Assembly (NCBI GenBank): GCA_027452245.1
Contig: DAIDGW010000217.1
Coordinates: 1-64,000, forward strand
Reading direction: 5' to 3'
DNA length: 64,000 bases
Source: Acidobacteriaceae bacterium
GTDB taxonomy: Bacteria > Acidobacteriota > Terriglobia > Terriglobales > Acidobacteriaceae
Part shown: positions 1 through 64,000 of the stretch, piece by piece
Numbering within the stretch: position 1 is the first letter of the stretch
Layout of the letters: each line of letters opens with the position of its first letter
Program-made: the position numbers and the translations under genes
Notes under the pieces: model-generated
What the model saw: the letters and a program-made list of their open reading frames with translations, nothing else
What the model was told of the DNA's origin: nothing
Databases searched by the model: none

Positions 1-240
1 GGGAGCCGGCCGGAGCTAAGTTAGTGGGAACGAGCCAGAAGTGACTGGCGGCCGGAGTCCTTGGGGTTCAAGGAGTGACTGCACACGGTGACCCGGACGG
101 GCCTTTGCAGTTTGACTGATCTGGAAGTCATCCCCGGCCGCAGGCGGCGATGACGCACGGGTGTCGAGCCAGGAATGGAGAATTTCCAATCGAGACAAAA
201 AAATAAAAGAGTTCCGCGGGAGGCCCTTTGCCTGAGAATG
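1..240. other. Non-coding edge of window
   Basis: No reading frame here has a ribosome binding site or recognisable protein. It lies downstream of the convergent end of the DUF1328 gene and runs off the window edge, so a gene continuing from outside cannot be excluded. Confidence 0.4.
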
Positions 241-273
241 AGAAAAAGAAAAGGGCTCCACGCGGGAGCCCTT
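241..273 (-). terminator. Rho-independent terminator of the DUF1328 gene
   Basis: A 9-bp perfect stem (AAGGGCTCC at 251-259, GGAGCCCTT at 265-273) with a 5-nt loop. On the minus strand the stem is followed by a T-rich tract (complement of agaaaaagaaa). It lies about 75 bp past the stop codon of the minus-strand gene at 347-520. Confidence 0.75.
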
Positions 274-346
274 GCCGTCAACATCGTCTCTGTGCTGACG
301 GGATCAGTCCACGGATCCGGGTCACAGTGCCCGTAGTCCGGGAGGG

Positions 347-520
347 TCAGACTCTGGTGCCACGATGGGTGAGGTGCGAACCCAACATGATGATAAAGAG
401 CACCAGGAAGACGAAGAACAGGATTTTCGCAATTCCCGCGGCCGCCATTGCGATTCCACCAAAACCAAGAACGGCAGCGATGATCGCCACTACCAGAAAT
501 ACCAACGCCCAATAAAGCAT
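347..520 (-). CDS. DUF1328 (UPF0391) small membrane protein
   Basis: A 57-residue protein that is almost entirely membrane-embedded. It opens [19 protein letters not shown] and has a second hydrophobic stretch, the usual length and pattern of the UPF0391/DUF1328 family. The biochemical role of the family is not known; in other bacteria such genes are often stress-associated. A longer frame exists upstream, but the ATG at 520 is chosen because GGAGGA lies 7 nt before it and the family starts at MLYWA. The gene is monocistronic, with a terminator about 75 bp downstream and a perfect inverted repeat about 93 bp upstream. Confidence 0.85.
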
Positions 521-612
521 TCGTGTCCTCCGGGGAACTCGGGTTGAGCTCCGTTTTGCCATGGTAGGGCGGCCAGAGTGGTGAAAACATCGGTCGGCGG
601 CTGTATTGTAGG

Positions 613-643
613 TTTCCACTCACTGTAAGTTTGTGAGTGGAAA
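613..643. promoter_or_regulatory. 11-bp perfect inverted repeat upstream of DUF1328 gene
   Basis: TTTCCACTCAC at 613-623 and its exact reverse complement at 633-643, separated by 9 nt. There is no T tract on either side, so a terminator is unlikely. Its place upstream of the minus-strand DUF1328 start suggests an operator or a 5' leader hairpin. Function is inferred from position only. Confidence 0.45.
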
Positions 644-846
644 TAGCTCGTAAGAGCTAAAGAGTACATCTTTCGGAAGGGAGCAGGTGCCGATTCCTCC
701 CAGTGGACCGGCACCTGCTGATGGGGGCGTCGTGTCGAGTAGGGTTCAAGAGTATCCCCCCCTAGGATTGGTCACAATACCTTCGAAACTGTAGGCGCTA
801 AACCCGCCAAGCTGTACAGAAATGACAAGTTAGTACCTGAGAGATT

Positions 847-864
847 GGTAACGAGTGAGTTACC
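847..864. promoter_or_regulatory. Operator-like palindrome upstream of the SYLF gene
   Basis: GGTAAC, 6-nt spacer, GTTACC: a perfect 6+6 inverted repeat about 160 bp before the SYLF protein start. Nothing else is recognisable in the non-coding stretch 644-1025. It could be a regulator binding site; short palindromes also arise by chance. Confidence 0.3.
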
Positions 865-1025
865 CCATCCAGGGCTTCTGGTTTCCCATGTAGCAGACGC
901 TAGGGATTGTTCAGGGTCGTGTTACAGGCACAACCGGATAGGAGAAAGGCAGTGTCAGGAATAACTTAACAGCGCGGGATCAAAAATTTATGGATGCTCA
1001 CAGGAGCACGGAAGAGGTCGAGAAT

Positions 1026-1892
1026 ATGAGACGAGTCGGCAAAAGGCTCTCAGGAGGCATGGCGGCGCTAAGCATGGGTCTTCTGCTGTTTGCCAGCATG
1101 GCATGGGCGGCCGATAACAGCGCGCAGAGCAACGGTTCCAATGCGCAGGATAACGGAACGAACGGGCAAAAGGCGGCCCAGAAGGAAACAGTAGATTCGC
1201 AAGGGGTACCCAACACGGGCAGCAACGGGTCGAGCGTCGACAAGAGAATTGCGGCATCGGCGCGAGTGCTGGACGAAATCATGAAGCTGCCGGAAAAATC
1301 GATTCCAGACAAGATCATGAGCGGTGCGAAGTGCGTGGCCATCGTACCGTCTGAAGTGAGAATCGCGATTGGTTTTGGAGGCCAGCACGGCAAAGGCGTG
1401 GCAACCTGCCGGTTGGCAAATGGGAGATGGAGCGCACCGGCGCCTTTCAGCATTACGGGCGGAAGCTGGGGATTGCAGTTCGGCGGTGAAGCGGTCGATC
1501 TGGTCATGGTCGTGATGAACCAGCACGGAATGGACGCGCTGCTGTCGAGCAAGTTCAAGATCGGGGCGAATGCGACAGCCGCAGCCGGCCCAATCGGACG
1601 CAATGCGGGAGCCAGCACCAACTGGAAGATGCAGTCTGAGATCCTGACGTACTCGCGAGCCCGCGGCGTGTTTGCCGGCGTGGATCTTACGGGTTCTGCC
1701 ATCACGCAGGACCAGGATGAAACGCGGCTGCTCTACGGGAAATTCGTGCCGTTTGCCGACATCCTGAGAGGCAAAGTGAAACCGACACAGGATAGCCGGC
1801 TACTGCTTTCGGCGGTGGAGAAGTATTCGGACGCCGCACGCGGCCGTGAAAAGCCGGGGAGTAAAACAGCCGGCCAGCCCGGCGGTGAATAG
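1026..1892 (+). CDS. Secreted SYLF-domain (Ysc84/DUF500) lipid-binding protein
   Basis: A protein of 288 residues. An N-terminal signal peptide with a basic head (MRRVGKRL) and hydrophobic core ends near AWA-A, followed by an Asn/Gln/Ser-rich linker of about 45 residues. The rest, from about residue 70, matches the SYLF/Ysc84 fold: a helix with LDEIMKLPEKSIP, then the glycine-rich segment IAIGFGGQHGKGVA and the ITGGSWGLQFGGEAVDLV stretch. SYLF domains bind lipids, and bacterial members are exported. An in-frame ATG at 990 would add 12 residues ahead of the signal peptide; the ATG at 1026 is preferred because it starts the signal peptide directly and has GAGG nearby. It is followed by a terminator and then a DUF3309 gene. 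Confidence 0.85.
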   Translation: MRRVGKRLSGGMAALSMGLLLFASMAWAADNSAQSNGSNAQDNGTNGQKAAQKETVDSQGVPNTGSNGSSVDKRIAASARVLDEIMKLPEKSIPDKIMSGAKCVAIVPSEVRIAIGFGGQHGKGVATCRLANGRWSAPAPFSITGGSWGLQFGGEAVDLVMVVMNQHGMDALLSSKFKIGANATAAAGPIGRNAGASTNWKMQSEILTYSRARGVFAGVDLTGSAITQDQDETRLLYGKFVPFADILRGKVKPTQDSRLLLSAVEKYSDAARGREKPGSKTAGQPGGE

Positions 1893-1912
1893 TTTCTTGC
1901 CATTTTCGTTCG

Positions 1913-1946
1913 AAAGGCCCGGTCCAGCTTTGCTTACCGGGCCTTT
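1913..1946 (+). terminator. Intrinsic terminator after the SYLF gene
   Basis: An 11-bp perfect stem, AAAGGCCCGGT (1913-1923) with ACCGGGCCTTT (1936-1946), around a 12-nt loop, 20 bp beyond the stop codon. The 3' side ends in TTT only, so it may be a weak terminator. Confidence 0.65.
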
Positions 1947-1982
1947 GAATTCCTGGATTCGATCGGAGGAGAGGAAAACAGT

Positions 1983-2135
1983 ATGTATACGATTCTGGTA
2001 ATTCTTTTGGTACTGCTGTTGATTGGAGCGTTGCCGGCGTGGCCGTATAGCCGAGGCTGGGGATATTATCCCAGCGGTGGTTTGGGGCTGGTTCTAGTCA
2101 TTCTTCTGGTTTTGGTGCTGGCCGGAAGAGTCTAA
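1983..2135 (+). CDS. DUF3309 small membrane protein
   Basis: A 50-residue protein: hydrophobic helix (MYTILVILLVLLLIGALPAW), a short Tyr/Gly-rich turn (PYSRGWGYYPSGG), a second hydrophobic helix, and a C-terminal GRV. This helix-turn-helix layout and length are those of DUF3309 proteins, whose function is unknown. The start is well supported by GGAGGAG about 10 nt upstream. It lies between two terminators, so it is probably its own transcription unit. Such proteins often occur beside DUF1328-type genes, as here. Confidence 0.8.
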   Translation: MYTILVILLVLLLIGALPAWPYSRGWGYYPSGGLGLVLVILLVLVLAGRV

Positions 2136-2152
2136 GAAACCTCATTTCGGTT

Positions 2153-2185
2153 GAGGCTGTCCCTTGTGGGCGGCCTCTTTATTTT
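2153..2185 (+). terminator. Probable intrinsic terminator after the DUF3309 gene
   Basis: GAGGC (2153-2157) pairs with GCCTC (2173-2177) and CCC pairs with GGG inside, with a small internal loop, followed by TTTATTTTG. It lies 17 bp after the stop codon. Confidence 0.6.
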
Positions 2186-2219
2186 GTGAGTGATTACTGA
2201 CAGCCGCGCAAATTGCAGA

Positions 2220-2564
2220 TCAGGCGGTGCCGGCATTGGTGAGCGCTTCGAGGGCGGAAGCGACGCTGTCGAACATGAGAAAGATGGAATCCGTTTTCGT
2301 AATCTCGAAAACCTTGAGAACGCGGGGATTGACGCCGGTGAGCGCGACCCGCCGACCCATTTTTTGAAATGAGGTGTAGGCGCTAACCAGGGATCCGAGT
2401 CCGGAAGAATCGAGGTAAGGCACTTCGCTGAAATCGAGAATGATCGTGGGCGTGATTTCCCGGCGCACGGCGTTGAGAAAGGAATTCACATTCTCCGTGA
2501 CGAGGGGGCCGCGGAGACCGAGAATGCCTTGGTCGATGTGCTCGATTTCGAGGCCTTCGGGCAT
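2220..2564 (-). CDS. STAS-domain anti-anti-sigma factor
   Basis: A 114-residue single-domain protein of SpoIIAA/RsbV type. A beta-rich N-terminus (LEIEHIDQGILGLRG) is followed by the core motif TIILDFSEVPYLDSSGLGSL around residues 40-59. Ser53/Ser54 after the conserved Asp is the site that partner kinases phosphorylate in this family. Such proteins bind an anti-sigma kinase and free a sigma factor. No partner kinase, phosphatase or sigma factor lies next to it, so the target is unknown. It is transcribed convergently with the DUF3309 gene. Confidence in the fold is high; the regulated system cannot be read from this sequence. Confidence 0.85.
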   Translation of the reverse strand: MPEGLEIEHIDQGILGLRGPLVTENVNSFLNAVRREITPTIILDFSEVPYLDSSGLGSLVSAYTSFQKMGRRVALTGVNPRVLKVFEITKTDSIFLMFDSVASALEALTNAGTA

Positions 2565-2792
2565 GGAGGGAGATTGTAGGCTTACCGGGGAACGATATTC
2601 AACTGCCTAGTTGAATCTGGTCGGTGCTCGAAAGTACCTCTTGTTCCATTCCCTTGGCGCTACGTAGAACGTTCCAGTGGGTACCGCAAAACCCGATTTC
2701 TCATCATTTCGTGCGCTTTTGTAATCTTTTTGTGTTTTTTCCCTGCGAATGGAGCTGGGAAGAGCTGCCGGGATTAGCATTTTGACAAAGGC

Positions 2793-4529
2793 TTGTGGGG
2801 AGAACGGAATGGTTCAACAGCAATCGTGTCTGACAACAGCGCAGTCGTTTCGGGAGAGGCAACGAAGTCAACCCAATTTTCTTTTCCGATGCACCCTAAA
2901 GGCACGCGGGCGCGCGTGCTGCTAAGTTCGGTATTCGGGCCATACGCGCAAGACGATGAATTCGGCAGCCGCTCCATCAATCCGATGGAGCTTTACCACA
3001 ACCAGGTAACGCGGGCGCAGGGCGCATTCTCTTTGCGCATGTTTCACCGCTCGTGGGGCATCATGCTGATGCAAGCGAATATCTCCGCCCCTTGTACCGT
3101 GCTGGATTTTCCCCGGCGGGAAGACTTCGCGCGCGAACTGCAGGAGCACCACTACGATGTTGTCGGCATTTCATCGATCATCGTGAACGTGGTCAAAGTG
3201 CGCGAGATGTGCCGCATTGTGCGCGAGCTGTCGCCGCAATCGGTGATCGTGGTGGGGGGGCATGTGGCTGCGATTCCAGGGATTGAGAGCATGATCGATG
3301 CCGATCACATCGTGCGCGGCGAGGGTGTTGCCTGGATGCGACGGTATCTGGGCGAGGATGAGAACGCGCCGGTTGCCCATCCGGAGATCGTTTCGGGATT
3401 GCGGACACGGATCATGGGGGTGCGGCTGCCGGACCGGAAAGGAGCCACAGCGGCGACGATCATTCCGTCGGTGGGATGTCCGATGGGGTGCAACTTCTGC
3501 ACGACTTCGGCATTCTTCGGCGGCAAGGGGAAATTCGTCAATTTTTTCGAAACCGGCGATGAACTGTTCGAAATTATGTCGCACATGGAACGCGAGATGA
3601 AAGTGCACTCGTTCTTCGTCATGGACGAGAATTTCCTGCTGCACCGGACCCGCGCGATGCAGTTGCTGGAGCGAATGAGGCACGCGGGAAAGAGCTGGAT
3701 GATGTCGGTATTCGCCTCGGCCAATGCGATCCGGAAATATACGGCACAGGAGTTGGTGGAGCTGGGAGTTTCGTGGCTATGGATGGGCCTGGAGTCTCCG
3801 CGGGCCAAGTACAGCAAGCTGCAGGGCACGGACACGCACGAACTCACGAAAGAGTTGCGGGAGCACGGTATTCGCGTGCAGGGGTCGACGATTATCGGGC
3901 TGGAACACCATACGCCGGACAACATCCTGAATGAGATTGAATATGCCGTTTCGCACAACACGGATTTTCATCAGTTCATGTTGTACACGCCTGTGCCGGG
4001 AACGCCGCTGTACCAGGAGATGTCAGAGCAAGGAAGGCTGCTGGATGGAATTGAGTACGCTGACATTCACGGACAATACAAGTTCAATTTTCGGCATGGG
4101 GCAATCTCGCGAGAGGATTCGAAGCGGTTCCTGGATTGGGCTTTCTGGCGGGACTTTGAGGCGAACGGGCCAAGCCTCTACCGGATATCGCGAACGTTGC
4201 TGCAGGGTTGGAAGCGGTACAAGGATTTTCCTGATGCGCGGGTACGGGAACGTTTTGTGCAAGAAATCCAGCGGTTGGGCGGAGTGTATGGATCGGCTCT
4301 GTGGGCGATGGAGCGGGGATTCCGCAACGTGAATGAGAAAGTGGCGGCGCAGATCCAGGAATTGCGGCGCGAACTGCGGGATGAGTCGGGAATGTTGGGG
4401 AGGATTCTGCCATCCGTGCTGGGCCCGGTTCTGCTATGGACGCAGCGGCGGGAGACCCGCGCATTGGCACGAGGAAAGACGTACGAGCCTCCGGTGATTG
4501 TGGAAAGGAGGAATTGGGTGGAGGCGTAG
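2793..4529 (+). CDS. B12-binding-domain radical SAM protein
   Basis: A protein of up to 578 residues. An N-terminal cobalamin-binding Rossmann-like region spans roughly residues 40-190 (YDVVGISSIIVNVVKV, then VIVVGGHVAAIPG). A radical SAM barrel follows, with the cluster motif CPMGCNFC (Cys229, Cys233, Cys236 in this numbering). The family transfers methyl groups or rearranges substrates on lipids, cofactors or secondary metabolites; the substrate here cannot be told. The frame opens at a TTG at 2793, but a start at the ATG at 2889 would still leave the B12-binding region intact; neither has a strong Shine-Dalgarno sequence. The C-terminal 100 residues are Arg-rich. It is a lone gene with a MerR regulator convergent to it. 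Confidence 0.85.
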   Translation: MWGERNGSTAIVSDNSAVVSGEATKSTQFSFPMHPKGTRARVLLSSVFGPYAQDDEFGSRSINPMELYHNQVTRAQGAFSLRMFHRSWGIMLMQANISAPCTVLDFPRREDFARELQEHHYDVVGISSIIVNVVKVREMCRIVRELSPQSVIVVGGHVAAIPGIESMIDADHIVRGEGVAWMRRYLGEDENAPVAHPEIVSGLRTRIMGVRLPDRKGATAATIIPSVGCPMGCNFCTTSAFFGGKGKFVNFFETGDELFEIMSHMEREMKVHSFFVMDENFLLHRTRAMQLLERMRHAGKSWMMSVFASANAIRKYTAQELVELGVSWLWMGLESPRAKYSKLQGTDTHELTKELREHGIRVQGSTIIGLEHHTPDNILNEIEYAVSHNTDFHQFMLYTPVPGTPLYQEMSEQGRLLDGIEYADIHGQYKFNFRHGAISREDSKRFLDWAFWRDFEANGPSLYRISRTLLQGWKRYKDFPDARVRERFVQEIQRLGGVYGSALWAMERGFRNVNEKVAAQIQELRRELRDESGMLGRILPSVLGPVLLWTQRRETRALARGKTYEPPVIVERRNWVEA

Positions 4530-4648
4530 TTGCTTCGCAGCAGCCTACTTTTCCCACTGTTCCGTGGCCTGGAGGTTCTTTCGCTCCGGCTGAGAAACGC
4601 CTGCGCTCAGGATGGCACCGTTATTCAGAAGCGATGGCTGGGAGATGC

Positions 4649-5059
4649 TTAGCCGGTGCGGCGGGCGGAGAGCATCGTCAGGATTTCGCGCAGGCCCTGG
4701 CGGATGTGTTGCAGTTCGGGCACGGGCTGACCGGGAAAAGGAATGGTGGATTGGGTTTTGTCGGACTTCAGTTCGGAGCGCAATTGCTGGCGCGCGCCCG
4801 TGATGGTGAATCCCTGCTCATAGAGAAGTTGCTTGATGCGCAGGACACTTTCGACGTCGCGCTTGCGGTACATGCGCTGTCCGGTAGAACTTTTTACGGG
4901 CTTCAGTTGGGGAAATTCGGTTTCCCAGAAGCGCAGGACGTAGGCGGGAAGATGGCAGAGGGTCGCGACTTCTCCGATGCGGAAGTACAGTTTGTCGGGA
5001 ATCAGGATTTCTTCTAATTTTCCTTTGCCGTTGTTCTTCCTTTTGCCATTCATCTTCAT
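4649..5059 (-). CDS. MerR-family transcriptional regulator
   Basis: 136 residues from the ATG at 5059. After a lysine-rich head comes a MerR-type winged helix: LYFRIGEVATLCHLPAYVLR, then WETEFPQLKPVKSSTGQRMY and RKRDVESVLRIKQLLYEQGF. A short C-terminal helix follows. There is no obvious effector-binding domain or metal-binding cysteine pair, so the signal is unknown. The open frame continues upstream to 5263, but that extension overlaps a terminator hairpin and has no family character, so the internal ATG is used. No strong ribosome binding site is visible. It faces the radical SAM gene tail to tail. Confidence 0.75.
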   Translation of the reverse strand: MKMNGKRKNNGKGKLEEILIPDKLYFRIGEVATLCHLPAYVLRFWETEFPQLKPVKSSTGQRMYRKRDVESVLRIKQLLYEQGFTITGARQQLRSELKSDKTQSTIPFPGQPVPELQHIRQGLREILTMLSARRTG

Positions 5060-5250
5060 GATTGGTCGCCAGCCGCGAGTTGTGCCGCTATTGTGACACA
5101 GGTCCGCGAGGCGGCGACATGAGAATTTGTTCAGATGCGAATCAGTGGTGCCAAGTTTGAAAGAATCGAAGATGGACTGGAGTTCCAGCGCAAACGTGGA
5201 TTGGACATGGCAGGCCAGATTCGCACAGATCAGTTTGCCCAACAGAAGGG

Positions 5251-5284
5251 AAAAGCCTCTCAAGAGGTGCTTCTCTCGAGAGGC
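5251..5284 (-). terminator. Intrinsic terminator after the lysine-rich micro-ORF
   Basis: A 12-bp stem with one mismatch (GCCTCTCAAGAG at 5255-5266 with CTCTCGAGAGGC at 5273-5284) and a 6-nt loop. Read on the minus strand it is followed by TTTTCCC. It closes a short transcript from the 5362 start and separates it from the MerR gene. Confidence 0.65.
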
Positions 5285-5323
5285 GTGTGAAATTCTTGGA
5301 GTGAAAACAGCTTTGCGGCCCTT

Positions 5324-5362
5324 TTAGTGTTTCTTCTTTTTTGCTTTTTTCTTCGTTGCCAT
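5324..5362 (-). CDS. Possible 12-residue lysine-rich peptide (MATKKKAKKKKH)
   Basis: Twelve codons from an ATG preceded by a near-perfect Shine-Dalgarno sequence (GGAGG, 5-6 nt spacing) and ending TAA. The product is eight Lys, with Met, two Ala, Thr and His making up the rest. A terminator hairpin lies about 40 bp downstream, so the transcript would hold little else. It could be a genuine nucleic-acid-binding micro-protein, or the start of a longer Lys-rich gene shortened by mutation. Too short for any homology call; the support is the ribosome binding site plus the terminator. Confidence 0.4.
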   Translation of the reverse strand: MATKKKAKKKKH

Positions 5363-5647
5363 GTTTCCTCCGTGAACGATTTTCCCTTGGGTTTAACAAT
5401 CTTGAGCCTCTTGTAATCGACACCCTACTTCTAGTAGGGCAGGGCTCCTTCATGCAAGATATTGCGGCACCATGGAAACTATTGTCAACACAAATCTTAC
5501 TGTGAGTGCCGAGTTGAGCGATGGCACGGTTATCCGCAAACGGGAGAACCAGACAGTTTCCACGCCGCTATGCTCCCAGGAAGGACAAAATCATTGCGGT
5601 CAGCATTTCTCTGCCCTCGAAATTGAGTGGACGCCGACTCGATTCAA

Positions 5648-7864
5648 TCAAGCCCAGCTGTACCCGCTTTTGGCAAGAGGAAGTTTGCGAATGCGACGTC
5701 CGGTCGCGGTGAAGATCGCATTGCAAACGGCGGGCAAGACTGGCGGCAACGCGGGTTCTCCTAATCCGGTTGGTGGGAATTCGGTCTTGCTGAAATGGAC
5801 TTCGATCTCCGGAGGCGCTTGAGAAATGCGAACGGGTGGGTAACTGTCGAAATTGTCTTGCTGCGCACGGCCGCCCTGGAAGGTGATCTCGTATCCCATG
5901 ACATGACTGAGGCCTTCAATAACGGCTCCCTGCGCCTGGTTCTGGGCGTTGCTGGGATTGATGATCTGATGACCGATGTCGGCGGCAACCCAGATTTTAC
6001 TCACTTTGAGCTGATTCCTGGCATCGATCTGAACTTCGGCGACTTCGGCGAAGTATCCCCAATGACTGAAATGGCAAGCGACACCCAGTGCGGTTCCGGA
6101 AGCAGGTTTGCGCGATCTCCATCCGGATTGCTCGCGGACAGCTTCGAGAACTCCGCGCATGCGCTGCGCGTTGAATAGCGCCCCTGCAGGCAACTGCTCA
6201 GCTCCCGGAGTCAGCGGAAGCTGCGGAGTCTCGAGGAGCGAGAGGCGGAACTGCAGAGGATCTTTGCCGGCGGCGTGAGCGAGTTCGTCGATGAATGATT
6301 GAACGGCAAAGGCGATGCCGTTGCTGCCCGGAGCGCGCATAGCGCCAGTTGGAACGCCGAGAGGGATCATCGAAGCTTCGAGGATGTAATTGGGGACGAA
6401 GGTTCCGGGAAATTCATCGGAGCTGATGCCAGCCGCAGGGGCGAATTCCTTTCCATCGCCAAAGCTGACGAAATGATCGCGCCACGCGGTGAGCTTGCCG
6501 GAGGCATCGACTCCGCCCTTGAAGTAATGAAAGCCGGCAGGACGATAGAAGTCGTGATGCATATCGTCTTCGCGGGTCCAGAGGAGTTTTACGGGAACGC
6601 CGATCTGCCTGGCGATCCATGCGACCTCGACCATGTAATCGTCGTTGAGGCGGCGTCCAAAGCCGCCTCCGATGCGTGTGAGATGGATGGTGATGTCGTC
6701 CGTAGAAATTCCCAGCGCTTTTGCCACCATGGGCAGGCCGCGCTGCGGAGTTTGCGAAGGAGCCCACATTTCGAGCTTGCCATCATGGAAGTGCGCAGTG
6801 CAGTTTTGCGGCTCCATGGGAGCGTGGGCGAGGAATGGATAATAGTAAGACCCTTCGACAACTTTGGCCGCGGATGTCAGCGCTGAGTCGATGTCGCCAT
6901 CCTTACGAAGCGTTCGTGCGGCGGGCTGCCTGGATAGTCCTTCCGCCTGACGGTCGAAGCCTTCACTGCTTTGCGAGGCAGTCGGACCGTCGTCCCATTT
7001 GACTTGAAGTTTTTCACAGGCGCTCTTGGCCGCCCACCAGGTGTCGGCCACGATGGCGACTCCGCTGCTCAGGCTGGCGATATTGTTGTCGCCGGGAATC
7101 ACAAAGGCATGCCGCACGCCGGGCAAGGTTTTAATGGCATCGGTGTTGGCACTGACAACTCTTCCGCCGTACACAGGACATTGCTCAAAAACAGCCCACA
7201 GCATTCCGGGCACCTGGAAATCGATGCCATAGAGAGGCTGTCCGGTGACGATGGCGTGATTGTCGACGCCGGGAAGAGGCTGACCGATGATCTTGTAATC
7301 CAGGGGATCTTTCAACTTCACGCTCTTCAGGTCAGGCGGCGTGAGCTGAGATGCGGCAGCAGCGAGTTCGCCATATTTTGCGGACTGATTTTGGTAGTAA
7401 ACACAGCCGGAAGAGGTCGTGCAGGCAGCGGGAGTCACCTTCCAGTTCTGGGCAGCAGCAGTGACGAGCAATTGACGAGCAGCGCCTCCCACCTGGCGCA
7501 AAACGTCCCAGTTCAAGGGAGTCGCGCGGCTTCCACCGGCGAATTGAACTCCGTATTTCGACTGATCAACATCCGCCTGCTCGATTCTTACCTGCTTCCA
7601 GTCAACATCGAGTTCTTCGGCGATGAGCATGGGCAGCATGGTCTTGACGCCCTGTCCGATCTCGGGGTTCTTCGCCATGATGGTGACGACGCCGTCGGGA
7701 GAGATCTTCACGAATGCATTGGGAGAGAGGGGTGCGGCAGCCGGTCCCTGAGCGCGAGCGATGGGATCGAGGTACAGGCTGAGCATCATGCCGCCACCGG
7801 CAAGCGCGGTGACGCGGAGAAAGGAGCGGCGACTGATGGGCTTCGGTTCAAGAATAGCGGGCAT
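5648..7864 (-). CDS. Molybdopterin-binding hydroxylase large subunit (isoquinoline 1-oxidoreductase beta-like, Tat-exported)
   Basis: 738 residues of the xanthine dehydrogenase family. The N-terminus has a twin-arginine signal ([15 protein letters not shown], residues 12-26), so the folded cofactor-bearing protein is exported to the periplasm. Molybdopterin-binding segments follow, including the glycine-rich [12 protein letters not shown] region and the C-terminal [13 protein letters not shown], whose Glu is the family's catalytic base position. Members oxidise N-heterocycles, aldehydes or related substrates using water; the actual substrate is not readable. The next gene upstream on the same strand is the 2Fe-2S small subunit, 33 bp away, so the pair is an operon. 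No cytochrome subunit, molybdenum-insertion or CoxG-type gene is adjacent, so the electron acceptor is unclear. Confidence 0.88.
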
Positions 7865-7897
7865 AAGATTCTTCTCCTCGCGTGTGCAATGACGCGG

Positions 7898-8398
7898 TTA
7901 TTTGCCGGCGTGCGCTGTTTTAACGCCACGAGTATGGGGGGTGGCCGAAAGCTCGGCGGCACGATGGATCGCTTTGCGAATACGAAGGTAGGTGCCGCAG
8001 CGGCAGAGATTGCCTTCCATGGCTTCGTGAATCTGGGCTTCGTTCGGGTGAGGATTCTTCGCCAGCAAGGCAGCGGCCGACATGATCTGTCCGGCCTGGC
8101 AGTATCCACATTGAGGAACATCGATTTCCTGCCATGCGAGTTGCACGGGATGAGGTCCAACTTCGGAAAGACCTTCGATGGTGGTGATCTTCTTGCCGGC
8201 GACACTGGAAACTTCGGTGACACAGGAGCGGGTAGGTTCACCGTCGATGTGGACGGTGCAGGCTCCGCAGAGTGCCATGCCGCAGCCGAATTTCGTGCCG
8301 CGCAGATTCAAAGTTTCACGAATGACCCAAAGCAGAGGCATATCCGCGGGCACATCCACTTTGGCAGGACGTCCATTAATGAGGAACTCGAAAGGCAT
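7898..8398 (-). CDS. (2Fe-2S) small subunit of the molybdenum hydroxylase (isoquinoline 1-oxidoreductase alpha-like)
   Basis: 166 residues from the ATG at 8398, which has GGAG 8 nt upstream; a longer in-frame start at 8476 lacks support. An N-terminal plant-type ferredoxin domain holds Cys39, Cys44, Cys47 and Cys59 ([10 protein letters not shown] then SCV). The C-terminal helical domain carries the second cluster ([10 protein letters not shown] then LCRCGTY). This is the standard two-cluster small subunit that relays electrons from the molybdenum site. It is the first gene of the pair and is divergent from hoxE. It has no signal peptide and presumably travels through Tat bound to the large subunit, a known arrangement in this family. 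Confidence 0.88.
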
Positions 8399-8596
8399 GA
8401 TGGGCTCCGAAGAGAATCCGAGGCTGCGAGTGACGCACAGAGTTAGCGATCGCGCGGGGCGGTCGCAGGAATGCAAACCCCAAAACGAATACTGAAAGTT
8501 TAGTACAGGAACTGGCGGATTCCAACCCAGCCATGTGCCGATTTCATTTCTGCACGTATTCCAAAGTGGGCATCAGTGCTTGCAAATCTAGTCTCA

Positions 8597-8612
8597 AGTG
8601 ACGTCAATCACA
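8597..8612. promoter_or_regulatory. CRP/FNR-family binding site upstream of hoxE
   Basis: AGTGACGTCAATCACA contains a perfect GTGA-N6-TCAC palindrome (8598-8611), the CRP/FNR half-site pattern. Its centre (8604.5) is 41.5 bp upstream of the start site at 8646 predicted from the -10 box below, the class II activator position. The palindrome core shares TCAATCAC with the site upstream of the benzoyl-CoA operon. No other feature is seen in the 304-bp divergent gap 8399-8702. Confidence 0.6.
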
Positions 8613-8633
8613 TCAGATTGCGCCCTGCTTTCC

Positions 8634-8639
8634 TAGACT
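8634..8639 (+). promoter_or_regulatory. Putative -10 element of the hox operon
   Basis: TAGACT matches TATAAT at four of six positions and lies 22 bp beyond the end of the CRP/FNR-like palindrome, giving a predicted transcription start near 8646 and a leader of about 57 nt. No good -35 box is present, as expected of an activator-dependent class II promoter. Confidence 0.45.
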
Positions 8640-8702
8640 AAAGAGTTTCGAAGAACCGCTTTTTAGGGCTCTGAAGGTTGCAGCGGTTTTGAGGACGAAA
8701 CG

Positions 8703-9212
8703 ATGGCAACGATTGATTTTGCAAGGCCTACGGCGCCGAACCAGGACAAGCGATGGCGGATTGTGGAGAGCACGATGCGGCGGGTAGGGCATCATCCGCG
8801 GGCGCTGATTGAGACACTGCACACGGTGCAGGAGGCTTTTGGATACCTGGACCGGGATGCTCTGCGGTATGTGGCGGCTTCGCTGCACGTTCCATTGAGC
8901 CGGGCGTATGGGGTGGCAACGTTCTATCACTATTTCACGCTGAAACCGGCGGGCCAGCATACCTGCGTGGTTTGCACGGGAACAGCGTGCTACATCAAAG
9001 GCGCGAATCAATTGCTGGGAGCGCTGAAGTCGATGCTGAAGGTTGAACCGGGCGAGACGACCGGGGACGGGAAGGTATCGCTGCTGGCGGCGCGCTGCCT
9101 GGGGTCCTGCGGGCTGGCGCCGGCGGTGGTATACGACCAGGAAGTAGCGGGCAAGGTGAGCGCGGAAGGATTGCGGGCGCGGGTTGCGCAATGGATGTCC
9201 CATGACGCCTGA
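8703..9212 (+). CDS. hoxE: HoxE, 2Fe-2S subunit of bidirectional hydrogenase diaphorase
   Basis: 169 residues, NuoE-like. The thioredoxin-fold region carries the four cluster ligands Cys91, Cys96 (CTGTAC) and Cys132, Cys136 (CLGSC). The helical N-terminus has the family pattern ([16 protein letters not shown]). With HoxF and HoxU it forms the NAD(H)-reacting diaphorase part of the enzyme. The start is supported by GAGGA about 7 nt upstream. It is the first gene of a five-gene operon with overlapping ends; its last 11 bp overlap hoxF. A complex I NuoE is excluded because hydrogenase small and large subunits follow directly. Confidence 0.92.
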
Positions 9213-10842
9213 GGAACTTATCGAAATCGCGGAGGCCGAGCGGGAGGCGCAGAGCGAATACGCGCATACCTTCAATGTCTGTGTGGCGGCCGGGTGTCTG
9301 TCATGCCAGAGCCAGTCAGTGAAAGATGCTCTCGACCAAGAGATCAAGACGCATGGGCTGGAGCATACCTGTCGCACGAAAGGCGTAGGCTGCATGGGCC
9401 TTTGCTCGGAAGGTCCGCTGGTTTCAACGGAGAAGGGAACGCTTTACAAAAAGGTGGCGGCAAGCGACGCACCGGAGCTGGTGGAGAGCGTGGAAGTAGG
9501 ACCGGTCAGCCGGCTGGTGTGTCCGACGGATATGCCTTTCTTTCAGAAGCAGAAAAAGATAGTGCTGGAAAATTCCGGGGTCATCGACGCTGAGCGGATG
9601 GAGGATTACGTCGCCGCCGGCGGGTACAGCGGGCTCATCCAGGCTCTGACGGAGATGACACCTGCACAAGTGATCGAGCAGGTTACGCGGAGCGGATTGC
9701 GGGGCCGAGGGGGAGCGGGATATCCCACGGGATTGAAATGGAGCACGGTGGCCAAGGCGCAGAGCACGCGCAAGTTTGCGATCTGCAATGCCGACGAGGG
9801 CGATCCGGGGGCGTTCATGGATCGCAGCGTGCTGGAGAGCGATCCGCACCGGGTACTCGAGGGCATGCTGATCGCGGCTTATGCGGTGGGCGCCAGCGAG
9901 GGATTTATCTACGTGCGCGCGGAGTATCCGCTGGCCATCAAGCGGCTGAGGACGGCGATCCGGCAGGCCGAACGGCTAGGTTTGTTGGGTGGCAATATTT
10001 GCGGGACGCGATTCAGCTTTCACATCGATCTGCGGCTGGGAGCGGGGGCGTTTGTGTGCGGCGAAGAAACAGCCCTGATCGCTTCGATCGAAGGCAGGCG
10101 GGGAACTCCCCGGCCACGGCCGCCGTATCCGGCGCAGGCAGGAGTGTTTGACGAGCCCACATTGATCAATAACGTCGAAACCTATGCCAACGTTCCCATG
10201 ATTATCCGCAATGGTGGCGACTGGTATGCCCGCATTGGCACGGAAAAAAGCAAAGGCACAAAGGTATTCGCGTTGGCGGGGCGGATTCAGAATACAGGAC
10301 TGGTCGAGGTTCCCATGGGAATCACGCTGCGCGAGATCGTTTTTGAGATTGGCGGGGGCATTCCGGATGGCAGGAATTTCAAGGCGGTGCAGACCGGTGG
10401 GCCTTCGGGCGGATGTTTGCCCGGCCAATTCCTGGATATGCCGGTGGACTACGAATCGCTGGCCAAGGCGGGATCGATCATGGGGTCGGGAGGCATGATC
10501 GTCATTGATGATTCGGCCTGCATGGTGGATGTGGCGAAATACTTCATGGATTTCTGCATGACCGAGTCGTGCGGGAAGTGTATTCCATGCCGGGTGGGAA
10601 CGTACCAGGTTCACGAACTGCTCAAGCGAATCACCGGGTGCGAGTCAACTCCGCAAGACATGAGCATGCTGCAAGAACTTTGCGATCTGCTGAAGACGAC
10701 GAGCCTGTGTGGTCTGGGACAGTCGTCGCCCAATCCGGTATTAAGCACGCTGCGCTACTTTGCCGATGAGTATAAGGCGCATGTCGAGGATCACAATTGC
10801 CCGGCCGGCGTTTGCGGAAACGGCAGCGGAGGTGCGCGATGA
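9202..10842 (+). CDS. hoxF: HoxF, flavin- and NAD-binding diaphorase subunit
   Basis: 546 residues from the ATG at 9202, overlapping hoxE. An N-terminal thioredoxin-like ferredoxin domain (Cys pattern GCLSC, then GCMGLC) precedes the NuoF core. Core motifs: [13 protein letters not shown] for NADH/FMN binding, [14 protein letters not shown], and near residue 460 [12 protein letters not shown] with a later Cys (SLCGLG) for the 4Fe-4S cluster. A C-terminal CPAGVC tail ends the protein. It oxidises NADH or reduces NAD+, moving electrons to or from the hydrogenase module through HoxE and HoxU clusters. The stop overlaps the hoxU start (ATGA). Confidence 0.93.
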
Positions 10843-11558
10843 CGGTAGCAGCCGGAATCAAGACCCTCAAAATCGATGATCGCGACTTCAGCGCACGCGC
10901 CCAGGAAACTATTCTTGACGTGGCCCGGCAGAACGGGATTTTTATTCCGAGTCTTTGCGAATTGAAGGGACTTTCCGAGGTTGGAGCCTGTCGGTTGTGC
11001 CTGGTGGAAATCAAAGGCAGCAACCGCCTGTTTCCCGCCTGCGTGACCCCAGTGGAAGAAGGGATGGAGGTTACGACCAATTCCGAACGACTGCAGCGCT
11101 ATCGCCGGTCCATCCTGGAGTTGCTGTTTACGGAAAGGAACCATGTCTGCTCGGTGTGTGTTTCGAATGGACACTGTGAGATGCAGACTCTCGCACAAAA
11201 GCTGGAGATTACGCATGTGCGGTTTCCGTACCGCTATCCCAAAGCGGAGGTGGATGCTTCTCACCAACGGTTTGTGGTGGATCATAACCGCTGCATTTTG
11301 TGCTCACGTTGTGTTCGCGTGTGCGACGAGATCGAAGGAGCGCATACCTGGGACCTGAAGGGACGTGGCATCCATGTGCGGGTGATTACCGATTTGGATG
11401 AGCCGTGGGGATCGTCGGAAACCTGCACGGGATGCGGCAAGTGCGTACACGTGTGCCCGACGGGGGCGCTGTTCGAGAAAGGGCGCTCGGTGGCGGAGAT
11501 GATGAAGCGGCGGCAATTCCTGCCATATCTGACGCTGATGAGGGAGGACCGGGAGTGA
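10839..11558 (+). CDS. hoxU: HoxU, iron-sulfur subunit of the hydrogenase diaphorase
   Basis: 239 residues, homologous to the N-terminus of NuoG. An N-terminal 2Fe-2S domain (SLCELKG, GACRLC, PAC) is followed by the CSVC...C region and two 4Fe-4S motifs, [11 protein letters not shown] and [11 protein letters not shown]. Its job is to carry electrons between HoxF and the HoxY/HoxH hydrogenase dimer. It starts at the ATG inside the hoxF stop (ATGA); an upstream in-frame start would lengthen it with residues lacking family character. It ends one base before the overlap with the GTG of hoxY. Confidence 0.92.
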
Positions 11559-12088
11559 GCAAGCTGAAGCTGGCAACGGTATGGCTGGATGGGTGCTCGG
11601 GATGTCATATGTCGTTGCTCGATCTGGATGAACGACTGCTTGCCGTGGCGGAGAAGGCGGAACTGGTCTACAGCCCGCTGGTGGACCAAAAAATCTTTCC
11701 GAACGGAGTGGACATCGCGCTGGTGGAAGGAGCGGTGAGCAGCGAAGAAGACCTGGACAAGATTCAAATGGTGCGGGAGCGGACGAAGACGTTGGTTTCG
11801 CTTGGCGATTGCGCGGTGACGGCGAATGTGCCGGGCATGCGCAATCCTTTTGGAGTGCGAGCTGTTTATGCGAGGGCCTATCGGGAGAACGTCACGCTCG
11901 AGCCGGGGATTCCGAATGACAGTGTGCCGAGATTATTGCCATGTTCGCGGCCGGTGCACGAAGCGGTTCCGATAGATGTGTATGTGCCGGGATGTCCGCC
12001 GTCGGCCGATACGATTTTCTATGTAATTGGCGAATTGCTGGAAGGGCGTCCACCGGAGATTTGCGCAAAAACGAGATTTGGAGCGTAG
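11555..12088 (+). CDS. hoxY: HoxY, [NiFe] hydrogenase small subunit
   Basis: 177 residues from the GTG at 11555 that overlaps the hoxU stop; this gives the normal length for HoxY. The proximal 4Fe-4S ligands are visible: [14 protein letters not shown] near the N-terminus, [14 protein letters not shown] in the middle, and [10 protein letters not shown] near the C-terminus. There is no Tat signal, so the enzyme is cytoplasmic, as expected of group 3 hydrogenases. It pairs with HoxH and passes electrons from the Ni-Fe site to HoxU. Confidence 0.92.
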
Positions 12089-12089
12089 G

Positions 12090-13523
12090 GTGGAAGAAAC
12101 TTCTGGAAGAACGGTCGTTATTGACCCGGTCACGAGAATCGAGGGGCACTCAAAGATCACGCTGAAGATGAATGACAGCGGCCGAGTAGAAGACGCGCAT
12201 TTCCATGTAACCCAGTTTCGCGGATTCGAAAAGTTTTGCGAAGGGCGTCCGTTTTATGAAATGCCATCGCTGATGGCGCGCATCTGCGGCATATGCCCGG
12301 TCAGTCATCTGATTGCTTCGGCGAAGGCATGCGATGCGCTGCTGGCGGTGCGAATTCCGCCGACCGCAGATAAATTGCGCCGCATTTTTTGTCTGGCACA
12401 GGTCGTGCAGTCGCACGCGCTGAGCTTCTTTTATCTCTCTTCTCCCGACCTGTTGCTGGGCATGGATGCCGATCCGACTGAGACGCATCTGTTTGGAGTG
12501 CTGGAGAAGAATCCGGAACTGGCGCGACAGGGAATTCGTCTGCGGCAGTTCGGCCAGCAAATCATCGAGCGTCTGGGGGGCAAGCGGATTCATCCCGCAT
12601 GGGTCGTGCCCGGAGGAGTCAGCGAACCACTTTCGGTGGAGAATCGCGACGCGATTCTTGCCGGCGTACCCGAAGCGCAGCAGATCGCGGAGCGGACGCT
12701 AGAGTGGTTCAAGAGTGTTCGGGAAAAATTCCGGGAGGAGATTGCCACCTTCGGCAATTTTCCGTCGCTGTTCATGGGAATCGTGAAGCCGGATGGAGGC
12801 CTCACGTTTTATGACGGCAAGCTTCGTCTGGTTGGCGCGGACGGGAAGATCGAGGCGGACGGCCTCGATCCAGCGAATTATGCCGAGTACATCGGAGAAA
12901 AGGTTGAGTCTTGGAGTTACCTTAAGTCGACCTATTACAAGCCAAAGGGATGGCTGGACGGAATGTATCGCGTGGGTCCGCTGGCGCGACTCAATGTGGC
13001 GGATCGCATCGGAACGCCACGTGCGGACCAGGAACTGGCTGAATTCCACGAACTACAGCGCACCGCCGTGCTTAGTTCATTCCATTATCATCACGCTCGG
13101 CTGATCGAGATCCTGTATTGCGTGGAACGACTGGCAGAGTTATTGGAAGATTCAGAGATCCTGTCCAAGCATGTACGGGCGTTTGCACGGCCGAATGCGT
13201 TTGAAGGCGTGGGCGCCTGTGAAGCTCCTCGCGGCACTCTTTTTCACCACTACAAAATCGACGAACAGGGATTGATTCGGTGGGCCAACCTGGTCATCGC
13301 TACCGGACACAATGCGCTCGCGATGAACCGGAGCATCCTGCAGGTGGCGAAGCATTTCGTTATTGGTGACAAGCTTTCGAGAGGAATGCTGAACCGCGTG
13401 GAAGCAGTGATCCGGGCATACGATCCGTGCCTGAGTTGCTCGACCCACGCCGACGGGCATCTGACGCTTCAAGTTGAATTGATCGGACCTGCCGGTGAAG
13501 TCCTGGACGAGATTCGAAGCTGA
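12090..13523 (+). CDS. hoxH: HoxH, [NiFe] hydrogenase large subunit (group 3d type)
   Basis: 477 residues from the GTG at 12090, one base after the hoxY stop. Ni-Fe ligands: Cys66 and Cys69 in [10 protein letters not shown], and Cys447 and Cys450 in DPCLSCSTH. The protein continues 24 residues past His453, the expected length of the C-terminal peptide removed by the maturation protease HoxW. The subunit order EFUYH and sequence type fit the NAD-reducing bidirectional group 3d rather than the F420- or NADP-linked groups. No hoxW or hyp gene is in the window, so maturation genes must lie elsewhere. Confidence 0.93.
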
Positions 13524-13666
13524 ATCCGACAAGGGGTTCCGCGAGCAATTCCGTTCTTCTCCTTAATGATTCTCCGCCTGCCTGCTAACTCCTACGTTGA
13601 TCCCGGATCAGGGCTCGCATAGAATCTGGCTTTCTTTCAAACGCAAGCCTTCGAGAGCGAACCGAA

Positions 13667-15019
13667 ATGCCCATTATCGACCCCCGCCGCCTGAGTTCCC
13701 TGATGGAAAGCGAACAGAAGAAGTTTGTGGAGGAGCGTCCAAAATCGCAAGCCTTATTTAAGCGCGCGAGAAAGTCGCTGTTGGGTGGCGTTCCAATGAA
13801 CTGGATGGCGAAGTGGGCCGGGGAGTTTCCTCCATTTGTACGGGAAGCGCAAGGTGCGGAATTCTGGGATGTCGATGGGCACGGCTACGTCGACTTTTGC
13901 CTGGGAGACACGGGAGCGATGAGCGGTCACTCGCCAGCAGCAACTGTGGGAGCCGTGCGGGAGCAGGCCGGTCGGGGGATCACGCTAATGCTGCCGAGCG
14001 AAGATTGCCTGTGGGCGGCGGAGGAATTGCAGCGGCGATTCGGTTTGCCATACTGGCAATTCACTCTCACAGCAACGGATGCCAATCGGTTCTCGATTCG
14101 GCTGGCTCGGCAAATTACGGGGCGGCAAAAAATCCTGGTGTTCAACTGGTGTTATCACGGTACGGTCGATGAATGCTTCATTACGCTGGAGAATGGCGTC
14201 GCGAAGGCAAGGCGCGGAAACATTGGGCCTCCGGTAGATCCTGCGCTCACGACAAAGGTTGTTGAATTCAACGATGTCACTGCTCTCGAGAACGCGCTAG
14301 CAGAGAGGGACGTGGCCTGCGTGCTGGCCGAACCGGCGATGACGAACGTGGGGATTGTGCTCCCGGATGCTGGGTTTCATCAACAATTGCGGGACCTGAC
14401 ACGGAAGTATGGCACCCTGCTGATTCTCGACGAGACACATACGATTTGTGCAGGGCCCGGCGGTTTTACGCGCAGAGAAAATCTCGATCCGGACGTGCTC
14501 GTGTTTGGCAAACCGATCGGCGGAGGCGTTCCTGGAGCAACCTACGGCTTCACGCAGGAGGTGGCAGACGCGATCAGCGCGCGCCACAGCCTGGAGGATT
14601 GCGATGTCGGAGGAATCGGGGGAACACTCGCGGGCAACGCTCTCTCGCTGTCCTCGGTGCGGGCAACACTGGAAAAAGTTCTGACCCCCGAGGCATTCGA
14701 GCGGATGATTCCGCTTGCGGAACTGTGGACTGACGGGGTAAAGAAAGCAATTGCTGATTACGGTCTCCCGTGGAACGTGACTCGACTGGGGTGCAGGGCA
14801 GAGTATCTTTTTTCTTCGCACTCGCCCCATAACGGAAGCGAGGCGCATGACGCAATGGATTTTGAACTTGAGCGCTTCATGCACCTGTTCGCGATGAATC
14901 GAGGCATTCTGTTGACGCCGTTCCACAACATGGCACTGATGTCACCTGCGACCACGAAGGATCATGTCGATCGCCACACGAAAGTTTTTCGGGAAGCGTT
15001 GACCGTGCTGATTGCGTAA
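13667..15019 (+). CDS. Class III PLP aminotransferase (glutamate-1-semialdehyde mutase-like)
   Basis: 450 residues of the class III aminotransferase fold. Asp255 in LLILDETHT contacts the pyridine nitrogen and Lys282 in VFGKPIGGG is the Schiff-base lysine. The closest recognisable type is the glutamate-1-semialdehyde aminomutase group, but this protein is longer at the N-terminus than a standard HemL and lies in no haem operon, so a different amino donor or substrate is likely. It is a single gene, 143 bp after hoxH and 124 bp before the peptidase gene. Substrate cannot be determined from the sequence. Confidence 0.82.
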   Translation: MPIIDPRRLSSLMESEQKKFVEERPKSQALFKRARKSLLGGVPMNWMAKWAGEFPPFVREAQGAEFWDVDGHGYVDFCLGDTGAMSGHSPAATVGAVREQAGRGITLMLPSEDCLWAAEELQRRFGLPYWQFTLTATDANRFSIRLARQITGRQKILVFNWCYHGTVDECFITLENGVAKARRGNIGPPVDPALTTKVVEFNDVTALENALAERDVACVLAEPAMTNVGIVLPDAGFHQQLRDLTRKYGTLLILDETHTICAGPGGFTRRENLDPDVLVFGKPIGGGVPGATYGFTQEVADAISARHSLEDCDVGGIGGTLAGNALSLSSVRATLEKVLTPEAFERMIPLAELWTDGVKKAIADYGLPWNVTRLGCRAEYLFSSHSPHNGSEAHDAMDFELERFMHLFAMNRGILLTPFHNMALMSPATTKDHVDRHTKVFREALTVLIA

Positions 15020-15143
15020 TCGCTGGCTGGCGATTTAGCACGATTTTCACGATGCGGCTGAAGAGGCCTACAATGGGTGGCGGTTTGGCATAACCGCCTT
15101 CTTATCTGTTACCCTTTCCCGTTCCAGTCGAGAGGAGTCGAGA

Positions 15144-16922
15144 ATGCGAACTCGTAAATCTCTGTCAGTCATAGCCGTCTTACTATCCGTGCCACTGTGC
15201 TTGTTCGCGGCAGGCAACAAAACTAAAGAGGCCAGCCCGGTTGAGACGAAGCCGTCTTATGACCTGCCGCAGTCGGCGAAAGAGACGCTCGATCTGACCA
15301 TGTATCAGAAGATCCGCGACGAAGGGCTGGCGCATTCACATGTGATGGACTACGCCTCCGCGCTGACGGATGGAATTGGGCCGCGCCTGACCGGATCCCC
15401 TAACTTAAAGCGCGCCAACGAATGGACGAAAGAGCAGTTCACGGCAATGGGCTGCAGCAATGCCCACCTTGAAGACTGGGGCGAGTTTGGGATGGGCTGG
15501 CGCCAGCTGAATACGTGGGTTCGCATGACGTCGCCCGATACGGCCGTGTTCATCGCGCAAGCACTGCCTTGGTCGCCATCGAGTCACGGTACGGTGAGCG
15601 GCGGTGCGGTGTGGGTGGATGCAAAGGACGAAAAAGACCTGGAGAAATATAAGGGCAAGCTGGCGGGGAAGGTTGTTTTCTTCGGCGACATGCGCGAGGT
15701 AAAACCCGTCGATAAGCCGCTGTTTGTGCGCCGGACAGACGAAGATCTGAAGGATACGGCAGAGTATCCGACCCACTATCAGGATCCGGAGAAATTCTTT
15801 CAGGAGTTCATCAAGCGACTGGCGTTCCGGGAAAAGGCGGGACAGTTCTTTGCCGATGAACACGCAGCGGCGGTCGTAATTCCGAGTCGAGATGGGCGAG
15901 ATGGCGGAGGCTCCGGAGGAACCATCTTCGATGATGGCGGGTCCGGCCTGGGGTGGTTTACTTACCAGCGCCAACATGCGGAAAAGTTGCCCATCGTGGT
16001 GATGGCGATTGAGAACTATGGGCGCGTTTACCGGCTGGTCAAGGCGAATGTACCGGTAAGCATTGAAATGGATGTGGAGACGGAATTTACGGGCGATCAC
16101 GAGCACGGATATGACACGATCGCCGAAATTCCGGGTACGGATCCGAAGTTGAGGGACGAACTTGTGATGGTGGGTGGCCATCTCGATTCGTGGGCTTCGG
16201 GAACTGGAGCGACTGACAATGGCGCAGGAACTGTGGTGGCCATGGAAGTCATGCGCATTCTCAACGCCTTGCATGTGCAGCCGCGGCGAACGATACGAGT
16301 TGGGCTTTGGACGGGCGAAGAGCAGGGCGAGTTCGGTTCGTATGGCTACGTCAAGAATCATTTTGGATATGTGCCGCTTTCAACCGCGCCCGATCAGATG
16401 AAGTTGCCGGATTTTCTCCGCAAGCCTGCCGGGCCCGTGCAAGTAAAGCCCGAGCAACAGAGGATTTCGGCATACTTCAATCTGGATAATGGCAGCGGAA
16501 AGATTCGCGGGATTTATCTGCAAAACAATGCGGCAATCGCGCCCATTTTCCGGCAATGGATTGCGCCACTGAGGGATCTTGGGGTGACGACCATTACGAT
16601 GCGCAATACTGGCGGAACGGATCACGAAGCTTTTGATTCGGTGGGCATTCCTGGATTCCAGTTCATCCAGGATCCCCTGGATTACGGTTCAAGGACACAT
16701 CACTCCAATATGGATGTCTATGAGAGATTGCAGCCGGATGATCTGGCGCAAGCGGCGACGGTGGAAGCCATCTTCGTCTACAACGCCGCGATGCGTGACC
16801 AGATGCTGCCCCGCAAACCGCTGCCGCATCCCGAACTCGAGGAGCAGCGCCACGCTCCGTTGAAGAACGTGATGCCAGGTGCGGAAGCGGGGAAGGAAGA
16901 TACCGGCACGCAGAGCGAATAA
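15144..16922 (+). CDS. Secreted M28-family metallopeptidase
   Basis: 592 residues with a signal peptide (basic MRTRKS, hydrophobic core, FAAG cleavage region near residue 23). A PA-like insert covers roughly residues 130-300. The M28 catalytic part has the zinc ligands in order: GGHLDSWASG (His), ATDNGAG (Asp), TGEEQGEFGS (paired Glu), and TGGTDHEAFDSVG and SRTHHSNMD near the end (His). These are co-catalytic zinc aminopeptidases or carboxypeptidases. The start has GAGGAGT about 7 nt upstream. It stands alone, followed by a convergent receiver gene. Confidence 0.88.
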   Translation: MRTRKSLSVIAVLLSVPLCLFAAGNKTKEASPVETKPSYDLPQSAKETLDLTMYQKIRDEGLAHSHVMDYASALTDGIGPRLTGSPNLKRANEWTKEQFTAMGCSNAHLEDWGEFGMGWRQLNTWVRMTSPDTAVFIAQALPWSPSSHGTVSGGAVWVDAKDEKDLEKYKGKLAGKVVFFGDMREVKPVDKPLFVRRTDEDLKDTAEYPTHYQDPEKFFQEFIKRLAFREKAGQFFADEHAAAVVIPSRDGRDGGGSGGTIFDDGGSGLGWFTYQRQHAEKLPIVVMAIENYGRVYRLVKANVPVSIEMDVETEFTGDHEHGYDTIAEIPGTDPKLRDELVMVGGHLDSWASGTGATDNGAGTVVAMEVMRILNALHVQPRRTIRVGLWTGEEQGEFGSYGYVKNHFGYVPLSTAPDQMKLPDFLRKPAGPVQVKPEQQRISAYFNLDNGSGKIRGIYLQNNAAIAPIFRQWIAPLRDLGVTTITMRNTGGTDHEAFDSVGIPGFQFIQDPLDYGSRTHHSNMDVYERLQPDDLAQAATVEAIFVYNAAMRDQMLPRKPLPHPELEEQRHAPLKNVMPGAEAGKEDTGTQSE

Positions 16923-16972
16923 CGCTGAGCCGCTACGGCAACGCTGCCGACTGGATCTGCCAAGCTTCGGGC

Positions 16973-17356
16973 TTAAGCCATTTTCCCCATGGGAGCGGCA
17001 ATGGCAGTAATGGCCTCGACCAATTCACTGACGCCATTCACATCCTTGGAGAAGACGGCTCGAACTCCGGCGGCTCGTGCGAGATCGGCGAGTTGAGGAG
17101 TGGCGAACATGGTGAACAGCAGGATGGCGCACTTGGGAGCGATATTACTGATCTGCCTGGCCGCTTCAACGCCGTTCATCTCAGGCATGCCGTAGTCCAA
17201 CAGGAGAACGTCGGGTTTAGCCCCACGGGCGTTTTCGATGGCCGTGCGGCCGTTTTCCGCCTCCCAGGAAACCACCCAATCTTTGTTGAGACCGAGACAG
17301 CGGCGTAGCGCTGCCCGAACCTGAGCATTGTCATCCACAATCGCGATCCTAATCAT
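16973..17356 (-). CDS. Receiver-only response regulator
   Basis: 127 residues making up one REC domain. The acidic pair is Asp8/Asp9 (VDDN), the phosphorylation site is Asp54 (LLLDYGMPEMNG), the switch Thr is in LLFTMFA and the conserved Lys is in AVFSKDVNG. There is no output domain, so it acts by protein contact, like CheY or Spo0F. No histidine kinase is adjacent. A weaker possibility is a truncated NarL-type regulator, whose REC domain this resembles, that has lost its DNA-binding part. Confidence 0.85.
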   Translation of the reverse strand: MIRIAIVDDNAQVRAALRRCLGLNKDWVVSWEAENGRTAIENARGAKPDVLLLDYGMPEMNGVEAARQISNIAPKCAILLFTMFATPQLADLARAAGVRAVFSKDVNGVSELVEAITAIAAPMGKMA

Positions 17357-17550
17357 TGAGTCCTCTTACACGGGGGATTGAAGAAGACTGACTTCTGTCT
17401 TCGGTTTGCTTGTGAGAGTGGCGCTCAGTTACGGAATATGGGTACTTTACTTGGGCAAGAGATTTCGCAAAATGGCCCAGCCGGGGAAACGCGCCACACG
17501 ATCGAGGTAGGGTGTTTCACTTAGGCCTGAAGGGCAAGTCTATGGTCCGG

Positions 17551-17808
17551 TCACGACTGCGCCAACTTCCTTGGGAGATTCATCCGGAGATCTGTGTGCA
17601 TGGGTGGTTGCGACCAGACTCTCACCCGCTTATGTGACCACGCGAGAACGGCCAAGGTGGCAAGCAGCATCAGGACGATGCCGAGCACCATTACAAGACG
17701 CTTCGAACGTACATGGCCGAGAATCATGGGACCTAGGTTGGATGCGCGCGATTGGGGGGATTTTGCCTTGGTCTGCAACGGCGGATTTCTGTGTGTTTTC
17801 CGCAACAT
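17551..17808 (-). CDS. Possible small single-pass membrane protein
   Basis: An 85-residue frame from the ATG at 17808: a basic, polar head of about 38 residues, one strong transmembrane segment (LVMVLGIVLMLLATLAVLAW) and a basic tail. No family is recognised. The frame can be extended to 17892 but no start has a clear ribosome binding site. The hydrophobic segment is the only positive evidence; overlapping frames on the other strand look random. Confidence 0.4.
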   Translation of the reverse strand: MLRKTHRNPPLQTKAKSPQSRASNLGPMILGHVRSKRLVMVLGIVLMLLATLAVLAWSHKRVRVWSQPPMHTDLRMNLPRKLAQS

Positions 17809-17896
17809 AGGGGAATATGGGAGGCATTGTCCGAGAGCGCAACCGAGAAGGAAGAGGCAGCGTAGGGCGCCGGGTTCCGGCGCCCTCATCAATCAG

Positions 17897-18964
17897 CTAT
17901 GCTGTTTTGCGCAGGAGTTGTCGCTTTCCCTGCTGCCATATGTGGTGGAGCTTTCGACGGGGTGAGCGTCCAGGCTTCAGAAATGAGCTGACTGCAGCGG
18001 CAGCGAAGCCCACGAGCGCAGCAGCACCCAGCAGATTCACATGCGTCTCTGCCCAAAGCTCGGTGCTGTGCGAGCGGGCGCGATTATCAAATGTGCCATG
18101 AGCCCCGTGGTCGCCGGGAAGCGGTTCCCACAGATTGTTCGGTCGACTGGGGTCCTCGGGACCGTCATGTTGCTGCGCATCGTAGCCCACCCTGGCCAAG
18201 TAATGATCGAGAAGCGAGGGAATGATCTTATTGCCGTAAATGGCTTTGACCGACGACCATGCGGGATAGTATTCGCGGCGTTCTGCGTGATGCGCCGCGT
18301 AATAAATGGCCCGGGCGGCGACTTCCGGCTGGTAAATGGGCGGCACCGGCTGCGCTTTGTGCGGCAGGCGGCTCTTCACCCATCCGAATTGCGGAGTGTT
18401 TAAAGCCGGCATCTGCACCATGGTGACGTGCACGTTGCTGTGATCATGAAATAGTTCGCTGCGGAGCGAGGCATAGAAGCCGAGAATCGCATGTTTGGAA
18501 GCGCAATATGCCGATTGCAAAGGAATGCTGCGATAGGCCAAGGCGGAACCGACCAGCACAATGGACCCGCGATCGCGGGGCAACATTCGTTTGAGAGCGG
18601 AAATCGTGCCATAGACATATCCGAGATAGCAGACTTCCGTTACGCGTTTGTACTCTTCCGCGGTCATTTCCTTAACGGGCGAGAAGACGGAAGTCATAGC
18701 GTCATTCACCCAGATATCGATGGGTCCGAGCTCTTTTTCAACCTGCTCGGCGGCAGCTTCAACCGCGGCTGCATCGGCAACGTCAAGGGGCAGGACCAAA
18801 GCTTTTCCACCGCAGGCTTCGACTTCGCGGCGAGCGCCTTCCAGTCCTTCGCGGCCGCGCGCGATCAAACCGATGGAAGCGCCATGACGGGCGAATTCGC
18901 GCACCGCGGCACGGCCAGCACCAGCCGAAGCTCCAGTGATTACAACAACTTCTCGTGAACGCAT
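17897..18964 (-). CDS. SDR-family oxidoreductase with C-terminal extension
   Basis: 355 residues. The first 250 form a classical short-chain dehydrogenase: cofactor motif TGASAGAG (residues 10-17), VNDAMT in place of the usual NNAG, catalytic Ser in LVGSALAYR and YCASK further on. The C-terminal 100 residues add an Arg/His-rich segment, a hydrophobic stretch (AAALVGFAAAAVSSFL) and a basic tail, so the protein may be membrane-anchored. This long-SDR type is common in soil bacteria with no assigned substrate. It is divergent from the acyltransferase gene. Confidence 0.82.
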   Translation of the reverse strand: MRSREVVVITGASAGAGRAAVREFARHGASIGLIARGREGLEGARREVEACGGKALVLPLDVADAAAVEAAAEQVEKELGPIDIWVNDAMTSVFSPVKEMTAEEYKRVTEVCYLGYVYGTISALKRMLPRDRGSIVLVGSALAYRSIPLQSAYCASKHAILGFYASLRSELFHDHSNVHVTMVQMPALNTPQFGWVKSRLPHKAQPVPPIYQPEVAARAIYYAAHHAERREYYPAWSSVKAIYGNKIIPSLLDHYLARVGYDAQQHDGPEDPSRPNNLWEPLPGDHGAHGTFDNRARSHSTELWAETHVNLLGAAALVGFAAAAVSSFLKPGRSPRRKLHHIWQQGKRQLLRKTA

Positions 18965-19126
18965 GTTTCTCTCCCTCGCAAACTTCAGAAGTTTGGATGG
19001 TTTGGTCCCGACAATGTTTGCCGCCGAAATTTTGGAATGCCGCCTGAAATGTCGGGAAACGATGCATTGCTGTCAGGGTGTGGGCGCAAGGTGATCCCAG
19101 CGGCAGAATTGCCTTAGAATAGGCCG

Positions 19127-19951
19127 ATGCAGGAAGTGAATCCTTCGGCTGAATCGATGGAAGGTGGAGAGACACTGCCCGAAGCCTCCGAGCGTACGAC
19201 TCCGCATGCAATTCCCGGGGCTCACTACGGGTGGTTGAGCCGTGTGAGGTCGTATTTATTTATCGACCCTCTGATCTGGCTGATCACGCTGGTGCTGGGC
19301 ATTCTGGCCCTTCCTGGCGGCATGTTCGACCGCACGGGACGCCGGCTGCACTGGTTCTCGTTTGCCTGGTCGTGGCTGATCATGAAGTCGATCTTTTCTC
19401 CGACCAAGGTTATCGGCCTGGACAAGATCGATACGTCGAAGGCGCATGTCTATGCCGCGAATCATGCATCGGCGCTCGATATTCCAGTGCTTTTCGTCAA
19501 TCTGCCGTTTCAGTTTCGCATTGCCTTCAAAAAAGAGCTGCTGTCGTATCCGGTGGTCGGCTGGCAGCTGAAGCGTTCGGGGCAGATATGCCTGGATCAG
19601 CAGAATCCCGCGAATTCGATTGGAGCCATCCGCTCGGCCCTGAAAGGTTTAAAGGCAGGCATGCCGCTGGTGATCTTTCCGGAAGGCGGCCGAACCGATG
19701 ACGGAGAGATCAAGCCTTTTCTGCCGGGGGCTTTCTTTCTTGCCATCAAGGCGCAGGTCGATATTGTTCCGGTGGCGTTGGTGGGGACGTACGAATTGCT
19801 GCCCATGGATACCTACCACATCAAGTGCCGTCCGCTGGAGATGCGGGTGGGCCAACCGATTCCGACCGCGGGGCTGACGATGCAAGACCTGGAAAGCTTG
19901 TCTGCCAGGGTGCAAAAGGCAGTTGAGGACCTCTACTACCCAAACAAATAA
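19127..19951 (+). CDS. 1-acyl-sn-glycerol-3-phosphate acyltransferase (PlsC-like)
   Basis: 274 residues. After a polar head of about 45 residues there is a hydrophobic stretch (LIWLITLVLGILALPGG), and the acyltransferase motifs follow: NHASALD (residues 112-118, the catalytic His/Asp) and FPEGGRT near residue 185. It adds the second acyl chain to lysophosphatidic acid at the inner membrane, or acts on a related lysolipid. It is a single gene; the ECF sigma factor follows 70 bp later. Confidence 0.85.
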   Translation: MQEVNPSAESMEGGETLPEASERTTPHAIPGAHYGWLSRVRSYLFIDPLIWLITLVLGILALPGGMFDRTGRRLHWFSFAWSWLIMKSIFSPTKVIGLDKIDTSKAHVYAANHASALDIPVLFVNLPFQFRIAFKKELLSYPVVGWQLKRSGQICLDQQNPANSIGAIRSALKGLKAGMPLVIFPEGGRTDDGEIKPFLPGAFFLAIKAQVDIVPVALVGTYELLPMDTYHIKCRPLEMRVGQPIPTAGLTMQDLESLSARVQKAVEDLYYPNK

Positions 19952-20020
19952 TCGAAACTTCTGCGTAACTTTTGGGCATTCCGTCCCGTTATCCCAATGT
20001 AAGCTCAAACCGCGGAGACC

Positions 20021-20566
20021 GTGTTGAAGGCTTTGAAGAAAGAGGCGGACGAGCGGCGCCTGATTGAGGCGGCGCAGTCTGATCCTGCCCATTTCGCCGA
20101 GCTTTACGAGTTGAACTTCGAACGTGTCTACGCGTTTGTCGTGATTCGCGTGAAAGACCGCGCTGAGAGCGAAGACCTGACAGCCGAGGTTTTCCATCAT
20201 GCGCTGGCGAATTTGAAGAAATTTGAATGGCGCGGCATTCCGTTTGCTGCGTGGCTTTATCGGATCGCAGCCAATCTGATTTCCGACCGCCGCGATAGAG
20301 CGGGTCGGGAGAACGATGATAGTGCTCTCGATCACGCCGGAACCGATTCGCCGCAGTTGGAAGAAGTGGAGCGTCGCGCAACATTGTTCCGGCTGGTAGG
20401 GAGTTTGCCGGATGCACAGCGTCGAGTGATCGTGCTGCGGTTTGTGGAGCAGAAAAGTATCCAGGAAGTTGCGCGGGAGCTTGGAAAAAGCGAAGGAGCG
20501 GTGAAGCAGCTGCAGTTCCGCGCTCTTTCGACATTGCGCTCGCGAGTGGAGGGTGCCCATGCCTAA
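20021..20566 (+). CDS. ECF-type RNA polymerase sigma factor
   Basis: 181 residues with sigma region 2 (HFAELYELNFERVYAFVVIR, EDLTAEVFHHAL, WLYRIAANLISDRRD) and region 4 (LPDAQRRVIVLRFVEQKSIQ, VARELGKSEGAVKQLQFRAL). It starts at GTG 20021. The stop overlaps the start of the next gene, so the two are co-translated and the downstream product is the likely partner or target. There is no classical zinc anti-sigma factor gene. Confidence 0.88.
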   Translation: MLKALKKEADERRLIEAAQSDPAHFAELYELNFERVYAFVVIRVKDRAESEDLTAEVFHHALANLKKFEWRGIPFAAWLYRIAANLISDRRDRAGRENDDSALDHAGTDSPQLEEVERRATLFRLVGSLPDAQRRVIVLRFVEQKSIQEVARELGKSEGAVKQLQFRALSTLRSRVEGAHA

Positions 20567-22052
20567 GCGCTCTCTGAATGTCCCCGGCGGCGGACCGAGC
20601 AGCTCTGATCAGCTGAACCGCGCAATCGACGCGATGTTGGCGCGACAGGACGGTAATTGGCTACAGACGGCAGCCAGTCTCACGCGGCTGGTGGAAACAG
20701 CAGCAGAACTTGTCGGTTTGCCGCGGCCGGAGTTTAAAGAACAACTGAAAGCCGAATTGCAAAGGAGTAGATCGATGCCAAGCATTGCCGAGACAGCGAG
20801 CAAAGTTCAACCGGTGGCGACCCCGCGATTGACGTTCCGGGACCCCGCGAAGGCGATTGAGTTTTATACCAAGGCCCTGGGAGCGCGGGAAACCTTCCGC
20901 TTCGAGAATGAATTTGGAGTGGGACATGCCGAAATTGTGATTGGCGATTCGGTGATCATGCTTGCCGAGGAATGGCCTGAGGGTGGCCGCTTCAGTCCGG
21001 AAACGTGGGGACACTCTTCCATGACGATGTCACTCAAGGTGCAGGATGTGGATTCCTTCGTGGAGCACGCGGTATCAGCCGGAATGAAGCTGGTGATGCC
21101 GCCGACGGACCAGTTCTATGGAAATCGCGATGCCAGGCTCGAGGATCCGTTCGGCTACCCGTGGAGCATCTTTTCAGTAAAGGAAGAGATGTCGGTGGAA
21201 GAGATGCACCGCCGTTTCCAGGTGACGATGACGGGACCGGAAGGTGGAGATGTAGCGGCAAAATCAGGAAAAGCAGTGAGCCCGATCCCGCCGGGCTACC
21301 GAACGGTGACGCCATACATGGTTGCCGAGAACGGGCCCGCCAGCATGGACTTTGTGAAAGGAGTTTTTGGCGCCGAAGAGACGTTTCGTACGGTTGGGTC
21401 CGCGGGCGGGCTGCACGGCGAAGTGCGCCTGGGAGATTCCATGCTGATGATTGGCGGCGGAATTCCTGGACGCGAATTCAAGTCAACTGCCAACCATCAC
21501 GCGCTGCACGTTTACGTTCCAGACTGCGATGCCGTGTATCGTAAGGCGCTGTCGGCGGGGGCGACTTCCATCGATGAACCCCGAGATCAGGAATATGGCG
21601 AGAGGTCGGCAACGATCAAAGATCCGGCCGGAAACTACTGGTACATTGCAACGCATAAGGGCGAGAACTACACCCCTGAGGGATTACACGCCGTCAATCC
21701 TTACATGCATCCGCTGCGTGCCGAGCCGGTGATCGATTTCCTGAAGCGCGCTTTTGAGGGTCGCGAAGTGGCGAAGTATGCATCGCCGGATGGGGTGGTT
21801 CATCATGCTGTCGTGCAAGTCGGCACGTCTGTGATTGAGATGGGGGAGGCGCACGGGAAATATCAGCCGATGCCGACGATGTTCTACCTGTATGTTCCGG
21901 ATGTGGATTCTGTGTATCGGCGGGCCTTGGCTGCGGGTGCGAAGTCGATGTCGGAGCCGGTCGACCAGCCTTATGGAGACCGCAGCGGAGCGGTGCAAGA
22001 CGTCTTCGGAAATCAGTGGTATATCGCAACTCACATCAAGGATGTGCCTTAG
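20559..22052 (+). CDS. Triple VOC-domain protein with ECF-partner N-terminus
   Basis: 497 residues from the ATG at 20559, inside the end of the sigma gene. The first 75 residues are polar and helical (QLNRAIDAMLARQDG, LVETAAELVGLPRPEFKEQL), a segment type I associate with proteins encoded after acidobacterial ECF factors. Three glyoxalase/bleomycin-resistance (VOC, PhnB-like) units follow, at about 85-205, 245-370 and 375-495. Each has a FYxxALGA- or FVKGVFGA-type helix and ends with a DPFGYPW, DPAGNYW or DVFGNQW motif. Ligand and activity are unknown. The fusion suggests a ligand-sensing role for the sigma factor, but that is inference. Confidence 0.8.
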   Translation: MPKRSLNVPGGGPSSSDQLNRAIDAMLARQDGNWLQTAASLTRLVETAAELVGLPRPEFKEQLKAELQRSRSMPSIAETASKVQPVATPRLTFRDPAKAIEFYTKALGARETFRFENEFGVGHAEIVIGDSVIMLAEEWPEGGRFSPETWGHSSMTMSLKVQDVDSFVEHAVSAGMKLVMPPTDQFYGNRDARLEDPFGYPWSIFSVKEEMSVEEMHRRFQVTMTGPEGGDVAAKSGKAVSPIPPGYRTVTPYMVAENGPASMDFVKGVFGAEETFRTVGSAGGLHGEVRLGDSMLMIGGGIPGREFKSTANHHALHVYVPDCDAVYRKALSAGATSIDEPRDQEYGERSATIKDPAGNYWYIATHKGENYTPEGLHAVNPYMHPLRAEPVIDFLKRAFEGREVAKYASPDGVVHHAVVQVGTSVIEMGEAHGKYQPMPTMFYLYVPDVDSVYRRALAAGAKSMSEPVDQPYGDRSGAVQDVFGNQWYIATHIKDVP

Positions 22053-22078
22053 ATTTCCTGAGCCTATTCTTCCCGGGG

Positions 22079-23602
22079 TTACATGCTCGCGCCGGTATGG
22101 CAGTCGCTGCAGGTTACCGACTGCAAGTCGCCGATGTCGACGGGGTGAACAAAATTGGTCGCCGGAATGCTGGCGATGGCAGGCTTATCGGTTTCGGATT
22201 CGGAAAGCACCGAATGGCACGAGGTGCAGGTTTTCGGGATCACTTTGCCATCCGCGCTGACGTGCTGCCCATCATGGCAGCGGAAGCAGCCGGGGAAGTA
22301 GTAATGACCGATGTTGTTGGGATGCGTCCGCCAATCGACCTTCATATAAGGGAAGATCGTGGTCCTGTAGATGCGCTGAACTTCGGCGATGGCATTCTGC
22401 AGTGCCGGACTGTTTGCGGAATATTGCTGCGGGTATTTCGAGGAATAAAAGCTTGAAATAGATTTCGAAATGTCCGCCACGGCGGAGTCGTCGCTGTCGT
22501 AGGTGGCAGTGAGGGCATTTACCGCCTGCTGCTTGATGAAGGGCATTTCGGGATCGAGCCGGCGGGCCAGCAGCGCATTGTCGACAGATTGATCCGGCGG
22601 CGTAAAGATGTGGGATGGACGATCGTGACAGTCGATACAGTCCATCACGTGACGAGGACCTTGCTGAACCTGTTCCGGCGAAAGCTTTGAGTCTTTGGCC
22701 ATGTACGTCGTGATGTGACCTTGGCGATCTTCCGCTTGTACCCAGGGAATCACCTGCCGTTGCGCATCGGTGGCAATGAAAGTGATGCGATTGGCAATAT
22801 TCATGTGCCAATGGATTCCGGAGGGCATTCCCGCCATTGCCTCGGCGCCACCGATATTGATCAACATCCGAATTTCCCGGGGCGTATTTTTCTCGTCATA
22901 GGAGAAGTGGGTGAAGACTTTCAGTTGCGCACCGTAGAAGCGCCGCGGCCAGTGACATTGCTCGCAAGTCTGTTGGGCAGGACGAAGGTTCGCGACCGGA
23001 GTTGGAATGGGGCGGGGGAATTTATTGAATGTGGCCGCGTATACCTGATACGAGCCGGAGAGCTTGGACCGGACGTACCAGCCGGCGCCCGGGCCAACGT
23101 GGCAATCCACGCAGGCGACGCGCGCATGCGGAGATTGAAGATACGTTGTGTACTCGGGCTGCATCACGGTGTGGCAGACTTGCCCACAAAACTGAACGGA
23201 GTCGGTGAATTCGTAGGCTCGGTAGCTGCCTGCAGCACTGAGCCCGACAAAGACCGTGGTGCCAACAAGCAGTGCGGCCAGGGCCCGCTGTTGGCGAGGG
23301 GAATTGAGGTCTACGATGGGCAGCCGCGGGATCCCGCCGCGGGTGCGTTCGTGCCGGCGACGGCGTTCGAGCGCCATTCCGGTCACGACCAGAATCAGAC
23401 CCAGGATCAGAATGGCGGGAAATACGATAAAGGCAAAGATGCCGATATAGGGACTCGAACGGAAGTAGTCAATGATGACGAGGAAGAGAATATTAACGGC
23501 GGCGATCAGGGCCAGAGCGATACCAATAAAGCTGACGACATTGCGGATCAGACTCGGCTCGGGGCCTGCTTGCGAGTTAGGAAGTCTCGGATCGTTCGTC
23601 AT
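22079..23602 (-). CDS. NapC/NirT-type multiheme cytochrome c with three membrane helices
   Basis: 507 residues. Hydrophobic helices lie at about 20-48, 54-78 and 108-130. Seven CxxCH haem motifs follow, in order CGQVCH, CVDCH, CEQCH, CIDCH, CFRCH, CTSCH and CSDCH. The part just after the third helix (SVQFCGQVCH...ACVDCHVGPGAGWYV) is typical of the NapC/NirT/NrfH quinol dehydrogenases, which pass electrons from menaquinol to periplasmic cytochromes. It is the third gene of a minus-strand operon after a decaheme cytochrome and an MtrB-like porin, 21 bp behind the porin. It would be the inner-membrane entry point of that pathway. Confidence 0.88.
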   Translation of the reverse strand: MTNDPRLPNSQAGPEPSLIRNVVSFIGIALALIAAVNILFLVIIDYFRSSPYIGIFAFIVFPAILILGLILVVTGMALERRRRHERTRGGIPRLPIVDLNSPRQQRALAALLVGTTVFVGLSAAGSYRAYEFTDSVQFCGQVCHTVMQPEYTTYLQSPHARVACVDCHVGPGAGWYVRSKLSGSYQVYAATFNKFPRPIPTPVANLRPAQQTCEQCHWPRRFYGAQLKVFTHFSYDEKNTPREIRMLINIGGAEAMAGMPSGIHWHMNIANRITFIATDAQRQVIPWVQAEDRQGHITTYMAKDSKLSPEQVQQGPRHVMDCIDCHDRPSHIFTPPDQSVDNALLARRLDPEMPFIKQQAVNALTATYDSDDSAVADISKSISSFYSSKYPQQYSANSPALQNAIAEVQRIYRTTIFPYMKVDWRTHPNNIGHYYFPGCFRCHDGQHVSADGKVIPKTCTSCHSVLSESETDKPAIASIPATNFVHPVDIGDLQSVTCSDCHTGASM

Positions 23603-23623
23603 CGTAATTGGCTGGTGTTTTCC

Positions 23624-25969
23624 TCAAAAGGCGTATTTGAGCGAAAGCGTGGCGACATTGGCGTGGAAATAGCGGGGGAGGGTTGGCCCGACAAATGAGC
23701 CCTCGCCGTACTGATAGAAGTTCCATCCACCATGCCAGGTCAGGTTTCGTGCGATTTGCACATCAACTGCAGCCAGCGGTTGCTGGAAACGGGAATCCAA
23801 AGGGCCCAACGGCTGGAGCGGATTGAGGATGAGGGTCGATCCGCTGACATCGGTGATGCTGTAGCCCACCCACGTGGTGACCCGCTTGTCCGGTTGGAAC
23901 TTCAAGCTAAACTCCCCAAACTGCGTGTGGCTGTTGTAGTTCCCCAGAACTTCGAGCAGCGTGGGATCGTTCACGCAGGTGAACGTTCCTGGCGCGACAA
24001 AGGTTCCGGTATAGCAGACATTGTCGTTCTGCAAGAACGCGGTGTAATTGTATGCCATGTCGAGGGAAAAGCGCTCGTTCGGCGCGAGCACTGCGTTGAG
24101 GCCGAAGTTGCGGTTGTGCATGCCGAAGTCGATATCCCCGGTATGATTCCGTTCTTCCAGCAGGTTGAGATTCGCTCCGACATTCAGCCACGGACGGGGA
24201 GTATACGACGTCTGGCCGCGGTAGCGCTGAACATGGCGAGGATCGATGCGGGTCAGAAAACTGTCCGCATACCCTATTTCGGCGTCGCCATTGATTCGCA
24301 AATTTGCATTGGGCCGTAACCAGATTCCAGCCAATGCGGTGTGCTCGTTGATCTCCGTCAGGTCGTCTTCGGAGTCGAACAAGCCGGTGAAGGTGCAACT
24401 TCCCTTGGGATTCAGGGGCAGGCCCGTACAATTTCCGCGGTTGGGAAGCGGCGGGTAGAAGATGTCCGCATTGGCGATGCTGGTCCAGAAATTGTGATCG
24501 AGAATGTGATTTAAGCGGTAGCCGACATTCCATCCGAAGTACGGATTGACGTCATATTGCACCTGGAATTCGTTTTGTTTTGTGTCCTGGCCCAGAAATC
24601 GGTTATAGCTTTCATTCACGACGTCGGCGGGAGAGCCCGAAGAGTGCAGGGGTGTTGCGCCGGGAGGGACGACGGGCGGAAGCAGGACCGATCCCGGGGG
24701 GGTGGTGCCCGCAGCGTTGAACAGGGAAGTCTGCAGCAAATTGAAGAGTCCAGGAATCCGATAGTTGCGGAAGCGAAAACTGTCGACGAGTCGCAGTTTG
24801 TCGGTGATGTGGTAGGTGGCGCCGACGTCGGTTACCACGGAAATCCAATTTGCGGTCGAATGGCTTCCAGCGGTGTTGATAACTCGTTCCCCGGTGCGGG
24901 AGATGAGTCCATTGAAATACTCAGCGAGCGGACTGCTCATATTGGCATTGCTATAGGAAAATGTACCCGCCAGGTACAGTCTCTTGATGGAGGCTGACTG
25001 CAACATAACTTCTTCTGTGGGAATGGCGGTGCGCACGCGCTGAGTCCGGCTGTAATTGAGGTACCCGTTGCAGGTTGGATTTGCGGCGCCGGCAAGGACC
25101 GGCTGACTGCAAGGGCTGCCGCCGTTGAGCCATGGCAGTCCAAATTCGTAAGGCGCGCCGTTGGCGAGCGGTACGGAGTTAAACGGTGTGAGGAAGTAAT
25201 CCGTGTCGCCCTTGTAGGCCTGGATGTTTTCCGTGAAGTTGACGGTGGTATGAGGATCAACCCGCCAATTTAGACCGAAGCGGTATTGATCGAGAGTGGT
25301 ATTGATCGGCTGGAACAGCAGAGCGTCAGTTCCTTCATGAACCGTGCTGAAAGATGGACCCGACATACGGTTGCGGTTGTAGTCGAGCAGAATGCTGAAC
25401 CGGCGTTGCGGAAACAGGGTAAGTCCAAAATCGTAGAGATGGCGGCCGTTGTAGTAAGCGTGAGGGGAGTTGTTGACGTTAACGGTGCGGGTCGTATTGG
25501 GAGGATTGAGAGGATTGGCGAAGAGGTCGTAGTTGAAATAGTTTTGATCACGCCGAAAACTGGCGGTGAAGTTATAGAGGCGGAATTTCACGATTCGCAA
25601 TCGCGCCGCATTGCTGGGATCGCCACCCCACCCAAAGCTGCTCGCCGTCAGGCTATCAAACAAGCCGTCGTGCGTAAGAGACTGCATGGAAAGTGATTGA
25701 CTCAGGAGGCGCGTGCCGCTTTGCAGGTTCGTCAGAGTGTCGTACATCGGTCTGCTGCCGTAGACATCGGTCACACGCCCGCCGAGTTCGATGGACTGTT
25801 GTATGCGGTATCCGTATCTCTCGATGCCTTCGGGGGCATTTTTCCCCGGCGCCTGCGAGGAGACAGGTAATCCCTCATCGGTCTGGCCGGGCCCTTGGGC
25901 AAAGCCGTAACCGGCGGCCAAAAGTAAGATTAGTATCGCTGCGAAGCGCAGAAAACATTGAGCGTTCAT
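23624..25969 (-). CDS. MtrB/PioB-family outer-membrane beta-barrel
   Basis: 781 residues from the ATG at 25969, which has AAGGA directly upstream and begins the signal peptide (MNAQCFLRFAAILILLLAAG). An in-frame start at 26017 would bury the signal. The mature protein is a long run of alternating amphipathic strands (for example RFSILLDYNRNR, TVNFTENIQAY, LRLVDSFRFRNYR) ending in an aromatic LSLKYAF, the typical C-terminus of an outer-membrane barrel. No N-terminal CxxC pair, seen in some MtrB proteins, is evident in the mature head. It would house the decaheme cytochrome encoded immediately upstream. Confidence 0.82.
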   Translation of the reverse strand: MNAQCFLRFAAILILLLAAGYGFAQGPGQTDEGLPVSSQAPGKNAPEGIERYGYRIQQSIELGGRVTDVYGSRPMYDTLTNLQSGTRLLSQSLSMQSLTHDGLFDSLTASSFGWGGDPSNAARLRIVKFRLYNFTASFRRDQNYFNYDLFANPLNPPNTTRTVNVNNSPHAYYNGRHLYDFGLTLFPQRRFSILLDYNRNRMSGPSFSTVHEGTDALLFQPINTTLDQYRFGLNWRVDPHTTVNFTENIQAYKGDTDYFLTPFNSVPLANGAPYEFGLPWLNGGSPCSQPVLAGAANPTCNGYLNYSRTQRVRTAIPTEEVMLQSASIKRLYLAGTFSYSNANMSSPLAEYFNGLISRTGERVINTAGSHSTANWISVVTDVGATYHITDKLRLVDSFRFRNYRIPGLFNLLQTSLFNAAGTTPPGSVLLPPVVPPGATPLHSSGSPADVVNESYNRFLGQDTKQNEFQVQYDVNPYFGWNVGYRLNHILDHNFWTSIANADIFYPPLPNRGNCTGLPLNPKGSCTFTGLFDSEDDLTEINEHTALAGIWLRPNANLRINGDAEIGYADSFLTRIDPRHVQRYRGQTSYTPRPWLNVGANLNLLEERNHTGDIDFGMHNRNFGLNAVLAPNERFSLDMAYNYTAFLQNDNVCYTGTFVAPGTFTCVNDPTLLEVLGNYNSHTQFGEFSLKFQPDKRVTTWVGYSITDVSGSTLILNPLQPLGPLDSRFQQPLAAVDVQIARNLTWHGGWNFYQYGEGSFVGPTLPRYFHANVATLSLKYAF

Positions 25970-26023
25970 TTCCTTCACCTGCGACAAAAAGAGATCGAAC
26001 CCAGCGACCCCCGCCATTTTTCT

Positions 26024-27061
26024 TTATCGGAAGAAAAACTCGTTGAAATTGGAACCGTGTATCTGAACGTGACACATGGTGCACGCCTGGTACTTGGCAC
26101 TTTGCGTGTGGAACCCCGGTATCTGCGGGACGTTGCTGCCGAAAGTGGGCGAATGACACTGCAAGCAGAGCAGATTGACCTGGCTAACACGCAGCAGGCG
26201 GGGATTGGTCGAGCCGTGAGGAGTGTGGCAACTCGTACAGCCTTCCTGCTTGACCGGGACATGCTCGAAGACGAATGGTCCCATCGTTTCACTGTGACAC
26301 TTCGTACAAACCGGGAACTGTCCGGCGGCTGTACGCAATTGTTTTGCCACGAAGGTTCCGTGCGGATTATGGCAGTCACTGCATTGAACGAGGCCAACAT
26401 CGACCCGATGCCGATACGGCCGCTCAAACTCTGCTTTCTGGGTAGCGTGGCAGCCATAGCAAAGGAGGGCTTGCTGATTTTTCAGGAGATAGTCGGGCTG
26501 CGTGGAGTGGTGTGGGGAATGGCAAGCCAGGCATCCCACTCCATTCTTGAGGTGAACAGAACGGTTGAAGTCCACATTTTCCAGGCTGCTTTCATGACAC
26601 TGCAGGCAGCGCTGGCTGGCCTGAGCCGGCGATAACTGCGAGAAGCGGATGATCTTGGTGACATCCCCGCCGCCATCAACGTGGGCCGACCCGGGGCCGT
26701 GGCAGTCTTCGCACCCGTGCCCGTCTTTTTCTTTTGTCAGAGCAAAGTGAGGCGTGCCTTCAAAGTGCTGGGAATAGAGGTCATCATGACAGGTTTTACA
26801 CGTATCGGAGCCCACATACTTGGCTCCGGGGACAGCGCCGGGCAATTCAGAGGTTTTTTTTGCGGGATGCTTGGCATGCGCAGCTGACTGTGCCGCGGCG
26901 CCCGCGCCGGATGTAGCCTGCTGCGCGTCCTGTGCCGTCAGCACGTTTCCAGTGCCGATGAGAAGCAGCGCTAGAGTTCCAGTAAAGCCTGTTCTCAGGG
27001 CCGAGCAGAGTGTCGCACGAGGGAAATTCCACATTCCCGGCAAGAGCTTGGAGTGCTTCAC
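26024..27061 (-). CDS. Decaheme c-type cytochrome, DmsE/MtrA family
   Basis: 345 residues with a signal peptide and ten CxxCH motifs in order: CKTCH, CEDCH, CLQCH, CLACH, CYGCH, CSDCH, CTKCH, CTSCH, CLQCH, CTMCH. Length, ten haems and the segment TCKTCHDDLYSQHFEGTPHF fit the DmsE/MtrA periplasmic cytochromes, which insert into an MtrB barrel as an electron wire. It starts at GTG with GGAGG 6 nt upstream. It is the first gene of the operon, 54 bp before the porin. A weak TTGA-N6-TCGA palindrome lies about 45 bp upstream. Confidence 0.9.
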   Translation of the reverse strand: MKHSKLLPGMWNFPRATLCSALRTGFTGTLALLLIGTGNVLTAQDAQQATSGAGAAAQSAAHAKHPAKKTSELPGAVPGAKYVGSDTCKTCHDDLYSQHFEGTPHFALTKEKDGHGCEDCHGPGSAHVDGGGDVTKIIRFSQLSPAQASQRCLQCHESSLENVDFNRSVHLKNGVGCLACHSPHHSTQPDYLLKNQQALLCYGCHATQKAEFERPYRHRVDVGLVQCSDCHNPHGTFVAKQLRTAAGQFPVCTKCHSETMGPFVFEHVPVKQEGCTSCHTPHGSTNPRLLRVSQVNLLCLQCHSPTFGSNVPQIPGFHTQSAKYQACTMCHVQIHGSNFNEFFFR

Positions 27062-27327
27062 AAGTCCTCCAGTGAAAGTGAACTACGAAAGAAGTTTCTG
27101 GTTCGTTGAATATTATCGACGAGTGCGAGTGAGCGTTGACGCAGTACGCAAATAATCCCCAGGCTAAGTCGGCAACGTTTTTCAAAACGGAACTATTTAC
27201 CGGAACGGACGAGCAGGATTCGGTCCACCCAGTTGGACCTTATGGCAAACGGGCCCAGCCTACCATCCGTTTTTTCGCCCTGTCAATATAAGGAAAAGAG
27301 GAGCCGTGGCATTGGCGACTTCCGTAA

Positions 27328-27570
27328 ATGCAGATAAAACAGATCTCGTCGAGAGTCAGTTGCCCCCTTGCCGTTGACGGGGTGGTATATACAGACGGCA
27401 AAATGGACCCTCCACTGCCCGACAGCGAGGAACATTACAATCTCGAAGGCGTCATGGATGAGAAAACAGAGATCAAATACGCCTGCGATGCCCATGGAAA
27501 CTGGACCTCACGGACAGTATTTGTCTGGGCCGATTCGCACTCAAAATCCACTTTGCAGCTCAAAGCGTGA
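27328..27570 (+). CDS. Doubtful 80-residue open frame
   Basis: A frame reading acidic in its middle (DPPLPDSEEHYNLEG, DEKTEIKYACDAHGNW) with no ribosome binding site at any start and no recognised family. Its 3' end coincides with the first copy of a 52-bp imperfect repeat, suggesting the stretch may be a decayed or duplicated piece rather than a gene. Nothing else is recognised in 27062-27645. Confidence 0.25.
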   Translation: MQIKQISSRVSCPLAVDGVVYTDGKMDPPLPDSEEHYNLEGVMDEKTEIKYACDAHGNWTSRTVFVWADSHSKSTLQLKA

Positions 27571-27591
27571 AATCGCCTGTTCTCGCCAACT
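27540..27591 (+). repeat. Imperfect direct repeat, copy 1
   Basis: Begins CTCAAAATCCA and contains CAAAGCGTGAAATCGCCTG, ending CCAACT. It is about 80 percent identical, with one indel, to 28168-28220. The two copies flank the membrane-protein gene at 27646-28152. Confidence 0.6.
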
Positions 27592-27645
27592 GACAAATTT
27601 CTCTCGTGGTCCTAAAATGTCGTCGAAAAGAAGGAAGGCTCATCT

Positions 27646-28152
27646 ATGGCTTGGACTTGGGCGAAACGTGCGTTCGAGAGAAACATCACCAGTGTCGTGA
27701 AAGTACCTCAACTGTACGCCTACGGTTCGGTGTTCTGGGCTTTCCTTGCAGGTCTTTTGTTGAGAGATGCCATCTGGAGGGGCCGTAACCACACCGCGAC
27801 CGCCCTTGACTATCTGAACGGTCCTCTGTTTCTCCTAGTGGCGCTGGTCTGGACCTATTTCGTCGTCAGGGTGTTACAACGATTTCAACCGAATCCGAGC
27901 ATCGACTTTATCCTTGAGTGGATTGAGGACTTCCAACACCAGCGGAGTTCGGTGTCTGTTCTGTTGCGTTCGTTGGACTCGATCCTGTACGGAAAATCAA
28001 GTCTTTCGCCTGAACTACGCGCGGTTGTGCTTGAGGCTGCGAATGACTTGAAAGCCACCCAAAACGCGGCTCGGGCAGATGCGCGACAGGTGCCAGAGCA
28101 GATAGTTGGCCGCCTGAAGTCCGTGTTGGCGATCAGTCGCAGGTATTGTTGA
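27646..28152 (+). CDS. Small two-helix membrane protein of unknown function
   Basis: 168 residues. Two transmembrane segments lie at about 28-42 (VFWAFLAGLLL) and 58-76 (LNGPLFLLVALVWTYFVV). A cytoplasmic helical C-terminal half carries many charged residues (SVSVLLRSLDSILYGKS, VLEAANDLKATQNAARAD). The start is backed by GAAGGAAGG 10 nt upstream. No family is recognised. Neighbouring genes are unrelated, and 52-bp imperfect repeats bracket it, so it may have arrived as a unit. Confidence 0.6.
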   Translation: MAWTWAKRAFERNITSVVKVPQLYAYGSVFWAFLAGLLLRDAIWRGRNHTATALDYLNGPLFLLVALVWTYFVVRVLQRFQPNPSIDFILEWIEDFQHQRSSVSVLLRSLDSILYGKSSLSPELRAVVLEAANDLKATQNAARADARQVPEQIVGRLKSVLAISRRYC

Positions 28153-28167
28153 AAAATCCCCATAGCG

Positions 28168-28220
28168 CTCAAAATCCAACTTCGCGGCACAAAGCGTGTA
28201 ATGGCCTGATTTCGACAACT
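28168..28220 (+). repeat. Imperfect direct repeat, copy 2
   Basis: Begins CTCAAAATCCA and contains CAAAGCGTGTAATGGCCTG, ending ACAACT. It is the second copy of the repeat at 27540-27591, 628 bp downstream in the same orientation. Confidence 0.6.
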
Positions 28221-28405
28221 AAGGTTCCATGACTGCGTGCCTGTTTCGCCGAATGCTTCGGATGGCAACAACCACGAAATTAATCTGGAGCATGATGAAG
28301 CCTATGAAGGCGTAGCTGAAGGCGACTTCCACCCCTCTTGCCGTTGACCCTCCCTCCTGCCTTCTTTAGACTGAAAGATTCAAACCATCTGCAGGATCCA
28401 CACTT

Positions 28406-30400
28406 ATGGCTGAAAGCATTCATGTAAAGCTTCCCGATGGGAGCGAGAAGGAAGTCCCAAAAGGGACGACCGCAATTGACATTGCCAAGTCAATCAGTCC
28501 GCGGCTGGCCGACGCGGCGCTGGTGGCGAAGGCAATGCCGCTCGGGTCCAATGGTGACGCACCGGCGGGCGAGGGCGCCCGTCCCACCCTGATCGATCTG
28601 ACGCGACCGCTGGAAAAAGATACGGATCTGCGCATTCTGACGGACAGAGATCCGGAGGCGCTCGAAGTCTATCGGCATTCGTCGGCGCACTTGCTGGCCG
28701 CGGCGGTGCTTGAGCTCTTTCCTGAAACCAAGCTGGGACATGGTCCGGCGACCGAGAGCGGATTTTTTTACGACTTCTATCGTCCGACGCCGTTTACGCC
28801 CGAAGACCTCGACAAAATAGAAAAGAAGATGCAGGAACTGGTGCAGCAGGACATCCCCTATGCGCGCGAATTCTTGCCGCGTGACCAGGGGCTCGCCGAG
28901 TTCAAGAACGAAGGCGACTTCATGAAATGCCACTTCATCGAGCAGTTCACGAAGCCCGAGGAAAAGATTTCGATTTACCGCACCGGCAAGTTCACCGATT
29001 TCTGCCGCGGTCCGCACATTCCGTCGACGGGACGGATCAAGGCATTCAAGCTGCTGAATATCGCTGGAGCCTATTGGCTCGGGGACGAGAAGAACCCGCA
29101 GCTGCAGCGGATTTACGGCACGTCGTTCTTTTCCAAGAAAGATATGGAGGCGCACCTCAAGCAAATCGAGGAAGCCAAAAAGCGCGACCATCGACTGCTG
29201 GGCAAGCAGCTCGATCTGTTCTCGATCCAGGAACTGGCGGGTCCGGGACTGATCTTCTGGCATCCCAAGGGCGGGATTATCCGCAAAGAGATGGAAGACT
29301 GGATGCGCGAGCAGTACGTGAAGCGGGGATACTCGCTGGTGTACACGCCGCACGTGATGCGGCGCCAGTTGTGGCAGACCTCGGGGCATGAGGGCTACTA
29401 CGCACAGAACATGTTCGACGCCATGGAACTCGACGACGCCGAGTACCGGCTGAAGCCGATGAATTGCCCGGGACACATCCTTATATATAAGGATTCGCTC
29501 CGCTCGTATCGCGACTTGCCGGTGCGGCTGGGCGAGTTGGGTACGGTGTACCGCTACGAGCGGTCGGGCGTGATGCATGGATTGCTGCGCGTTCGCGGAT
29601 TTACCCAGGATGACGCGCACATCTTCTGTACGCCGGAGCAGATTGAAAAGGAGATTGCCGACTGCGTGGAGTTTGCGCGCGACGTGTTGCGCGATTTCGG
29701 CTTCGATCAGTTCCAGACCGAACTTTCGACGTGGAATCCCGATGATCGCAAGAACTTCGTCGGCAGCGATGAACAGTGGAACCGGGCGACGCAGTCTCTC
29801 GAAAAAGTGCTGAAGTCGCTGCATATCGAGTACAAAACGATTCCCGGCGAAGCAGCGTTTTACGGGCCGAAGATCGACATCAAGCTGGTGGATGCGATCG
29901 GGCGTCTGTGGCAGCTCTCCACGGTGCAGTTCGATTTCAACCTGCCCCAGCGATTCGGACTGGAGTATGTCGCCGAGGACGGCACGCGCAAGCAGCCGGT
30001 GATGGTGCATCGCGCACTCTATGGATCGGTCGAGCGCTTTTTCGGTGTACTGATCGAACACTATGCGGGAGCTTTTCCGGCATGGCTTTCGCCGGTGCAG
30101 ACGGTGATGATCCCGATCAGCGAGCGGCATGTCGATTACGCCAACAAGGTTGCGGCGCAGTTGCACGCCGTTGGCGTGCGGGTCGAAGTCGACGCGCGGA
30201 ACGAAAAGATGAACGCGAAAATCCGCGAGCACGCATTGCAGAAGGTACCGTACCTGCTTGTAGTCGGCGATAAGGAAGAGGAGGCGGGGACGGTCAACGT
30301 GCGCACGCGCGGAAAAGAAAAGACCGATACCATGCCTGCCGCGGAGTTTGTCGAGAAGATCAAGAAGTTGATCGCAGACAAAGCGGCGACGCTAAACTGA
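28406..30400 (+). CDS. thrS: Threonyl-tRNA synthetase
   Basis: 664 residues with the full bacterial ThrRS layout: TGS domain (about 1-75, slightly extended by a Gly/Ala-rich insert near residues 48-55), editing domain with HSSAHLLAAAV and CRGPHIPSTGRI, class II catalytic core with motif 2 (YRYERSGVMHGLLRVRGFTQ, the last piece being FTQDDAHIFC) and motif 3 (HRALYGSVERFFG), then the anticodon-binding domain. It charges tRNA-Thr and is essential. It is transcribed alone; no T-box leader was recognised in the 250 bp upstream, which contain one copy of the imperfect repeat. Confidence 0.97.
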   Translation: MAESIHVKLPDGSEKEVPKGTTAIDIAKSISPRLADAALVAKAMPLGSNGDAPAGEGARPTLIDLTRPLEKDTDLRILTDRDPEALEVYRHSSAHLLAAAVLELFPETKLGHGPATESGFFYDFYRPTPFTPEDLDKIEKKMQELVQQDIPYAREFLPRDQGLAEFKNEGDFMKCHFIEQFTKPEEKISIYRTGKFTDFCRGPHIPSTGRIKAFKLLNIAGAYWLGDEKNPQLQRIYGTSFFSKKDMEAHLKQIEEAKKRDHRLLGKQLDLFSIQELAGPGLIFWHPKGGIIRKEMEDWMREQYVKRGYSLVYTPHVMRRQLWQTSGHEGYYAQNMFDAMELDDAEYRLKPMNCPGHILIYKDSLRSYRDLPVRLGELGTVYRYERSGVMHGLLRVRGFTQDDAHIFCTPEQIEKEIADCVEFARDVLRDFGFDQFQTELSTWNPDDRKNFVGSDEQWNRATQSLEKVLKSLHIEYKTIPGEAAFYGPKIDIKLVDAIGRLWQLSTVQFDFNLPQRFGLEYVAEDGTRKQPVMVHRALYGSVERFFGVLIEHYAGAFPAWLSPVQTVMIPISERHVDYANKVAAQLHAVGVRVEVDARNEKMNAKIREHALQKVPYLLVVGDKEEEAGTVNVRTRGKEKTDTMPAAEFVEKIKKLIADKAATLN

Positions 30401-30409
30401 CACAGTTGA

Positions 30410-30435
30410 GGGCACGACTGCCGCTCCTCGTGCCC
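30410..30435. terminator. Hairpin between convergent thrS and VWA genes
   Basis: An 8-bp perfect stem GGGCACGA/TCGTGCCC with a 10-nt loop in the 50-bp gap between two convergent stop codons. It lacks a clear T tract, so it is a probable rather than certain bidirectional terminator. Confidence 0.5.
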
Positions 30436-30450
30436 CCGCAACAGACTTTC

Positions 30451-31506
30451 CTAATGATTCATGTTCAGCTGTGCCGTTTTCCCAGTCTCTGAGAACATGG
30501 ATGGCTGTGGGCGGTATCCATTCCGGGTGCGTACGTTGTAGCGCTTCAAACGTTCTCCGACCAGCTTAACCGTGATCGACCGCCATCCGTTGTTGGGATT
30601 CGCCTTGGGATAATAGGCGAGCGAATACAGATGTGCCAGATCGTCGCGAATGGAAGCGAACGCTTTCTGCTCGTCTCTCCAGTTTTTGGCGAAATAGACT
30701 TTACCGCCTGTAGCCGCGGTCATGCGCTCAAAGACGGCGGTGGAAACCGGCTCCAACTTCGCATCCCGCGTGCTGATCATATAAATCGAAACTCCCGCCG
30801 ATTGAGCAAACTCAGCCACGTCCTCGGGGGGGACGACACTGGAATTGTCAGGGCCGTTCGAGAACACCACCACCACTTTGCGTCCGGTAAATTGCGTCGC
30901 ATCCTTCAATGTAAGGAGAAGGGTGTTGTAGAGCGCGGCATCGTCGCCGGCGACGGTGGAGCGAACGGCACGAAGTACCTGTTGGCGATCGGCGGTCAGG
31001 GGAGACGATCGGGACAGATCGCGGCTGTAGGAATAGAAGGCGACCTTATCCGCGCTCCCCAGCGAGCGGACGAAGTCGGAGATTGCGTCCTGAGCATAAA
31101 CGAAGCCGTGATACATGTAATTGCTGGTGTCGAATAGGACGAAGACATTGGCACCCGCAATCAGCGAATCCGATGCCGGCGAGGTACTGCTGGCAAAGGA
31201 ATTCTTGGGTGCGTTGGCGCTCTCGCTCGACTCGCCGGTTGCGGTATTTCCCACGAGGCTCCGGGCCGGCTCATAGCCTTCGGCGAAGGTTGCAATTTTT
31301 TCTGGAATGCCATCTTCCAGTACGGTGAAGTCTTGCGGGCGCAGACTTGTGATGTAGTTGCCATTCTTATCGGTGACTGCGACATTGAGTTGAACCATGT
31401 TCACGACAACATGCAGTTCCGGGTTCTGCTGAGCTTCGATGGAGATGATTGTGCTCAGACAGAGCAGGACGGCAATCACCAATGCGAGGGTGCTTTTCTT
31501 GAGCAT
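30451..31506 (-). CDS. Secreted VWA-domain protein (acidobacterial VWFA family)
   Basis: 351 residues from the ATG at 31506, which starts a signal peptide (MLKKSTLALVIAVLLCLST); an in-frame start at 31551 would lie before it. A short beta domain follows (VQLNVAVTDKNGNYITSLRPQ, residues 35-60), then a von Willebrand A fold at about 115-300. The metal site reads DTSNYMY rather than the usual DxSxS, so metal binding may be altered. This two-domain arrangement is the acidobacterial VWFA-related family (TIGR03436-like), abundant in that phylum, with no known substrate. It directly follows the 1052-residue secreted protein gene, 41 bp away, so the two are probably co-expressed. Confidence 0.85.
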   Translation of the reverse strand: MLKKSTLALVIAVLLCLSTIISIEAQQNPELHVVVNMVQLNVAVTDKNGNYITSLRPQDFTVLEDGIPEKIATFAEGYEPARSLVGNTATGESSESANAPKNSFASSTSPASDSLIAGANVFVLFDTSNYMYHGFVYAQDAISDFVRSLGSADKVAFYSYSRDLSRSSPLTADRQQVLRAVRSTVAGDDAALYNTLLLTLKDATQFTGRKVVVVFSNGPDNSSVVPPEDVAEFAQSAGVSIYMISTRDAKLEPVSTAVFERMTAATGGKVYFAKNWRDEQKAFASIRDDLAHLYSLAYYPKANPNNGWRSITVKLVGERLKRYNVRTRNGYRPQPSMFSETGKTAQLNMNH

Positions 31507-31547
31507 GATGCGGATCCTAGTCTGCGGCTCGAAGTTTCGAGCCGACT

Positions 31548-34500
31548 TCAACGAACTGCGTTTGAACTTGCGGAAGATACGGTCTCGATCGCATCGACAG
31601 TCGTTGGCGTGTCGATCTTTCCTTCCCGGAACTCGGCACCAACCTCGTGCATGGCGCGCAGGAGTGCCGGCCAGTCTTCCAAATCCGTAGCAAAAACTTT
31701 CTCGATCATGCGGCGGGTGAGTTGCGGGACGATTTCATTCAACATGACGGGCGGATATCCTTTCTCATCCGCGAGCCGCGCCCAGTAAAGGTTCGGGGAG
31801 TCCCAGGACTCTGCGAGGAAACGGCTTGAAACGCCGGAAAAGGCCGGCATCGGGGGGACGTTCAATAACTCCTGGCCATAGTTATCCGCGAGACTCGGAT
31901 GGGGCACCCCGAAATCGCGCGACAGACGTTGCCAGCTTACCTCTTCGGGATAGCGGGTGAACAGTTGCTGCAGATCGTGAGTTGCCGGACCCCAATTAGA
32001 GATTTCGTTGGGATACTTCCGCTCAAACTCGGCAGTGAGATAGAAAGTATCTGCCGGCATGAGCTGGGCGAAGGCATGAGCAAATTGATTTGAGCGCAGG
32101 GCGTCTTCAACTGCATCCATCCGCCTGGGATTTAGACGGGGCGACAGGATAGCGACGGCTTTGGCGCGGAGAGAGTCATCTTTAGCCGAGGCGGTCAGAA
32201 GTTCCTCGCCAGACTCCTGATACAAGGCAACAGCATGCAACTCCGTCGGACTCACATTCCACCAACGAGGCAAAATGGCGTTCGTCAACAGACCCGGAGT
32301 CACCTCTTTCCAGATCAGGGCCTGAACATTGTCGGGAGAAATGAAGTCTTGTTCCAGATCAGATAAAGCGTAGGGCAGGTCGGCGATCGATCCGACGAAA
32401 TGAGCACCCCCACCTGCAGGAGAACCCTGCCCCAGGAGTTGCGGAGCTTGCCACAACGTTTTTAGACCGCTAACCGTGTCGGCGGCAAAGTCGTGAGAGC
32501 GGACAAACAAGGGATTGTTAAGCAGAGCCTGCGATCCCGGAGGTTGGTAATACGCGTAGTTCAAACCGACTAAGGTATCGCGGAGAAACGGAGCCAGTTG
32601 CCCAATGGTCTGTTCAATTTCTGCGTGCGAAGCTTCAGGAGATTTGAGCACGCGGGCGATGTCGGACCGCATTTGGACATCGGTGTGATGATTGTTGTAA
32701 ATTCCCGGTGCCCATTCGGTTCTTTCGCTGGTGCTGAAGATTGGTCTGGGCATCTGAAATTCTTTTGTTTCCGCGGCAAGCCGAATGATGCCTTCTTCGG
32801 CATGCTGTCCGCGCGCTTTGTCTGCGAGGGCGTTACCCAGGGTCAGGAGGGTATCCAGCGGAACCAGGCGTTGGCCATCGAGCACGGCCCGCATGCGGTT
32901 CGCAAGGTCTTGGTGTACTTTCTTGCCGTCGGGCGTCGTTTGTGCAGGCCCGGCGAGCAGATCGATAATCTCATCCTCAGAACCGCTGGCACGGCCTGTG
33001 GCTGCACGGAAAATCTCGGCAAGCGACAACCTTCCGGCTTCGTAGACCTGGGTCGAAGAATGAACCTTGGAAAAGGGTTTGATTACTTCTTGCCAGGACT
33101 GATCGAGCCGTGAAGGTTGGATCTCGCCCTGGCGAGCGAGAATCTCCCAGATCCCAAGATTTGCTTGGAAGGTTCCAAGCGCATCGGATCGCATCGAATC
33201 CGGCACACTATTCAGCCATTGCGCCGTGCTCAGGAACTCAGATATGGACGTGTCGCTCAGTTGAGGAAATTCCGCGAATATTCGGTACTGATCGCTGTAG
33301 TCTTTGAAATCGCGCGCGAGCAGGAGAACAGCTTTAGGGGAAAGTTGTTCAGTGGCCGAACGGCGGCTGTCGATCTCGCTTGCGGCAATGTAGATTTGAA
33401 CAGGACCACTGTCAGTGATTGCACGGGAAAGCGCAAACATGCTCCGAACCAGTTGATCAGGAGTTGTTATTTTGCCGGATTTCTTCGCCCAGCGCCGCAC
33501 AACCCGCGAGTCATTTTTCTGATGAATGATCTCGTTCCAGACCTGAAAATTGCCTGGCACCAAAGGTTGTCCGTGATCGTCTCTTTGGAGGCGGGTCACC
33601 AGTTGCAGGAGTGCGGGAGCAGGGCGAAATACACCGGTGGTTGCAGTACTCGATGGATCTGCCGATCGCATTGCAGCATAGAAGATCCGTAAACGATGGG
33701 GATCGGTGAAGTAGGTTTGCCAGGTTGAATTTGCGCGCGAAAGCACATCGAAGTAGGCGGCCAGCCACCCCTTGTCCCGGACCAGCAGCCTCTCGATGAA
33801 AGCGGCCGGTGAAGATGGACTTACCCCGACGAGGTCCTTCCATGCTGCATCAGCAACTGTACCGCCGGGCACCTCGATTCTTCCGCTATGGACCCAGATG
33901 CGCTGACCATAAAAATCGAGAACCCCAGCGTAGGGCAACAGCCGTCTGATACCAATCGTCTGTTGCAGGAATGCGCAAGTCGCAGGATCCATCTTGGAAA
34001 ATGCCCAATACAGCCGTGCCACGGATGGATCATTGATGATTGTGTTGAGCAGATCCTTACTACTTTCGACGTAGTTTTCTTTGCTTGCGGTCGTCCAGTC
34101 GCTCTCAGTGAAAAGCACCGGAACGGTTGACGATTCATAGGAATATTCGAACGGCTTGCCCTCCTGAAGAGCTCGTTCTAGTTCGGGCAGAGGGAAACCG
34201 GAGTCGATCGTCAAGAAAGCTCGCTTGGCATCCTCGGTGTGCAACACCATGCCAGGCTGACCGCAGGCCGGTTTGGCCCGATATCCCAGAATTAGCAGCA
34301 GCGGCCGCGCATCTGCACAATTTGTGATGCGGATGGTCATATCGCTCTTAGCCGCCAAATCGGAAAGCTCGCGCGCCTGTACCACATATCGGCTCAGCAA
34401 CAGGAGGAATTCGGTTGCGTGGGTATAGCCTTCATATCCTTGGGCAAAGACGTTCCGGCTTAGCAAAGGCAGAACTTCATCGCGACTTATTTTTTGGCTG

Positions 34501-34706
34501 ATGCCCGCCATTCGCAGGAAGGAGCGGAGGGGGCCGGGAATTGTGAAGTCTTGTGAATTAGCTGGGTTCGGATGCGCGACCTGCTGAGGCGTGGCGGACA
34601 AGCAGATGGACAAGCTAAGAACACAAAAAATAGAAACTGCAGTGACGACGCAGAGGCGAACAGAAGATTTCACGGCTGGTACCTCGTGGAGCCGACGATT
34701 GATCAA
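31548..34706 (-). CDS. Large secreted protein of unknown function
   Basis: 1052 residues with a signal-like hydrophobic stretch at about 20-37 (VVTAVSIFCVLSLSICLSA). The rest is mostly helical and soluble, with no internal transmembrane region and no motif I can name. Repeating patterns of short aromatic/Leu helices (ARLYWAFSKMDPATCAFL, WQTYFTDPHRLRIFYAAM) suggest an alpha-helical array. I have seen similar long proteins only as hypothetical acidobacterial entries, so no function is offered. It is the first gene of a two-gene unit with the VWA protein. Confidence 0.75.
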   Translation of the reverse strand: MINRRLHEVPAVKSSVRLCVVTAVSIFCVLSLSICLSATPQQVAHPNPANSQDFTIPGPLRSFLRMAGISQKISRDEVLPLLSRNVFAQGYEGYTHATEFLLLLSRYVVQARELSDLAAKSDMTIRITNCADARPLLLILGYRAKPACGQPGMVLHTEDAKRAFLTIDSGFPLPELERALQEGKPFEYSYESSTVPVLFTESDWTTASKENYVESSKDLLNTIINDPSVARLYWAFSKMDPATCAFLQQTIGIRRLLPYAGVLDFYGQRIWVHSGRIEVPGGTVADAAWKDLVGVSPSSPAAFIERLLVRDKGWLAAYFDVLSRANSTWQTYFTDPHRLRIFYAAMRSADPSSTATTGVFRPAPALLQLVTRLQRDDHGQPLVPGNFQVWNEIIHQKNDSRVVRRWAKKSGKITTPDQLVRSMFALSRAITDSGPVQIYIAASEIDSRRSATEQLSPKAVLLLARDFKDYSDQYRIFAEFPQLSDTSISEFLSTAQWLNSVPDSMRSDALGTFQANLGIWEILARQGEIQPSRLDQSWQEVIKPFSKVHSSTQVYEAGRLSLAEIFRAATGRASGSEDEIIDLLAGPAQTTPDGKKVHQDLANRMRAVLDGQRLVPLDTLLTLGNALADKARGQHAEEGIIRLAAETKEFQMPRPIFSTSERTEWAPGIYNNHHTDVQMRSDIARVLKSPEASHAEIEQTIGQLAPFLRDTLVGLNYAYYQPPGSQALLNNPLFVRSHDFAADTVSGLKTLWQAPQLLGQGSPAGGGAHFVGSIADLPYALSDLEQDFISPDNVQALIWKEVTPGLLTNAILPRWWNVSPTELHAVALYQESGEELLTASAKDDSLRAKAVAILSPRLNPRRMDAVEDALRSNQFAHAFAQLMPADTFYLTAEFERKYPNEISNWGPATHDLQQLFTRYPEEVSWQRLSRDFGVPHPSLADNYGQELLNVPPMPAFSGVSSRFLAESWDSPNLYWARLADEKGYPPVMLNEIVPQLTRRMIEKVFATDLEDWPALLRAMHEVGAEFREGKIDTPTTVDAIETVSSASSNAVR

Positions 34707-35307
34707 ATCGCCTGGAATTTGATGCCGCAGAGGAAACTTTCGTCAACCTATGAAAGTAAACGCTCCCCCCGAAGTCCAGACCGGGGACATCTTTCGCTTG
34801 CCCCAAGTTCCTTTGTTCGGCAAAATACTCCAAGAACGCCATCTATCCAAGTGCTTTTTTCATCCTGAAGATGCCGAGTCCCGACACGAAGAGACAATCA
34901 GCAGGAGTCCGACGTGAGTATCTGGGCCGGGAGATGAATGTTTGCAGATCACTAAATGGCTGCAATATGGAGTCGTTTGGGTTACCGCCAGCCGCACGTT
35001 TTGGCGGTACTTCCAGGCAGTCTGCCCTCTTAAACAGTTTGCGCGGAATTGGCCTTTGCTGCCCAAGAGTCCTGCCATGCTGCGTCTATACGGGTATTCA
35101 TTAGGGTCATTATTTAGCTCGCGTTTCTCTCACGAGGAGATTTGCCCTGTGTGGAACTGTTGAGCCTAAGGCATTGGACGAAATGGAGCATTTCTCGACC
35201 GCTGAAGTTCGGTCAACAGTCAATTGGGAATCGGGTACTAGCTTTAGATTCCGGAACTTAGACGAAATTCGCACGTCCGCGTGCTAAACTGATTTATCCG
35301 CATTCGC
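34707..35307. other. Intergenic region upstream of tRNA-Ser
   Basis: About 600 bp divergent between the 1052-residue protein gene and the tRNA. Short frames at 34942-35163 and on the other strand have no ribosome binding site or family character. It presumably holds the promoters of both flanking genes; none could be placed with confidence. Confidence 0.4.
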
Positions 35308-35404
<97 letters not shown>

Positions 35405-35410
35405 TCTTTC

Positions 35411-35426
35411 AATCCCAACCACTTAC
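35411..35426. repeat. Terminal inverted repeat, left
   Basis: AATCCCAACCACTTAC, exact reverse complement of 36944-36959. It is 7 bp inside the left attachment site, where integrase arm-type sites are often found. Role inferred from position. Confidence 0.65.
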
Positions 35427-35440
35427 GCCGCATATCGCGC

Positions 35441-36706
35441 CTACTGAATCGTCTGCAACATCGGCTGTTCTTGGTTCTCAACTGTCCTGTTAGTGTCCCG
35501 AACCGTTTGCGCCGCTTCGGGAATGTGGTTTTCAAGTTTCTCCATCGCCTGCTTCACATCGTCGGCAGCCGTCTTGATGTAGTACGTCGCCGTGGTGCTG
35601 ACGTTCGCATGACGAAGAATTCGCTGGATCACCATGTCCGGCACACCCAGCCTGTAGAGGTTGCTTCCGAGTCCCCGCCGTGCAGCGTGCCAGCCGTGCC
35701 ATTCTGGAATACGAGAGTCGCGGGAATAGGGATGGTCTGCTTTCTCGTGGTCTGATTCTGCCTTGCCGCAAACCTCGCAGCGATTCAGAGCACCGAGAAT
35801 CATACGGTTGACAATACTGCCGAGGGCGAGGGGATTGCCTGCCCCATTGGCAAAGATCGGCCCCTTTTTTGGATTTCCGTTGCGCAACCGATGCATGTCG
35901 AGACGGTCGGCAAGCTGCCGGATAACCGGAACAGGAGCACGACCTTTCCGAGTTTTCGGATCAGTCACAAGGCCATTCCAGATTGACCGCGAGACGAACA
36001 ATTCGCCGTTGGCATAGTTCTCCCAAAGCAAACCTTGAATCTCACCGTGCCGAAGGCCCATGAACGCTGCGACCGCAAAGGCCGTAGCAGCAGGCTCGGG
36101 AAGCAGAGAGAGAATGCTCTGGATTTCATCCAGACTGTACGCATACGTTTCCTGCGGTTCTGCGGCCTTAGGGTTAACAGAGGAATCACGGGCGGGGTTT
36201 TCCCCCTGGAAATAGTCTTGCTGCTTCGCCAGAGTAAAGATTCCACTGACGACGCTTTTTATGTGCTTTAGAGTATTCCTGCTGAGTTTTCCTGCCCCGA
36301 TCTGATCGAGCCACGCTTGAACGTGATACGTCCGAGTGTCCTTCAGCCAGACTTGCTGACAGATGGGCTTCAAATGATCTTCCCATATGTCCCGGTATCC
36401 CTTCTCAGTAGAAGGCCTCTTGTGGTTCTTAATCCAAGGCAAGTAAACGCGCTCGACGAAGTCGTTCACAGTGACGACTCGTTCGGCAGGGAGGGTTCCA
36501 CTATTCACAGTCGCCATGTGCCGCTCGGCTTCGGTGACCATGTCGGCGGGAGGACGTTTCCCGCGCGTGGTGACGTCTCCGAGGAAGTGAGTCACTCGCT
36601 TCCTTTCGATTAGTCCGCTGATATTCCGGAGTTCCCAATAGCGAACATACCAGCGATTTCCAATGCGAATGATCTGACCTTGCTGCTTTCTTTTTCGAGT
36701 GTTCAC
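35441..36706 (-). CDS. Tyrosine recombinase/integrase
   Basis: 421 residues. The N-terminal part (about 1-150) is the arm-binding and SAM-like core-binding region (YLPWIKNHKRPSTEKGY). The catalytic part holds the first Arg in MGLRHGEIQGLLW, the second-box HAARRG in place of the usual HDLRRT, and the C-terminal LRHANVSTTATYYI supplying the His and the nucleophilic Tyr. It resembles phage-type integrases of tRNA-targeting elements. The gene reads toward the tRNA, and its stop is 40 bp from it; the start side has 280 bp of non-coding DNA before the right att site. It probably catalysed this insertion; no excisionase is encoded. Confidence 0.9.
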   Translation of the reverse strand: MNTRKRKQQGQIIRIGNRWYVRYWELRNISGLIERKRVTHFLGDVTTRGKRPPADMVTEAERHMATVNSGTLPAERVVTVNDFVERVYLPWIKNHKRPSTEKGYRDIWEDHLKPICQQVWLKDTRTYHVQAWLDQIGAGKLSRNTLKHIKSVVSGIFTLAKQQDYFQGENPARDSSVNPKAAEPQETYAYSLDEIQSILSLLPEPAATAFAVAAFMGLRHGEIQGLLWENYANGELFVSRSIWNGLVTDPKTRKGRAPVPVIRQLADRLDMHRLRNGNPKKGPIFANGAGNPLALGSIVNRMILGALNRCEVCGKAESDHEKADHPYSRDSRIPEWHGWHAARRGLGSNLYRLGVPDMVIQRILRHANVSTTATYYIKTAADDVKQAMEKLENHIPEAAQTVRDTNRTVENQEQPMLQTIQ

Positions 36707-36943
36707 TTTTCTCCTTTCCGTTTACGTTCGCGGGCTGCAACGGCTAATTTCGCGATTCTGCTATAGGAAGGTTTGATGGCGAATTATCTTCCGGCTCCCA
36801 GCCACACGCACTCTTCGACCACGGAAGCCTGAGAAGAGGCGCCAGCAGGCTACTGCACGGAGCAGAAATGCGGTGTCCGCAGTAGTGTCCCGAAACTGCC
36901 GAACGAGGTCACGTCAGGTGATTTTTTCTGCTGTGGGGCGACT

Positions 36944-36959
36944 GTAAGTGGTTGGGATT
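36944..36959. repeat. Terminal inverted repeat, right
   Basis: GTAAGTGGTTGGGATT, exact reverse complement of the repeat at 35411-35426. It lies 26 bp inside the right attachment site. Confidence 0.65.
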
Positions 36960-36985
36960 GCGTGGGATCACTTCGAGAGCGAGAA

Positions 36986-37050
<65 letters not shown>

Positions 37051-37444
37051 AGTCTGCCCGATTTTCAATGACGCCGCAGTCGTGCACCTGATCTGGATGT
37101 GAACTTTCTCATTTTTCGCTCATCAGAGCGAATTCTGCAGTGGTTTATGCAGCGAATGTTTGTCGAAGCAATGCACGATCCGGCCCTACACACCAGGCTG
37201 AATCGTGATTCGCACTGCTTCAGGCGAGACACCAGCAGCCCGGGGAATTCTCTGACGGGCCATCTCGACTTCAGCCTTGACGCTCCCATCTCTCACAGCG
37301 ACCGTGGTGACGGCGTTGACTGTGGCGACGGCCTTCACCCCATTCACCGCGACGTTGACTGAATTCGTGTACGCTTCGCCGATTGCGACACCAAATGTCG
37401 GATGGTGGGCTGGAGCAGGTTGTTGGGCGAAGCTCTCAATCTTG
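37051..37444. other. Intergenic region between element and benzoyl-CoA operon
   Basis: About 395 bp. A minus-strand frame (37186-37455, 89 residues, Val/Ala-rich) and an overlapping plus-strand frame have no ribosome binding site and no recognised family, so neither is called. The downstream edge holds the CRP/FNR-like site. Confidence 0.4.
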
Positions 37445-37460
37445 TGTGATTTCAATCACT
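37445..37460. promoter_or_regulatory. CRP/FNR-family binding site upstream of bcrC
   Basis: TGTGATTTCAATCACT, a TGTGA-N6-TCACT palindrome with perfect GTGA/TCAC half-sites. It ends 34 bp before the bcrC ATG at 37495. At the same spacing as in the hox promoter lies TAATCA (37482-37487), a weak -10; if used, transcription would start at about 37494 and the message would be leaderless, in line with the absence of a Shine-Dalgarno sequence. Confidence 0.6.
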
Positions 37461-37494
37461 GACTCTCGAAGCCCCATGACGTAATCATGATCAC

Positions 37495-38634
37495 ATGCCA
37501 TTCGAACGAACGTTCGATATCTGTGCCGGTCTTGATTTCCCCTCGGTACGCGAATGGAAGCAAGCCCATCCCGGAAACAAAGTCATAGCCTGCTTTCCCG
37601 TATATGCGCCGGTGGAGTTGATCCACGCCGCGGGCATGTTGCCTGTGGGACTCAGCGGTGCCGGTGACCGGCTCGACATTCAGCACGCGGATGCCCGTTT
37701 CGGATCTTTCATCTGTTCCATCGTTAAGACAACGCTGGAAATGGGGCTGGCTGGGCACCTCGATCCGTTTGATGGCTTTCTGTTCTCGACCATTTGTGAC
37801 TCAGCCAGAAACCTGTGCTTTGTCATGAAACGGAATTTTCCTCAGTTGTATGTAGACTTTCTGCATTTGCCGCACAACCCCAGTTCGCCGGCGGCAGCGC
37901 AATTTCTGGCTGAGGAGTATCGGCGCATACTTACCGAGCTTGAACGGTTGGGTGGCGAGGTCAACGATGAAGCACTGCGGCACTCGATTGGCCTTTACAA
38001 CCGCAATCGCGCTTTGATTCGCGAACTCTACCGGTTGCGTACGCGGGCGCCGCAGCAAGTCCCTACCTCGGAACTCTATCAACTTATTCGCTTGGGAAAT
38101 TTTCTGCCGGTCGAGGAACACACGGCGCTGCTGGAAATGGCTCTGGCAGATTTCCAGTCGCGCAGCGGTAAACCCAGGGACTCCATTCGGATCGTCGTTG
38201 AAGGATCCTTCTGTGAACAACCTCCGCTCACATTAATCCGCCTCGTCGAAGATGCGGGTTGTTACATCGTCGACGATGACTTCGTCATTGGCCAGAACTG
38301 GTTTGCAGGCGACGTTCCCACCGAAGGAGATCCCCTGCTATCGCTGGCGAGGAGCTATCTCGATCAGTCCGTATACTCCTCGGTCCGTCATGACTTCCGC
38401 AAGCCGCGATGGGACGGCCTGGTGGACAAGGTGCGGCGGAACCACGCGGACGCGGTCCTGTTCCTGATCGCCAAGTTTTGCGAGCCCGCTTATTTCGATT
38501 ACGTCCCCTACAAGCAGGAACTGGAACGCGCCGGCGTCCCCCATCTGCAACTGGAGTTTGAGGAGAAATCGTTCACTTTCGATCGCCTGCGCACAGAGAT
38601 TGAGACGTTCGTGGAGTCGCTTGTCTTTGATTGA
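37495..38634 (+). CDS. bcrC: Benzoyl-CoA reductase subunit C (BcrC/BadD/BzdN type)
   Basis: 379 residues of the 2-hydroxyacyl-CoA dehydratase/benzoyl-CoA reductase fold. Family segments: VIACFPVYAPVELIHAAGML near residue 30, FICSIVKTTLEMGL (Cys74), STICDSARNL (Cys101), VVEGSFCEQPPLTLIRLVE, CYIVDDDFVIGQ and KFCEPAYFDY (Cys near 329). These cysteines are the candidate cluster ligands. It is one half of the BC heterodimer that binds benzoyl-CoA and reduces the aromatic ring by one-electron steps. It is the first gene of the ten-gene operon. Benzoyl-CoA rather than hydroxyacyl-CoA specificity is argued from the downstream had-oah-dch genes. Confidence 0.9.
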   Translation: MPFERTFDICAGLDFPSVREWKQAHPGNKVIACFPVYAPVELIHAAGMLPVGLSGAGDRLDIQHADARFGSFICSIVKTTLEMGLAGHLDPFDGFLFSTICDSARNLCFVMKRNFPQLYVDFLHLPHNPSSPAAAQFLAEEYRRILTELERLGGEVNDEALRHSIGLYNRNRALIRELYRLRTRAPQQVPTSELYQLIRLGNFLPVEEHTALLEMALADFQSRSGKPRDSIRIVVEGSFCEQPPLTLIRLVEDAGCYIVDDDFVIGQNWFAGDVPTEGDPLLSLARSYLDQSVYSSVRHDFRKPRWDGLVDKVRRNHADAVLFLIAKFCEPAYFDYVPYKQELERAGVPHLQLEFEEKSFTFDRLRTEIETFVESLVFD

Positions 38635-38653
38635 GGAATTGGACGGGAAAACA

Positions 38654-39934
38654 ATGACCGACATGAAGGAGTATCGCGGCTCGATTCACCAACGGCAAAA
38701 GGACTTGATGCTCGCCTGGTATGAACAATTGGATCAGGCAGCCAGCACAGGCAGTCCAGCTTCGGTCTCCATGATGATCTCCGGGAACTGTGTCGAACTG
38801 CTGGAGGGGTTTGGGGCCGTCCCGCTCTATCCCGAAATAAACGCATTGCAGCTGGCAATTCGTCACCAATCGCTTGATCCGATACTGGCAGCGGAGGACC
38901 TTGGCTATGCAGCCGATAACTGCGCATATGTAAAAGCTGATATCGGCTGCATTCTGAAGGGAATCACGCCGACCGGCGGCAAGCTGCCCACCCCGACGCT
39001 CATCCTGTGTAACTTTGTCGGCTGCAACACCTATCTGAAGTGGTTCGAGCACCTGGCCAAGCTTCAGCAGGCTCCTCTGTATGTGATCGATGTTCCCTTC
39101 ATGCGAACCAACGAACCCTCGCGGTCAGATCTGGAATACGTCGTCAAGCAATTGCAGGAGACTGTGAGGAAGCTAGAGCAACTCACTGGGGCCAGGTTCG
39201 ATTACGACCGTTTTCGCGAGGCGGTCGCCTGCTCCAGCCGCACGGAAGAACTGTGGTCGCGAATCAAGCATCTGGCGCGCCGTTCGCCTTCGCCGTTCGA
39301 CGCATACTTCGACGCCATCACTCTCATGGGCCCGCTCTATGTTTACCGCGCCAGACCGGAAGGCGTGGAGTTTTTTGAGGCTGCCCTCGCCGAACTGCAG
39401 GCCAAAGCCGATGCGCACAAAGGAATTTACGAACAGGAAAACTTCCGGGTGGTGATGGAGGGCCCTCCGCCTTATCCATATTTCCGCACCTTCCGCGACA
39501 TGTTTGCCAAGTGGCAGGCATGCGCCGTTGCCTCCACCTACTCGACAGTAGGAGGACTGTGGGAATTCGGCTTTCGCCACGATCCCGACCATCCCTTCGA
39601 ATCGGTCGCCATGCACATGATTGCGCAGAATGTGACCAACCGGAACTTTCTGCAGCGCTACGACCAGATTCGCCAATATGTCGAGGAGTGGAACGCTGAC
39701 GGACTGATCATCCATTTTGTGAAGAGCTGCCGGTTATTTTCCGCCGGCCAGGGCGATATGCGCGACTACTTCACCAAACAACTCGGGATCCCGACCTTAT
39801 ATATCGAATCCGACCTGGAAGACCCCAGATATTTCGCAGAGGCCCAGACCAAGAATCGCATTGATGCTTTCTTTGAGACCTTGGAGCATTCGAAGACTGC
39901 TGCGATCCGGAGCGGAGCCCGGGAGGAGAAATGA
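38654..39934 (+). CDS. bcrB: Benzoyl-CoA reductase subunit B (BcrB/BadE/BzdO type)
   Basis: 426 residues from the ATG at 38654, close to the usual 435-440. Recognisable segments: MMISGNCVELLEGFGAVPLYPE near residue 40, CAYVKADIGC, LILCNFVGCNTYLKWFEHL, VVMEGPPPYPYFRTFRDMF and the strongly conserved IIHFVKSCRLFSAGQGDM near residue 360. Cysteines in these blocks are candidate cluster and substrate-site residues. It pairs with BcrC. A longer in-frame start at 38558 overlaps bcrC and has no family sequence. Its stop overlaps the next start (ATGA). Confidence 0.9.
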   Translation: MTDMKEYRGSIHQRQKDLMLAWYEQLDQAASTGSPASVSMMISGNCVELLEGFGAVPLYPEINALQLAIRHQSLDPILAAEDLGYAADNCAYVKADIGCILKGITPTGGKLPTPTLILCNFVGCNTYLKWFEHLAKLQQAPLYVIDVPFMRTNEPSRSDLEYVVKQLQETVRKLEQLTGARFDYDRFREAVACSSRTEELWSRIKHLARRSPSPFDAYFDAITLMGPLYVYRARPEGVEFFEAALAELQAKADAHKGIYEQENFRVVMEGPPPYPYFRTFRDMFAKWQACAVASTYSTVGGLWEFGFRHDPDHPFESVAMHMIAQNVTNRNFLQRYDQIRQYVEEWNADGLIIHFVKSCRLFSAGQGDMRDYFTKQLGIPTLYIESDLEDPRYFAEAQTKNRIDAFFETLEHSKTAAIRSGAREEK

Positions 39935-40770
39935 GAATCGCAGCAGGAGTCGACGTCGGTTCCACTCAGACAAAAGCAGTCGTCATGTCCGATAACGGGG
40001 GAGTGAAAGTGCTGGCGCGCGCCCTGGTGGATACAGGTGCCAACGTGCAGCGCGCGGCCGAACGGGCCTTCGATGCCTGTTGTCAGAAGGCTGGCGTTCA
40101 AAGTGGCGACGTAGGGTTCGTTGTGGGTACCGGCTACGGCCGATACAAAATCGCCTTCGGCAACACGCAGATGACCGAAATCACCTGTCACGCCAAAGGC
40201 GCCAGCTTTCTCTGCCCGGGCACGCGCACGGTCATTGATATGGGCGGTCAGGATTCAAAGGCGATCAGTGTCGGCGCCACCGGTGAGGTGCTGGATTTCG
40301 TGATGAATGATAAGTGCGCCGCCGGGACCGGACGGTTTCTGGCGAACTCGGCGGAGGTCATGGGTATCAGCCTCGATGAAGTAGGTCCGCTTTCCCTCAG
40401 GGCTCGGCATCCGGTCAAGATCGCGACCGTATGCACCGTATTCGTCGAGTCAGACATCCTTTCCTACCTCGCGCAGGGCAAGACGGGAGAAGACATCCTA
40501 GGCGGCGTTCACATTGCCATCGCGAAGCGGACTCTTTCATTGGCGCGGCGGCTGAACATTGAACCGGAAATTACGATGACGGGCGGCGTCGCCCGCAACG
40601 TGGGCATGGTCCGGGCGCTCGAGGAAGTCCTGGGACGCAAGATGTTGGTCAGCCCCGACGCCCAATTTGTCGGTGCGGTCGGCGCCGCGCTTTTCGCGCT
40701 GGAGAAACTTGATCAGAGTTTCGAATCTGGCATTTGGAGGGAAGGCCATGCCGTTCCTGGCGGGCATTGA
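39931..40770 (+). CDS. bcrD: Benzoyl-CoA reductase ATPase subunit D (BcrD/BadG/BzdQ type)
   Basis: 279 residues of the ASKHA-fold activator ATPase family. Motifs: GVDVGSTQTKAVV (phosphate 1), IDMGGQDSKAISV (phosphate 2), TGGVARNVGMV (adenosine). Cys129 (NDKCAAGTGRF) and Cys168 (TVCTVFVESDI) are the ligands for the 4Fe-4S cluster shared across the two ATPase subunits. It couples hydrolysis of two ATP to electron transfer into the BC unit. It overlaps bcrB by 4 bp and bcrA by 23 bp, so all four subunits are translationally linked. Confidence 0.88.
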   Translation: MRIAAGVDVGSTQTKAVVMSDNGGVKVLARALVDTGANVQRAAERAFDACCQKAGVQSGDVGFVVGTGYGRYKIAFGNTQMTEITCHAKGASFLCPGTRTVIDMGGQDSKAISVGATGEVLDFVMNDKCAAGTGRFLANSAEVMGISLDEVGPLSLRARHPVKIATVCTVFVESDILSYLAQGKTGEDILGGVHIAIAKRTLSLARRLNIEPEITMTGGVARNVGMVRALEEVLGRKMLVSPDAQFVGAVGAALFALEKLDQSFESGIWREGHAVPGGH

Positions 40771-41581
40771 TTGCGGAACCAGTTTTACCAAGGCGGTTGT
40801 GCTTTCTGCCGCTGAGGGCGAACCTCGGGTTCTGGGTAAGGGACGAACCCGGAGCGGCGTGAAGGTCGATGAAGCGGCGGGCGCCGCGCTGGAACAGGCC
40901 ATGGCGGAAGCAGGCATTGGCAGGCGCCAGTTAGATTACGTTGCCGCCACCGGATTCGGCCGCTATGGCTTAAGCTTCCGCGACATTCAAGTGACGGAAA
41001 TCACGACGGCTGCGCGGGGCGCGCACTTCGTCATCCCCGAGACCAGCGCCGTCCTTGATATTGGAGGTCAGTGCACCCGCGCCATCGGCGTTAGCGAGAC
41101 TGGCAAAGTCAAGGTCTTCAAAAGCAATGATAAGTGCGCCGCCGGCTCCGGCATGTTCATCCAACGCGCGGCCAAGTATCTCGAAGTGCCGCTTGAAGAT
41201 GTAGGTGAACTCTCCCTTCATGCCACCCACCCTCAGCCGATCTCCAGCGTCTGCGCGGTGCTCGCGGAAAGCGAAATCATCAACCACGTCAGTGCCGGAA
41301 TCACCGTGCAGGACATTTTGCGCGGCATTCACGAGTCGCTGGCTGACCGGGCCGGAGCGCTTCTCAAGCGCGTGGAGATGAAAGAACAGCTCACCTTAAT
41401 TGGTGGAGTCGCACGTCAGGCAGGGATTGCCAAGGCTTTGGAGGACCGATTGAAGGTCAAGGTCAACATTCCTCAGGATTGCGATTTCATCTGTGCCTTA
41501 GGTGCAGCCTTGCTGGGCCTGAAACGCCTGACGGGCAAACGATCGGCTGGGGAAACGATTGCGAGGGAGTATGCGAATTGA
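40748..41581 (+). CDS. bcrA: Benzoyl-CoA reductase ATPase subunit A (BcrA/BadF/BzdP type)
   Basis: 278 residues from an ATG with GGAGGGAAGG directly upstream. It is the second ASKHA ATPase: GIDCGTSFTKAVVL, LDIGGQCTRAIGV, IGGVARQAGI; cluster ligands Cys130 (NDKCAAGSGMF) and Cys169 (SVCAVLAESEI). The third motif has Cys109 where its partner has Asp. At 278 residues it is far shorter than Thauera-type BcrA (about 440), so with the short BcrD the pair resembles the Azoarcus (Bzd) type; the subtype is inferred from length. Together with BcrD it delivers low-potential electrons, normally taken from a ferredoxin, which is not encoded here. Confidence 0.85.
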   Translation: MPFLAGIDCGTSFTKAVVLSAAEGEPRVLGKGRTRSGVKVDEAAGAALEQAMAEAGIGRRQLDYVAATGFGRYGLSFRDIQVTEITTAARGAHFVIPETSAVLDIGGQCTRAIGVSETGKVKVFKSNDKCAAGSGMFIQRAAKYLEVPLEDVGELSLHATHPQPISSVCAVLAESEIINHVSAGITVQDILRGIHESLADRAGALLKRVEMKEQLTLIGGVARQAGIAKALEDRLKVKVNIPQDCDFICALGAALLGLKRLTGKRSAGETIAREYAN

Positions 41582-42662
41582 TGGCGCGCACGGCTATCGT
41601 TTGATCGCCGCAGGAAAACCACTGGAGCGATTCGAACTCGCCGCTCTGGAGCCCGCGCCAGATGAAGTTGTTGTGGAGGTTCTCGGCTGCGGCATTTGCC
41701 ACACCGACGTCGGGTTCGCGATTGACGGAGTTCCCACGAGAAAGCCGCTGCCGCTCGTGCTCGGCCATGAGATCAGCGGGCGCGTGATCGCCGCCGGAGA
41801 CCATGCGCAAGCATGGCTCGGCCGACTCGTTGTTGTCCCTGCAGTCGTTCCGTGCGGTAACTGTCCAGCCTGCCGGGCGAATCGCCCCACGATTTGTCGC
41901 AACCAATTCATGCCGGGCAACGACGGCGACGGAGGCTTCGCGACACACGTGCGGGTTCCGGCGCGCGGACTCTGTCCCGTACCCGAACCGCTCCCCCCGG
42001 GATTACATCCAGAATTGCTCTCGGTCGTTGCCGATGCTGTCACCACACCTTGGGAGGCCATCCGCCGTGCCTGCGTGGGACCGGAAGATGTCGCGGTCTT
42101 TGTGGGCGTCGGCGGTGTTGGTGGATTTGGAGTGCAGGTCGCAGCCGCGCTCGGGGCTGCAGTGATCGCCGTCGATATCGATCCCGGCAAGCTGGAGCTA
42201 GCCGCGCATCATGGAGCGGGCTTGGCCCTCAACTCCTCCACGATGAGTGAGAAGGACCTCAAGACCGCGGTGCGAAATTTCTCGAAGCAGAGCGGCCGCA
42301 GAAACATCGGTCTCAAAATCTTTGAGACCAGTGGAACCCCAGCCGGGCAACAAACTGCATTTGGACTGCTCGATTTTGGCGGCTACCTCGCCGTGGTCGG
42401 TTTTACGCCGAAGAAGGTGGAAATCCGCCTGTCGAACCTTATGGCGCTCGATGCCACGGCACGCGGCAACTGGGGTTGTCCTCCGGATCAATATCCAGAT
42501 GCTCTTCAACTGGTTTTACGTGGCAAGGTTGCCATCGACCCCTATGTCGAAGTGCACCCGCTCGATGAGGCCCCAGCAGTTTTCGACGCAGTCGCGAGAC
42601 ATTCCATAACCCGCCGCGCCATCCTCAAACATGTCGCCAACCCAGGCCAGGAGAAGCCATGA
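41571..42662 (+). CDS. had: 6-hydroxycyclohex-1-ene-1-carbonyl-CoA dehydrogenase
   Basis: 363 residues of the zinc alcohol dehydrogenase fold. Catalytic-zinc Cys is in GCGICHTDVG; the four structural-zinc cysteines are in PCGNCPACRANRPTIC; the Rossmann motif is VFVGVGGVGGFGVQ. It oxidises the 6-hydroxy group with NAD+ to the 6-oxo compound. The start is the ATG at 41571 behind GAGGGAG, overlapping the last 11 bp of bcrA. Assignment to this step rather than a general alcohol dehydrogenase rests on position between the reductase and the ring hydrolase and on the family-typical NGDGGFATHVRVPARGLCP-like middle. Confidence 0.88.
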   Translation: MRIDGAHGYRLIAAGKPLERFELAALEPAPDEVVVEVLGCGICHTDVGFAIDGVPTRKPLPLVLGHEISGRVIAAGDHAQAWLGRLVVVPAVVPCGNCPACRANRPTICRNQFMPGNDGDGGFATHVRVPARGLCPVPEPLPPGLHPELLSVVADAVTTPWEAIRRACVGPEDVAVFVGVGGVGGFGVQVAAALGAAVIAVDIDPGKLELAAHHGAGLALNSSTMSEKDLKTAVRNFSKQSGRRNIGLKIFETSGTPAGQQTAFGLLDFGGYLAVVGFTPKKVEIRLSNLMALDATARGNWGCPPDQYPDALQLVLRGKVAIDPYVEVHPLDEAPAVFDAVARHSITRRAILKHVANPGQEKP

Positions 42663-43756
42663 AAAACCACAATCTTGTTGAGTCTTCGCCGCGCACAACC
42701 ATTCTGGTGGACCACCGGCCGGCCAGGAATCGGGAGGGTTCCCCGGTCGCCGGGCTGCACAATGTGTGGATTACGCTGAACAATCCCGCCGAACTCAACA
42801 GCTACACGACTGAGATGGTCAAGGAGATCATTCTGGCATTGCATGAAGCATCCAACGATCGCGCAGCGGTGGCCGTTGTGCTGACCGGCGCGGGCAGTCG
42901 TTCGTTTTGCGCAGGAGGAAATACGCGGGAGTATGCCGAAGTATATGCGGGCGCACCTGGCGAATACCGCCAGTATATGCGGCTCTTCAATGACATGGTG
43001 ACGTCGGTCCTGCAATGCGACAAACCGGTGATCTGCAGAGTCAACGGCATGCGGGTTGGAGGCGGGCAGGAAGTCGGCATGGCCTGCGATTTTTCGATTG
43101 CAAGCGACGTGGCGGTATTCAGCCAGGCCGGTCCCAAACACGGTTCGGCTCCTGACGGCGGCTCGACGGATTTCCTGCCGCTCTATGTGGGCATCGAACG
43201 CGCGATGATGAGCGGTACGCTGTGCGAGCCCTGGAGCGCCCACCGCTTCTACTGGATGGGAGGGCTGACTCAGATCGTTCCTGTAACCAAAGTGGACGGC
43301 CGTTTCGTTCCCAATCCGCTCGTCGTGACCGACCGCGTTCTCGACGAATATGGTCGAATCATAATTGGCGAATTCAAAAGCGGCGAGGAGAAAAAACAGG
43401 CGCAGAGTGTGCTCGCAAACGCTCAGATCGACCTCAGTCTGCTGGACAGTGCCGTCGACGAGCTGTGTACGAAACTCCTATACACTATGCCCGATTGCCT
43501 GATCAAAACCATTGAAAGCCTGCGCAAACACAAACTCCAGCATTGGGATCGAAATCGTGAAAGCAATCGCGCATGGCTTTCGCTGAACATGATGACCGAG
43601 GCCAACGCTGGATTTCGTGCGTTTCATTATGGGGACAGGAAGAACCGCGAAGTTGATTTCGTGCGATTGCGGCAACAGCTCGCCCAGGGCGCACACTGGA
43701 GCGAGGAATTGATCGAAGACATTGCTCCCTGGGCCGTACAAGGAGTGGCGAAATGA
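42659..43756 (+). CDS. oah: 6-oxocyclohex-1-ene-1-carbonyl-CoA hydrolase (BamA/Oah)
   Basis: 365 residues of the crotonase superfamily, close to the 375-380 usual for ring-opening hydrolases. Family segments: WITLNNPAELNSYTTEMVKE, SFCAGGNTREYAEVYAG, the oxyanion-hole GMRVGGGQEVGMACDFSIAS and GPKHGSAPDGGSTDFLP. This enzyme adds two waters and opens the ring to 3-hydroxypimelyl-CoA, and is used as a marker of anaerobic aromatic degradation. It overlaps had and dch by ATGA. Confidence 0.93.
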   Translation: MKNHNLVESSPRTTILVDHRPARNREGSPVAGLHNVWITLNNPAELNSYTTEMVKEIILALHEASNDRAAVAVVLTGAGSRSFCAGGNTREYAEVYAGAPGEYRQYMRLFNDMVTSVLQCDKPVICRVNGMRVGGGQEVGMACDFSIASDVAVFSQAGPKHGSAPDGGSTDFLPLYVGIERAMMSGTLCEPWSAHRFYWMGGLTQIVPVTKVDGRFVPNPLVVTDRVLDEYGRIIIGEFKSGEEKKQAQSVLANAQIDLSLLDSAVDELCTKLLYTMPDCLIKTIESLRKHKLQHWDRNRESNRAWLSLNMMTEANAGFRAFHYGDRKNREVDFVRLRQQLAQGAHWSEELIEDIAPWAVQGVAK

Positions 43757-44532
43757 GCTTTAACAAGGTCCGGCTCGAGTTTACGCACCAGGAGCGCGTG
43801 GCACGCATCATACTGGCCTCTCCGAAGGCCAATATATTGGATCGGGTTATGCTCGGCGAACTCCGAGAAGCCGTGTCAGAGGCTACGGCGCATCCACGGA
43901 ACGCGATCATCATCGGTGCCGATGGCCCGCACTTCAGTTTCGGAGCCAGCGTGCAGGAACATCTGCCCGACCAGATTTCCCGTACCCTGCAGGCTCTGCA
44001 CAGTCTGCTGCGGCAGATCCATGAAGCTCCCGCACCCGTGATTGCGGCGGTTCGAGGGCAGTGCTTAGGGGGAGGGTTTGAACTCGCGCTGGCCTGCGAC
44101 ATGATCATTGCCGACAGGACTTCCCAATTTGCCGTACCGGAAATCAAGCTGGCGGTGTTTGCTCCCGCTGCTTCTGCTTTGTTGCCGCTGCGGGCGGGAC
44201 AGGCCTTAGCTGTGCGGTTGTTGCTGACCGGAGCGGCAATCAGCGCTGATGAGGCTGCCACAAATGGACTTGTCGCCAGGGTAGCCGAGGATCTCGATGG
44301 AGAGATCGATCGCTGGCTGGAATCGGATTTTCTACCGCGCTCGCCCTCTTCATTGCAGTTTGCGTGCCGGGCGGCTCGCATGTGCTTGCGCCGCGCATTC
44401 GAGGAAGACCTTAGGAAATTGGAACATCTGTACTCGTTGGAACTGATGGCGACACCCGATGCGGAAGAAGGCATTCGCGCTTTCCTGGAGAAACGGGCTC
44501 CGCAGTGGGGCAAAACCGCAGTTGTGACCTAA
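43753..44532 (+). CDS. dch: Cyclohexa-1,5-diene-1-carbonyl-CoA hydratase
   Basis: 259 residues of the enoyl-CoA hydratase fold: ARIILASPKANILDRVMLGEL at the start, the oxyanion-hole segment GADGPHFSFGASVQEHLPD, RGQCLGGGFELALACDMI, and a helical C-terminus. It adds water to the dienoyl-CoA made by the reductase to give the 6-hydroxy compound used by Had. The call uses both sequence and position; by sequence alone it could be another crotonase. Confidence 0.87.
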   Translation: MSFNKVRLEFTHQERVARIILASPKANILDRVMLGELREAVSEATAHPRNAIIIGADGPHFSFGASVQEHLPDQISRTLQALHSLLRQIHEAPAPVIAAVRGQCLGGGFELALACDMIIADRTSQFAVPEIKLAVFAPAASALLPLRAGQALAVRLLLTGAAISADEAATNGLVARVAEDLDGEIDRWLESDFLPRSPSSLQFACRAARMCLRRAFEEDLRKLEHLYSLELMATPDAEEGIRAFLEKRAPQWGKTAVVT

Positions 44533-44541
44533 AGGATGAGA

Positions 44542-45270
44542 ATGAGCCAAGCTTCTGCCATTGACGGGAAAATCGCCGTGGTGACCGGAGGCTCGGGGGC
44601 GATTGGGCAAGCGATTGCCTGCGCGCTCCACACCGCGGGTTCTACCGTCTCGCTACTGGATGTGGTTCCACCGAAACATTCAACCTTGCCATGGATCGAA
44701 TGTGACGTGCGGGACGATTCATCTGTCGCCCACGCGATCCGCACAGTAACCAAGAAGTACGGAGGTGTGGACCTCGCGATACACGCTGCCGGAGTTTCGC
44801 GCGATGCTGTCGTTTGGAAGCTCTCCGTCGACGATTGGGACTTCGTCCAGAGTGTCAATCTTCGCGGCGCATTCTTACTGATTCGACATGCGCTGCCGCT
44901 GATGCGGGAGCGTTCAGGCGGACGAATCGTTCTCATCGGTTCCATCAACGGTTCCAGAGGTAAATTCGGCACCTCGGCATATTCCGCCAGCAAAGCGGGT
45001 CTGCTGGGGCTGGCCAAAACCGTCGCACGGGAAGCAGGACGCTTCGGAGTCCTGATCAACGTGATTGAGCCCGGATGGGTGCGAACCCCGCTAACCGAAG
45101 CCGTCCCGCAGACGATCCGCGATTCGGCACTGGCAGAAAGTCTGGTTGGCACCTTTGTGGAACCCGACGATATCGGTCAGGCAGTCGGATTCCTTTGTGG
45201 CCCGGGCGGAGGGCACATTACCGGCCAGGTCTTGCGGGTAGATGGAGGACAATTCCTGGGACCGACCTAG
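44542..45270 (+). CDS. SDR-family dehydrogenase, candidate 3-hydroxypimelyl-CoA dehydrogenase
   Basis: 242 residues, FabG-like: TGGSGAIGQAIA cofactor motif near residue 16, HAAGVS, catalytic Ser in IGSINGSRGK, Tyr and Lys in YSASKAG, then VIEPGWVRTPL and LRVDGGQFL. The start at ATG 44542 has AAGGA 8 nt upstream; a second ATG 6 bp earlier is too close to it. The pathway needs an NAD-dependent 3-hydroxypimelyl-CoA dehydrogenase right after the ring hydrolase, and no other candidate is in the operon, so this is the likely role; a paralogous 3-oxoacyl-ACP reductase is possible. Confidence 0.8.
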   Translation: MSQASAIDGKIAVVTGGSGAIGQAIACALHTAGSTVSLLDVVPPKHSTLPWIECDVRDDSSVAHAIRTVTKKYGGVDLAIHAAGVSRDAVVWKLSVDDWDFVQSVNLRGAFLLIRHALPLMRERSGGRIVLIGSINGSRGKFGTSAYSASKAGLLGLAKTVAREAGRFGVLINVIEPGWVRTPLTEAVPQTIRDSALAESLVGTFVEPDDIGQAVGFLCGPGGGHITGQVLRVDGGQFLGPT

Positions 45271-45288
45271 TTTTCTTCGGAGGTACTC

Positions 45289-46020
45289 ATGACAAATTCC
45301 CATTCTCTTCGCTGCTCAAGATGCGGACGCATCGCTGCTGAACAGGACAAGTTTTGCGCCGAGTGCGGCCTGTTCCTGCGGGATGGTGCGATAGATCAGC
45401 GGCTCTTGTTAGCCCTCGCTTACCAACGTGATGGCCGCAGCCAGGATGCCCGCCATGAACTCGAACGCCTGCTCAGCCTTGAGCCCAACCACGTATTGGC
45501 CAACCATCTGCTGGGGAACCTGCACTTTCATGAAGGCTTGCTGGACCAGGCGGCCGAGAATTACCAGAAAGCGGTTGCGGCCGCGCCCTCCTTTTTGCTC
45601 GGACACTACGATCTTGGGGTCGCCTATTATCACCGCGGCGAGATGCCGCGAGCCGCACAGGCTTTTCGCCTTTGCCTTGAAATCGACCCAAACTACAATG
45701 CGGCGCACTACCGCCTCGGCCTGGCCCTGTTTCACAGCGGCCAACTTGATGAGGCTCGCGAGCACTTTGAATTATCACTCTCGCTCACGCCCGAATATCT
45801 GATGGCACATTACCATCTCGGCATCATTCATGAGAGGCAGGGCGAATACGAAGCAGCAGCGCGCGAGTTCGAGCGCAGCCTGGAGGAATCCACCGGTGAC
45901 GTCAGCAGCCTGTATCACCTCGCGCTGGTTCGCGACGCACAGGGCGACCACACCGCGGCAGACGATTTGCGCCGTCGGGCTCGCGGATTTGCCAAATCAC
46001 AACCCGTAGGAACGAAATAA
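45289..46020 (+). CDS. Zinc-ribbon TPR-repeat protein in the benzoyl-CoA operon
   Basis: 243 residues. A zinc ribbon (CSRCG...CAECG, residues 6-25) is followed by TPR units from about 37 to 235 (for example LANHLLGNLHFHEGLLDQAAEN, LGHYDLGVAYYHRGEMPRAA, AHYRLGLALFHSGQLDEA, AHYHLGIIHERQGEYEAA). The start has GGAGG about 8 nt upstream. It has no catalytic motif and would serve as a protein-binding scaffold. It is not a known part of benzoyl-CoA pathways, so its role in assembly, regulation or electron supply is unknown. Confidence 0.82.
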   Translation: MTNSHSLRCSRCGRIAAEQDKFCAECGLFLRDGAIDQRLLLALAYQRDGRSQDARHELERLLSLEPNHVLANHLLGNLHFHEGLLDQAAENYQKAVAAAPSFLLGHYDLGVAYYHRGEMPRAAQAFRLCLEIDPNYNAAHYRLGLALFHSGQLDEAREHFELSLSLTPEYLMAHYHLGIIHERQGEYEAAAREFERSLEESTGDVSSLYHLALVRDAQGDHTAADDLRRRARGFAKSQPVGTK

Positions 46021-46035
46021 GCGCCCGAGGTGGCC

Positions 46036-47286
46036 ATGAACCCGCTGGAGGAGAAAAACCTCATCTATGACTGGGCAGCGCAGGGCCCGCGCCGCGCCCA
46101 GTGGCCCAGTCGCGTTATGATTGACGACGAAACCCTGCGCGACGGCCTGCAAAGCCCCTCGGTGACGGACCCCCCGGTCGAAACCAAACTGCAAATTCTT
46201 CACCTCATGGAGAGTCTGGGAATTGAAACGGCGGATGTCGGTTTGCCCGGCGCCGGAGCGCGGCAACAGGAGGCAGTCCTGTTGCTTTGCCGCGAGATCG
46301 CAAAGTACCGCATGCGTATCCAGGCCAATTGCGCCGCTCGCACGCTGATGGTTGATATCCGCCCCATTGCGGAAGCCACGCAACTCAGCGGCGTTCCCAT
46401 CGAAGCCTGCCTCTTCATTGGTTCCAGCCCGATTCGCCAGTATGCCGAGGAGTGGGAACTCGACGATATCCTGCGCCATTCCGGGGAGGCCATCACTTTT
46501 GCTGTGCGCGAAGGCCTGGACGTCATGTATGTCACCGAAGACACCGTTCGCTCCTCTCCGGAGCATCTGCGTGTCTTGCTCACCGCTGCAGTCGAGTGCG
46601 GCGCAAAGCGCCTTTGCCTGTGTGACACCTGTGGCGCAGCAACTCCTGATGCGGTCTACAACCTCGTCGACTGGGTCAAAATTTTGTTGCGCGACATAGG
46701 TTCTCCGCATGTCGGCATCGACTGGCACGGGCACCGCGATCGCGGCTTCGATCTGGCGAACACGATGGCTGCCATTGAAGCTGGCGCCAGCCGAGTGCAC
46801 GGCACCGCTCTCGGAATCGGAGAACGTGTGGGGAACACCCCGATTGAACAGATTCTCGTCAACCTAAAACTGCTCGGCATCCGAAACGACGACCTGACCC
46901 GTTTGCCAGATTACGTTCGCTTGGTCTCGCAGGTCACGCGGGTTACGATTCCGGTCAACACCCCGATCGTAGGCCAGGATGCTTTCCGGACAGCCACTGG
47001 GGTGCACGCCGCCGCCGTGATCAAAGCCCAAAAAAAGGGCCATACTTGGCTGGCAGACCGGATTTATTCAGGTGTCCCTGCAGGATGGATTGGCCGTTCG
47101 CAGAAAATTGAGATTGGTCCGATGTCAGGGAACTCCAATGTGCAATATTACCTTTCTTCTCACGGCATACCAGTGACCCCGGAGCTGACCAAGAGAATTA
47201 TCGAGGAAGCCAAGAAGTCTCCCCGCGTCCTGACCGATGCTGAAGTCCTGGACATTGTTCGTAGCTTCGCTTCATTGGCGACTTAA
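46036..47286 (+). CDS. DRE-TIM metallolyase (isopropylmalate/homocitrate synthase-like)
   Basis: 416 residues with the LeuA-family barrel: DDETLRDGLQSP near residue 30 (metal and substrate loop), CDTCGAATPD, the metal-binding HGH in IDWHGHRDRG, GLGIGERVGNTP-like TALGIGERVGNTP, and GVHAAAV. It would join an acyl-CoA to a 2-oxo acid or cleave the reverse. The C-terminal leucine-feedback domain of LeuA is not apparent, so it is not a simple leucine enzyme. It is the last gene of the operon. Possible roles are Re-type citrate synthesis from the acetyl-CoA produced, or an unknown side branch. It starts at ATG 46036 with GAGG upstream. Confidence 0.8.
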   Translation: MNPLEEKNLIYDWAAQGPRRAQWPSRVMIDDETLRDGLQSPSVTDPPVETKLQILHLMESLGIETADVGLPGAGARQQEAVLLLCREIAKYRMRIQANCAARTLMVDIRPIAEATQLSGVPIEACLFIGSSPIRQYAEEWELDDILRHSGEAITFAVREGLDVMYVTEDTVRSSPEHLRVLLTAAVECGAKRLCLCDTCGAATPDAVYNLVDWVKILLRDIGSPHVGIDWHGHRDRGFDLANTMAAIEAGASRVHGTALGIGERVGNTPIEQILVNLKLLGIRNDDLTRLPDYVRLVSQVTRVTIPVNTPIVGQDAFRTATGVHAAAVIKAQKKGHTWLADRIYSGVPAGWIGRSQKIEIGPMSGNSNVQYYLSSHGIPVTPELTKRIIEEAKKSPRVLTDAEVLDIVRSFASLAT

Positions 47287-47573
47287 GGGTCCGTGCGCAG
47301 CTTCACAACTGCCCTGAGCGGCTTACCGCACATCGCTGATAGTCGGGCATTAGGCAGAGTCAATTGAAGAACCGACGGCATACAAAGCGGCTCTCGCAAC
47401 CGTGCAATATATAGAGAACCAAGCTGGTGGCGATAAGAGCACTTGGACTAACTGCTGCGCTGTAGATGGTGAAGCGGCAGCGAAGTCCTTTAATAGAATG
47501 ACTGCTGTTCTGAGGTTATAATCGCGAATCTCTACACTGGCAGTCAGAACGTACCGCCATGTAGGAGTAGGAA

Positions 47574-47792
47574 ATGGCACCAAAGCGATCTTTAGCACCT
47601 TTACCTTACTTTGCCTGTGCAAGTAGCCTATTCGCGATCTGGCCATTTCGTTACTTGTGGAATAACCCTCCGCAGTTTGTTGGGAACCACGCTTGGTTGG
47701 CGATCTTCTGCTCAATCACCGTTTACTTCATTGTCATGGTGGTGTTGACGGGTTTGATGATGATCTGTTGGAATCGGTGGAAATCAAACTGA
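47574..47792 (+). CDS. Small two-helix membrane protein, unknown
   Basis: 72 residues with two hydrophobic segments (LPYFACASSLFAIWPF and AIFCSITVYFIVMVVLTGLMMICW) and a short basic tail. Start supported by GGAGTAGGAA just ahead of the ATG. No family recognised. It lies alone 290 bp behind the benzoyl-CoA operon. Confidence 0.5.
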   Translation: MAPKRSLAPLPYFACASSLFAIWPFRYLWNNPPQFVGNHAWLAIFCSITVYFIVMVVLTGLMMICWNRWKSN

Positions 47793-48502
47793 GGCCCGAT
47801 TCTTTGGCGAGGACGGTCTACAAGAAGTCACCACTGCGGTTCGACTGCGTTCACTTCGACATTCATCTCACCTAACGCGAATCCCCAAACAGACGAAGCC
47901 GAGAGCAGCCGTAACGCGCTCCTGGAAAGGGCAAACAAATCAAACCGGAGTTCACGCTGGACCTTCTTGGCTCGATAAATTTTGAAGCGATGGAGCGCTC
48001 CTGAGTTGTGCTTCCGCATTTTCCTGCTCACTCACGACAGTTCCGCTGGCGCGATCCATTCGACGATGAGGCTGCGCTCGAGTTCGTCACTCGCCGAGAT
48101 AATGACAACGACAGCGCGGCCCGGCGCCCCGCCCATGTCCAGTTGTTCACCACTGGAAATAAACTCAGTGCCGAGGTGATTGAGCTCGTCGAAGCTTCCA
48201 GGAAATGTTTCATCCATCGCGCTGCGTACTCGGCGGCGAGCCATACATGGCTGTAAGCGAGATCTTGTAGTGCCGTTCACCACTACGGAGATCTTTTCAA
48301 CGCTTGATAAACGGTTTTCTGGTTTCCGAGTAGCCGACGATTCCGCCGATGACACTTATTGGCGGTCGAGTGCTTCCCCAGCACCAGAGTGAGCATACCA
48401 GCGACACTATCTCCGTATTCGAGGTAGGGTCAGGCGCTAACTTCTTCGAATCGACCACCTTCCACAACCATCGAGTCGGGCTGCTGGCGTCTTGGCTGAG
48501 CA
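47793..48502. other. Intergenic region without a supported gene
   Basis: About 710 bp. The best frame (minus strand, 48032-48355, up to 107 residues) has no ribosome binding site or known domain. The downstream end leads into the TATAAT promoter of the first kinase. Confidence 0.35.
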
Positions 48503-48508
48503 TATAAT
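48503..48508 (+). promoter_or_regulatory. Consensus -10 box of kinase gene 1
   Basis: Perfect TATAAT with 12 nt between it and the ATG at 48521. Transcription would start about 6 nt before the start codon, and no Shine-Dalgarno sequence is present, so the message is nearly leaderless. Confidence 0.6.
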
Positions 48509-48520
48509 TACGCCTACACA

Positions 48521-51169
48521 ATGGCCCTCACCTCTGGCACGAAGCTCGGCCCCTATGAGATTCAATCGCCGCTCGGAGCAGGCGGAATGGGGGAGGTGTA
48601 CCGCGCGCGGGACACAAGACTGGATCGATCCGTCGCCATCAAAGTGCTGCCGCAACAATTTGCGCGCGATGCGGCGATGAAGCAGCGCTTTGATCGCGAA
48701 GCGAGGACCATCTCCACGTTGAACCATCCCAACATCTGCCATCTCTACGACGTAGGCAGCCAGAATGGCGTTGATTTTCTGGTGATGGAGTTGCTAGAAG
48801 GCGAGTCGCTGGCCGACCGGTTGAGCAAAGGCCCTCTGCCCCTGGAAAAGGCGCTGAAAACAGCTGGAGAGATCGCCGAGGCGCTCGACCGAGCCCACCG
48901 CGCGGGCATCGTGCATCGGGACCTGAAGCCCGGCAACATCATGCTCACCAAGACCGGGGCCAAATTGCTCGACTTCGGTCTTGCCAAACCCGCGGCGACC
49001 GGAACGATGTTAGACAGTCAGGCCGTCACGGAAGCGACGCAAACATCCCCGCTGACGGCGCGGGGCTCGCTGGTGGGAACGTTCCAGTACATGTCGCCGG
49101 AGCAAATCGAGGGAAGAGAAGCCGACGTGCGTAGCGACATCTTCTCCTTCGGCGCGGTCCTCTATGAGATGGTGACCGGCCAGCGCGCCTTCGGCGGAAG
49201 CACGCCGGCGAGCGTTATAGCCGCCGTCCTCAACTCGAAGCCGAAGCCAATCCTGGAGATACAGCCGCTGACGCCTGCGGCACTCGATCGCCTGGTCGGG
49301 ACTTGTCTGGAAAAGGAGCCCGAACTGCGCTGGCAGACTGCTTACGATATCAAACTCCACCTGGGCGCGATCCACGAGCTGGGCGGTCCGGCGATTTTGT
49401 CTTCATCCCAAAGGCGCAGCCTCAGCAGGAGGGCAGTGGTTGCCGTCGCAGCTGTGCTGGTTATCGCAAGCACAATCGTGTGGTGGCTTCCCCGGTCTGG
49501 GGTGCCCGGAACTCAGGTGCACTCCTCAATATTGCCGCCCGAGGGACAACAGTTCGATCCCAACGATTTTGCCATCTCGCCTGACGGGAGCATGATCGCC
49601 TATACCACATTAGGTCAGCAAGGTGGATTGTGGCTGCGGCGGCTCGCTACTGGCAAAGATGAACAGTTGCCAGGAACCGAGCCAGCTTCCTTCCCGTTCT
49701 GGTCTCCGGATAGCCGCTCAATCGGTTTCTTCAGCAATTCCATGCTGAGGAGAGTCGATGTGGCAGGCGGCCCGGCGGTCACACTGGCCGAGGTACATGG
49801 GGAGCGCGGCGCCACCTGGGGCGCTGACGGGACGATTCTGTTTGCTGGTGACTATGGGAAGTCGGGCCTTCGCCGTGTGAGCGCACAGGGAGGACCGGTG
49901 ACCGCCGTCACGCACGTCGATTCGGCGCGCGGCGAAGACAGTCATCGCTTGCCGTCTCTACTGCCGGATGGCCGCCACGTTCTTTTTTTCATGAGCAGCG
50001 CCCGGACACCGTTTGGCAGCAATCCGAATGACAACATTGCGGGGATTTACCTGCTGGACCTGAAGACCGGCAGGACCGAGTATCTGACCCGCTCCGACTC
50101 GGGAGCACAATATGCGAACGGTTACCTGTTTTACACGCTGCAGCAGAACCTGGTGGCACAGGAGATAGGCCGGGGTGATCGAATCGTCGGCGCTCCCCAC
50201 CCGATCGCAGAACAGGTACAGTACGACGCCAATGAGTGGCACGCCGGCTTCAGTGTCAGCGATCGGCTGATCGCCTGGGCAACTGCGCCGAGCATGACCA
50301 GTCGGCTCGCCTGGTACAACCGCGACGGGAAAGAAATCGGAACGGTCAATGTGAAAGGGTCCCCGTATGTGGTATCGCTGTCCCCGGACGGCACGAAGGT
50401 CGCCACTAGCGTGGGCCAACTTGGCGGCGACGCGGACGTGTGGGTCTATGACCTGGTTCATGGCGGAGAAACCCGTTTGACTTTTGGCAACAACTTCGGC
50501 TTCTCTCCCATATGGACTCCGGACGGGCAGGCGGTCACCTACATTTCGGCGGAGCGCGATGCCGGAGGCGACGAGATTGTCAGCAAGCCCAGCACGGGTT
50601 TGGGAACGGAAGCCGTGGTGGTAGCGCATGCCTCCCGGGTGGTGCCTAACGCTTGGTCGCCCGATGGACGGCACCTGCTGTACATGAACTTCGACGGGGG
50701 GAAGGGCCCGCGTCTCTGGGTACACGACATGGGGTCGAATCCGAGCGACCATCCGCTCCTGCAGACTGATTCGAGCGCAGGGGAGGCCCGATTCTCCCCG
50801 GATGGCAAATGGATCGCTTACAGTTCCGGTTATGAGGTGTACGTTGTGCCTTATCCCAGCTTGTCGACTCGCTATGCCATCTCGAGCGGCAAAGCTGCCC
50901 AACCGGTTTGGGCAAGAGATGGCAGGCAGCTTTATTTCATAGCCGCAGACGGCACGTTAATGTCCGCCAGCCTCACGGAAAGGGCTGACGGTCTGCAGGT
51001 CGGCCAGCCGCGGGCGCTGTTTCAGACGAATATCATTCAGGTGGTCGAAGCCTACACACAGTTCGATGTGTCTCCGGACGGCAGCCGCTTCTTGATCAAC
51101 ACCCGCATCGAACACGATCGCCAGCCGATCAGCATTATCGAGAACTGGATCTCAGGACTGAAAAAATAA
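48521..51169 (+). CDS. Serine/threonine protein kinase with TolB-like propeller, paralogue 1
   Basis: 882 residues. An N-terminal kinase domain (1-280): glycine loop GAGGMGEVY, ATP Lys41 (VAIKVL), catalytic loop HRDLKPGN (Asp134), DFGLAK, and activation-segment GTFQYMSPEQ. A single transmembrane helix at about 305-325 (AVVAVAAVLVIASTIVWWLP) follows. The external part holds repeats of SPDG and WSPDGR type (PFWSPDSRSIGFF, SPDGTKVATS, FSPDGKWIAYS), the TolB/WD40-like propeller. It probably senses an extracellular cue; the target is unknown. It belongs to a family expanded in soil Acidobacteriota. Confidence 0.9.
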   Translation: MALTSGTKLGPYEIQSPLGAGGMGEVYRARDTRLDRSVAIKVLPQQFARDAAMKQRFDREARTISTLNHPNICHLYDVGSQNGVDFLVMELLEGESLADRLSKGPLPLEKALKTAGEIAEALDRAHRAGIVHRDLKPGNIMLTKTGAKLLDFGLAKPAATGTMLDSQAVTEATQTSPLTARGSLVGTFQYMSPEQIEGREADVRSDIFSFGAVLYEMVTGQRAFGGSTPASVIAAVLNSKPKPILEIQPLTPAALDRLVGTCLEKEPELRWQTAYDIKLHLGAIHELGGPAILSSSQRRSLSRRAVVAVAAVLVIASTIVWWLPRSGVPGTQVHSSILPPEGQQFDPNDFAISPDGSMIAYTTLGQQGGLWLRRLATGKDEQLPGTEPASFPFWSPDSRSIGFFSNSMLRRVDVAGGPAVTLAEVHGERGATWGADGTILFAGDYGKSGLRRVSAQGGPVTAVTHVDSARGEDSHRLPSLLPDGRHVLFFMSSARTPFGSNPNDNIAGIYLLDLKTGRTEYLTRSDSGAQYANGYLFYTLQQNLVAQEIGRGDRIVGAPHPIAEQVQYDANEWHAGFSVSDRLIAWATAPSMTSRLAWYNRDGKEIGTVNVKGSPYVVSLSPDGTKVATSVGQLGGDADVWVYDLVHGGETRLTFGNNFGFSPIWTPDGQAVTYISAERDAGGDEIVSKPSTGLGTEAVVVAHASRVVPNAWSPDGRHLLYMNFDGGKGPRLWVHDMGSNPSDHPLLQTDSSAGEARFSPDGKWIAYSSGYEVYVVPYPSLSTRYAISSGKAAQPVWARDGRQLYFIAADGTLMSASLTERADGLQVGQPRALFQTNIIQVVEAYTQFDVSPDGSRFLINTRIEHDRQPISIIENWISGLKK

Positions 51170-51293
51170 GCGTCATCTTTTTAACGACGAAAGCTTTGCG
51201 CCGGTTTAAGTGAGCAGGACACGGTGGAAGGACTGTCTCTGGTTTGCCGACTATCGAACCAGGGGCGGATCGGCTACCGAGTGCGGCGTCGGC

Positions 51294-51299
51294 TATAAT
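51294..51299 (+). promoter_or_regulatory. Consensus -10 box of kinase gene 2
   Basis: Perfect TATAAT with 11 nt before the ATG at 51311, the same arrangement as for the first kinase, again with no Shine-Dalgarno sequence. Confidence 0.6.
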
Positions 51300-51310
51300 T
51301 GGCCGCACCC

Positions 51311-54061
51311 ATGGCTTTCCCCGCTGGCACGAAATTTGGCCCCTACGAAATCCAGTCTTTGCTTGGCGCGGGCGGCATGGGCGAAGTGTACCGTGCCAGG
51401 GACACTCGTTTGGATCGCGCCGTTGCCATCAAAGTTCTGGCTTCCCATCTTTCGTCTTCGCCGGAGCTGAAGCAGCGCATGGAGCGCGAGGCTCGGGCCA
51501 TTTCCTCGCTGAATCATCCCAACATATGCCATCTCTACGACATCGGTTCGCACGATGGTACCGATTACCTGGTGATGGAGTTCCTCGAAGGGGAAACTCT
51601 TGCCGCGCGGCTTCGCAGGGGCGCGATGCCATTCAACGAAGCTCTGAAGATCGGGGCTGCCGTTGCCGAGGCGCTTGCCGTGGCGCATCGGCACGGGATT
51701 GTGCACCGCGATCTGAAGCCAGGCAACATTATGCTGACGAAGGCCGGCGCAAAGCTGATGGACTTCGGACTGGCGAAGTCCGCGGTTACTGGTTTTGACA
51801 CAGCGGGGGCCAGCGCACCTCTTTTGTCGGCAGCAAGGACCATTAGCGAAGCCAGTCCCATATCTCCGCTGACAACAGCCGGTGCGGTCGTCGGCACGAT
51901 CCAGTACATGTCACCAGAGCAGGTGGAGGGACAAGAGGTTGACGGGCGAACCGACGTTTTTTCGTTCGGTGCAGTGCTGTACGAGATGATCACAGGCAAG
52001 CGTGCCTTTGAGGGAAAAAGCCAGTTAAGTGTGGCCAGCGCGATTCTGGAAAAAGAGCCGGATTCCATCAGTACGCTGAAGCCAATGACTCCTCCGGCTC
52101 TCGACCGAACGATTCGGAAGTGCCTGGCGAAAAGTCTAGAAGAGAGATGGCAAAGTGCCGGTGACCTGGCAACGCAACTGACCTGGATGATGGATACGAG
52201 CGCCACCGGCCCCGGAGTGGCGGCGCAGGGCACGGAGCGGCCTGAGCATTGGGGGCGCTTCAGCTGGCTGGTAGGAGCCCTGCTGAGCATGCTGTTGATC
52301 GGCGGTGTATGGGTCTGGATGAGTCTGCACCGGGCTACGGCCGTGGGGCAGGTGATGCGGTTCAGCATGGAATTGCCGGAAGGCGATGCGCTGGGCGGAA
52401 CGTGGTACTGGTATCCGAGTATCGCGATCTCGGCGGATGGATCGCAGGTCGCGTACGTCACTCATCGTGGAGGCGATTCGCAGATCTATTTGCGCCCCAT
52501 CGGAGATACAACCCCGAGGGCGATTCCTGGGACGGAGAGAGCGGACATGCCGTTCTTTTCGCCGGATGGACAGTGGCTGGGAATCTACGCTGGCGGAAAG
52601 ATCAAAAAAGTGCCGCTGGCGGGCGGGCCGACAGTGACCATCGCGGAAACGGCGTTCAAGGGAGGTACATGGGGATCCGATGGCACGATTTATTTTGGGG
52701 ATGGCTCCGGCTTGATGAAAGTAGCGGCGACCGGGGGAGAGCCGCAGAGGGTCACCACCCTTGACGCCAGGAGCGGCGAGACGGACCAGGTCTTTCCCGA
52801 AGTGCTGCCGGGAGGCAAGGCGCTTCTTTTCACGGTGCTTAACATGCAGCAGCCCTCCTTTGACGAGGCCGATATTGCGCTGGTCGAACTGGCAACTGGC
52901 AAGCGTAAGATCCTGATTAAGCAAGGAACGGATCCGCACTACGTTTCGAGCGGGCACCTGGTTTTCATTCGCGCGGGAGAGTTGCTGGCAGTGCCGTTTG
53001 ACGTCGACCACCTCGAGATCAAGGGAGCAGCAGTACCGGTGGTGGAGAACGTTCTGGAGAATCCACGCATCGGCGCCGGGCAATATGCCGTGTCAAAGGA
53101 CGGCCTACTGGTGTACATCCCCGGCGGCGTCACCTACGGCGAGCACGAAATGGTGATGGTTGACAGAGCCGGTAACGCGAAACCGCTGACATCGAACAAG
53201 AGGCCGTATGAAGACTTTACGATCTCGCCGGACGGCAAATATCTCGCCATCACGATCGAAGGACCGGTCACGAATACGTGGATCCATGACATCGCGCGCG
53301 ATACCGAAACGCGATTCAACTTTGGGATCGAGAACCGCGACCCCACCTGGACGCCGGACGGGAAACGCATTGCATACAGCGGGTTCAAGGATGGGAAGTA
53401 CGCGGTCTTATGGAAACCGCTGGATGGAAGCGCGCCCGAAGAGCCATTAATCCTCAGCGATCACTCGGCGGACGCATGGTTCTTTTCGCCCGACGGAGGC
53501 ACGCTGCTTTACGCCGACTGGCAATTCGGGGGAGCCCTGAACATCGGCGCCTTGCCGCTGCAGGACCGGGAACATGCCAGGTTGATCTTTCCTGCCAAGT
53601 ACAACGTCGAGTGGGCGATCTTGTCGCCGGACGGAAAGTGGATCGCTTACGACTCGGACGAATCCGGAAGACCGGAAGTGTACGTAGCACCGTATCCTGC
53701 CCTGGAACCTCGGGAGCGTATCTCGACAGATGGTGGTCTGCATCCCCTCTGGGCGCCGAACGGACGGGAGCTTTACTACCGGATGGGAACGACCCAGGAG
53801 GACATGGAGCGGCGATTCCTGGGCGAGAAGACACGGGTCATGGCAGTCTCAATTGAGACCAAACCAGCCCTTAAGGCAGGCAAGCCGCATATGCTGTTTG
53901 AGGGACCGTACTTCGAGAGCGGGCACGATATCGCCATCACACCGGACGGGAAAGGATTCATTCTGATCCGGGAGAACGATACGCAGACAGGGCCGAAAGA
54001 AATAGAGGTAGTGGTGAATTGGCCGCAAGAATTGCGGCAGAGGGTCCGGGTGGGGAATTGA
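51311..54061 (+). CDS. Serine/threonine protein kinase with TolB-like propeller, paralogue 2
   Basis: 916 residues, same architecture as the neighbouring kinase: GAGGMGEVY loop, Lys41, HRDLKPGN catalytic loop, DFGLAK, YMSPEQVEGQEV. The transmembrane helix lies at about 320-340 (LVGALLSMLLIGGVWVW), with a propeller of SPDG-type repeats beyond it (FSPDGQWLGIY, SPDGKYLAIT, WTPDGKRIAYS). The two kinase domains align closely, so the pair arose by tandem duplication. An in-frame TTG at 51299 is part of the -10 box and so cannot be the start. Confidence 0.9.
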   Translation: MAFPAGTKFGPYEIQSLLGAGGMGEVYRARDTRLDRAVAIKVLASHLSSSPELKQRMEREARAISSLNHPNICHLYDIGSHDGTDYLVMEFLEGETLAARLRRGAMPFNEALKIGAAVAEALAVAHRHGIVHRDLKPGNIMLTKAGAKLMDFGLAKSAVTGFDTAGASAPLLSAARTISEASPISPLTTAGAVVGTIQYMSPEQVEGQEVDGRTDVFSFGAVLYEMITGKRAFEGKSQLSVASAILEKEPDSISTLKPMTPPALDRTIRKCLAKSLEERWQSAGDLATQLTWMMDTSATGPGVAAQGTERPEHWGRFSWLVGALLSMLLIGGVWVWMSLHRATAVGQVMRFSMELPEGDALGGTWYWYPSIAISADGSQVAYVTHRGGDSQIYLRPIGDTTPRAIPGTERADMPFFSPDGQWLGIYAGGKIKKVPLAGGPTVTIAETAFKGGTWGSDGTIYFGDGSGLMKVAATGGEPQRVTTLDARSGETDQVFPEVLPGGKALLFTVLNMQQPSFDEADIALVELATGKRKILIKQGTDPHYVSSGHLVFIRAGELLAVPFDVDHLEIKGAAVPVVENVLENPRIGAGQYAVSKDGLLVYIPGGVTYGEHEMVMVDRAGNAKPLTSNKRPYEDFTISPDGKYLAITIEGPVTNTWIHDIARDTETRFNFGIENRDPTWTPDGKRIAYSGFKDGKYAVLWKPLDGSAPEEPLILSDHSADAWFFSPDGGTLLYADWQFGGALNIGALPLQDREHARLIFPAKYNVEWAILSPDGKWIAYDSDESGRPEVYVAPYPALEPRERISTDGGLHPLWAPNGRELYYRMGTTQEDMERRFLGEKTRVMAVSIETKPALKAGKPHMLFEGPYFESGHDIAITPDGKGFILIRENDTQTGPKEIEVVVNWPQELRQRVRVGN

Positions 54062-54259
54062 TCTTGGGACTTTGGGGCAGTCCTGGAAACTGGAAACCTG
54101 AATCATTCCTGCTGCGGGCTCCTGGCGAGCAATTTGGCAATAGCCGGAAGGATCACGGGCAAAGAAGAAGTCAACTGCGCGATCGCCGACGATCACCCAC
54201 TCCCGTCAGAAGGATGTGAAAGGCCTCCCATGCCCTGCGCTGTACTGACGCACAACTTT

Positions 54260-54424
54260 ATGGCGTTGGCCTCCGGTGCCAAAGTCGGACCGTACGAAAT
54301 ACTCTCGGCCCTTGGCGCGGGCGGCATGGGGAAGTCTACAAAGCGCGCGATACTCGCCTCGATCGAACTGTCGCCATCAAGATCCTCTCTAAGCATCTTT
54401 CCGCCCGCCGCGCTCTATCAGTAG
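54260..54424 (+). pseudogene. Broken third kinase paralogue (5' fragment)
   Basis: The first 24 codons read MALASGAKVGPYEILSALGA and GGMG, the same N-terminus as the two intact kinases. A one-base deletion at about 54331 shifts the frame: restoring it gives EVYKARDTRLDRTVAIKIL. In the present frame the product ends at 54424 after 54 residues. Beyond about position 54410 even the restored frame loses kinase similarity, so the gene is truncated too. A third tandem copy that decayed is the simplest reading. Confidence 0.8.
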
Positions 54425-54880
54425 GACCTCTTCGGAAATAGTTGGGTGGCGTACATCGTTAGATTTGAAATCACCCAAGATCAAGAGCGTCTTACTGCCC
54501 CTAATCCGCCGTTCCGTTCAACTCCAGGAATGCCCACTGCCGGGCGTTGAAATTGCCAGGAACACGATCTCGGCCTGACTCGACCCATTTTCTTCATCAG
54601 ATCCGAGCCGTGCTCTGGCAGCGAGTTAAATCGGTTTAACCGCTGCGTGTATGTGTATGAAAATAAAATAGATAAACCATTATATTTACACAGGGCCTGG
54701 GCGGTAGATCTACTCTCGATTCAGCGGATTAGAAGTGCTCTGCACCGGTGCGGGTGCATCGCGTTGCGCAAACGGGCTTGACTTTTCCTTCGCCAGAAAG
54801 CCCCTTTTTTGCTTTCACGGCTGCCCCTCTGATTTTTCTAACACCGACCCGAGATGCGGCGGCCCGTCTAAGATAGTGCG
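54425..54880. other. Intergenic region with AT-rich patch
   Basis: About 455 bp with no supported gene. A distinctly AT-rich stretch near 54650-54690 (for example AAATAAAATAGATAAACC) stands out in otherwise GC-rich DNA. It may belong to the promoter of the TonB gene or be debris from the decayed kinase copy. Confidence 0.35.
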
Positions 54881-56488
54881 ATGGAATTTCCCGAGAACTC
54901 ATCGCACGATGCCATTCCGACCCTGATCGTCGAGCACACCTCGCGCTGGCAATCGTTCACCGAGAATTTTCGGGACGCATTATCTTCTCCCAAACAGCCT
55001 GCGTCGCAGGCGGCATCTTCATCGCCCGGGCAGTTCTGGTCCGATGTCTTCGTGAACCGGCCGTTGCCCTGGTGGCATTTTGTTGTTTCCATCTCTTGCC
55101 ATTTATTCGCAATCGCGTTGCTGTTGGTTCTTTCGCGACTGATTGCCGTGCAACCGCACGCGGTGTCGGGATTGAAGTTTGACGAATCGCAGGTGATTTA
55201 CTACCAGGCCGCGGATCTGCCTCCACTGGATACCAGGCGCAAGGCTCCGCAGAGGTCCAACTCGAAGGCAGACCGGGGATTAGCGCGGCAGGCGATTATT
55301 TCCGTACCGCCGGAATCTGACAACCGTTCGCAAACCGTTGTAACGCCGCCAAATGTTCGCATTCGTCACCGCGTCCGGATGCCGAATATGGTGGAGTGGA
55401 CGGGACAGCCGCAACTGCCGATTTCCCCGCCGCCCCTGATCCCCGCGTCGAAGATCGCGCGAATCACTCCCCGGGTTGAAAGCGCAGTGATCGCACCGCC
55501 GCCGCAAGCTTCGTTCACCGAGAAGGCTCGCCTGGTGGAAGCCGTGGAAACATCGATCGTGGCCCCGCCGCCGGAGATGGAGACCGCGTCGGCGCGCCCG
55601 ATCGGCTCGCTCGATTTCGGACCAAGTGCGATTGTCGCCCCCGCCCCGCAGCTTACCTTGCCGGAGCAGCGTGCGATTCCACGGTCGCTCCGATCCGGCG
55701 CGAGGGCGAGAGTCATCGCTCCGCCGCCCGCTGTTTCCTCCGGCTATTCCGGCGGCCGCAATCGCATCATTGCCTTGAACCTTCATCCCACCATGGCAAC
55801 CCCCGCGAGCCTGCCTGCAGGAAATCGGAGAGGAAGCTTTGCGGCAACGCCAGAGGGAAAAGTCAGCGCTTCGGGCGCTCCCGGGTCTTCTCACGGCGAT
55901 GGGCATGAAGTGGCGAATGGATCTGAAGGCACTTCCGGAAAGTCCGGATCAGTTCCGGCCGGCCTCTATGTCGCATCAGCGGTGAATCCGCGGCTACTGG
56001 CGAGTGTCAGTCTGCCGCGGGTTGCCGGATCGAGAAAGCCGCTGACCTTGGACAACGAGAGCCGTCTCCCGGAAGCGGAGCGCGCCGTGTTCAGCGGGCG
56101 AAAATTTTATGCTCTCAGGCTGAGCATGCCGAATTTGAATTCAGGCGGCGGGAGTTGGGTCATCCGCTTTGCCGAACTCGATAAGACCGCCAGCGGAGAG
56201 AACCTCTCGGCGCCGTACGCGACCAGGCAGGTCGATCCGGCGTATCCGCTGCAACTCATGCAGCAGAACATCGGCGGTACGGAGATCCTTTATGCCGTCA
56301 TACATGCCGATGGAAGTGTGGGGCAGATTAAGGTTCTGCGCAGCGTAGATGGCCGGCTCGACCGGTTTGCCAGCCAGGCGGTGTCGCAGTGGACCTTTCA
56401 GCCTGCGATGGAAAATGGCAAGCCGGTCGATGTCGAAGCGACGTTTGAAATCCCGTTTCGACCGGCAGTGACAGGCTCCAACTTCTAA
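54881..56488 (+). CDS. TonB-family energy transducer protein
   Basis: 535 residues. A cytoplasmic head of about 65 residues precedes one transmembrane helix (HFVVSISCHLFAIALLLVL, 70-88), followed by a long Pro/Ala/Arg-rich periplasmic linker with repeated IAPPPQ-type units (SAVIAPPPQASF, TSIVAPPPEMET, AIVAPAPQLTL). The C-terminal TonB domain (about 445-530) has VDPAYPLQLMQQNIGGTEIL and the ending SQWTFQPAMENGKPVDVEAT. It would pass proton-motive energy to outer-membrane receptors. The Ser-rich head before the helix is longer than in textbook TonB. No ExbB/ExbD genes are adjacent. Confidence 0.85.
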   Translation: MEFPENSSHDAIPTLIVEHTSRWQSFTENFRDALSSPKQPASQAASSSPGQFWSDVFVNRPLPWWHFVVSISCHLFAIALLLVLSRLIAVQPHAVSGLKFDESQVIYYQAADLPPLDTRRKAPQRSNSKADRGLARQAIISVPPESDNRSQTVVTPPNVRIRHRVRMPNMVEWTGQPQLPISPPPLIPASKIARITPRVESAVIAPPPQASFTEKARLVEAVETSIVAPPPEMETASARPIGSLDFGPSAIVAPAPQLTLPEQRAIPRSLRSGARARVIAPPPAVSSGYSGGRNRIIALNLHPTMATPASLPAGNRRGSFAATPEGKVSASGAPGSSHGDGHEVANGSEGTSGKSGSVPAGLYVASAVNPRLLASVSLPRVAGSRKPLTLDNESRLPEAERAVFSGRKFYALRLSMPNLNSGGGSWVIRFAELDKTASGENLSAPYATRQVDPAYPLQLMQQNIGGTEILYAVIHADGSVGQIKVLRSVDGRLDRFASQAVSQWTFQPAMENGKPVDVEATFEIPFRPAVTGSNF

Positions 56489-56628
56489 ATGGTTTAAGTT
56501 GCTGCGCCATGTGCCTTTGCGGCTCGGCCCAATTGTGACGGATGGGCCCAAACGCAGTGATTGCCGCGGCGATTTGTCGCTGATCGTTGGGCACGGCACC
56601 TCTTGGTCAGTTGGCCTTTTTCTGCAGG

Positions 56629-56769
56629 TATAATCGCCGCTCTATGCGGGCTTGGTTTGTACTGCTGGCCTTTACCATAGTGGCAGTGCAGTTCTCCACG
56701 ATGTCGCTGGTACTCACAGGGTCGCCGAAGCTTTCGCTGTCGGAAATTAATAAACACAAGCTGACCTAA
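56629..56769 (+). pseudogene. Duplicated promoter and signal-peptide fragment of the CRTAC1 gene
   Basis: A 102-bp stretch (56629-56730) is about 87 percent identical to 59908-60009, covering a perfect TATAAT, a 9-nt spacer, the ATG (56644) and the codons for a signal peptide (MRAWFVLLAFTIVAVQ). Similarity then ends and the frame stops after 41 codons. It is a 5' fragment of the CRTAC1 gene 3.3 kb away. It may still express a short peptide, as promoter and start are intact. Confidence 0.7.
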
Positions 56770-56897
56770 GGGTCGCGACCCCGTTCAGTGAGTTGCATTG
56801 GCGATCTGTCCCCGCAGGTGTCAGGGTTCAGAGACCAGAGAACAAAAATCTGGCTCGCGAGAATATCGATTGACATTCTGCGAAAATCCACTACCAT

Positions 56898-57254
56898 ATG
56901 GTTGTGGATAGTCTGGGCACAACCTTTGCGGCTTTGTCGGATCCAACCCGGCGGGCGATGATTGAGCGGCTCTCCCGTGGGCCTGCCTCTGTACACGGAT
57001 TGACCGAACCGTTTGCGCTCTCGCAGCAGATGATTTCCAAACATATTGCCTACCTGGTGCGGGCGCGGATTGTAATCAAGACGAAGCGTGGGCGAGAGAG
57101 TATCTGCAGGCTTAGGCCAGAGGCTATAAAAACCGTCAGCGACTGGGCGATTAGCTATCGCCAATTCTGGGAAGAGAGTTTCGACAAGCTGGAAGTGGTT
57201 GTGAATCAAATGAAAAAAGCGGAGATCAGAGATGACAAAAAACACGATGACTGA
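56898..57254 (+). CDS. ArsR-family transcriptional regulator
   Basis: 118 residues: a winged-helix DNA-binding domain opening LGTTFAALSDPTRRAMIERL and continuing SQQMISKHIAYLVRARIV with the wing TKRGRESICRLRP. No metal-binding cysteine pair is present, so a metal-independent, SRPBCC-linked type is likely. Upstream is a perfect TTGACA (56870-56875) with TACCAT 16 bp later; transcription would start near 56904, where an in-frame GTG stands, so a leaderless start there is possible. Its end overlaps the next gene by 23 bp. Confidence 0.85.
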   Translation: MVVDSLGTTFAALSDPTRRAMIERLSRGPASVHGLTEPFALSQQMISKHIAYLVRARIVIKTKRGRESICRLRPEAIKTVSDWAISYRQFWEESFDKLEVVVNQMKKAEIRDDKKHDD

Positions 57255-57741
57255 GACCGACCGGATGGTTGTCACCAGAGTTTTTGATGCCCCACGCGAA
57301 CTGGTTTGGAAGGCGTGGACAGATCCCAAGTACGTGATGCAGTGGTGGGGACCGAAGGGCTTTACTGCGCCCGTTTGCCAGATGGATTTTCGCGTTGGGG
57401 GGAAATTTCTCTGCTGCATGAAGGCACCGGATGGGCAGGAGTTCTGGAATGCGGTTGAATACCAGGAGATTGTTCCGCACGAGAAGATCGTTTCCTTGAT
57501 GTACTTTTCGGACTCCAAGGGGAACAGGATTGATCCTGCGCAGCTGGGAATAGAACATGAGGCTATTGAGGGTGCGTACGACGTGACCATCTTTGAGGAT
57601 CTAGGAAACGGCCGGACGAAACTTACCTTCATTGGAAATGAACCCATGGAGAGCGCGAAGAATAGCGGTCAGCTAGAAGGCTGGAACGAAATACTCGATA
57701 AACTGGCCGCGGTTGTTGAGGGGCTGAAGCAGGCGAAGTAA
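57232..57741 (+). CDS. SRPBCC/AHSA1-domain protein
   Basis: 169 residues of the START-like fold: TRVFDAPRELVWKAWTDPKYV and MQWWGPKGFTAPVCQMDFRVGG, the hallmark of the AHSA1/SRPBCC family, with a C-terminal helix GWNEILDKLAAVVEGL. These proteins hold a small hydrophobic ligand in a deep cavity. It overlaps the ArsR gene, a common pairing in which the ArsR protein controls the SRPBCC gene. Ligand unknown. Confidence 0.87.
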   Translation: MTKNTMTETDRMVVTRVFDAPRELVWKAWTDPKYVMQWWGPKGFTAPVCQMDFRVGGKFLCCMKAPDGQEFWNAVEYQEIVPHEKIVSLMYFSDSKGNRIDPAQLGIEHEAIEGAYDVTIFEDLGNGRTKLTFIGNEPMESAKNSGQLEGWNEILDKLAAVVEGLKQAK

Positions 57742-57781
57742 GAAGCTGGATTTTTGACGATTGTCTTGCGCGAGAGACAAA

Positions 57782-58279
57782 ATGACGCGGTCAACCAATC
57801 AATCAAAGAAGCGGGTAGCCAGCCGCGAGGGCAAGAAAAATGCCCAAGGCAAGACCACGGTGAAGCTGCTCGTCGCCATGACTGGCAAGGCAAGCGCGGC
57901 GAAGACCGCAACGGGCGACGAACCGGTGTTCGCGTACATCGCCAGCTTGCCGCAGCCGCAGCGCGCCCTTGCCGAGCGCATCGATGTCCTGGCGGCCGAG
58001 AGTTTGCCGAACATCCAGCGAGCGGTGAAGTGGGGCATGGCGTACTACGGGGTCGACGGCGGCTGGTGCTTCTCATCCGGCGCCTTCGTCGGGCATGTGA
58101 AACTGATGTTCATACGAGGCACGGAGATGAAGCCGGAACCCCCTGTGACGCCGATCGGGATGGGCAAATCCACCCGCGGAGTCGAGTTAGCATCGCTTGA
58201 CGACTTCGACGAGCGCCAATTGGTGTCATGGATGAAGCAGGCGGCCACCATGCCCTTCGCCGGCGGAAAGAAGCGATAG
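57782..58279 (+). CDS. DUF1801-domain protein
   Basis: 165 residues from the ATG at 57782. A lysine-rich head of about 50 residues precedes a compact domain (EPVFAYIASLPQPQRALAERI, IQRAVKWGMAYYG, GWCFSSGAFVGHVKLMF) typical of DUF1801 proteins. Function unknown. It follows the SRPBCC gene by 40 bp in the same direction and may be co-transcribed; no ribosome binding site is evident at the start. Confidence 0.75.
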   Translation: MTRSTNQSKKRVASREGKKNAQGKTTVKLLVAMTGKASAAKTATGDEPVFAYIASLPQPQRALAERIDVLAAESLPNIQRAVKWGMAYYGVDGGWCFSSGAFVGHVKLMFIRGTEMKPEPPVTPIGMGKSTRGVELASLDDFDERQLVSWMKQAATMPFAGGKKR

Positions 58280-58420
58280 CACGGGAAGACTGGGGACAGG
58301 GAAGTTCACCAATTTCCATTTGTCGAAAATTGAGGAACGTCCCGTCTCTCCCCCTTATTTTCAGCTGAAGCTTTGATGATCGTCATGTGCGAACTGCTGA
58401 ACGTAACTGAAAGGGCGGCA

Positions 58421-59698
58421 ATGAAAAGGATGAAGGCAGTTCGAGGGGCGGTGCGGCGAGGCTTGCTGGCAGCAGCGGCGTTGGGGGGGATGATGATCCT
58501 GACGCTTGCTGCGGCAAGCGGGACGAAGCCGGCGAAGTCGATCGACTTGGTGCTGCGGGAGGCGGTGGAGCAGAAGAAGGCACCGGGGGTGGTGGCGATG
58601 GCGTCGCGTGGAGACAAAGTCATTTACCAAGGGGCGTTCGGGAAGCGCGACAGCACGAAAGATGTTCCGATGACGCTGGACTCGATTTTCCAGATCGCTT
58701 CCATGACCAAGGCGGTGACGGCGGTGGCGGTGCTGCAACTCGTTGAGAGCGGGCGGGTAAAGCTGGACGAGCCCGCCGCGACCTATCTCCCGGAACTGGC
58801 GAAGGTGCAAGTGCTCGAGGAATTCGATCCGGCGACGAAAAAGGCGAAGCTGCGGCCACCGAAGACGCCGCCGACGGTGCGGCAATTGCTGACGCACACT
58901 TCGGGGTTTGGCTACGACTTTTTCGATCAGCGACTGCACGAGTACGTCGAGGCGGGACTGGCTCCCGCGATTACGGGAGATAGGGACGCATTTCTGAAGG
59001 CGCCGCTCATGTTCGATCCGGGAACGCACTGGGAATATGGAATCAGCTACGACTGGCTGGGAATGCTGGTGGAACAGGTGAGTGGGGAGACGCTGGAGGA
59101 ATATTGCCGGCGGTACATCTTCGAGCCGCTGGGGATGACGGACACGTTCTTCAACGTTCCGGCGGAGAAGCAGGCGCGGGTGGTGGCACTTCAACTGCGA
59201 CAGGCGGATGGGAATTTTGTAGAACCGGCGCCGCAGCCGATGAAGCCGGTGAAGTTCTTCAGCGGCGGCGGAGGCCTCTACTCGACGGCGGGGGATTACT
59301 TGAAGTTCGAGCGGATGGTGCTGAGTGGTGGGACGTTCGGCGGCAAGAGGATTCTGCGGGCGGAGACGGTGGCGGAGATGAGTCAGAACCAGATCGGCGA
59401 GATGAAGCTCCCAGAGTTGAGGAGTACGATTCCGCAGTTGATCAAGAATCCCGTTCGCTTGCCGGGTTCGCCCGACAAGTTTGGATGGGGATTCGGAATC
59501 AGCAGCCGGGCGGTGGAAGGCGGGCGCGCGGCGGGGTCGCTGGCGTGGGACGGCATCGCCAACACGTTTTTCTGGATTGATGTTTCCGGGAAAACCTGCG
59601 GGGTGGTGCTGATGCAGACCTTACCCTTCAGCGACGATGGGGCGATAGCCGCGGCGGAGGAGTTCGAGCGGGCGCTCTACGCGAGCGCGGCGAGGTGA
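58421..59698 (+). CDS. Serine hydrolase of the beta-lactamase/esterase family
   Basis: 425 residues. Signal peptide (basic head, then GLLAAAALGGMMILTLAAA). The nucleophile motif SMTK is at residues 94-97 (FQIASMTKAV); the second motif lies in EYGISYDWLGML, with Tyr kept but not the usual YxN. The C-terminal region includes WGFGISSRAVEGG. This is the class C beta-lactamase/EstB fold; most such proteins are esterases or D-amino peptidases rather than resistance enzymes. The ATG at 58421 is chosen because it opens the signal peptide and has AAAGGG upstream; earlier in-frame starts add residues before it. Confidence 0.82.
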   Translation: MKRMKAVRGAVRRGLLAAAALGGMMILTLAAASGTKPAKSIDLVLREAVEQKKAPGVVAMASRGDKVIYQGAFGKRDSTKDVPMTLDSIFQIASMTKAVTAVAVLQLVESGRVKLDEPAATYLPELAKVQVLEEFDPATKKAKLRPPKTPPTVRQLLTHTSGFGYDFFDQRLHEYVEAGLAPAITGDRDAFLKAPLMFDPGTHWEYGISYDWLGMLVEQVSGETLEEYCRRYIFEPLGMTDTFFNVPAEKQARVVALQLRQADGNFVEPAPQPMKPVKFFSGGGGLYSTAGDYLKFERMVLSGGTFGGKRILRAETVAEMSQNQIGEMKLPELRSTIPQLIKNPVRLPGSPDKFGWGFGISSRAVEGGRAAGSLAWDGIANTFFWIDVSGKTCGVVLMQTLPFSDDGAIAAAEEFERALYASAAR

Positions 59699-59907
59699 TG
59701 CTCTGAGCGGTCCGTTCAAAAGGGCTTCACACCAGGATTCCAAGTTCAATCCCCGTACTTCCACGCGTCCGCCGCAATCGCCAACGGCTTCCACCTTGGT
59801 GGGCACTTTTCAGACCTTCGCCTTCGGCTGCAGTGGTAGTTCGCCTGCTTCTGCGGACTCGCGAATCTTCAACCGACCTTCTGAAAAGTCTGGCTTTCTT
59901 TTGTATG

Positions 59908-59913
59908 TATAAT
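59908..59913 (+). promoter_or_regulatory. Consensus -10 box of the CRTAC1 gene
   Basis: Perfect TATAAT 9 nt before the ATG at 59923, giving a nearly leaderless message. The same promoter is duplicated at 56629-56634. Confidence 0.55.
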
Positions 59914-59922
59914 CGCCGCTCT

Positions 59923-61701
59923 ATGCGGGCTTGGTTTCTACTGCTGGCCTTTACCGTAGTGGCCATGCAGCCCTCCACGACGTCGCTGGCGCAAATGGGG
60001 TCGCCGAAAGCTGCGCCAGCCGGGCCATCCCTGAAGCCCTTGGACGTGACCAATGTTCCGGAATTTGAGGATATCGCCGAAAAAACTGGACTCACCGTCT
60101 CGCATATTTCCACGCCTGAGAAGAAATACATTGTCGAATCCATGAGCGGCGGAATCGGCCTGATCGATTGCGACAACGACGGCAAACTCGACATCATCAC
60201 CGTCAATGGTTCTACGGTGCAGCAATACCGGCAGGGCGGAGACCCGTTAATCACGCTCTACCATCAGGACGCCGACAGTACAGCCGACAATATCAAGTTC
60301 ACCGACATCACGAAATCCGCGGGGCTGACACGCCGCGGTTGGGGAATGGGCGTCGCGGTCGCCGACTACGACAATGATGGCCTGGCGGACATTTACGTGA
60401 CCGGCTACGGAGGCAACGCACTCTATCACAATCTGGGGAACTGTAAGTTTGAAGACGTGACCGATAAAGCTGGAGTGCGCGGGGGAGGATTCAGCACGGG
60501 AGCCGCCTGGGCCGATTACGATCGCGACGGACGGGTTGACCTTTTTGTTTCACGTTACGTGCACGTGGATATCACGAACCTGCCGGAGTTTGGCAACGAT
60601 CCACGATTTTGCCGTTATAAGACAGTGCTGGTGCAGTGCGGGCCGTGGGGACTTCCGGGTGAATCGGACATGTTGTTTCACAACAAGGGCGATGGCACGT
60701 TCGAGGAAGTTGCGAAGAAGGCGGGCGTTGACGATCCGCATCATTATTACGGATTGGGCGCAACCTGGGGTGACTACGACAACGATGGCTGGCCCGATCT
60801 TTACGTGGCTAACGACGCCGGGCCGAATTTTCTCTATCACAACAAGCATGATGGGACGTTTGAAGATGTCGGCCTGCTGGCCGGAGTGGCACTGAGCGGA
60901 GACGGCATGGAACAAGGCTCCATGGGCGTGGATTGGGGTGACTATCTGCACGAAGGCCGGCTTTCAATGATCGTCACTAACTTCTACGAGCAGGGCTCGA
61001 CTCTGTACCGCAACCTTGACAAGGAAAATTTCGCCGATGTCGGTGCGAGTGCCGGGTTGAACAAACCCACTTTTCCTTATGTGAGTTGGGGAACTTCCTT
61101 CTTCGACATGGATAATGACGGCTGGCTCGACGTATTCATCGACAATGGTCACGTGTATCCGCAGGTCGACAGCATTCCAGGAGGAACTCCTTACCGCCAG
61201 CCGATGCTGCTTTTCCGCAACCGGCGCAACGGCACATTTGAGGATGTCTCGCAAGTGCTGGCCGGCATGCCACCAGAGTCCCGGCGGGGAGCTGCTTTTG
61301 GAGATATCAACAATGACGGAAATATCGACATAGTCGTGCTGAATGTAGATGGGCCGCCATCGCTGTTGCTAAATCATAATCACAATACGAATCACCGCGT
61401 TCTGTTCAAGCTAGTCGGAACCAGGAGCAACAAGGCGGCCATTGGCGCGCGCGTTACGGTGAAGGCGGGCGCGCTGGTTCAGATCGGGGAAGTGCGCGGC
61501 GGCGCCAGTTATCTTTCGCAGAATGACTTGCGGCTGCATTTTGGACTGGCTGGGAATCAAAAGATGAACGAAGTCAGCATCCGCTGGCCGAATGGACGAA
61601 TTGAAACTCTGCACAACGTTCCCGCAGATTTTATCTATACGATCGTCGAGGGCAGCGGGATTCATGACAAAGCCGCCCTTCCACTATTGCGCGGCCGATA
61701 A
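59923..61701 (+). CDS. CRTAC1-family FG-GAP/ASPIC repeat protein, secreted
   Basis: 592 residues from the ATG at 59923, which opens a signal peptide (MRAWFLLLAFTVVAMQPSTT); a longer frame runs to 59833 through the -10 box and is rejected. Integrin-like FG-GAP/VCBS repeats carry calcium-binding DxDxDG loops (DYDNDGLADIYV, DYDRDGRVDLFV, DYDNDGWPDLYV, DMDNDGWLDVF). A C-terminal ASPIC/UnbV domain (about 490-580) includes VGTRSNKAAIGARV and RWPNGRIE. These are secreted, propeller-forming proteins with unknown ligand. Confidence 0.88.
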   Translation: MRAWFLLLAFTVVAMQPSTTSLAQMGSPKAAPAGPSLKPLDVTNVPEFEDIAEKTGLTVSHISTPEKKYIVESMSGGIGLIDCDNDGKLDIITVNGSTVQQYRQGGDPLITLYHQDADSTADNIKFTDITKSAGLTRRGWGMGVAVADYDNDGLADIYVTGYGGNALYHNLGNCKFEDVTDKAGVRGGGFSTGAAWADYDRDGRVDLFVSRYVHVDITNLPEFGNDPRFCRYKTVLVQCGPWGLPGESDMLFHNKGDGTFEEVAKKAGVDDPHHYYGLGATWGDYDNDGWPDLYVANDAGPNFLYHNKHDGTFEDVGLLAGVALSGDGMEQGSMGVDWGDYLHEGRLSMIVTNFYEQGSTLYRNLDKENFADVGASAGLNKPTFPYVSWGTSFFDMDNDGWLDVFIDNGHVYPQVDSIPGGTPYRQPMLLFRNRRNGTFEDVSQVLAGMPPESRRGAAFGDINNDGNIDIVVLNVDGPPSLLLNHNHNTNHRVLFKLVGTRSNKAAIGARVTVKAGALVQIGEVRGGASYLSQNDLRLHFGLAGNQKMNEVSIRWPNGRIETLHNVPADFIYTIVEGSGIHDKAALPLLRGR

Positions 61702-61786
61702 AGCGTGCGGGAGTTGTGCGGTATAGTTTTTTACTGGTAGCCGAACAAGCTCGCAGCAGATTGGTGAATTCCGGAGGACGTCGTTG

Positions 61787-63118
61787 ATGTCGCAGCATTT
61801 CGATCCGCGCCTGCCCCGCCTGGTTTTGATGTTTGTCCTGGCTGTTGTGACGTCGGCCTCTGTCTGCTCTGCGCAGACTTCCCATGGCGGCAAGATTTTT
61901 GGAGGCTACTTCGAAGAATGGAATGTGAAGTATGCCGGCTATAACATCGCGGACGTGCAAAAGTCTGGGATAGCGGATCAACTGACGCACTTGATCTATG
62001 CCTTCGGCAATGTCACTCCCACAGTACCCGCGACGTGCACGATCGCGGATCCAGTCGCGGCTTACCAGAATGCGAAAGTTCCCAGCGTGAATGGGAAGCC
62101 GTATACCTCCCCGCTCTACGGAAACTTCGGAGCGATCCAGCAACTTAAACGACTTCATCCCAGATTGAAAGTACTTATTTCCCTGGGGGGACAGGCGGGC
62201 AACGTCGCCGGATTTGTGTCGTCGGCAGCTACTCCGAAGGGCCGCGCCACACTCGCCTCTTCCTGTATCGATATGTTCGTGAAAGGTAATATCGCTCCAG
62301 GGATCATCGCCCCCGGGCTGTTTGATGGTTTCAACCTCGATTGGGAATTTCCCGGTCCGGCCGACAAGCAGAACTTTACGGCGCTACTGGCGGAGTTCCG
62401 CCGGGAACTCGATTCTTTAGGGAAGACGACTGGAAAGAAATACGTGTTGACGTTCGATTCTCCGGCAAATCCCCGGCAATACGTCAACATCGACTTGAAA
62501 GCCGCCGCCGCACAGGTGGACTTCCTGACGATTGATGGCTATGACTATGCAGCACCATCAGAGAATCAGACGAACGAGGCATCGTCGTTATATGACACCC
62601 TTGCGGATCCCCTGTATGCCGAAGGCCGTTACATTGATGCAACGGTGAAAGCCTATCTCCATGCCGGTGTTCCTCCGGCGAAGTATACGATGGGGCTCCC
62701 GCTTTATGCAGTCGGATGGAGCGGTGTTTCCAAGGCAAATCACGGCTTGTATCAGAAGGCCTCCGCGCCATCGGCGGTGCCGCTGGCTAACGGTTCTGGT
62801 TTGTGTCCGAACTGGGACAAAGCGACGGCTTTGCCGGGCTGTGACACGGTTCTGACCCCCGGATTCGCGACGTATTCCACTGTCGAGAACCTGATGACGA
62901 AGCCGGGATATACCGTCTGGTACGACTCGGCGCGAGTTGGCGCGACCCTCTATGACGCGTCCAGCGGAACGTTTTACACATATGACAATCCGGCCGCGGT
63001 TGCCGTGAAGACGGCATACATTAAGAAACATAAGCTCGGCGGTGCGTATGTCTGGGCGCTGAATTGTGACGATCAGAAGGCATCGCTGACCAAAGCGATT
63101 GCGGCGGGCCTCAGATGA
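61787..63118 (+). CDS. Glycoside hydrolase family 18 chitinase
   Basis: 443 residues with a signal peptide. The barrel holds the catalytic motif DGFNLDWE (DxxDxDxE) near residue 185, preceded by LKVLISLGGQAGN and followed by YVLTFDSPA, the substrate-lining motif WYDSARVGATLYD, and GAYVWALNCDD at the end. It would cleave chitin or related beta-1,4-GlcNAc polymers outside the cell. The ATG at 61787 is chosen with GGAGG about 10 nt upstream; a TTG lies one codon earlier. It is a single gene. Confidence 0.9.
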   Translation: MSQHFDPRLPRLVLMFVLAVVTSASVCSAQTSHGGKIFGGYFEEWNVKYAGYNIADVQKSGIADQLTHLIYAFGNVTPTVPATCTIADPVAAYQNAKVPSVNGKPYTSPLYGNFGAIQQLKRLHPRLKVLISLGGQAGNVAGFVSSAATPKGRATLASSCIDMFVKGNIAPGIIAPGLFDGFNLDWEFPGPADKQNFTALLAEFRRELDSLGKTTGKKYVLTFDSPANPRQYVNIDLKAAAAQVDFLTIDGYDYAAPSENQTNEASSLYDTLADPLYAEGRYIDATVKAYLHAGVPPAKYTMGLPLYAVGWSGVSKANHGLYQKASAPSAVPLANGSGLCPNWDKATALPGCDTVLTPGFATYSTVENLMTKPGYTVWYDSARVGATLYDASSGTFYTYDNPAAVAVKTAYIKKHKLGGAYVWALNCDDQKASLTKAIAAGLR

Positions 63119-63498
63119 TTGGAACTTAACCTTCCTAAGATCACTCGTTGGACCGCCCGCCAAAGAAGTTAGGCGGCGGCATCACTCCCCACCCTGCAAT
63201 TTCGGCTTTTGTAACAAGATCGTGCACGGCCCCGCGTTTTCCCATCTGTGGAAAGGTCCCGTTCGATTTCTCGGACGCCCCACGCTTTCTAGTGGTTAGG
63301 AGTGTGCGCACGGATCGTCTGTCCGGATCACGCAACAAGAAAAAATTTATTGACCCGCAGGGTAGAAGACAAGTACCCTTGCGCTCCATATTGCTATAGA
63401 GCAGTGTTGTAAGACGATTCATTAAGGCTTCGCGGGTATTGGGGTAGCGCGAGAGTTGTGCCGAATAAATCTTAAAGTGCTATATACAACACGCTAAT
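63119..63498. other. Intergenic region without a supported gene
   Basis: About 380 bp between the chitinase and the ASH-domain gene. Two short overlapping frames near 63141-63422 have no start signal or family. No terminator with a T tract was recognised after the chitinase gene. Confidence 0.35.
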
Positions 63499-63535
63499 GC
63501 CGCTGGGCGAGGGCAGGAATTGCGGCTAGGCCCTC
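63499..63535 (+). promoter_or_regulatory. Possible 5'-leader pseudoknot upstream of the ASH-domain gene
   Basis: GCCGC (63499-63503) pairs with GCGGC (63522-63526), and GAGGGC (63509-63514) pairs with GCCCTC (63530-63535), interleaved as in an H-type pseudoknot, ending 48 nt before the ATG. It matches no riboswitch class I know. Short GC-rich pairings can occur by chance. Confidence 0.25.
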
Positions 63536-63583
63536 CCCCATCCACCCTTTACGGACGACCGTCCCCAAACTAAGGAGCTGCAA

Positions 63584-64000
63584 ATGACACAAAGGAGCAT
63601 CCCTATAAGTCCATTTTGTAGACGTATGGTTACTTTGCTGGCGATTTTACTGCTGGCACCGATCGCGCTTTTGGCCCAAACGTTAAGCCTGAGCCCAACG
63701 AGCTACAACTTTGGAAGCACCCCCGTAGGTACAGGTACGGCGTGGGAAACATTCACTCTCTCCAACAGCAGCAGTTCTTCGGTCAGCATCAGCAATGTGA
63801 CAGTGAGCGGTCCATTCGTGCTGTCCAGCAATTGCGGATCTGCGGTGGCCGCTAATGCCTCCTGTCCCATCTACGTTTACTTCTATCCCACAGCATCGGG
63901 TCCGGCGAGTGGAACTCTGACGGTAACGGATGGGGCCAGCAATAGCCCGCAAGCCGCGGCCCTCAGCGGAACGGGCGGAAGCGGCGGCGGCAGTTGCACG
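63584..64000 (+). CDS. Secreted ASH/choice-of-anchor domain protein, 5' part
   Basis: The first 139 codons, cut by the window end. A signal peptide (MVTLLAILLLAPIALLAQ after a 14-residue polar head) is followed by an ASH-type beta-sandwich (LSLSPTSYNFGSTPVGTGT, ETFTLSNSS, CPIYVYFYPTASGPASG, TLTVTDGA), ending in a Gly/Ser linker at the window edge. Such proteins are secreted and anchored through later domains that are not in view. AAGGAG lies 8 nt before the ATG. Confidence 0.75.
   Translation, partial: MTQRSIPISPFCRRMVTLLAILLLAPIALLAQTLSLSPTSYNFGSTPVGTGTAWETFTLSNSSSSSVSISNVTVSGPFVLSSNCGSAVAANASCPIYVYFYPTASGPASGTLTVTDGASNSPQAAALSGTGGSGGGSCT

What the first reader, a model, noticed from the sequence alone, without database searches (positions are those of the whole stretch)
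37495..47286. Complete anaerobic benzoyl-CoA reduction and ring-cleavage operon in an acidobacterial genome
Ten genes in one direction, most overlapping by 4-23 bp, encode all four class I benzoyl-CoA reductase subunits, then the dienoyl-CoA hydratase, the 6-hydroxy dehydrogenase, the ring hydrolase and a dehydrogenase fit for 3-hydroxypimelyl-CoA. Class I reductases are established in Thauera, Azoarcus and Rhodopseudomonas, and the ring hydrolase is a known marker gene. I know of no well-described benzoyl-CoA operon in Terriglobia-type Acidobacteriota, so if the phylum call holds this extends ATP-driven dearomatisation to soil Acidobacteriota. Functional steps are family knowledge; the phylum call and novelty are inference.
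Basis: partly seen in the sequence, partly recalled or inferred. Interest (0 to 1): 0.85.

Follow-up and report, generated by a model that had tools for sequence, protein, structure and literature searches.

The report
Divergent benzoyl-CoA reductase operon in Acidobacteriota
A soil-type acidobacterium carries a tight ten-gene cluster that looks able to break open benzene rings without oxygen, using ATP and a ring-reducing enzyme from a branch of its family that I could not match to a named type.

Summary
Ten same-strand genes at 37495-47286 encode a four-subunit class I aryl-CoA reductase (C-B-A-D), Had, the ring hydrolase Oah/BamA, a Dch-like crotonase, an SDR, a zinc-ribbon/TPR protein and an HMGL/IPMS-like enzyme. 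Nearest named relatives are Candidatus Sulfotelmatobacter and Terriglobia MAGs; two hold all ten genes, a third nine.

The 'established type' reading needs correction. Each reductase subunit falls in a clade apart from Bcr/Bad and Mbd (all four trees) and from Bzd (B and C trees), and misses the curated bcr and bzd cut-offs. Its oah is nested among acidobacterial oah genes whose operons hold Bcr-type reductases, so the reductase was exchanged while the ring-opening genes stayed. In the window's family, 12 of 21 sampled oah genomes carry this type and 9 a Bcr-like B.

A side result may matter more: relatives with this reductase but no oah often carry an amidohydrolase and a BadH-like SDR. In 396 sampled genomes of the phylum its ortholog occurs in 13, all with a reductase B gene, none with oah: a candidate alternative ring hydrolase.

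Function is inferred throughout; nothing biochemical was tested.

The parts
37495..38634 (+). reductase subunit C (gamma; MbdN/BcrC-like), 379 aa
   Evidence: TIGR02263 342 bits (cut-off 421), PF06050; best PDB hit MbdN 9g87_B 300 bits; five Cys (74, 101, 240, 256, 329) shared by all Bcr, Mbd and window-type rows aligned
38654..39934 (+). reductase subunit B (beta, catalytic; MbdO/BcrB-like), 426 aa from ATG (longest ORF starts at TTG 38558)
   Evidence: TIGR02260 318 bits (cut-off 487); Cys90, 124, 359 aligned to BzdO Cys95, 128, 380
39931..40770 (+). reductase ATPase subunit A (alpha; MbdQ-like, short form), 279 aa
   Evidence: PF01869, TIGR00241; best PDB hit MbdQ 9gai_D 317 bits
40748..41581 (+). 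reductase ATPase subunit D (delta), 277 aa from ATG
   Evidence: PF01869; TIGR02261 179 bits (cut-off 313); in the tree with D/MbdP rows, although its best PDB chain is MbdQ (221 bits) before MbdP (187)
41571..42662 (+). Had, 6-hydroxycyclohex-1-ene-1-carbonyl-CoA dehydrogenase
   Evidence: TIGR03201 432 bits, above cut-off 339
42659..43756 (+). Oah/BamA, 6-oxocyclohex-1-ene-1-carbonyl-CoA hydratase/ring hydrolase
   Evidence: TIGR03200 549 bits, above cut-off 464; tree
43753..44532 (+). Dch-like crotonase (cyclohexa-1,5-dienecarbonyl-CoA hydratase-like)
   Evidence: best family TIGR03189 238 bits, below cut-off 292.5
44536..45270 (+). SDR dehydrogenase, FabG-like; proposed 3-hydroxyacyl-CoA dehydrogenase (inferred)
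   Evidence: PF13561; best NCBIfam model FabG 202 bits, cut-off 296
45289..46020 (+). zinc-ribbon + TPR protein, unknown role
   Evidence: TPR repeats, weak PF13248; homolog next to an hmgl homolog in L043, L044, L045, L064, L075, L076, L089, L116; not seen in L039 or L078
46036..47286 (+). HMGL/isopropylmalate-synthase-like enzyme, unknown role
   Evidence: PF00682 136 bits; closest PDB homocitrate synthase 6ktq 123 bits; second copy, 55% identical, in own genome
35308..35401 (+). tRNA-Ser(GCT) upstream of the operon (context)
   Evidence: ARAGORN
35340..37050 (.). small element with an integrase-family gene (35441-36706, minus) between exact 65-bp repeats of the tRNA-Ser end (35340-35404, 36986-37050); the operon lies just outside it (context)
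   Evidence: (PF00589 41 bits)

Best explanation
An operon for oxygen-independent dearomatisation and ring opening of benzoyl-CoA (or a close aryl-CoA) in a Ca. Sulfotelmatobacter-like acidobacterium. Inferred mechanism: the A/D ATPase pair lifts ferredoxin electrons with ATP; B, with a three-Cys [4Fe-4S] cluster and a nearby Glu, reduces the ring to a dienoyl-CoA, with C as the electron-holding partner; the Dch-like protein hydrates it, Had oxidises the 6-hydroxy product, Oah hydrates and opens the ring to 3-hydroxypimelyl-CoA, and the SDR starts beta-oxidation. Shown: gene content, Had and Oah passing their family cut-offs, conserved cluster cysteines, the separate clade of the reductase, and that the oah belongs to a branch whose other members are linked to Bcr-type reductases. 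Inferred: every reaction, the substrate, and the roles of the TPR and HMGL-like proteins.
For: Families and operon. Own clade in each subunit: B, 17 rows 100/99; C, 15 rows 95/87; A, 11 rows 100/100, and D, 12 rows 99/94. A falls with A and D with D subunits of Bcr and Mbd rows, so the ATPase is heterodimeric as in BCRs; the HAD activators HadI and HgdC fall outside both (89/77). Cys90/124/359, Tyr92 and Tyr296 of B align with BzdO Cys95/128/380, Tyr97 and Tyr298 (roles from PMC11971306 sections 8 and 9). All ten genes in the same order in L075 and L089, all but dch in L076. Oah in a 15-row acidobacterial clade (100/100); the nine rows outside the window type come from operons with Bcr-type reductases; holding the corresponding B proteins together is rejected (p-AU 3e-97). 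In the family 12 of 21 sampled oah genomes have a B at 78% identity or more to the window's (one a fragment at 90%) and 9 one at 39-41%.
Against: No subunit reaches a bcr or bzd cut-off and the hydratase misses its own. In the B tree the Mbd rows join the HadB-like rows (98/94), with a long-branch warning, so the B tree alone does not separate BCRs from HAD-type enzymes cleanly. BzdO Gln274, a third contact of the thioester oxygen, is Pro271 here (as in the Bcr rows). No benzoate-CoA ligase over cut-off, best 232 of 375 bits. 10 of 12 phylum-sample genomes with a B at least 50% identical lack oah, so this reductase is not tied to this pathway. Terminal electron acceptor unknown; DsrA far below cut-off. 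Genome bin in 274 contigs, no expression data. The AU test group was chosen after seeing the trees.
Confidence: 0.8

Rival explanations
1. The reductase acts mainly on a different aryl-CoA, for example a methyl- or hydroxybenzoyl-CoA, and the operon serves that substrate.
For: Best solved relatives of all four subunits are chains of the 3-methylbenzoyl-CoA reductase MbdNOQP. The residue at BzdO His131, next to the catalytic cluster, is Tyr127 in the 14 window-type rows aligned and in three acidobacterial Mbd-like rows, but Phe in the six Bcr rows.
Against: In trees it is not inside the Mbd clade, and MbdO itself has Phe at that position. Operon-mates Had and Oah pass the cut-offs of the unsubstituted-ring enzymes, and sister operons run the same kind of Had/Oah with a Bcr-type reductase.
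Confidence: 0.2
2. The C-B-A-D genes are a 2-hydroxyacyl-CoA dehydratase and its activator, not an aromatic reductase.
For: HGD-D and BcrAD domains are shared by both kinds; HadB, HadC and the activator are the second-best PDB hits of B, C and A; the B tree joins Mbd and HadB-like rows.
Against: Two distinct ATPase genes that separate with A and D of BCRs; HadC outside the Bcr/Mbd/window group; HadB not in the window clade; Had, Oah and Dch-like partners.
Confidence: 0.03
3. The operon runs in the reductive or fermentative direction, or as an electron sink, rather than for growth on aromatics.
For: PMC11971306 reports the reverse reaction, dienoyl-CoA to benzoyl-CoA, for BzdNO (passages); no ligase at cut-off.
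Against: Class I enzymes are described as catabolic in facultative anaerobes (PMC11971306 discussion).
Confidence: 0.08

Closest known systems
3-methylbenzoyl-CoA reductase MbdNOQP (PDB 9g87, 9gai)
   Same: Four subunits; short A subunit (269 aa against 279 here); its chains are the best PDB matches of all four subunits, though D matches MbdQ better than MbdP
   Different: Separate clade in B, C and D trees; in the A tree the Mbd rows are the neighbours with weak support (81/45)
Bcr/Bad-type class I reductase (Rhodopseudomonas pseudopalustris L118; Thauera recalled)
   Same: Pathway partners had-oah-dch in many such loci; shared B stretch GFRHDP
   Different: A subunit about 430-447 aa against 279 aa; B 37-42% identical; order had-oah-(dch)-C-B-A-D against C-B-A-D-had-oah-dch
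BzdNO of Aromatoleum (PDB 8s02)
   Same: Three cluster cysteines of the catalytic subunit, Tyr97 and Tyr298 equivalents
   Different: 140 and 107 bits only; BzdN outside the Bcr/Mbd/window group of the C tree; no BzdP/Q rows were at hand for the A/D tree
Oah/BamA ring hydrolase
   Same: TIGR03200 above cut-off
   Different: Nothing notable; ordinary member of an acidobacterial branch

Membership tests
Class I benzoyl-CoA reductase (BCR branch of the BCR/HAD family) | two HGD-D subunits plus two different BcrAD-type ATPase subunits in one operon | tested here: met
Class I benzoyl-CoA reductase (BCR branch of the BCR/HAD family) | three Cys of the catalytic [4Fe-4S] cluster in subunit B | tested here: met
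   Cys90, 124, 359; HadB has them too, so this alone does not separate BCR from HAD
Class I benzoyl-CoA reductase (BCR branch of the BCR/HAD family) | groups with BCRs and not with 2-hydroxyacyl-CoA dehydratases | tested here: met
   A/D and C; in the B tree the window clade is apart from HadB, but Mbd is not, with a long-branch warning
Class I benzoyl-CoA reductase (BCR branch of the BCR/HAD family) | ATP-dependent reduction of benzoyl-CoA to the 1,5-dienoyl-CoA | not testable with these tools
   needs an enzyme assay
Bcr/Bad type | passes the bcr equivalog cut-offs (TIGR02263, 02260, 02259, 02261) | tested here: not met
   342, 318, 183 and 179 bits, all below cut-off
Bcr/Bad type | inside the Bcr/Bad clade | tested here: not met
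Mbd type | inside the MbdNOQP clade | tested here: not met
   best PDB hits nevertheless
Bzd type | passes TIGR03190, 03191, 03192 cut-offs | tested here: not met
   133, 114, 185 bits against 454, 449, 380
Had (TIGR03201) | equivalog cut-off | tested here: met
Oah/BamA (TIGR03200) | equivalog cut-off | tested here: met
Dch (TIGR03189) | equivalog cut-off | tested here: not met
   238 of 292.5 bits, yet the best of 73 families; called Dch-like only

The most novel reading that the evidence does not exclude
Two linked claims. (a) This is a further, so far unnamed lineage of ATP-driven aryl-CoA reductase, centred on Acidobacteriota with an outlier in WOR-3 (and a lone B gene in a Rokubacteria bin), that has replaced the Bcr-type enzyme beside the same Had/Oah module. 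(b) Where this lineage, and some Mbd-like and Bcr-like reductases, occur without Oah, a highly conserved amidohydrolase-fold protein takes Oah's place, making it a second, unrelated way to open the dearomatised ring.
Probability: 0.45. Interest if true: 0.8.

Novelty: new variant of a known kind. Interest (0 to 1): 0.62.

Why it matters
It puts ATP-driven dearomatisation in a phylum common in soil and peat (general knowledge), shows by a natural swap that the reductase and the ring-opening module are exchangeable, and supplies a new enzyme branch for work on biological Birch reduction. Surveys that rely on bcr equivalog cut-offs could miss it, and surveys keyed to bamA/oah could miss its amidohydrolase-linked relatives. 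The oah/amidohydrolase exclusivity makes an open question directly testable: what opens the ring where Oah is absent, a question also raised for ThnN in naphthalene degradation (PMC12016498, passages).

Tried and rejected
2-hydroxyacyl-CoA dehydratase reading: rejected on the A/D split and the C tree. Mbd membership: suggested by the best PDB hits, not borne out by the trees. Genomic island reading: the 65-bp tRNA-Ser repeat encloses only the integrase (1.6 kb) and its 45-base core has no third copy in the 138-kb contig, so the operon is not shown to lie in an island; in L039 the operon also lies beside tRNA-Ser(GCT), but the tRNA end is not repeated in the 19-kb locus and no homolog of the window's integrase was found there at E 1e-30. 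HMGL-like gene as a pathway-specific enzyme: weakened, because relatives at E 1e-60 occur in 144 of 396 genomes and the window genome has a second copy; still, they are in 27 of the 39 oah genomes against 117 of the other 357 (hand count from the lists). Sulfate respiration: DsrA far below cut-off. Benzoate-CoA ligase: none over cut-off. The 2-oxoacid:ferredoxin oxidoreductase in the genome is weak support, since the same model also passes its cut-off in 6 of 14 control genomes. Structure models of the amidohydrolase and the HMGL-like protein were of modest quality (mean pLDDT 64 and 67) and no fold search was run.

Literature: searched an open-access library by keyword. PMC11971306: outline with abstract, passages, sections 8, 9 and 12. 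PMC12329716, PMC10803450, PMC10936416, PMC9418001, PMC12016498, PMC3794298 and PMC1924859: passages only. All other papers: search listings only. Of the 15 and 17 papers listed for Acidobacteria with benzoyl-CoA terms I opened passages of two. Nothing I saw describes a benzoyl-CoA reductase operon in Acidobacteriota or this reductase clade; most subscription papers are not held, so absence from print is not shown.

Limits: trees used hand-picked rows (B 58 of 115, C 42 of 103, A/D 65 of 194, oah 50 of 85); the A/D tree holds no Bzd rows. Outside the trees, reductase types are assigned by score or identity to the window's proteins. The scan that named relatives returned the best 79 of at least 575 loci, so its taxonomic range is a lower bound. 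The AU group was named after the trees were seen. Genome counts ignore shared ancestry, so the Fisher p values are optimistic. Thresholds (oah E 1e-80, amidohydrolase 71% identity with the next hit at 46%, B about 220 bits) were set or kept after seeing the score lists.
Full report
Observation. The ten ORFs are real, collinear and tightly packed. Had and Oah pass their curated cut-offs; the four reductase subunits and the hydratase match their families but miss theirs. The last two genes are a zinc-ribbon/TPR protein and an HMGL/IPMS-like enzyme.

Organism. The window is the first 64 kb of a 138-kb contig (C217) in a 6.23-Mb, 274-contig genome, 97.6% complete, with no 16S match. Reductase B is 92, 89 and 87% identical to L089, L075 and L077, all titled Candidatus Sulfotelmatobacter, and 86% to L076, a Terriglobia MAG. 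The window's threonyl-tRNA synthetase is 87-89% identical to that of these four genomes and 47-50% to those of L106, L118 and L146, the proteobacterial genomes tested. The acidobacterial call rests on these named relatives; no genome-wide tree was built.

Reductase type. Among solved structures the best chain for each subunit belongs to the 3-methylbenzoyl-CoA reductase Mbd; subunit D matches MbdQ (221 bits) better than its expected counterpart MbdP (187). In trees the window belongs to a separate group: B 17 rows 100/99, C 15 rows 95/87, A 11 rows 100/100 (12 with WOR-3, 92/56) and D 12 rows 99/94. Bcr/Bad and Mbd rows lie outside it in all four, Bzd rows in B and C (none in A/D), HAD rows in all. 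Against a clean picture: in the B tree the Mbd rows join the HadB-like rows (98/94), with long-branch warnings for HadB, BzdO and MbdO; in the C tree the window group is next to Mbd (87/94). L090 and L091 (Ignavibacteria, Bacteroidetes) form a further small lineage, nearer to Bcr in B. Named members of the window group are acidobacterial MAGs, bins HR08 and HR10, a WOR-3 MAG, and a Rokubacteria bin in which only B was seen. The three catalytic cysteines and the tyrosines at BzdO Tyr97 and Tyr298 are kept; BzdO Gln274 is Pro271 here; the BzdO His131 position is Tyr in the window type and Phe in the Bcr rows (PMC11971306 sections 8, 9 and 12 read). BzdO Glu65 is matched to window Glu61 by position only, because the printed BzdO stretch starts after it.

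Exchange of the reductase. One search places the window's oah in a 15-row acidobacterial clade (100/100) that holds rows of the window's family and of two more distant families. Six rows (window, L089, L075, L076, L039, L078) come from operons with the window-type reductase in the order C-B-A-D-had-oah. Nine (L044, L045, L058, L062, L063, L064, L037, L038, L116) come from operons in the order had-oah-(dch)-C-B-A-D with Bcr-type reductases, five of these placed by the B tree and four by score; L058 is cut before A and D. Holding the corresponding B proteins together costs 544 log units (p-AU 3e-97). In the family, B is found in 28 of 190 genomes: 18 at 76% identity or more (one a 124-residue fragment at 90%) and 10 at 39-41%. 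Oah is in 21 of 190, 12 with the first kind of B and 9 with the second. One congener, G516, has the second kind while the window genome has the first; the five other congeners sampled have neither. The reductase and ring-opening modules thus move separately, which argues that both reductases feed the same intermediates. The last three genes are not universal: sdr, tpr and hmgl were not seen next to the operon in L039 or L078.

Relatives without Oah. In the phylum sample 12 of 396 genomes hold a B at least 50% identical to the window's. Two have oah, seven the amidohydrolase (PF04909) ortholog and three neither; two of the three (G039, G011, 50%) were not placed in a tree. Of 25 loci with a B match of 500 bits or more, 6 have oah nearby, 9 the amidohydrolase, none both and 10 neither; five of the ten are cut by a contig end within or beside the cluster (L077, L080, L081, L083, L085), and some loci are near-identical, so they are not 25 independent cases. 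The amidohydrolase mostly sits with a BadH-like SDR (best model TIGR03206, 263 and 302 of 431 bits in L159 and L084) before C-B-A-D; in L161 both follow D, and in L165 it stands with had-like and dch-like genes. Over the phylum sample the ortholog occurs in 13 genomes, all with a B gene of 220 bits or more (46 of the other 383 have one) and none with oah; in 12 of the 13 it lies within 3 kb of that B gene, and in G376 it is on a contig edge. Within the 59 B-positive genomes the counts are 0 both, 13 amidohydrolase only, 31 oah only and 15 neither (Fisher p 9e-6, no correction for kinship). Its reductase neighbours are window-type, Mbd-like (L173-L176) and Bcr-like (L177, L178), the last two typed by score. 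All fifteen copies aligned keep His in HIYG, VGH and (A/S)HTGWPW, but the usual N-terminal metal motif HxH (recalled) is absent (IDxMYY), so its chemistry may be unusual. Precedents are ThnN, the remaining candidate for opening the first ring of naphthalene, and BamU of the Geobacter metallireducens benzoate gene set, function unknown (PMC12016498, passages; PMC1924859, passage). I could not compare sequences with either, and Geobacter also lists an Oah2.

Gaps. No benzoate-CoA ligase over cut-off and no DsrA; a 2-oxoacid:ferredoxin oxidoreductase is present. Thiolase and glutaryl-CoA steps were not searched in the genome. The HMGL-like gene is a copy of a gene common in the phylum (144 of 396 genomes), so a special role here is unproven, although an HMGL-like gene also heads the L090 and L091 clusters.

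Verdict. The finding is real, better than described in one respect (a distinct reductase branch, exchangeable with Bcr) and weaker in another (oah operons are not rare in this phylum). New variant of a known kind.

Noticed in passing
L159:6284-7192, L084:7116-8012, L079:7115-8026, L082, L160-L163, L165, L173-L178: Conserved amidohydrolase beside class I reductases of three types; ortholog in 13 of 396 genomes, none of them with oah: candidate alternative ring hydrolase lacking the usual HxH motif.
   Followed up: partly
window 35308-37050: tRNA-Ser(GCT) with an exact 65-bp repeat of its 3' part at 36986-37050 enclosing only a phage-integrase-family gene (35441-36706, minus): a minimal or decayed integrative element about 450 bp before the operon.
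   Followed up: partly
L039:7217-7310: The homologous operon in another genus of the family also lies beside tRNA-Ser(GCT), in opposite orientation.
   Followed up: partly
L090 and L091: Ignavibacteria/Bacteroidetes clusters hmgl-oah-sdr-dch-C-B-A-A-had with a further divergent reductase lineage.
   Followed up: no
L159:12123-13223: Rieske ring-hydroxylating oxygenase alpha subunit directly after a C-B-A-D reductase cluster, an odd mix of oxygen-dependent and oxygen-free chemistry.
   Followed up: no
window 48521-54061: Two adjacent Ser/Thr kinase genes with sub-cut-off TolB-like C-terminal matches downstream of the operon.
   Followed up: no
G000 contig C124, about 33.9-54.8 kb: A 2-oxoacid:ferredoxin oxidoreductase, the genome's best (sub-cut-off) benzoate-CoA-ligase match and another BcrAD-family protein lie within 21 kb of each other.
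   Followed up: no
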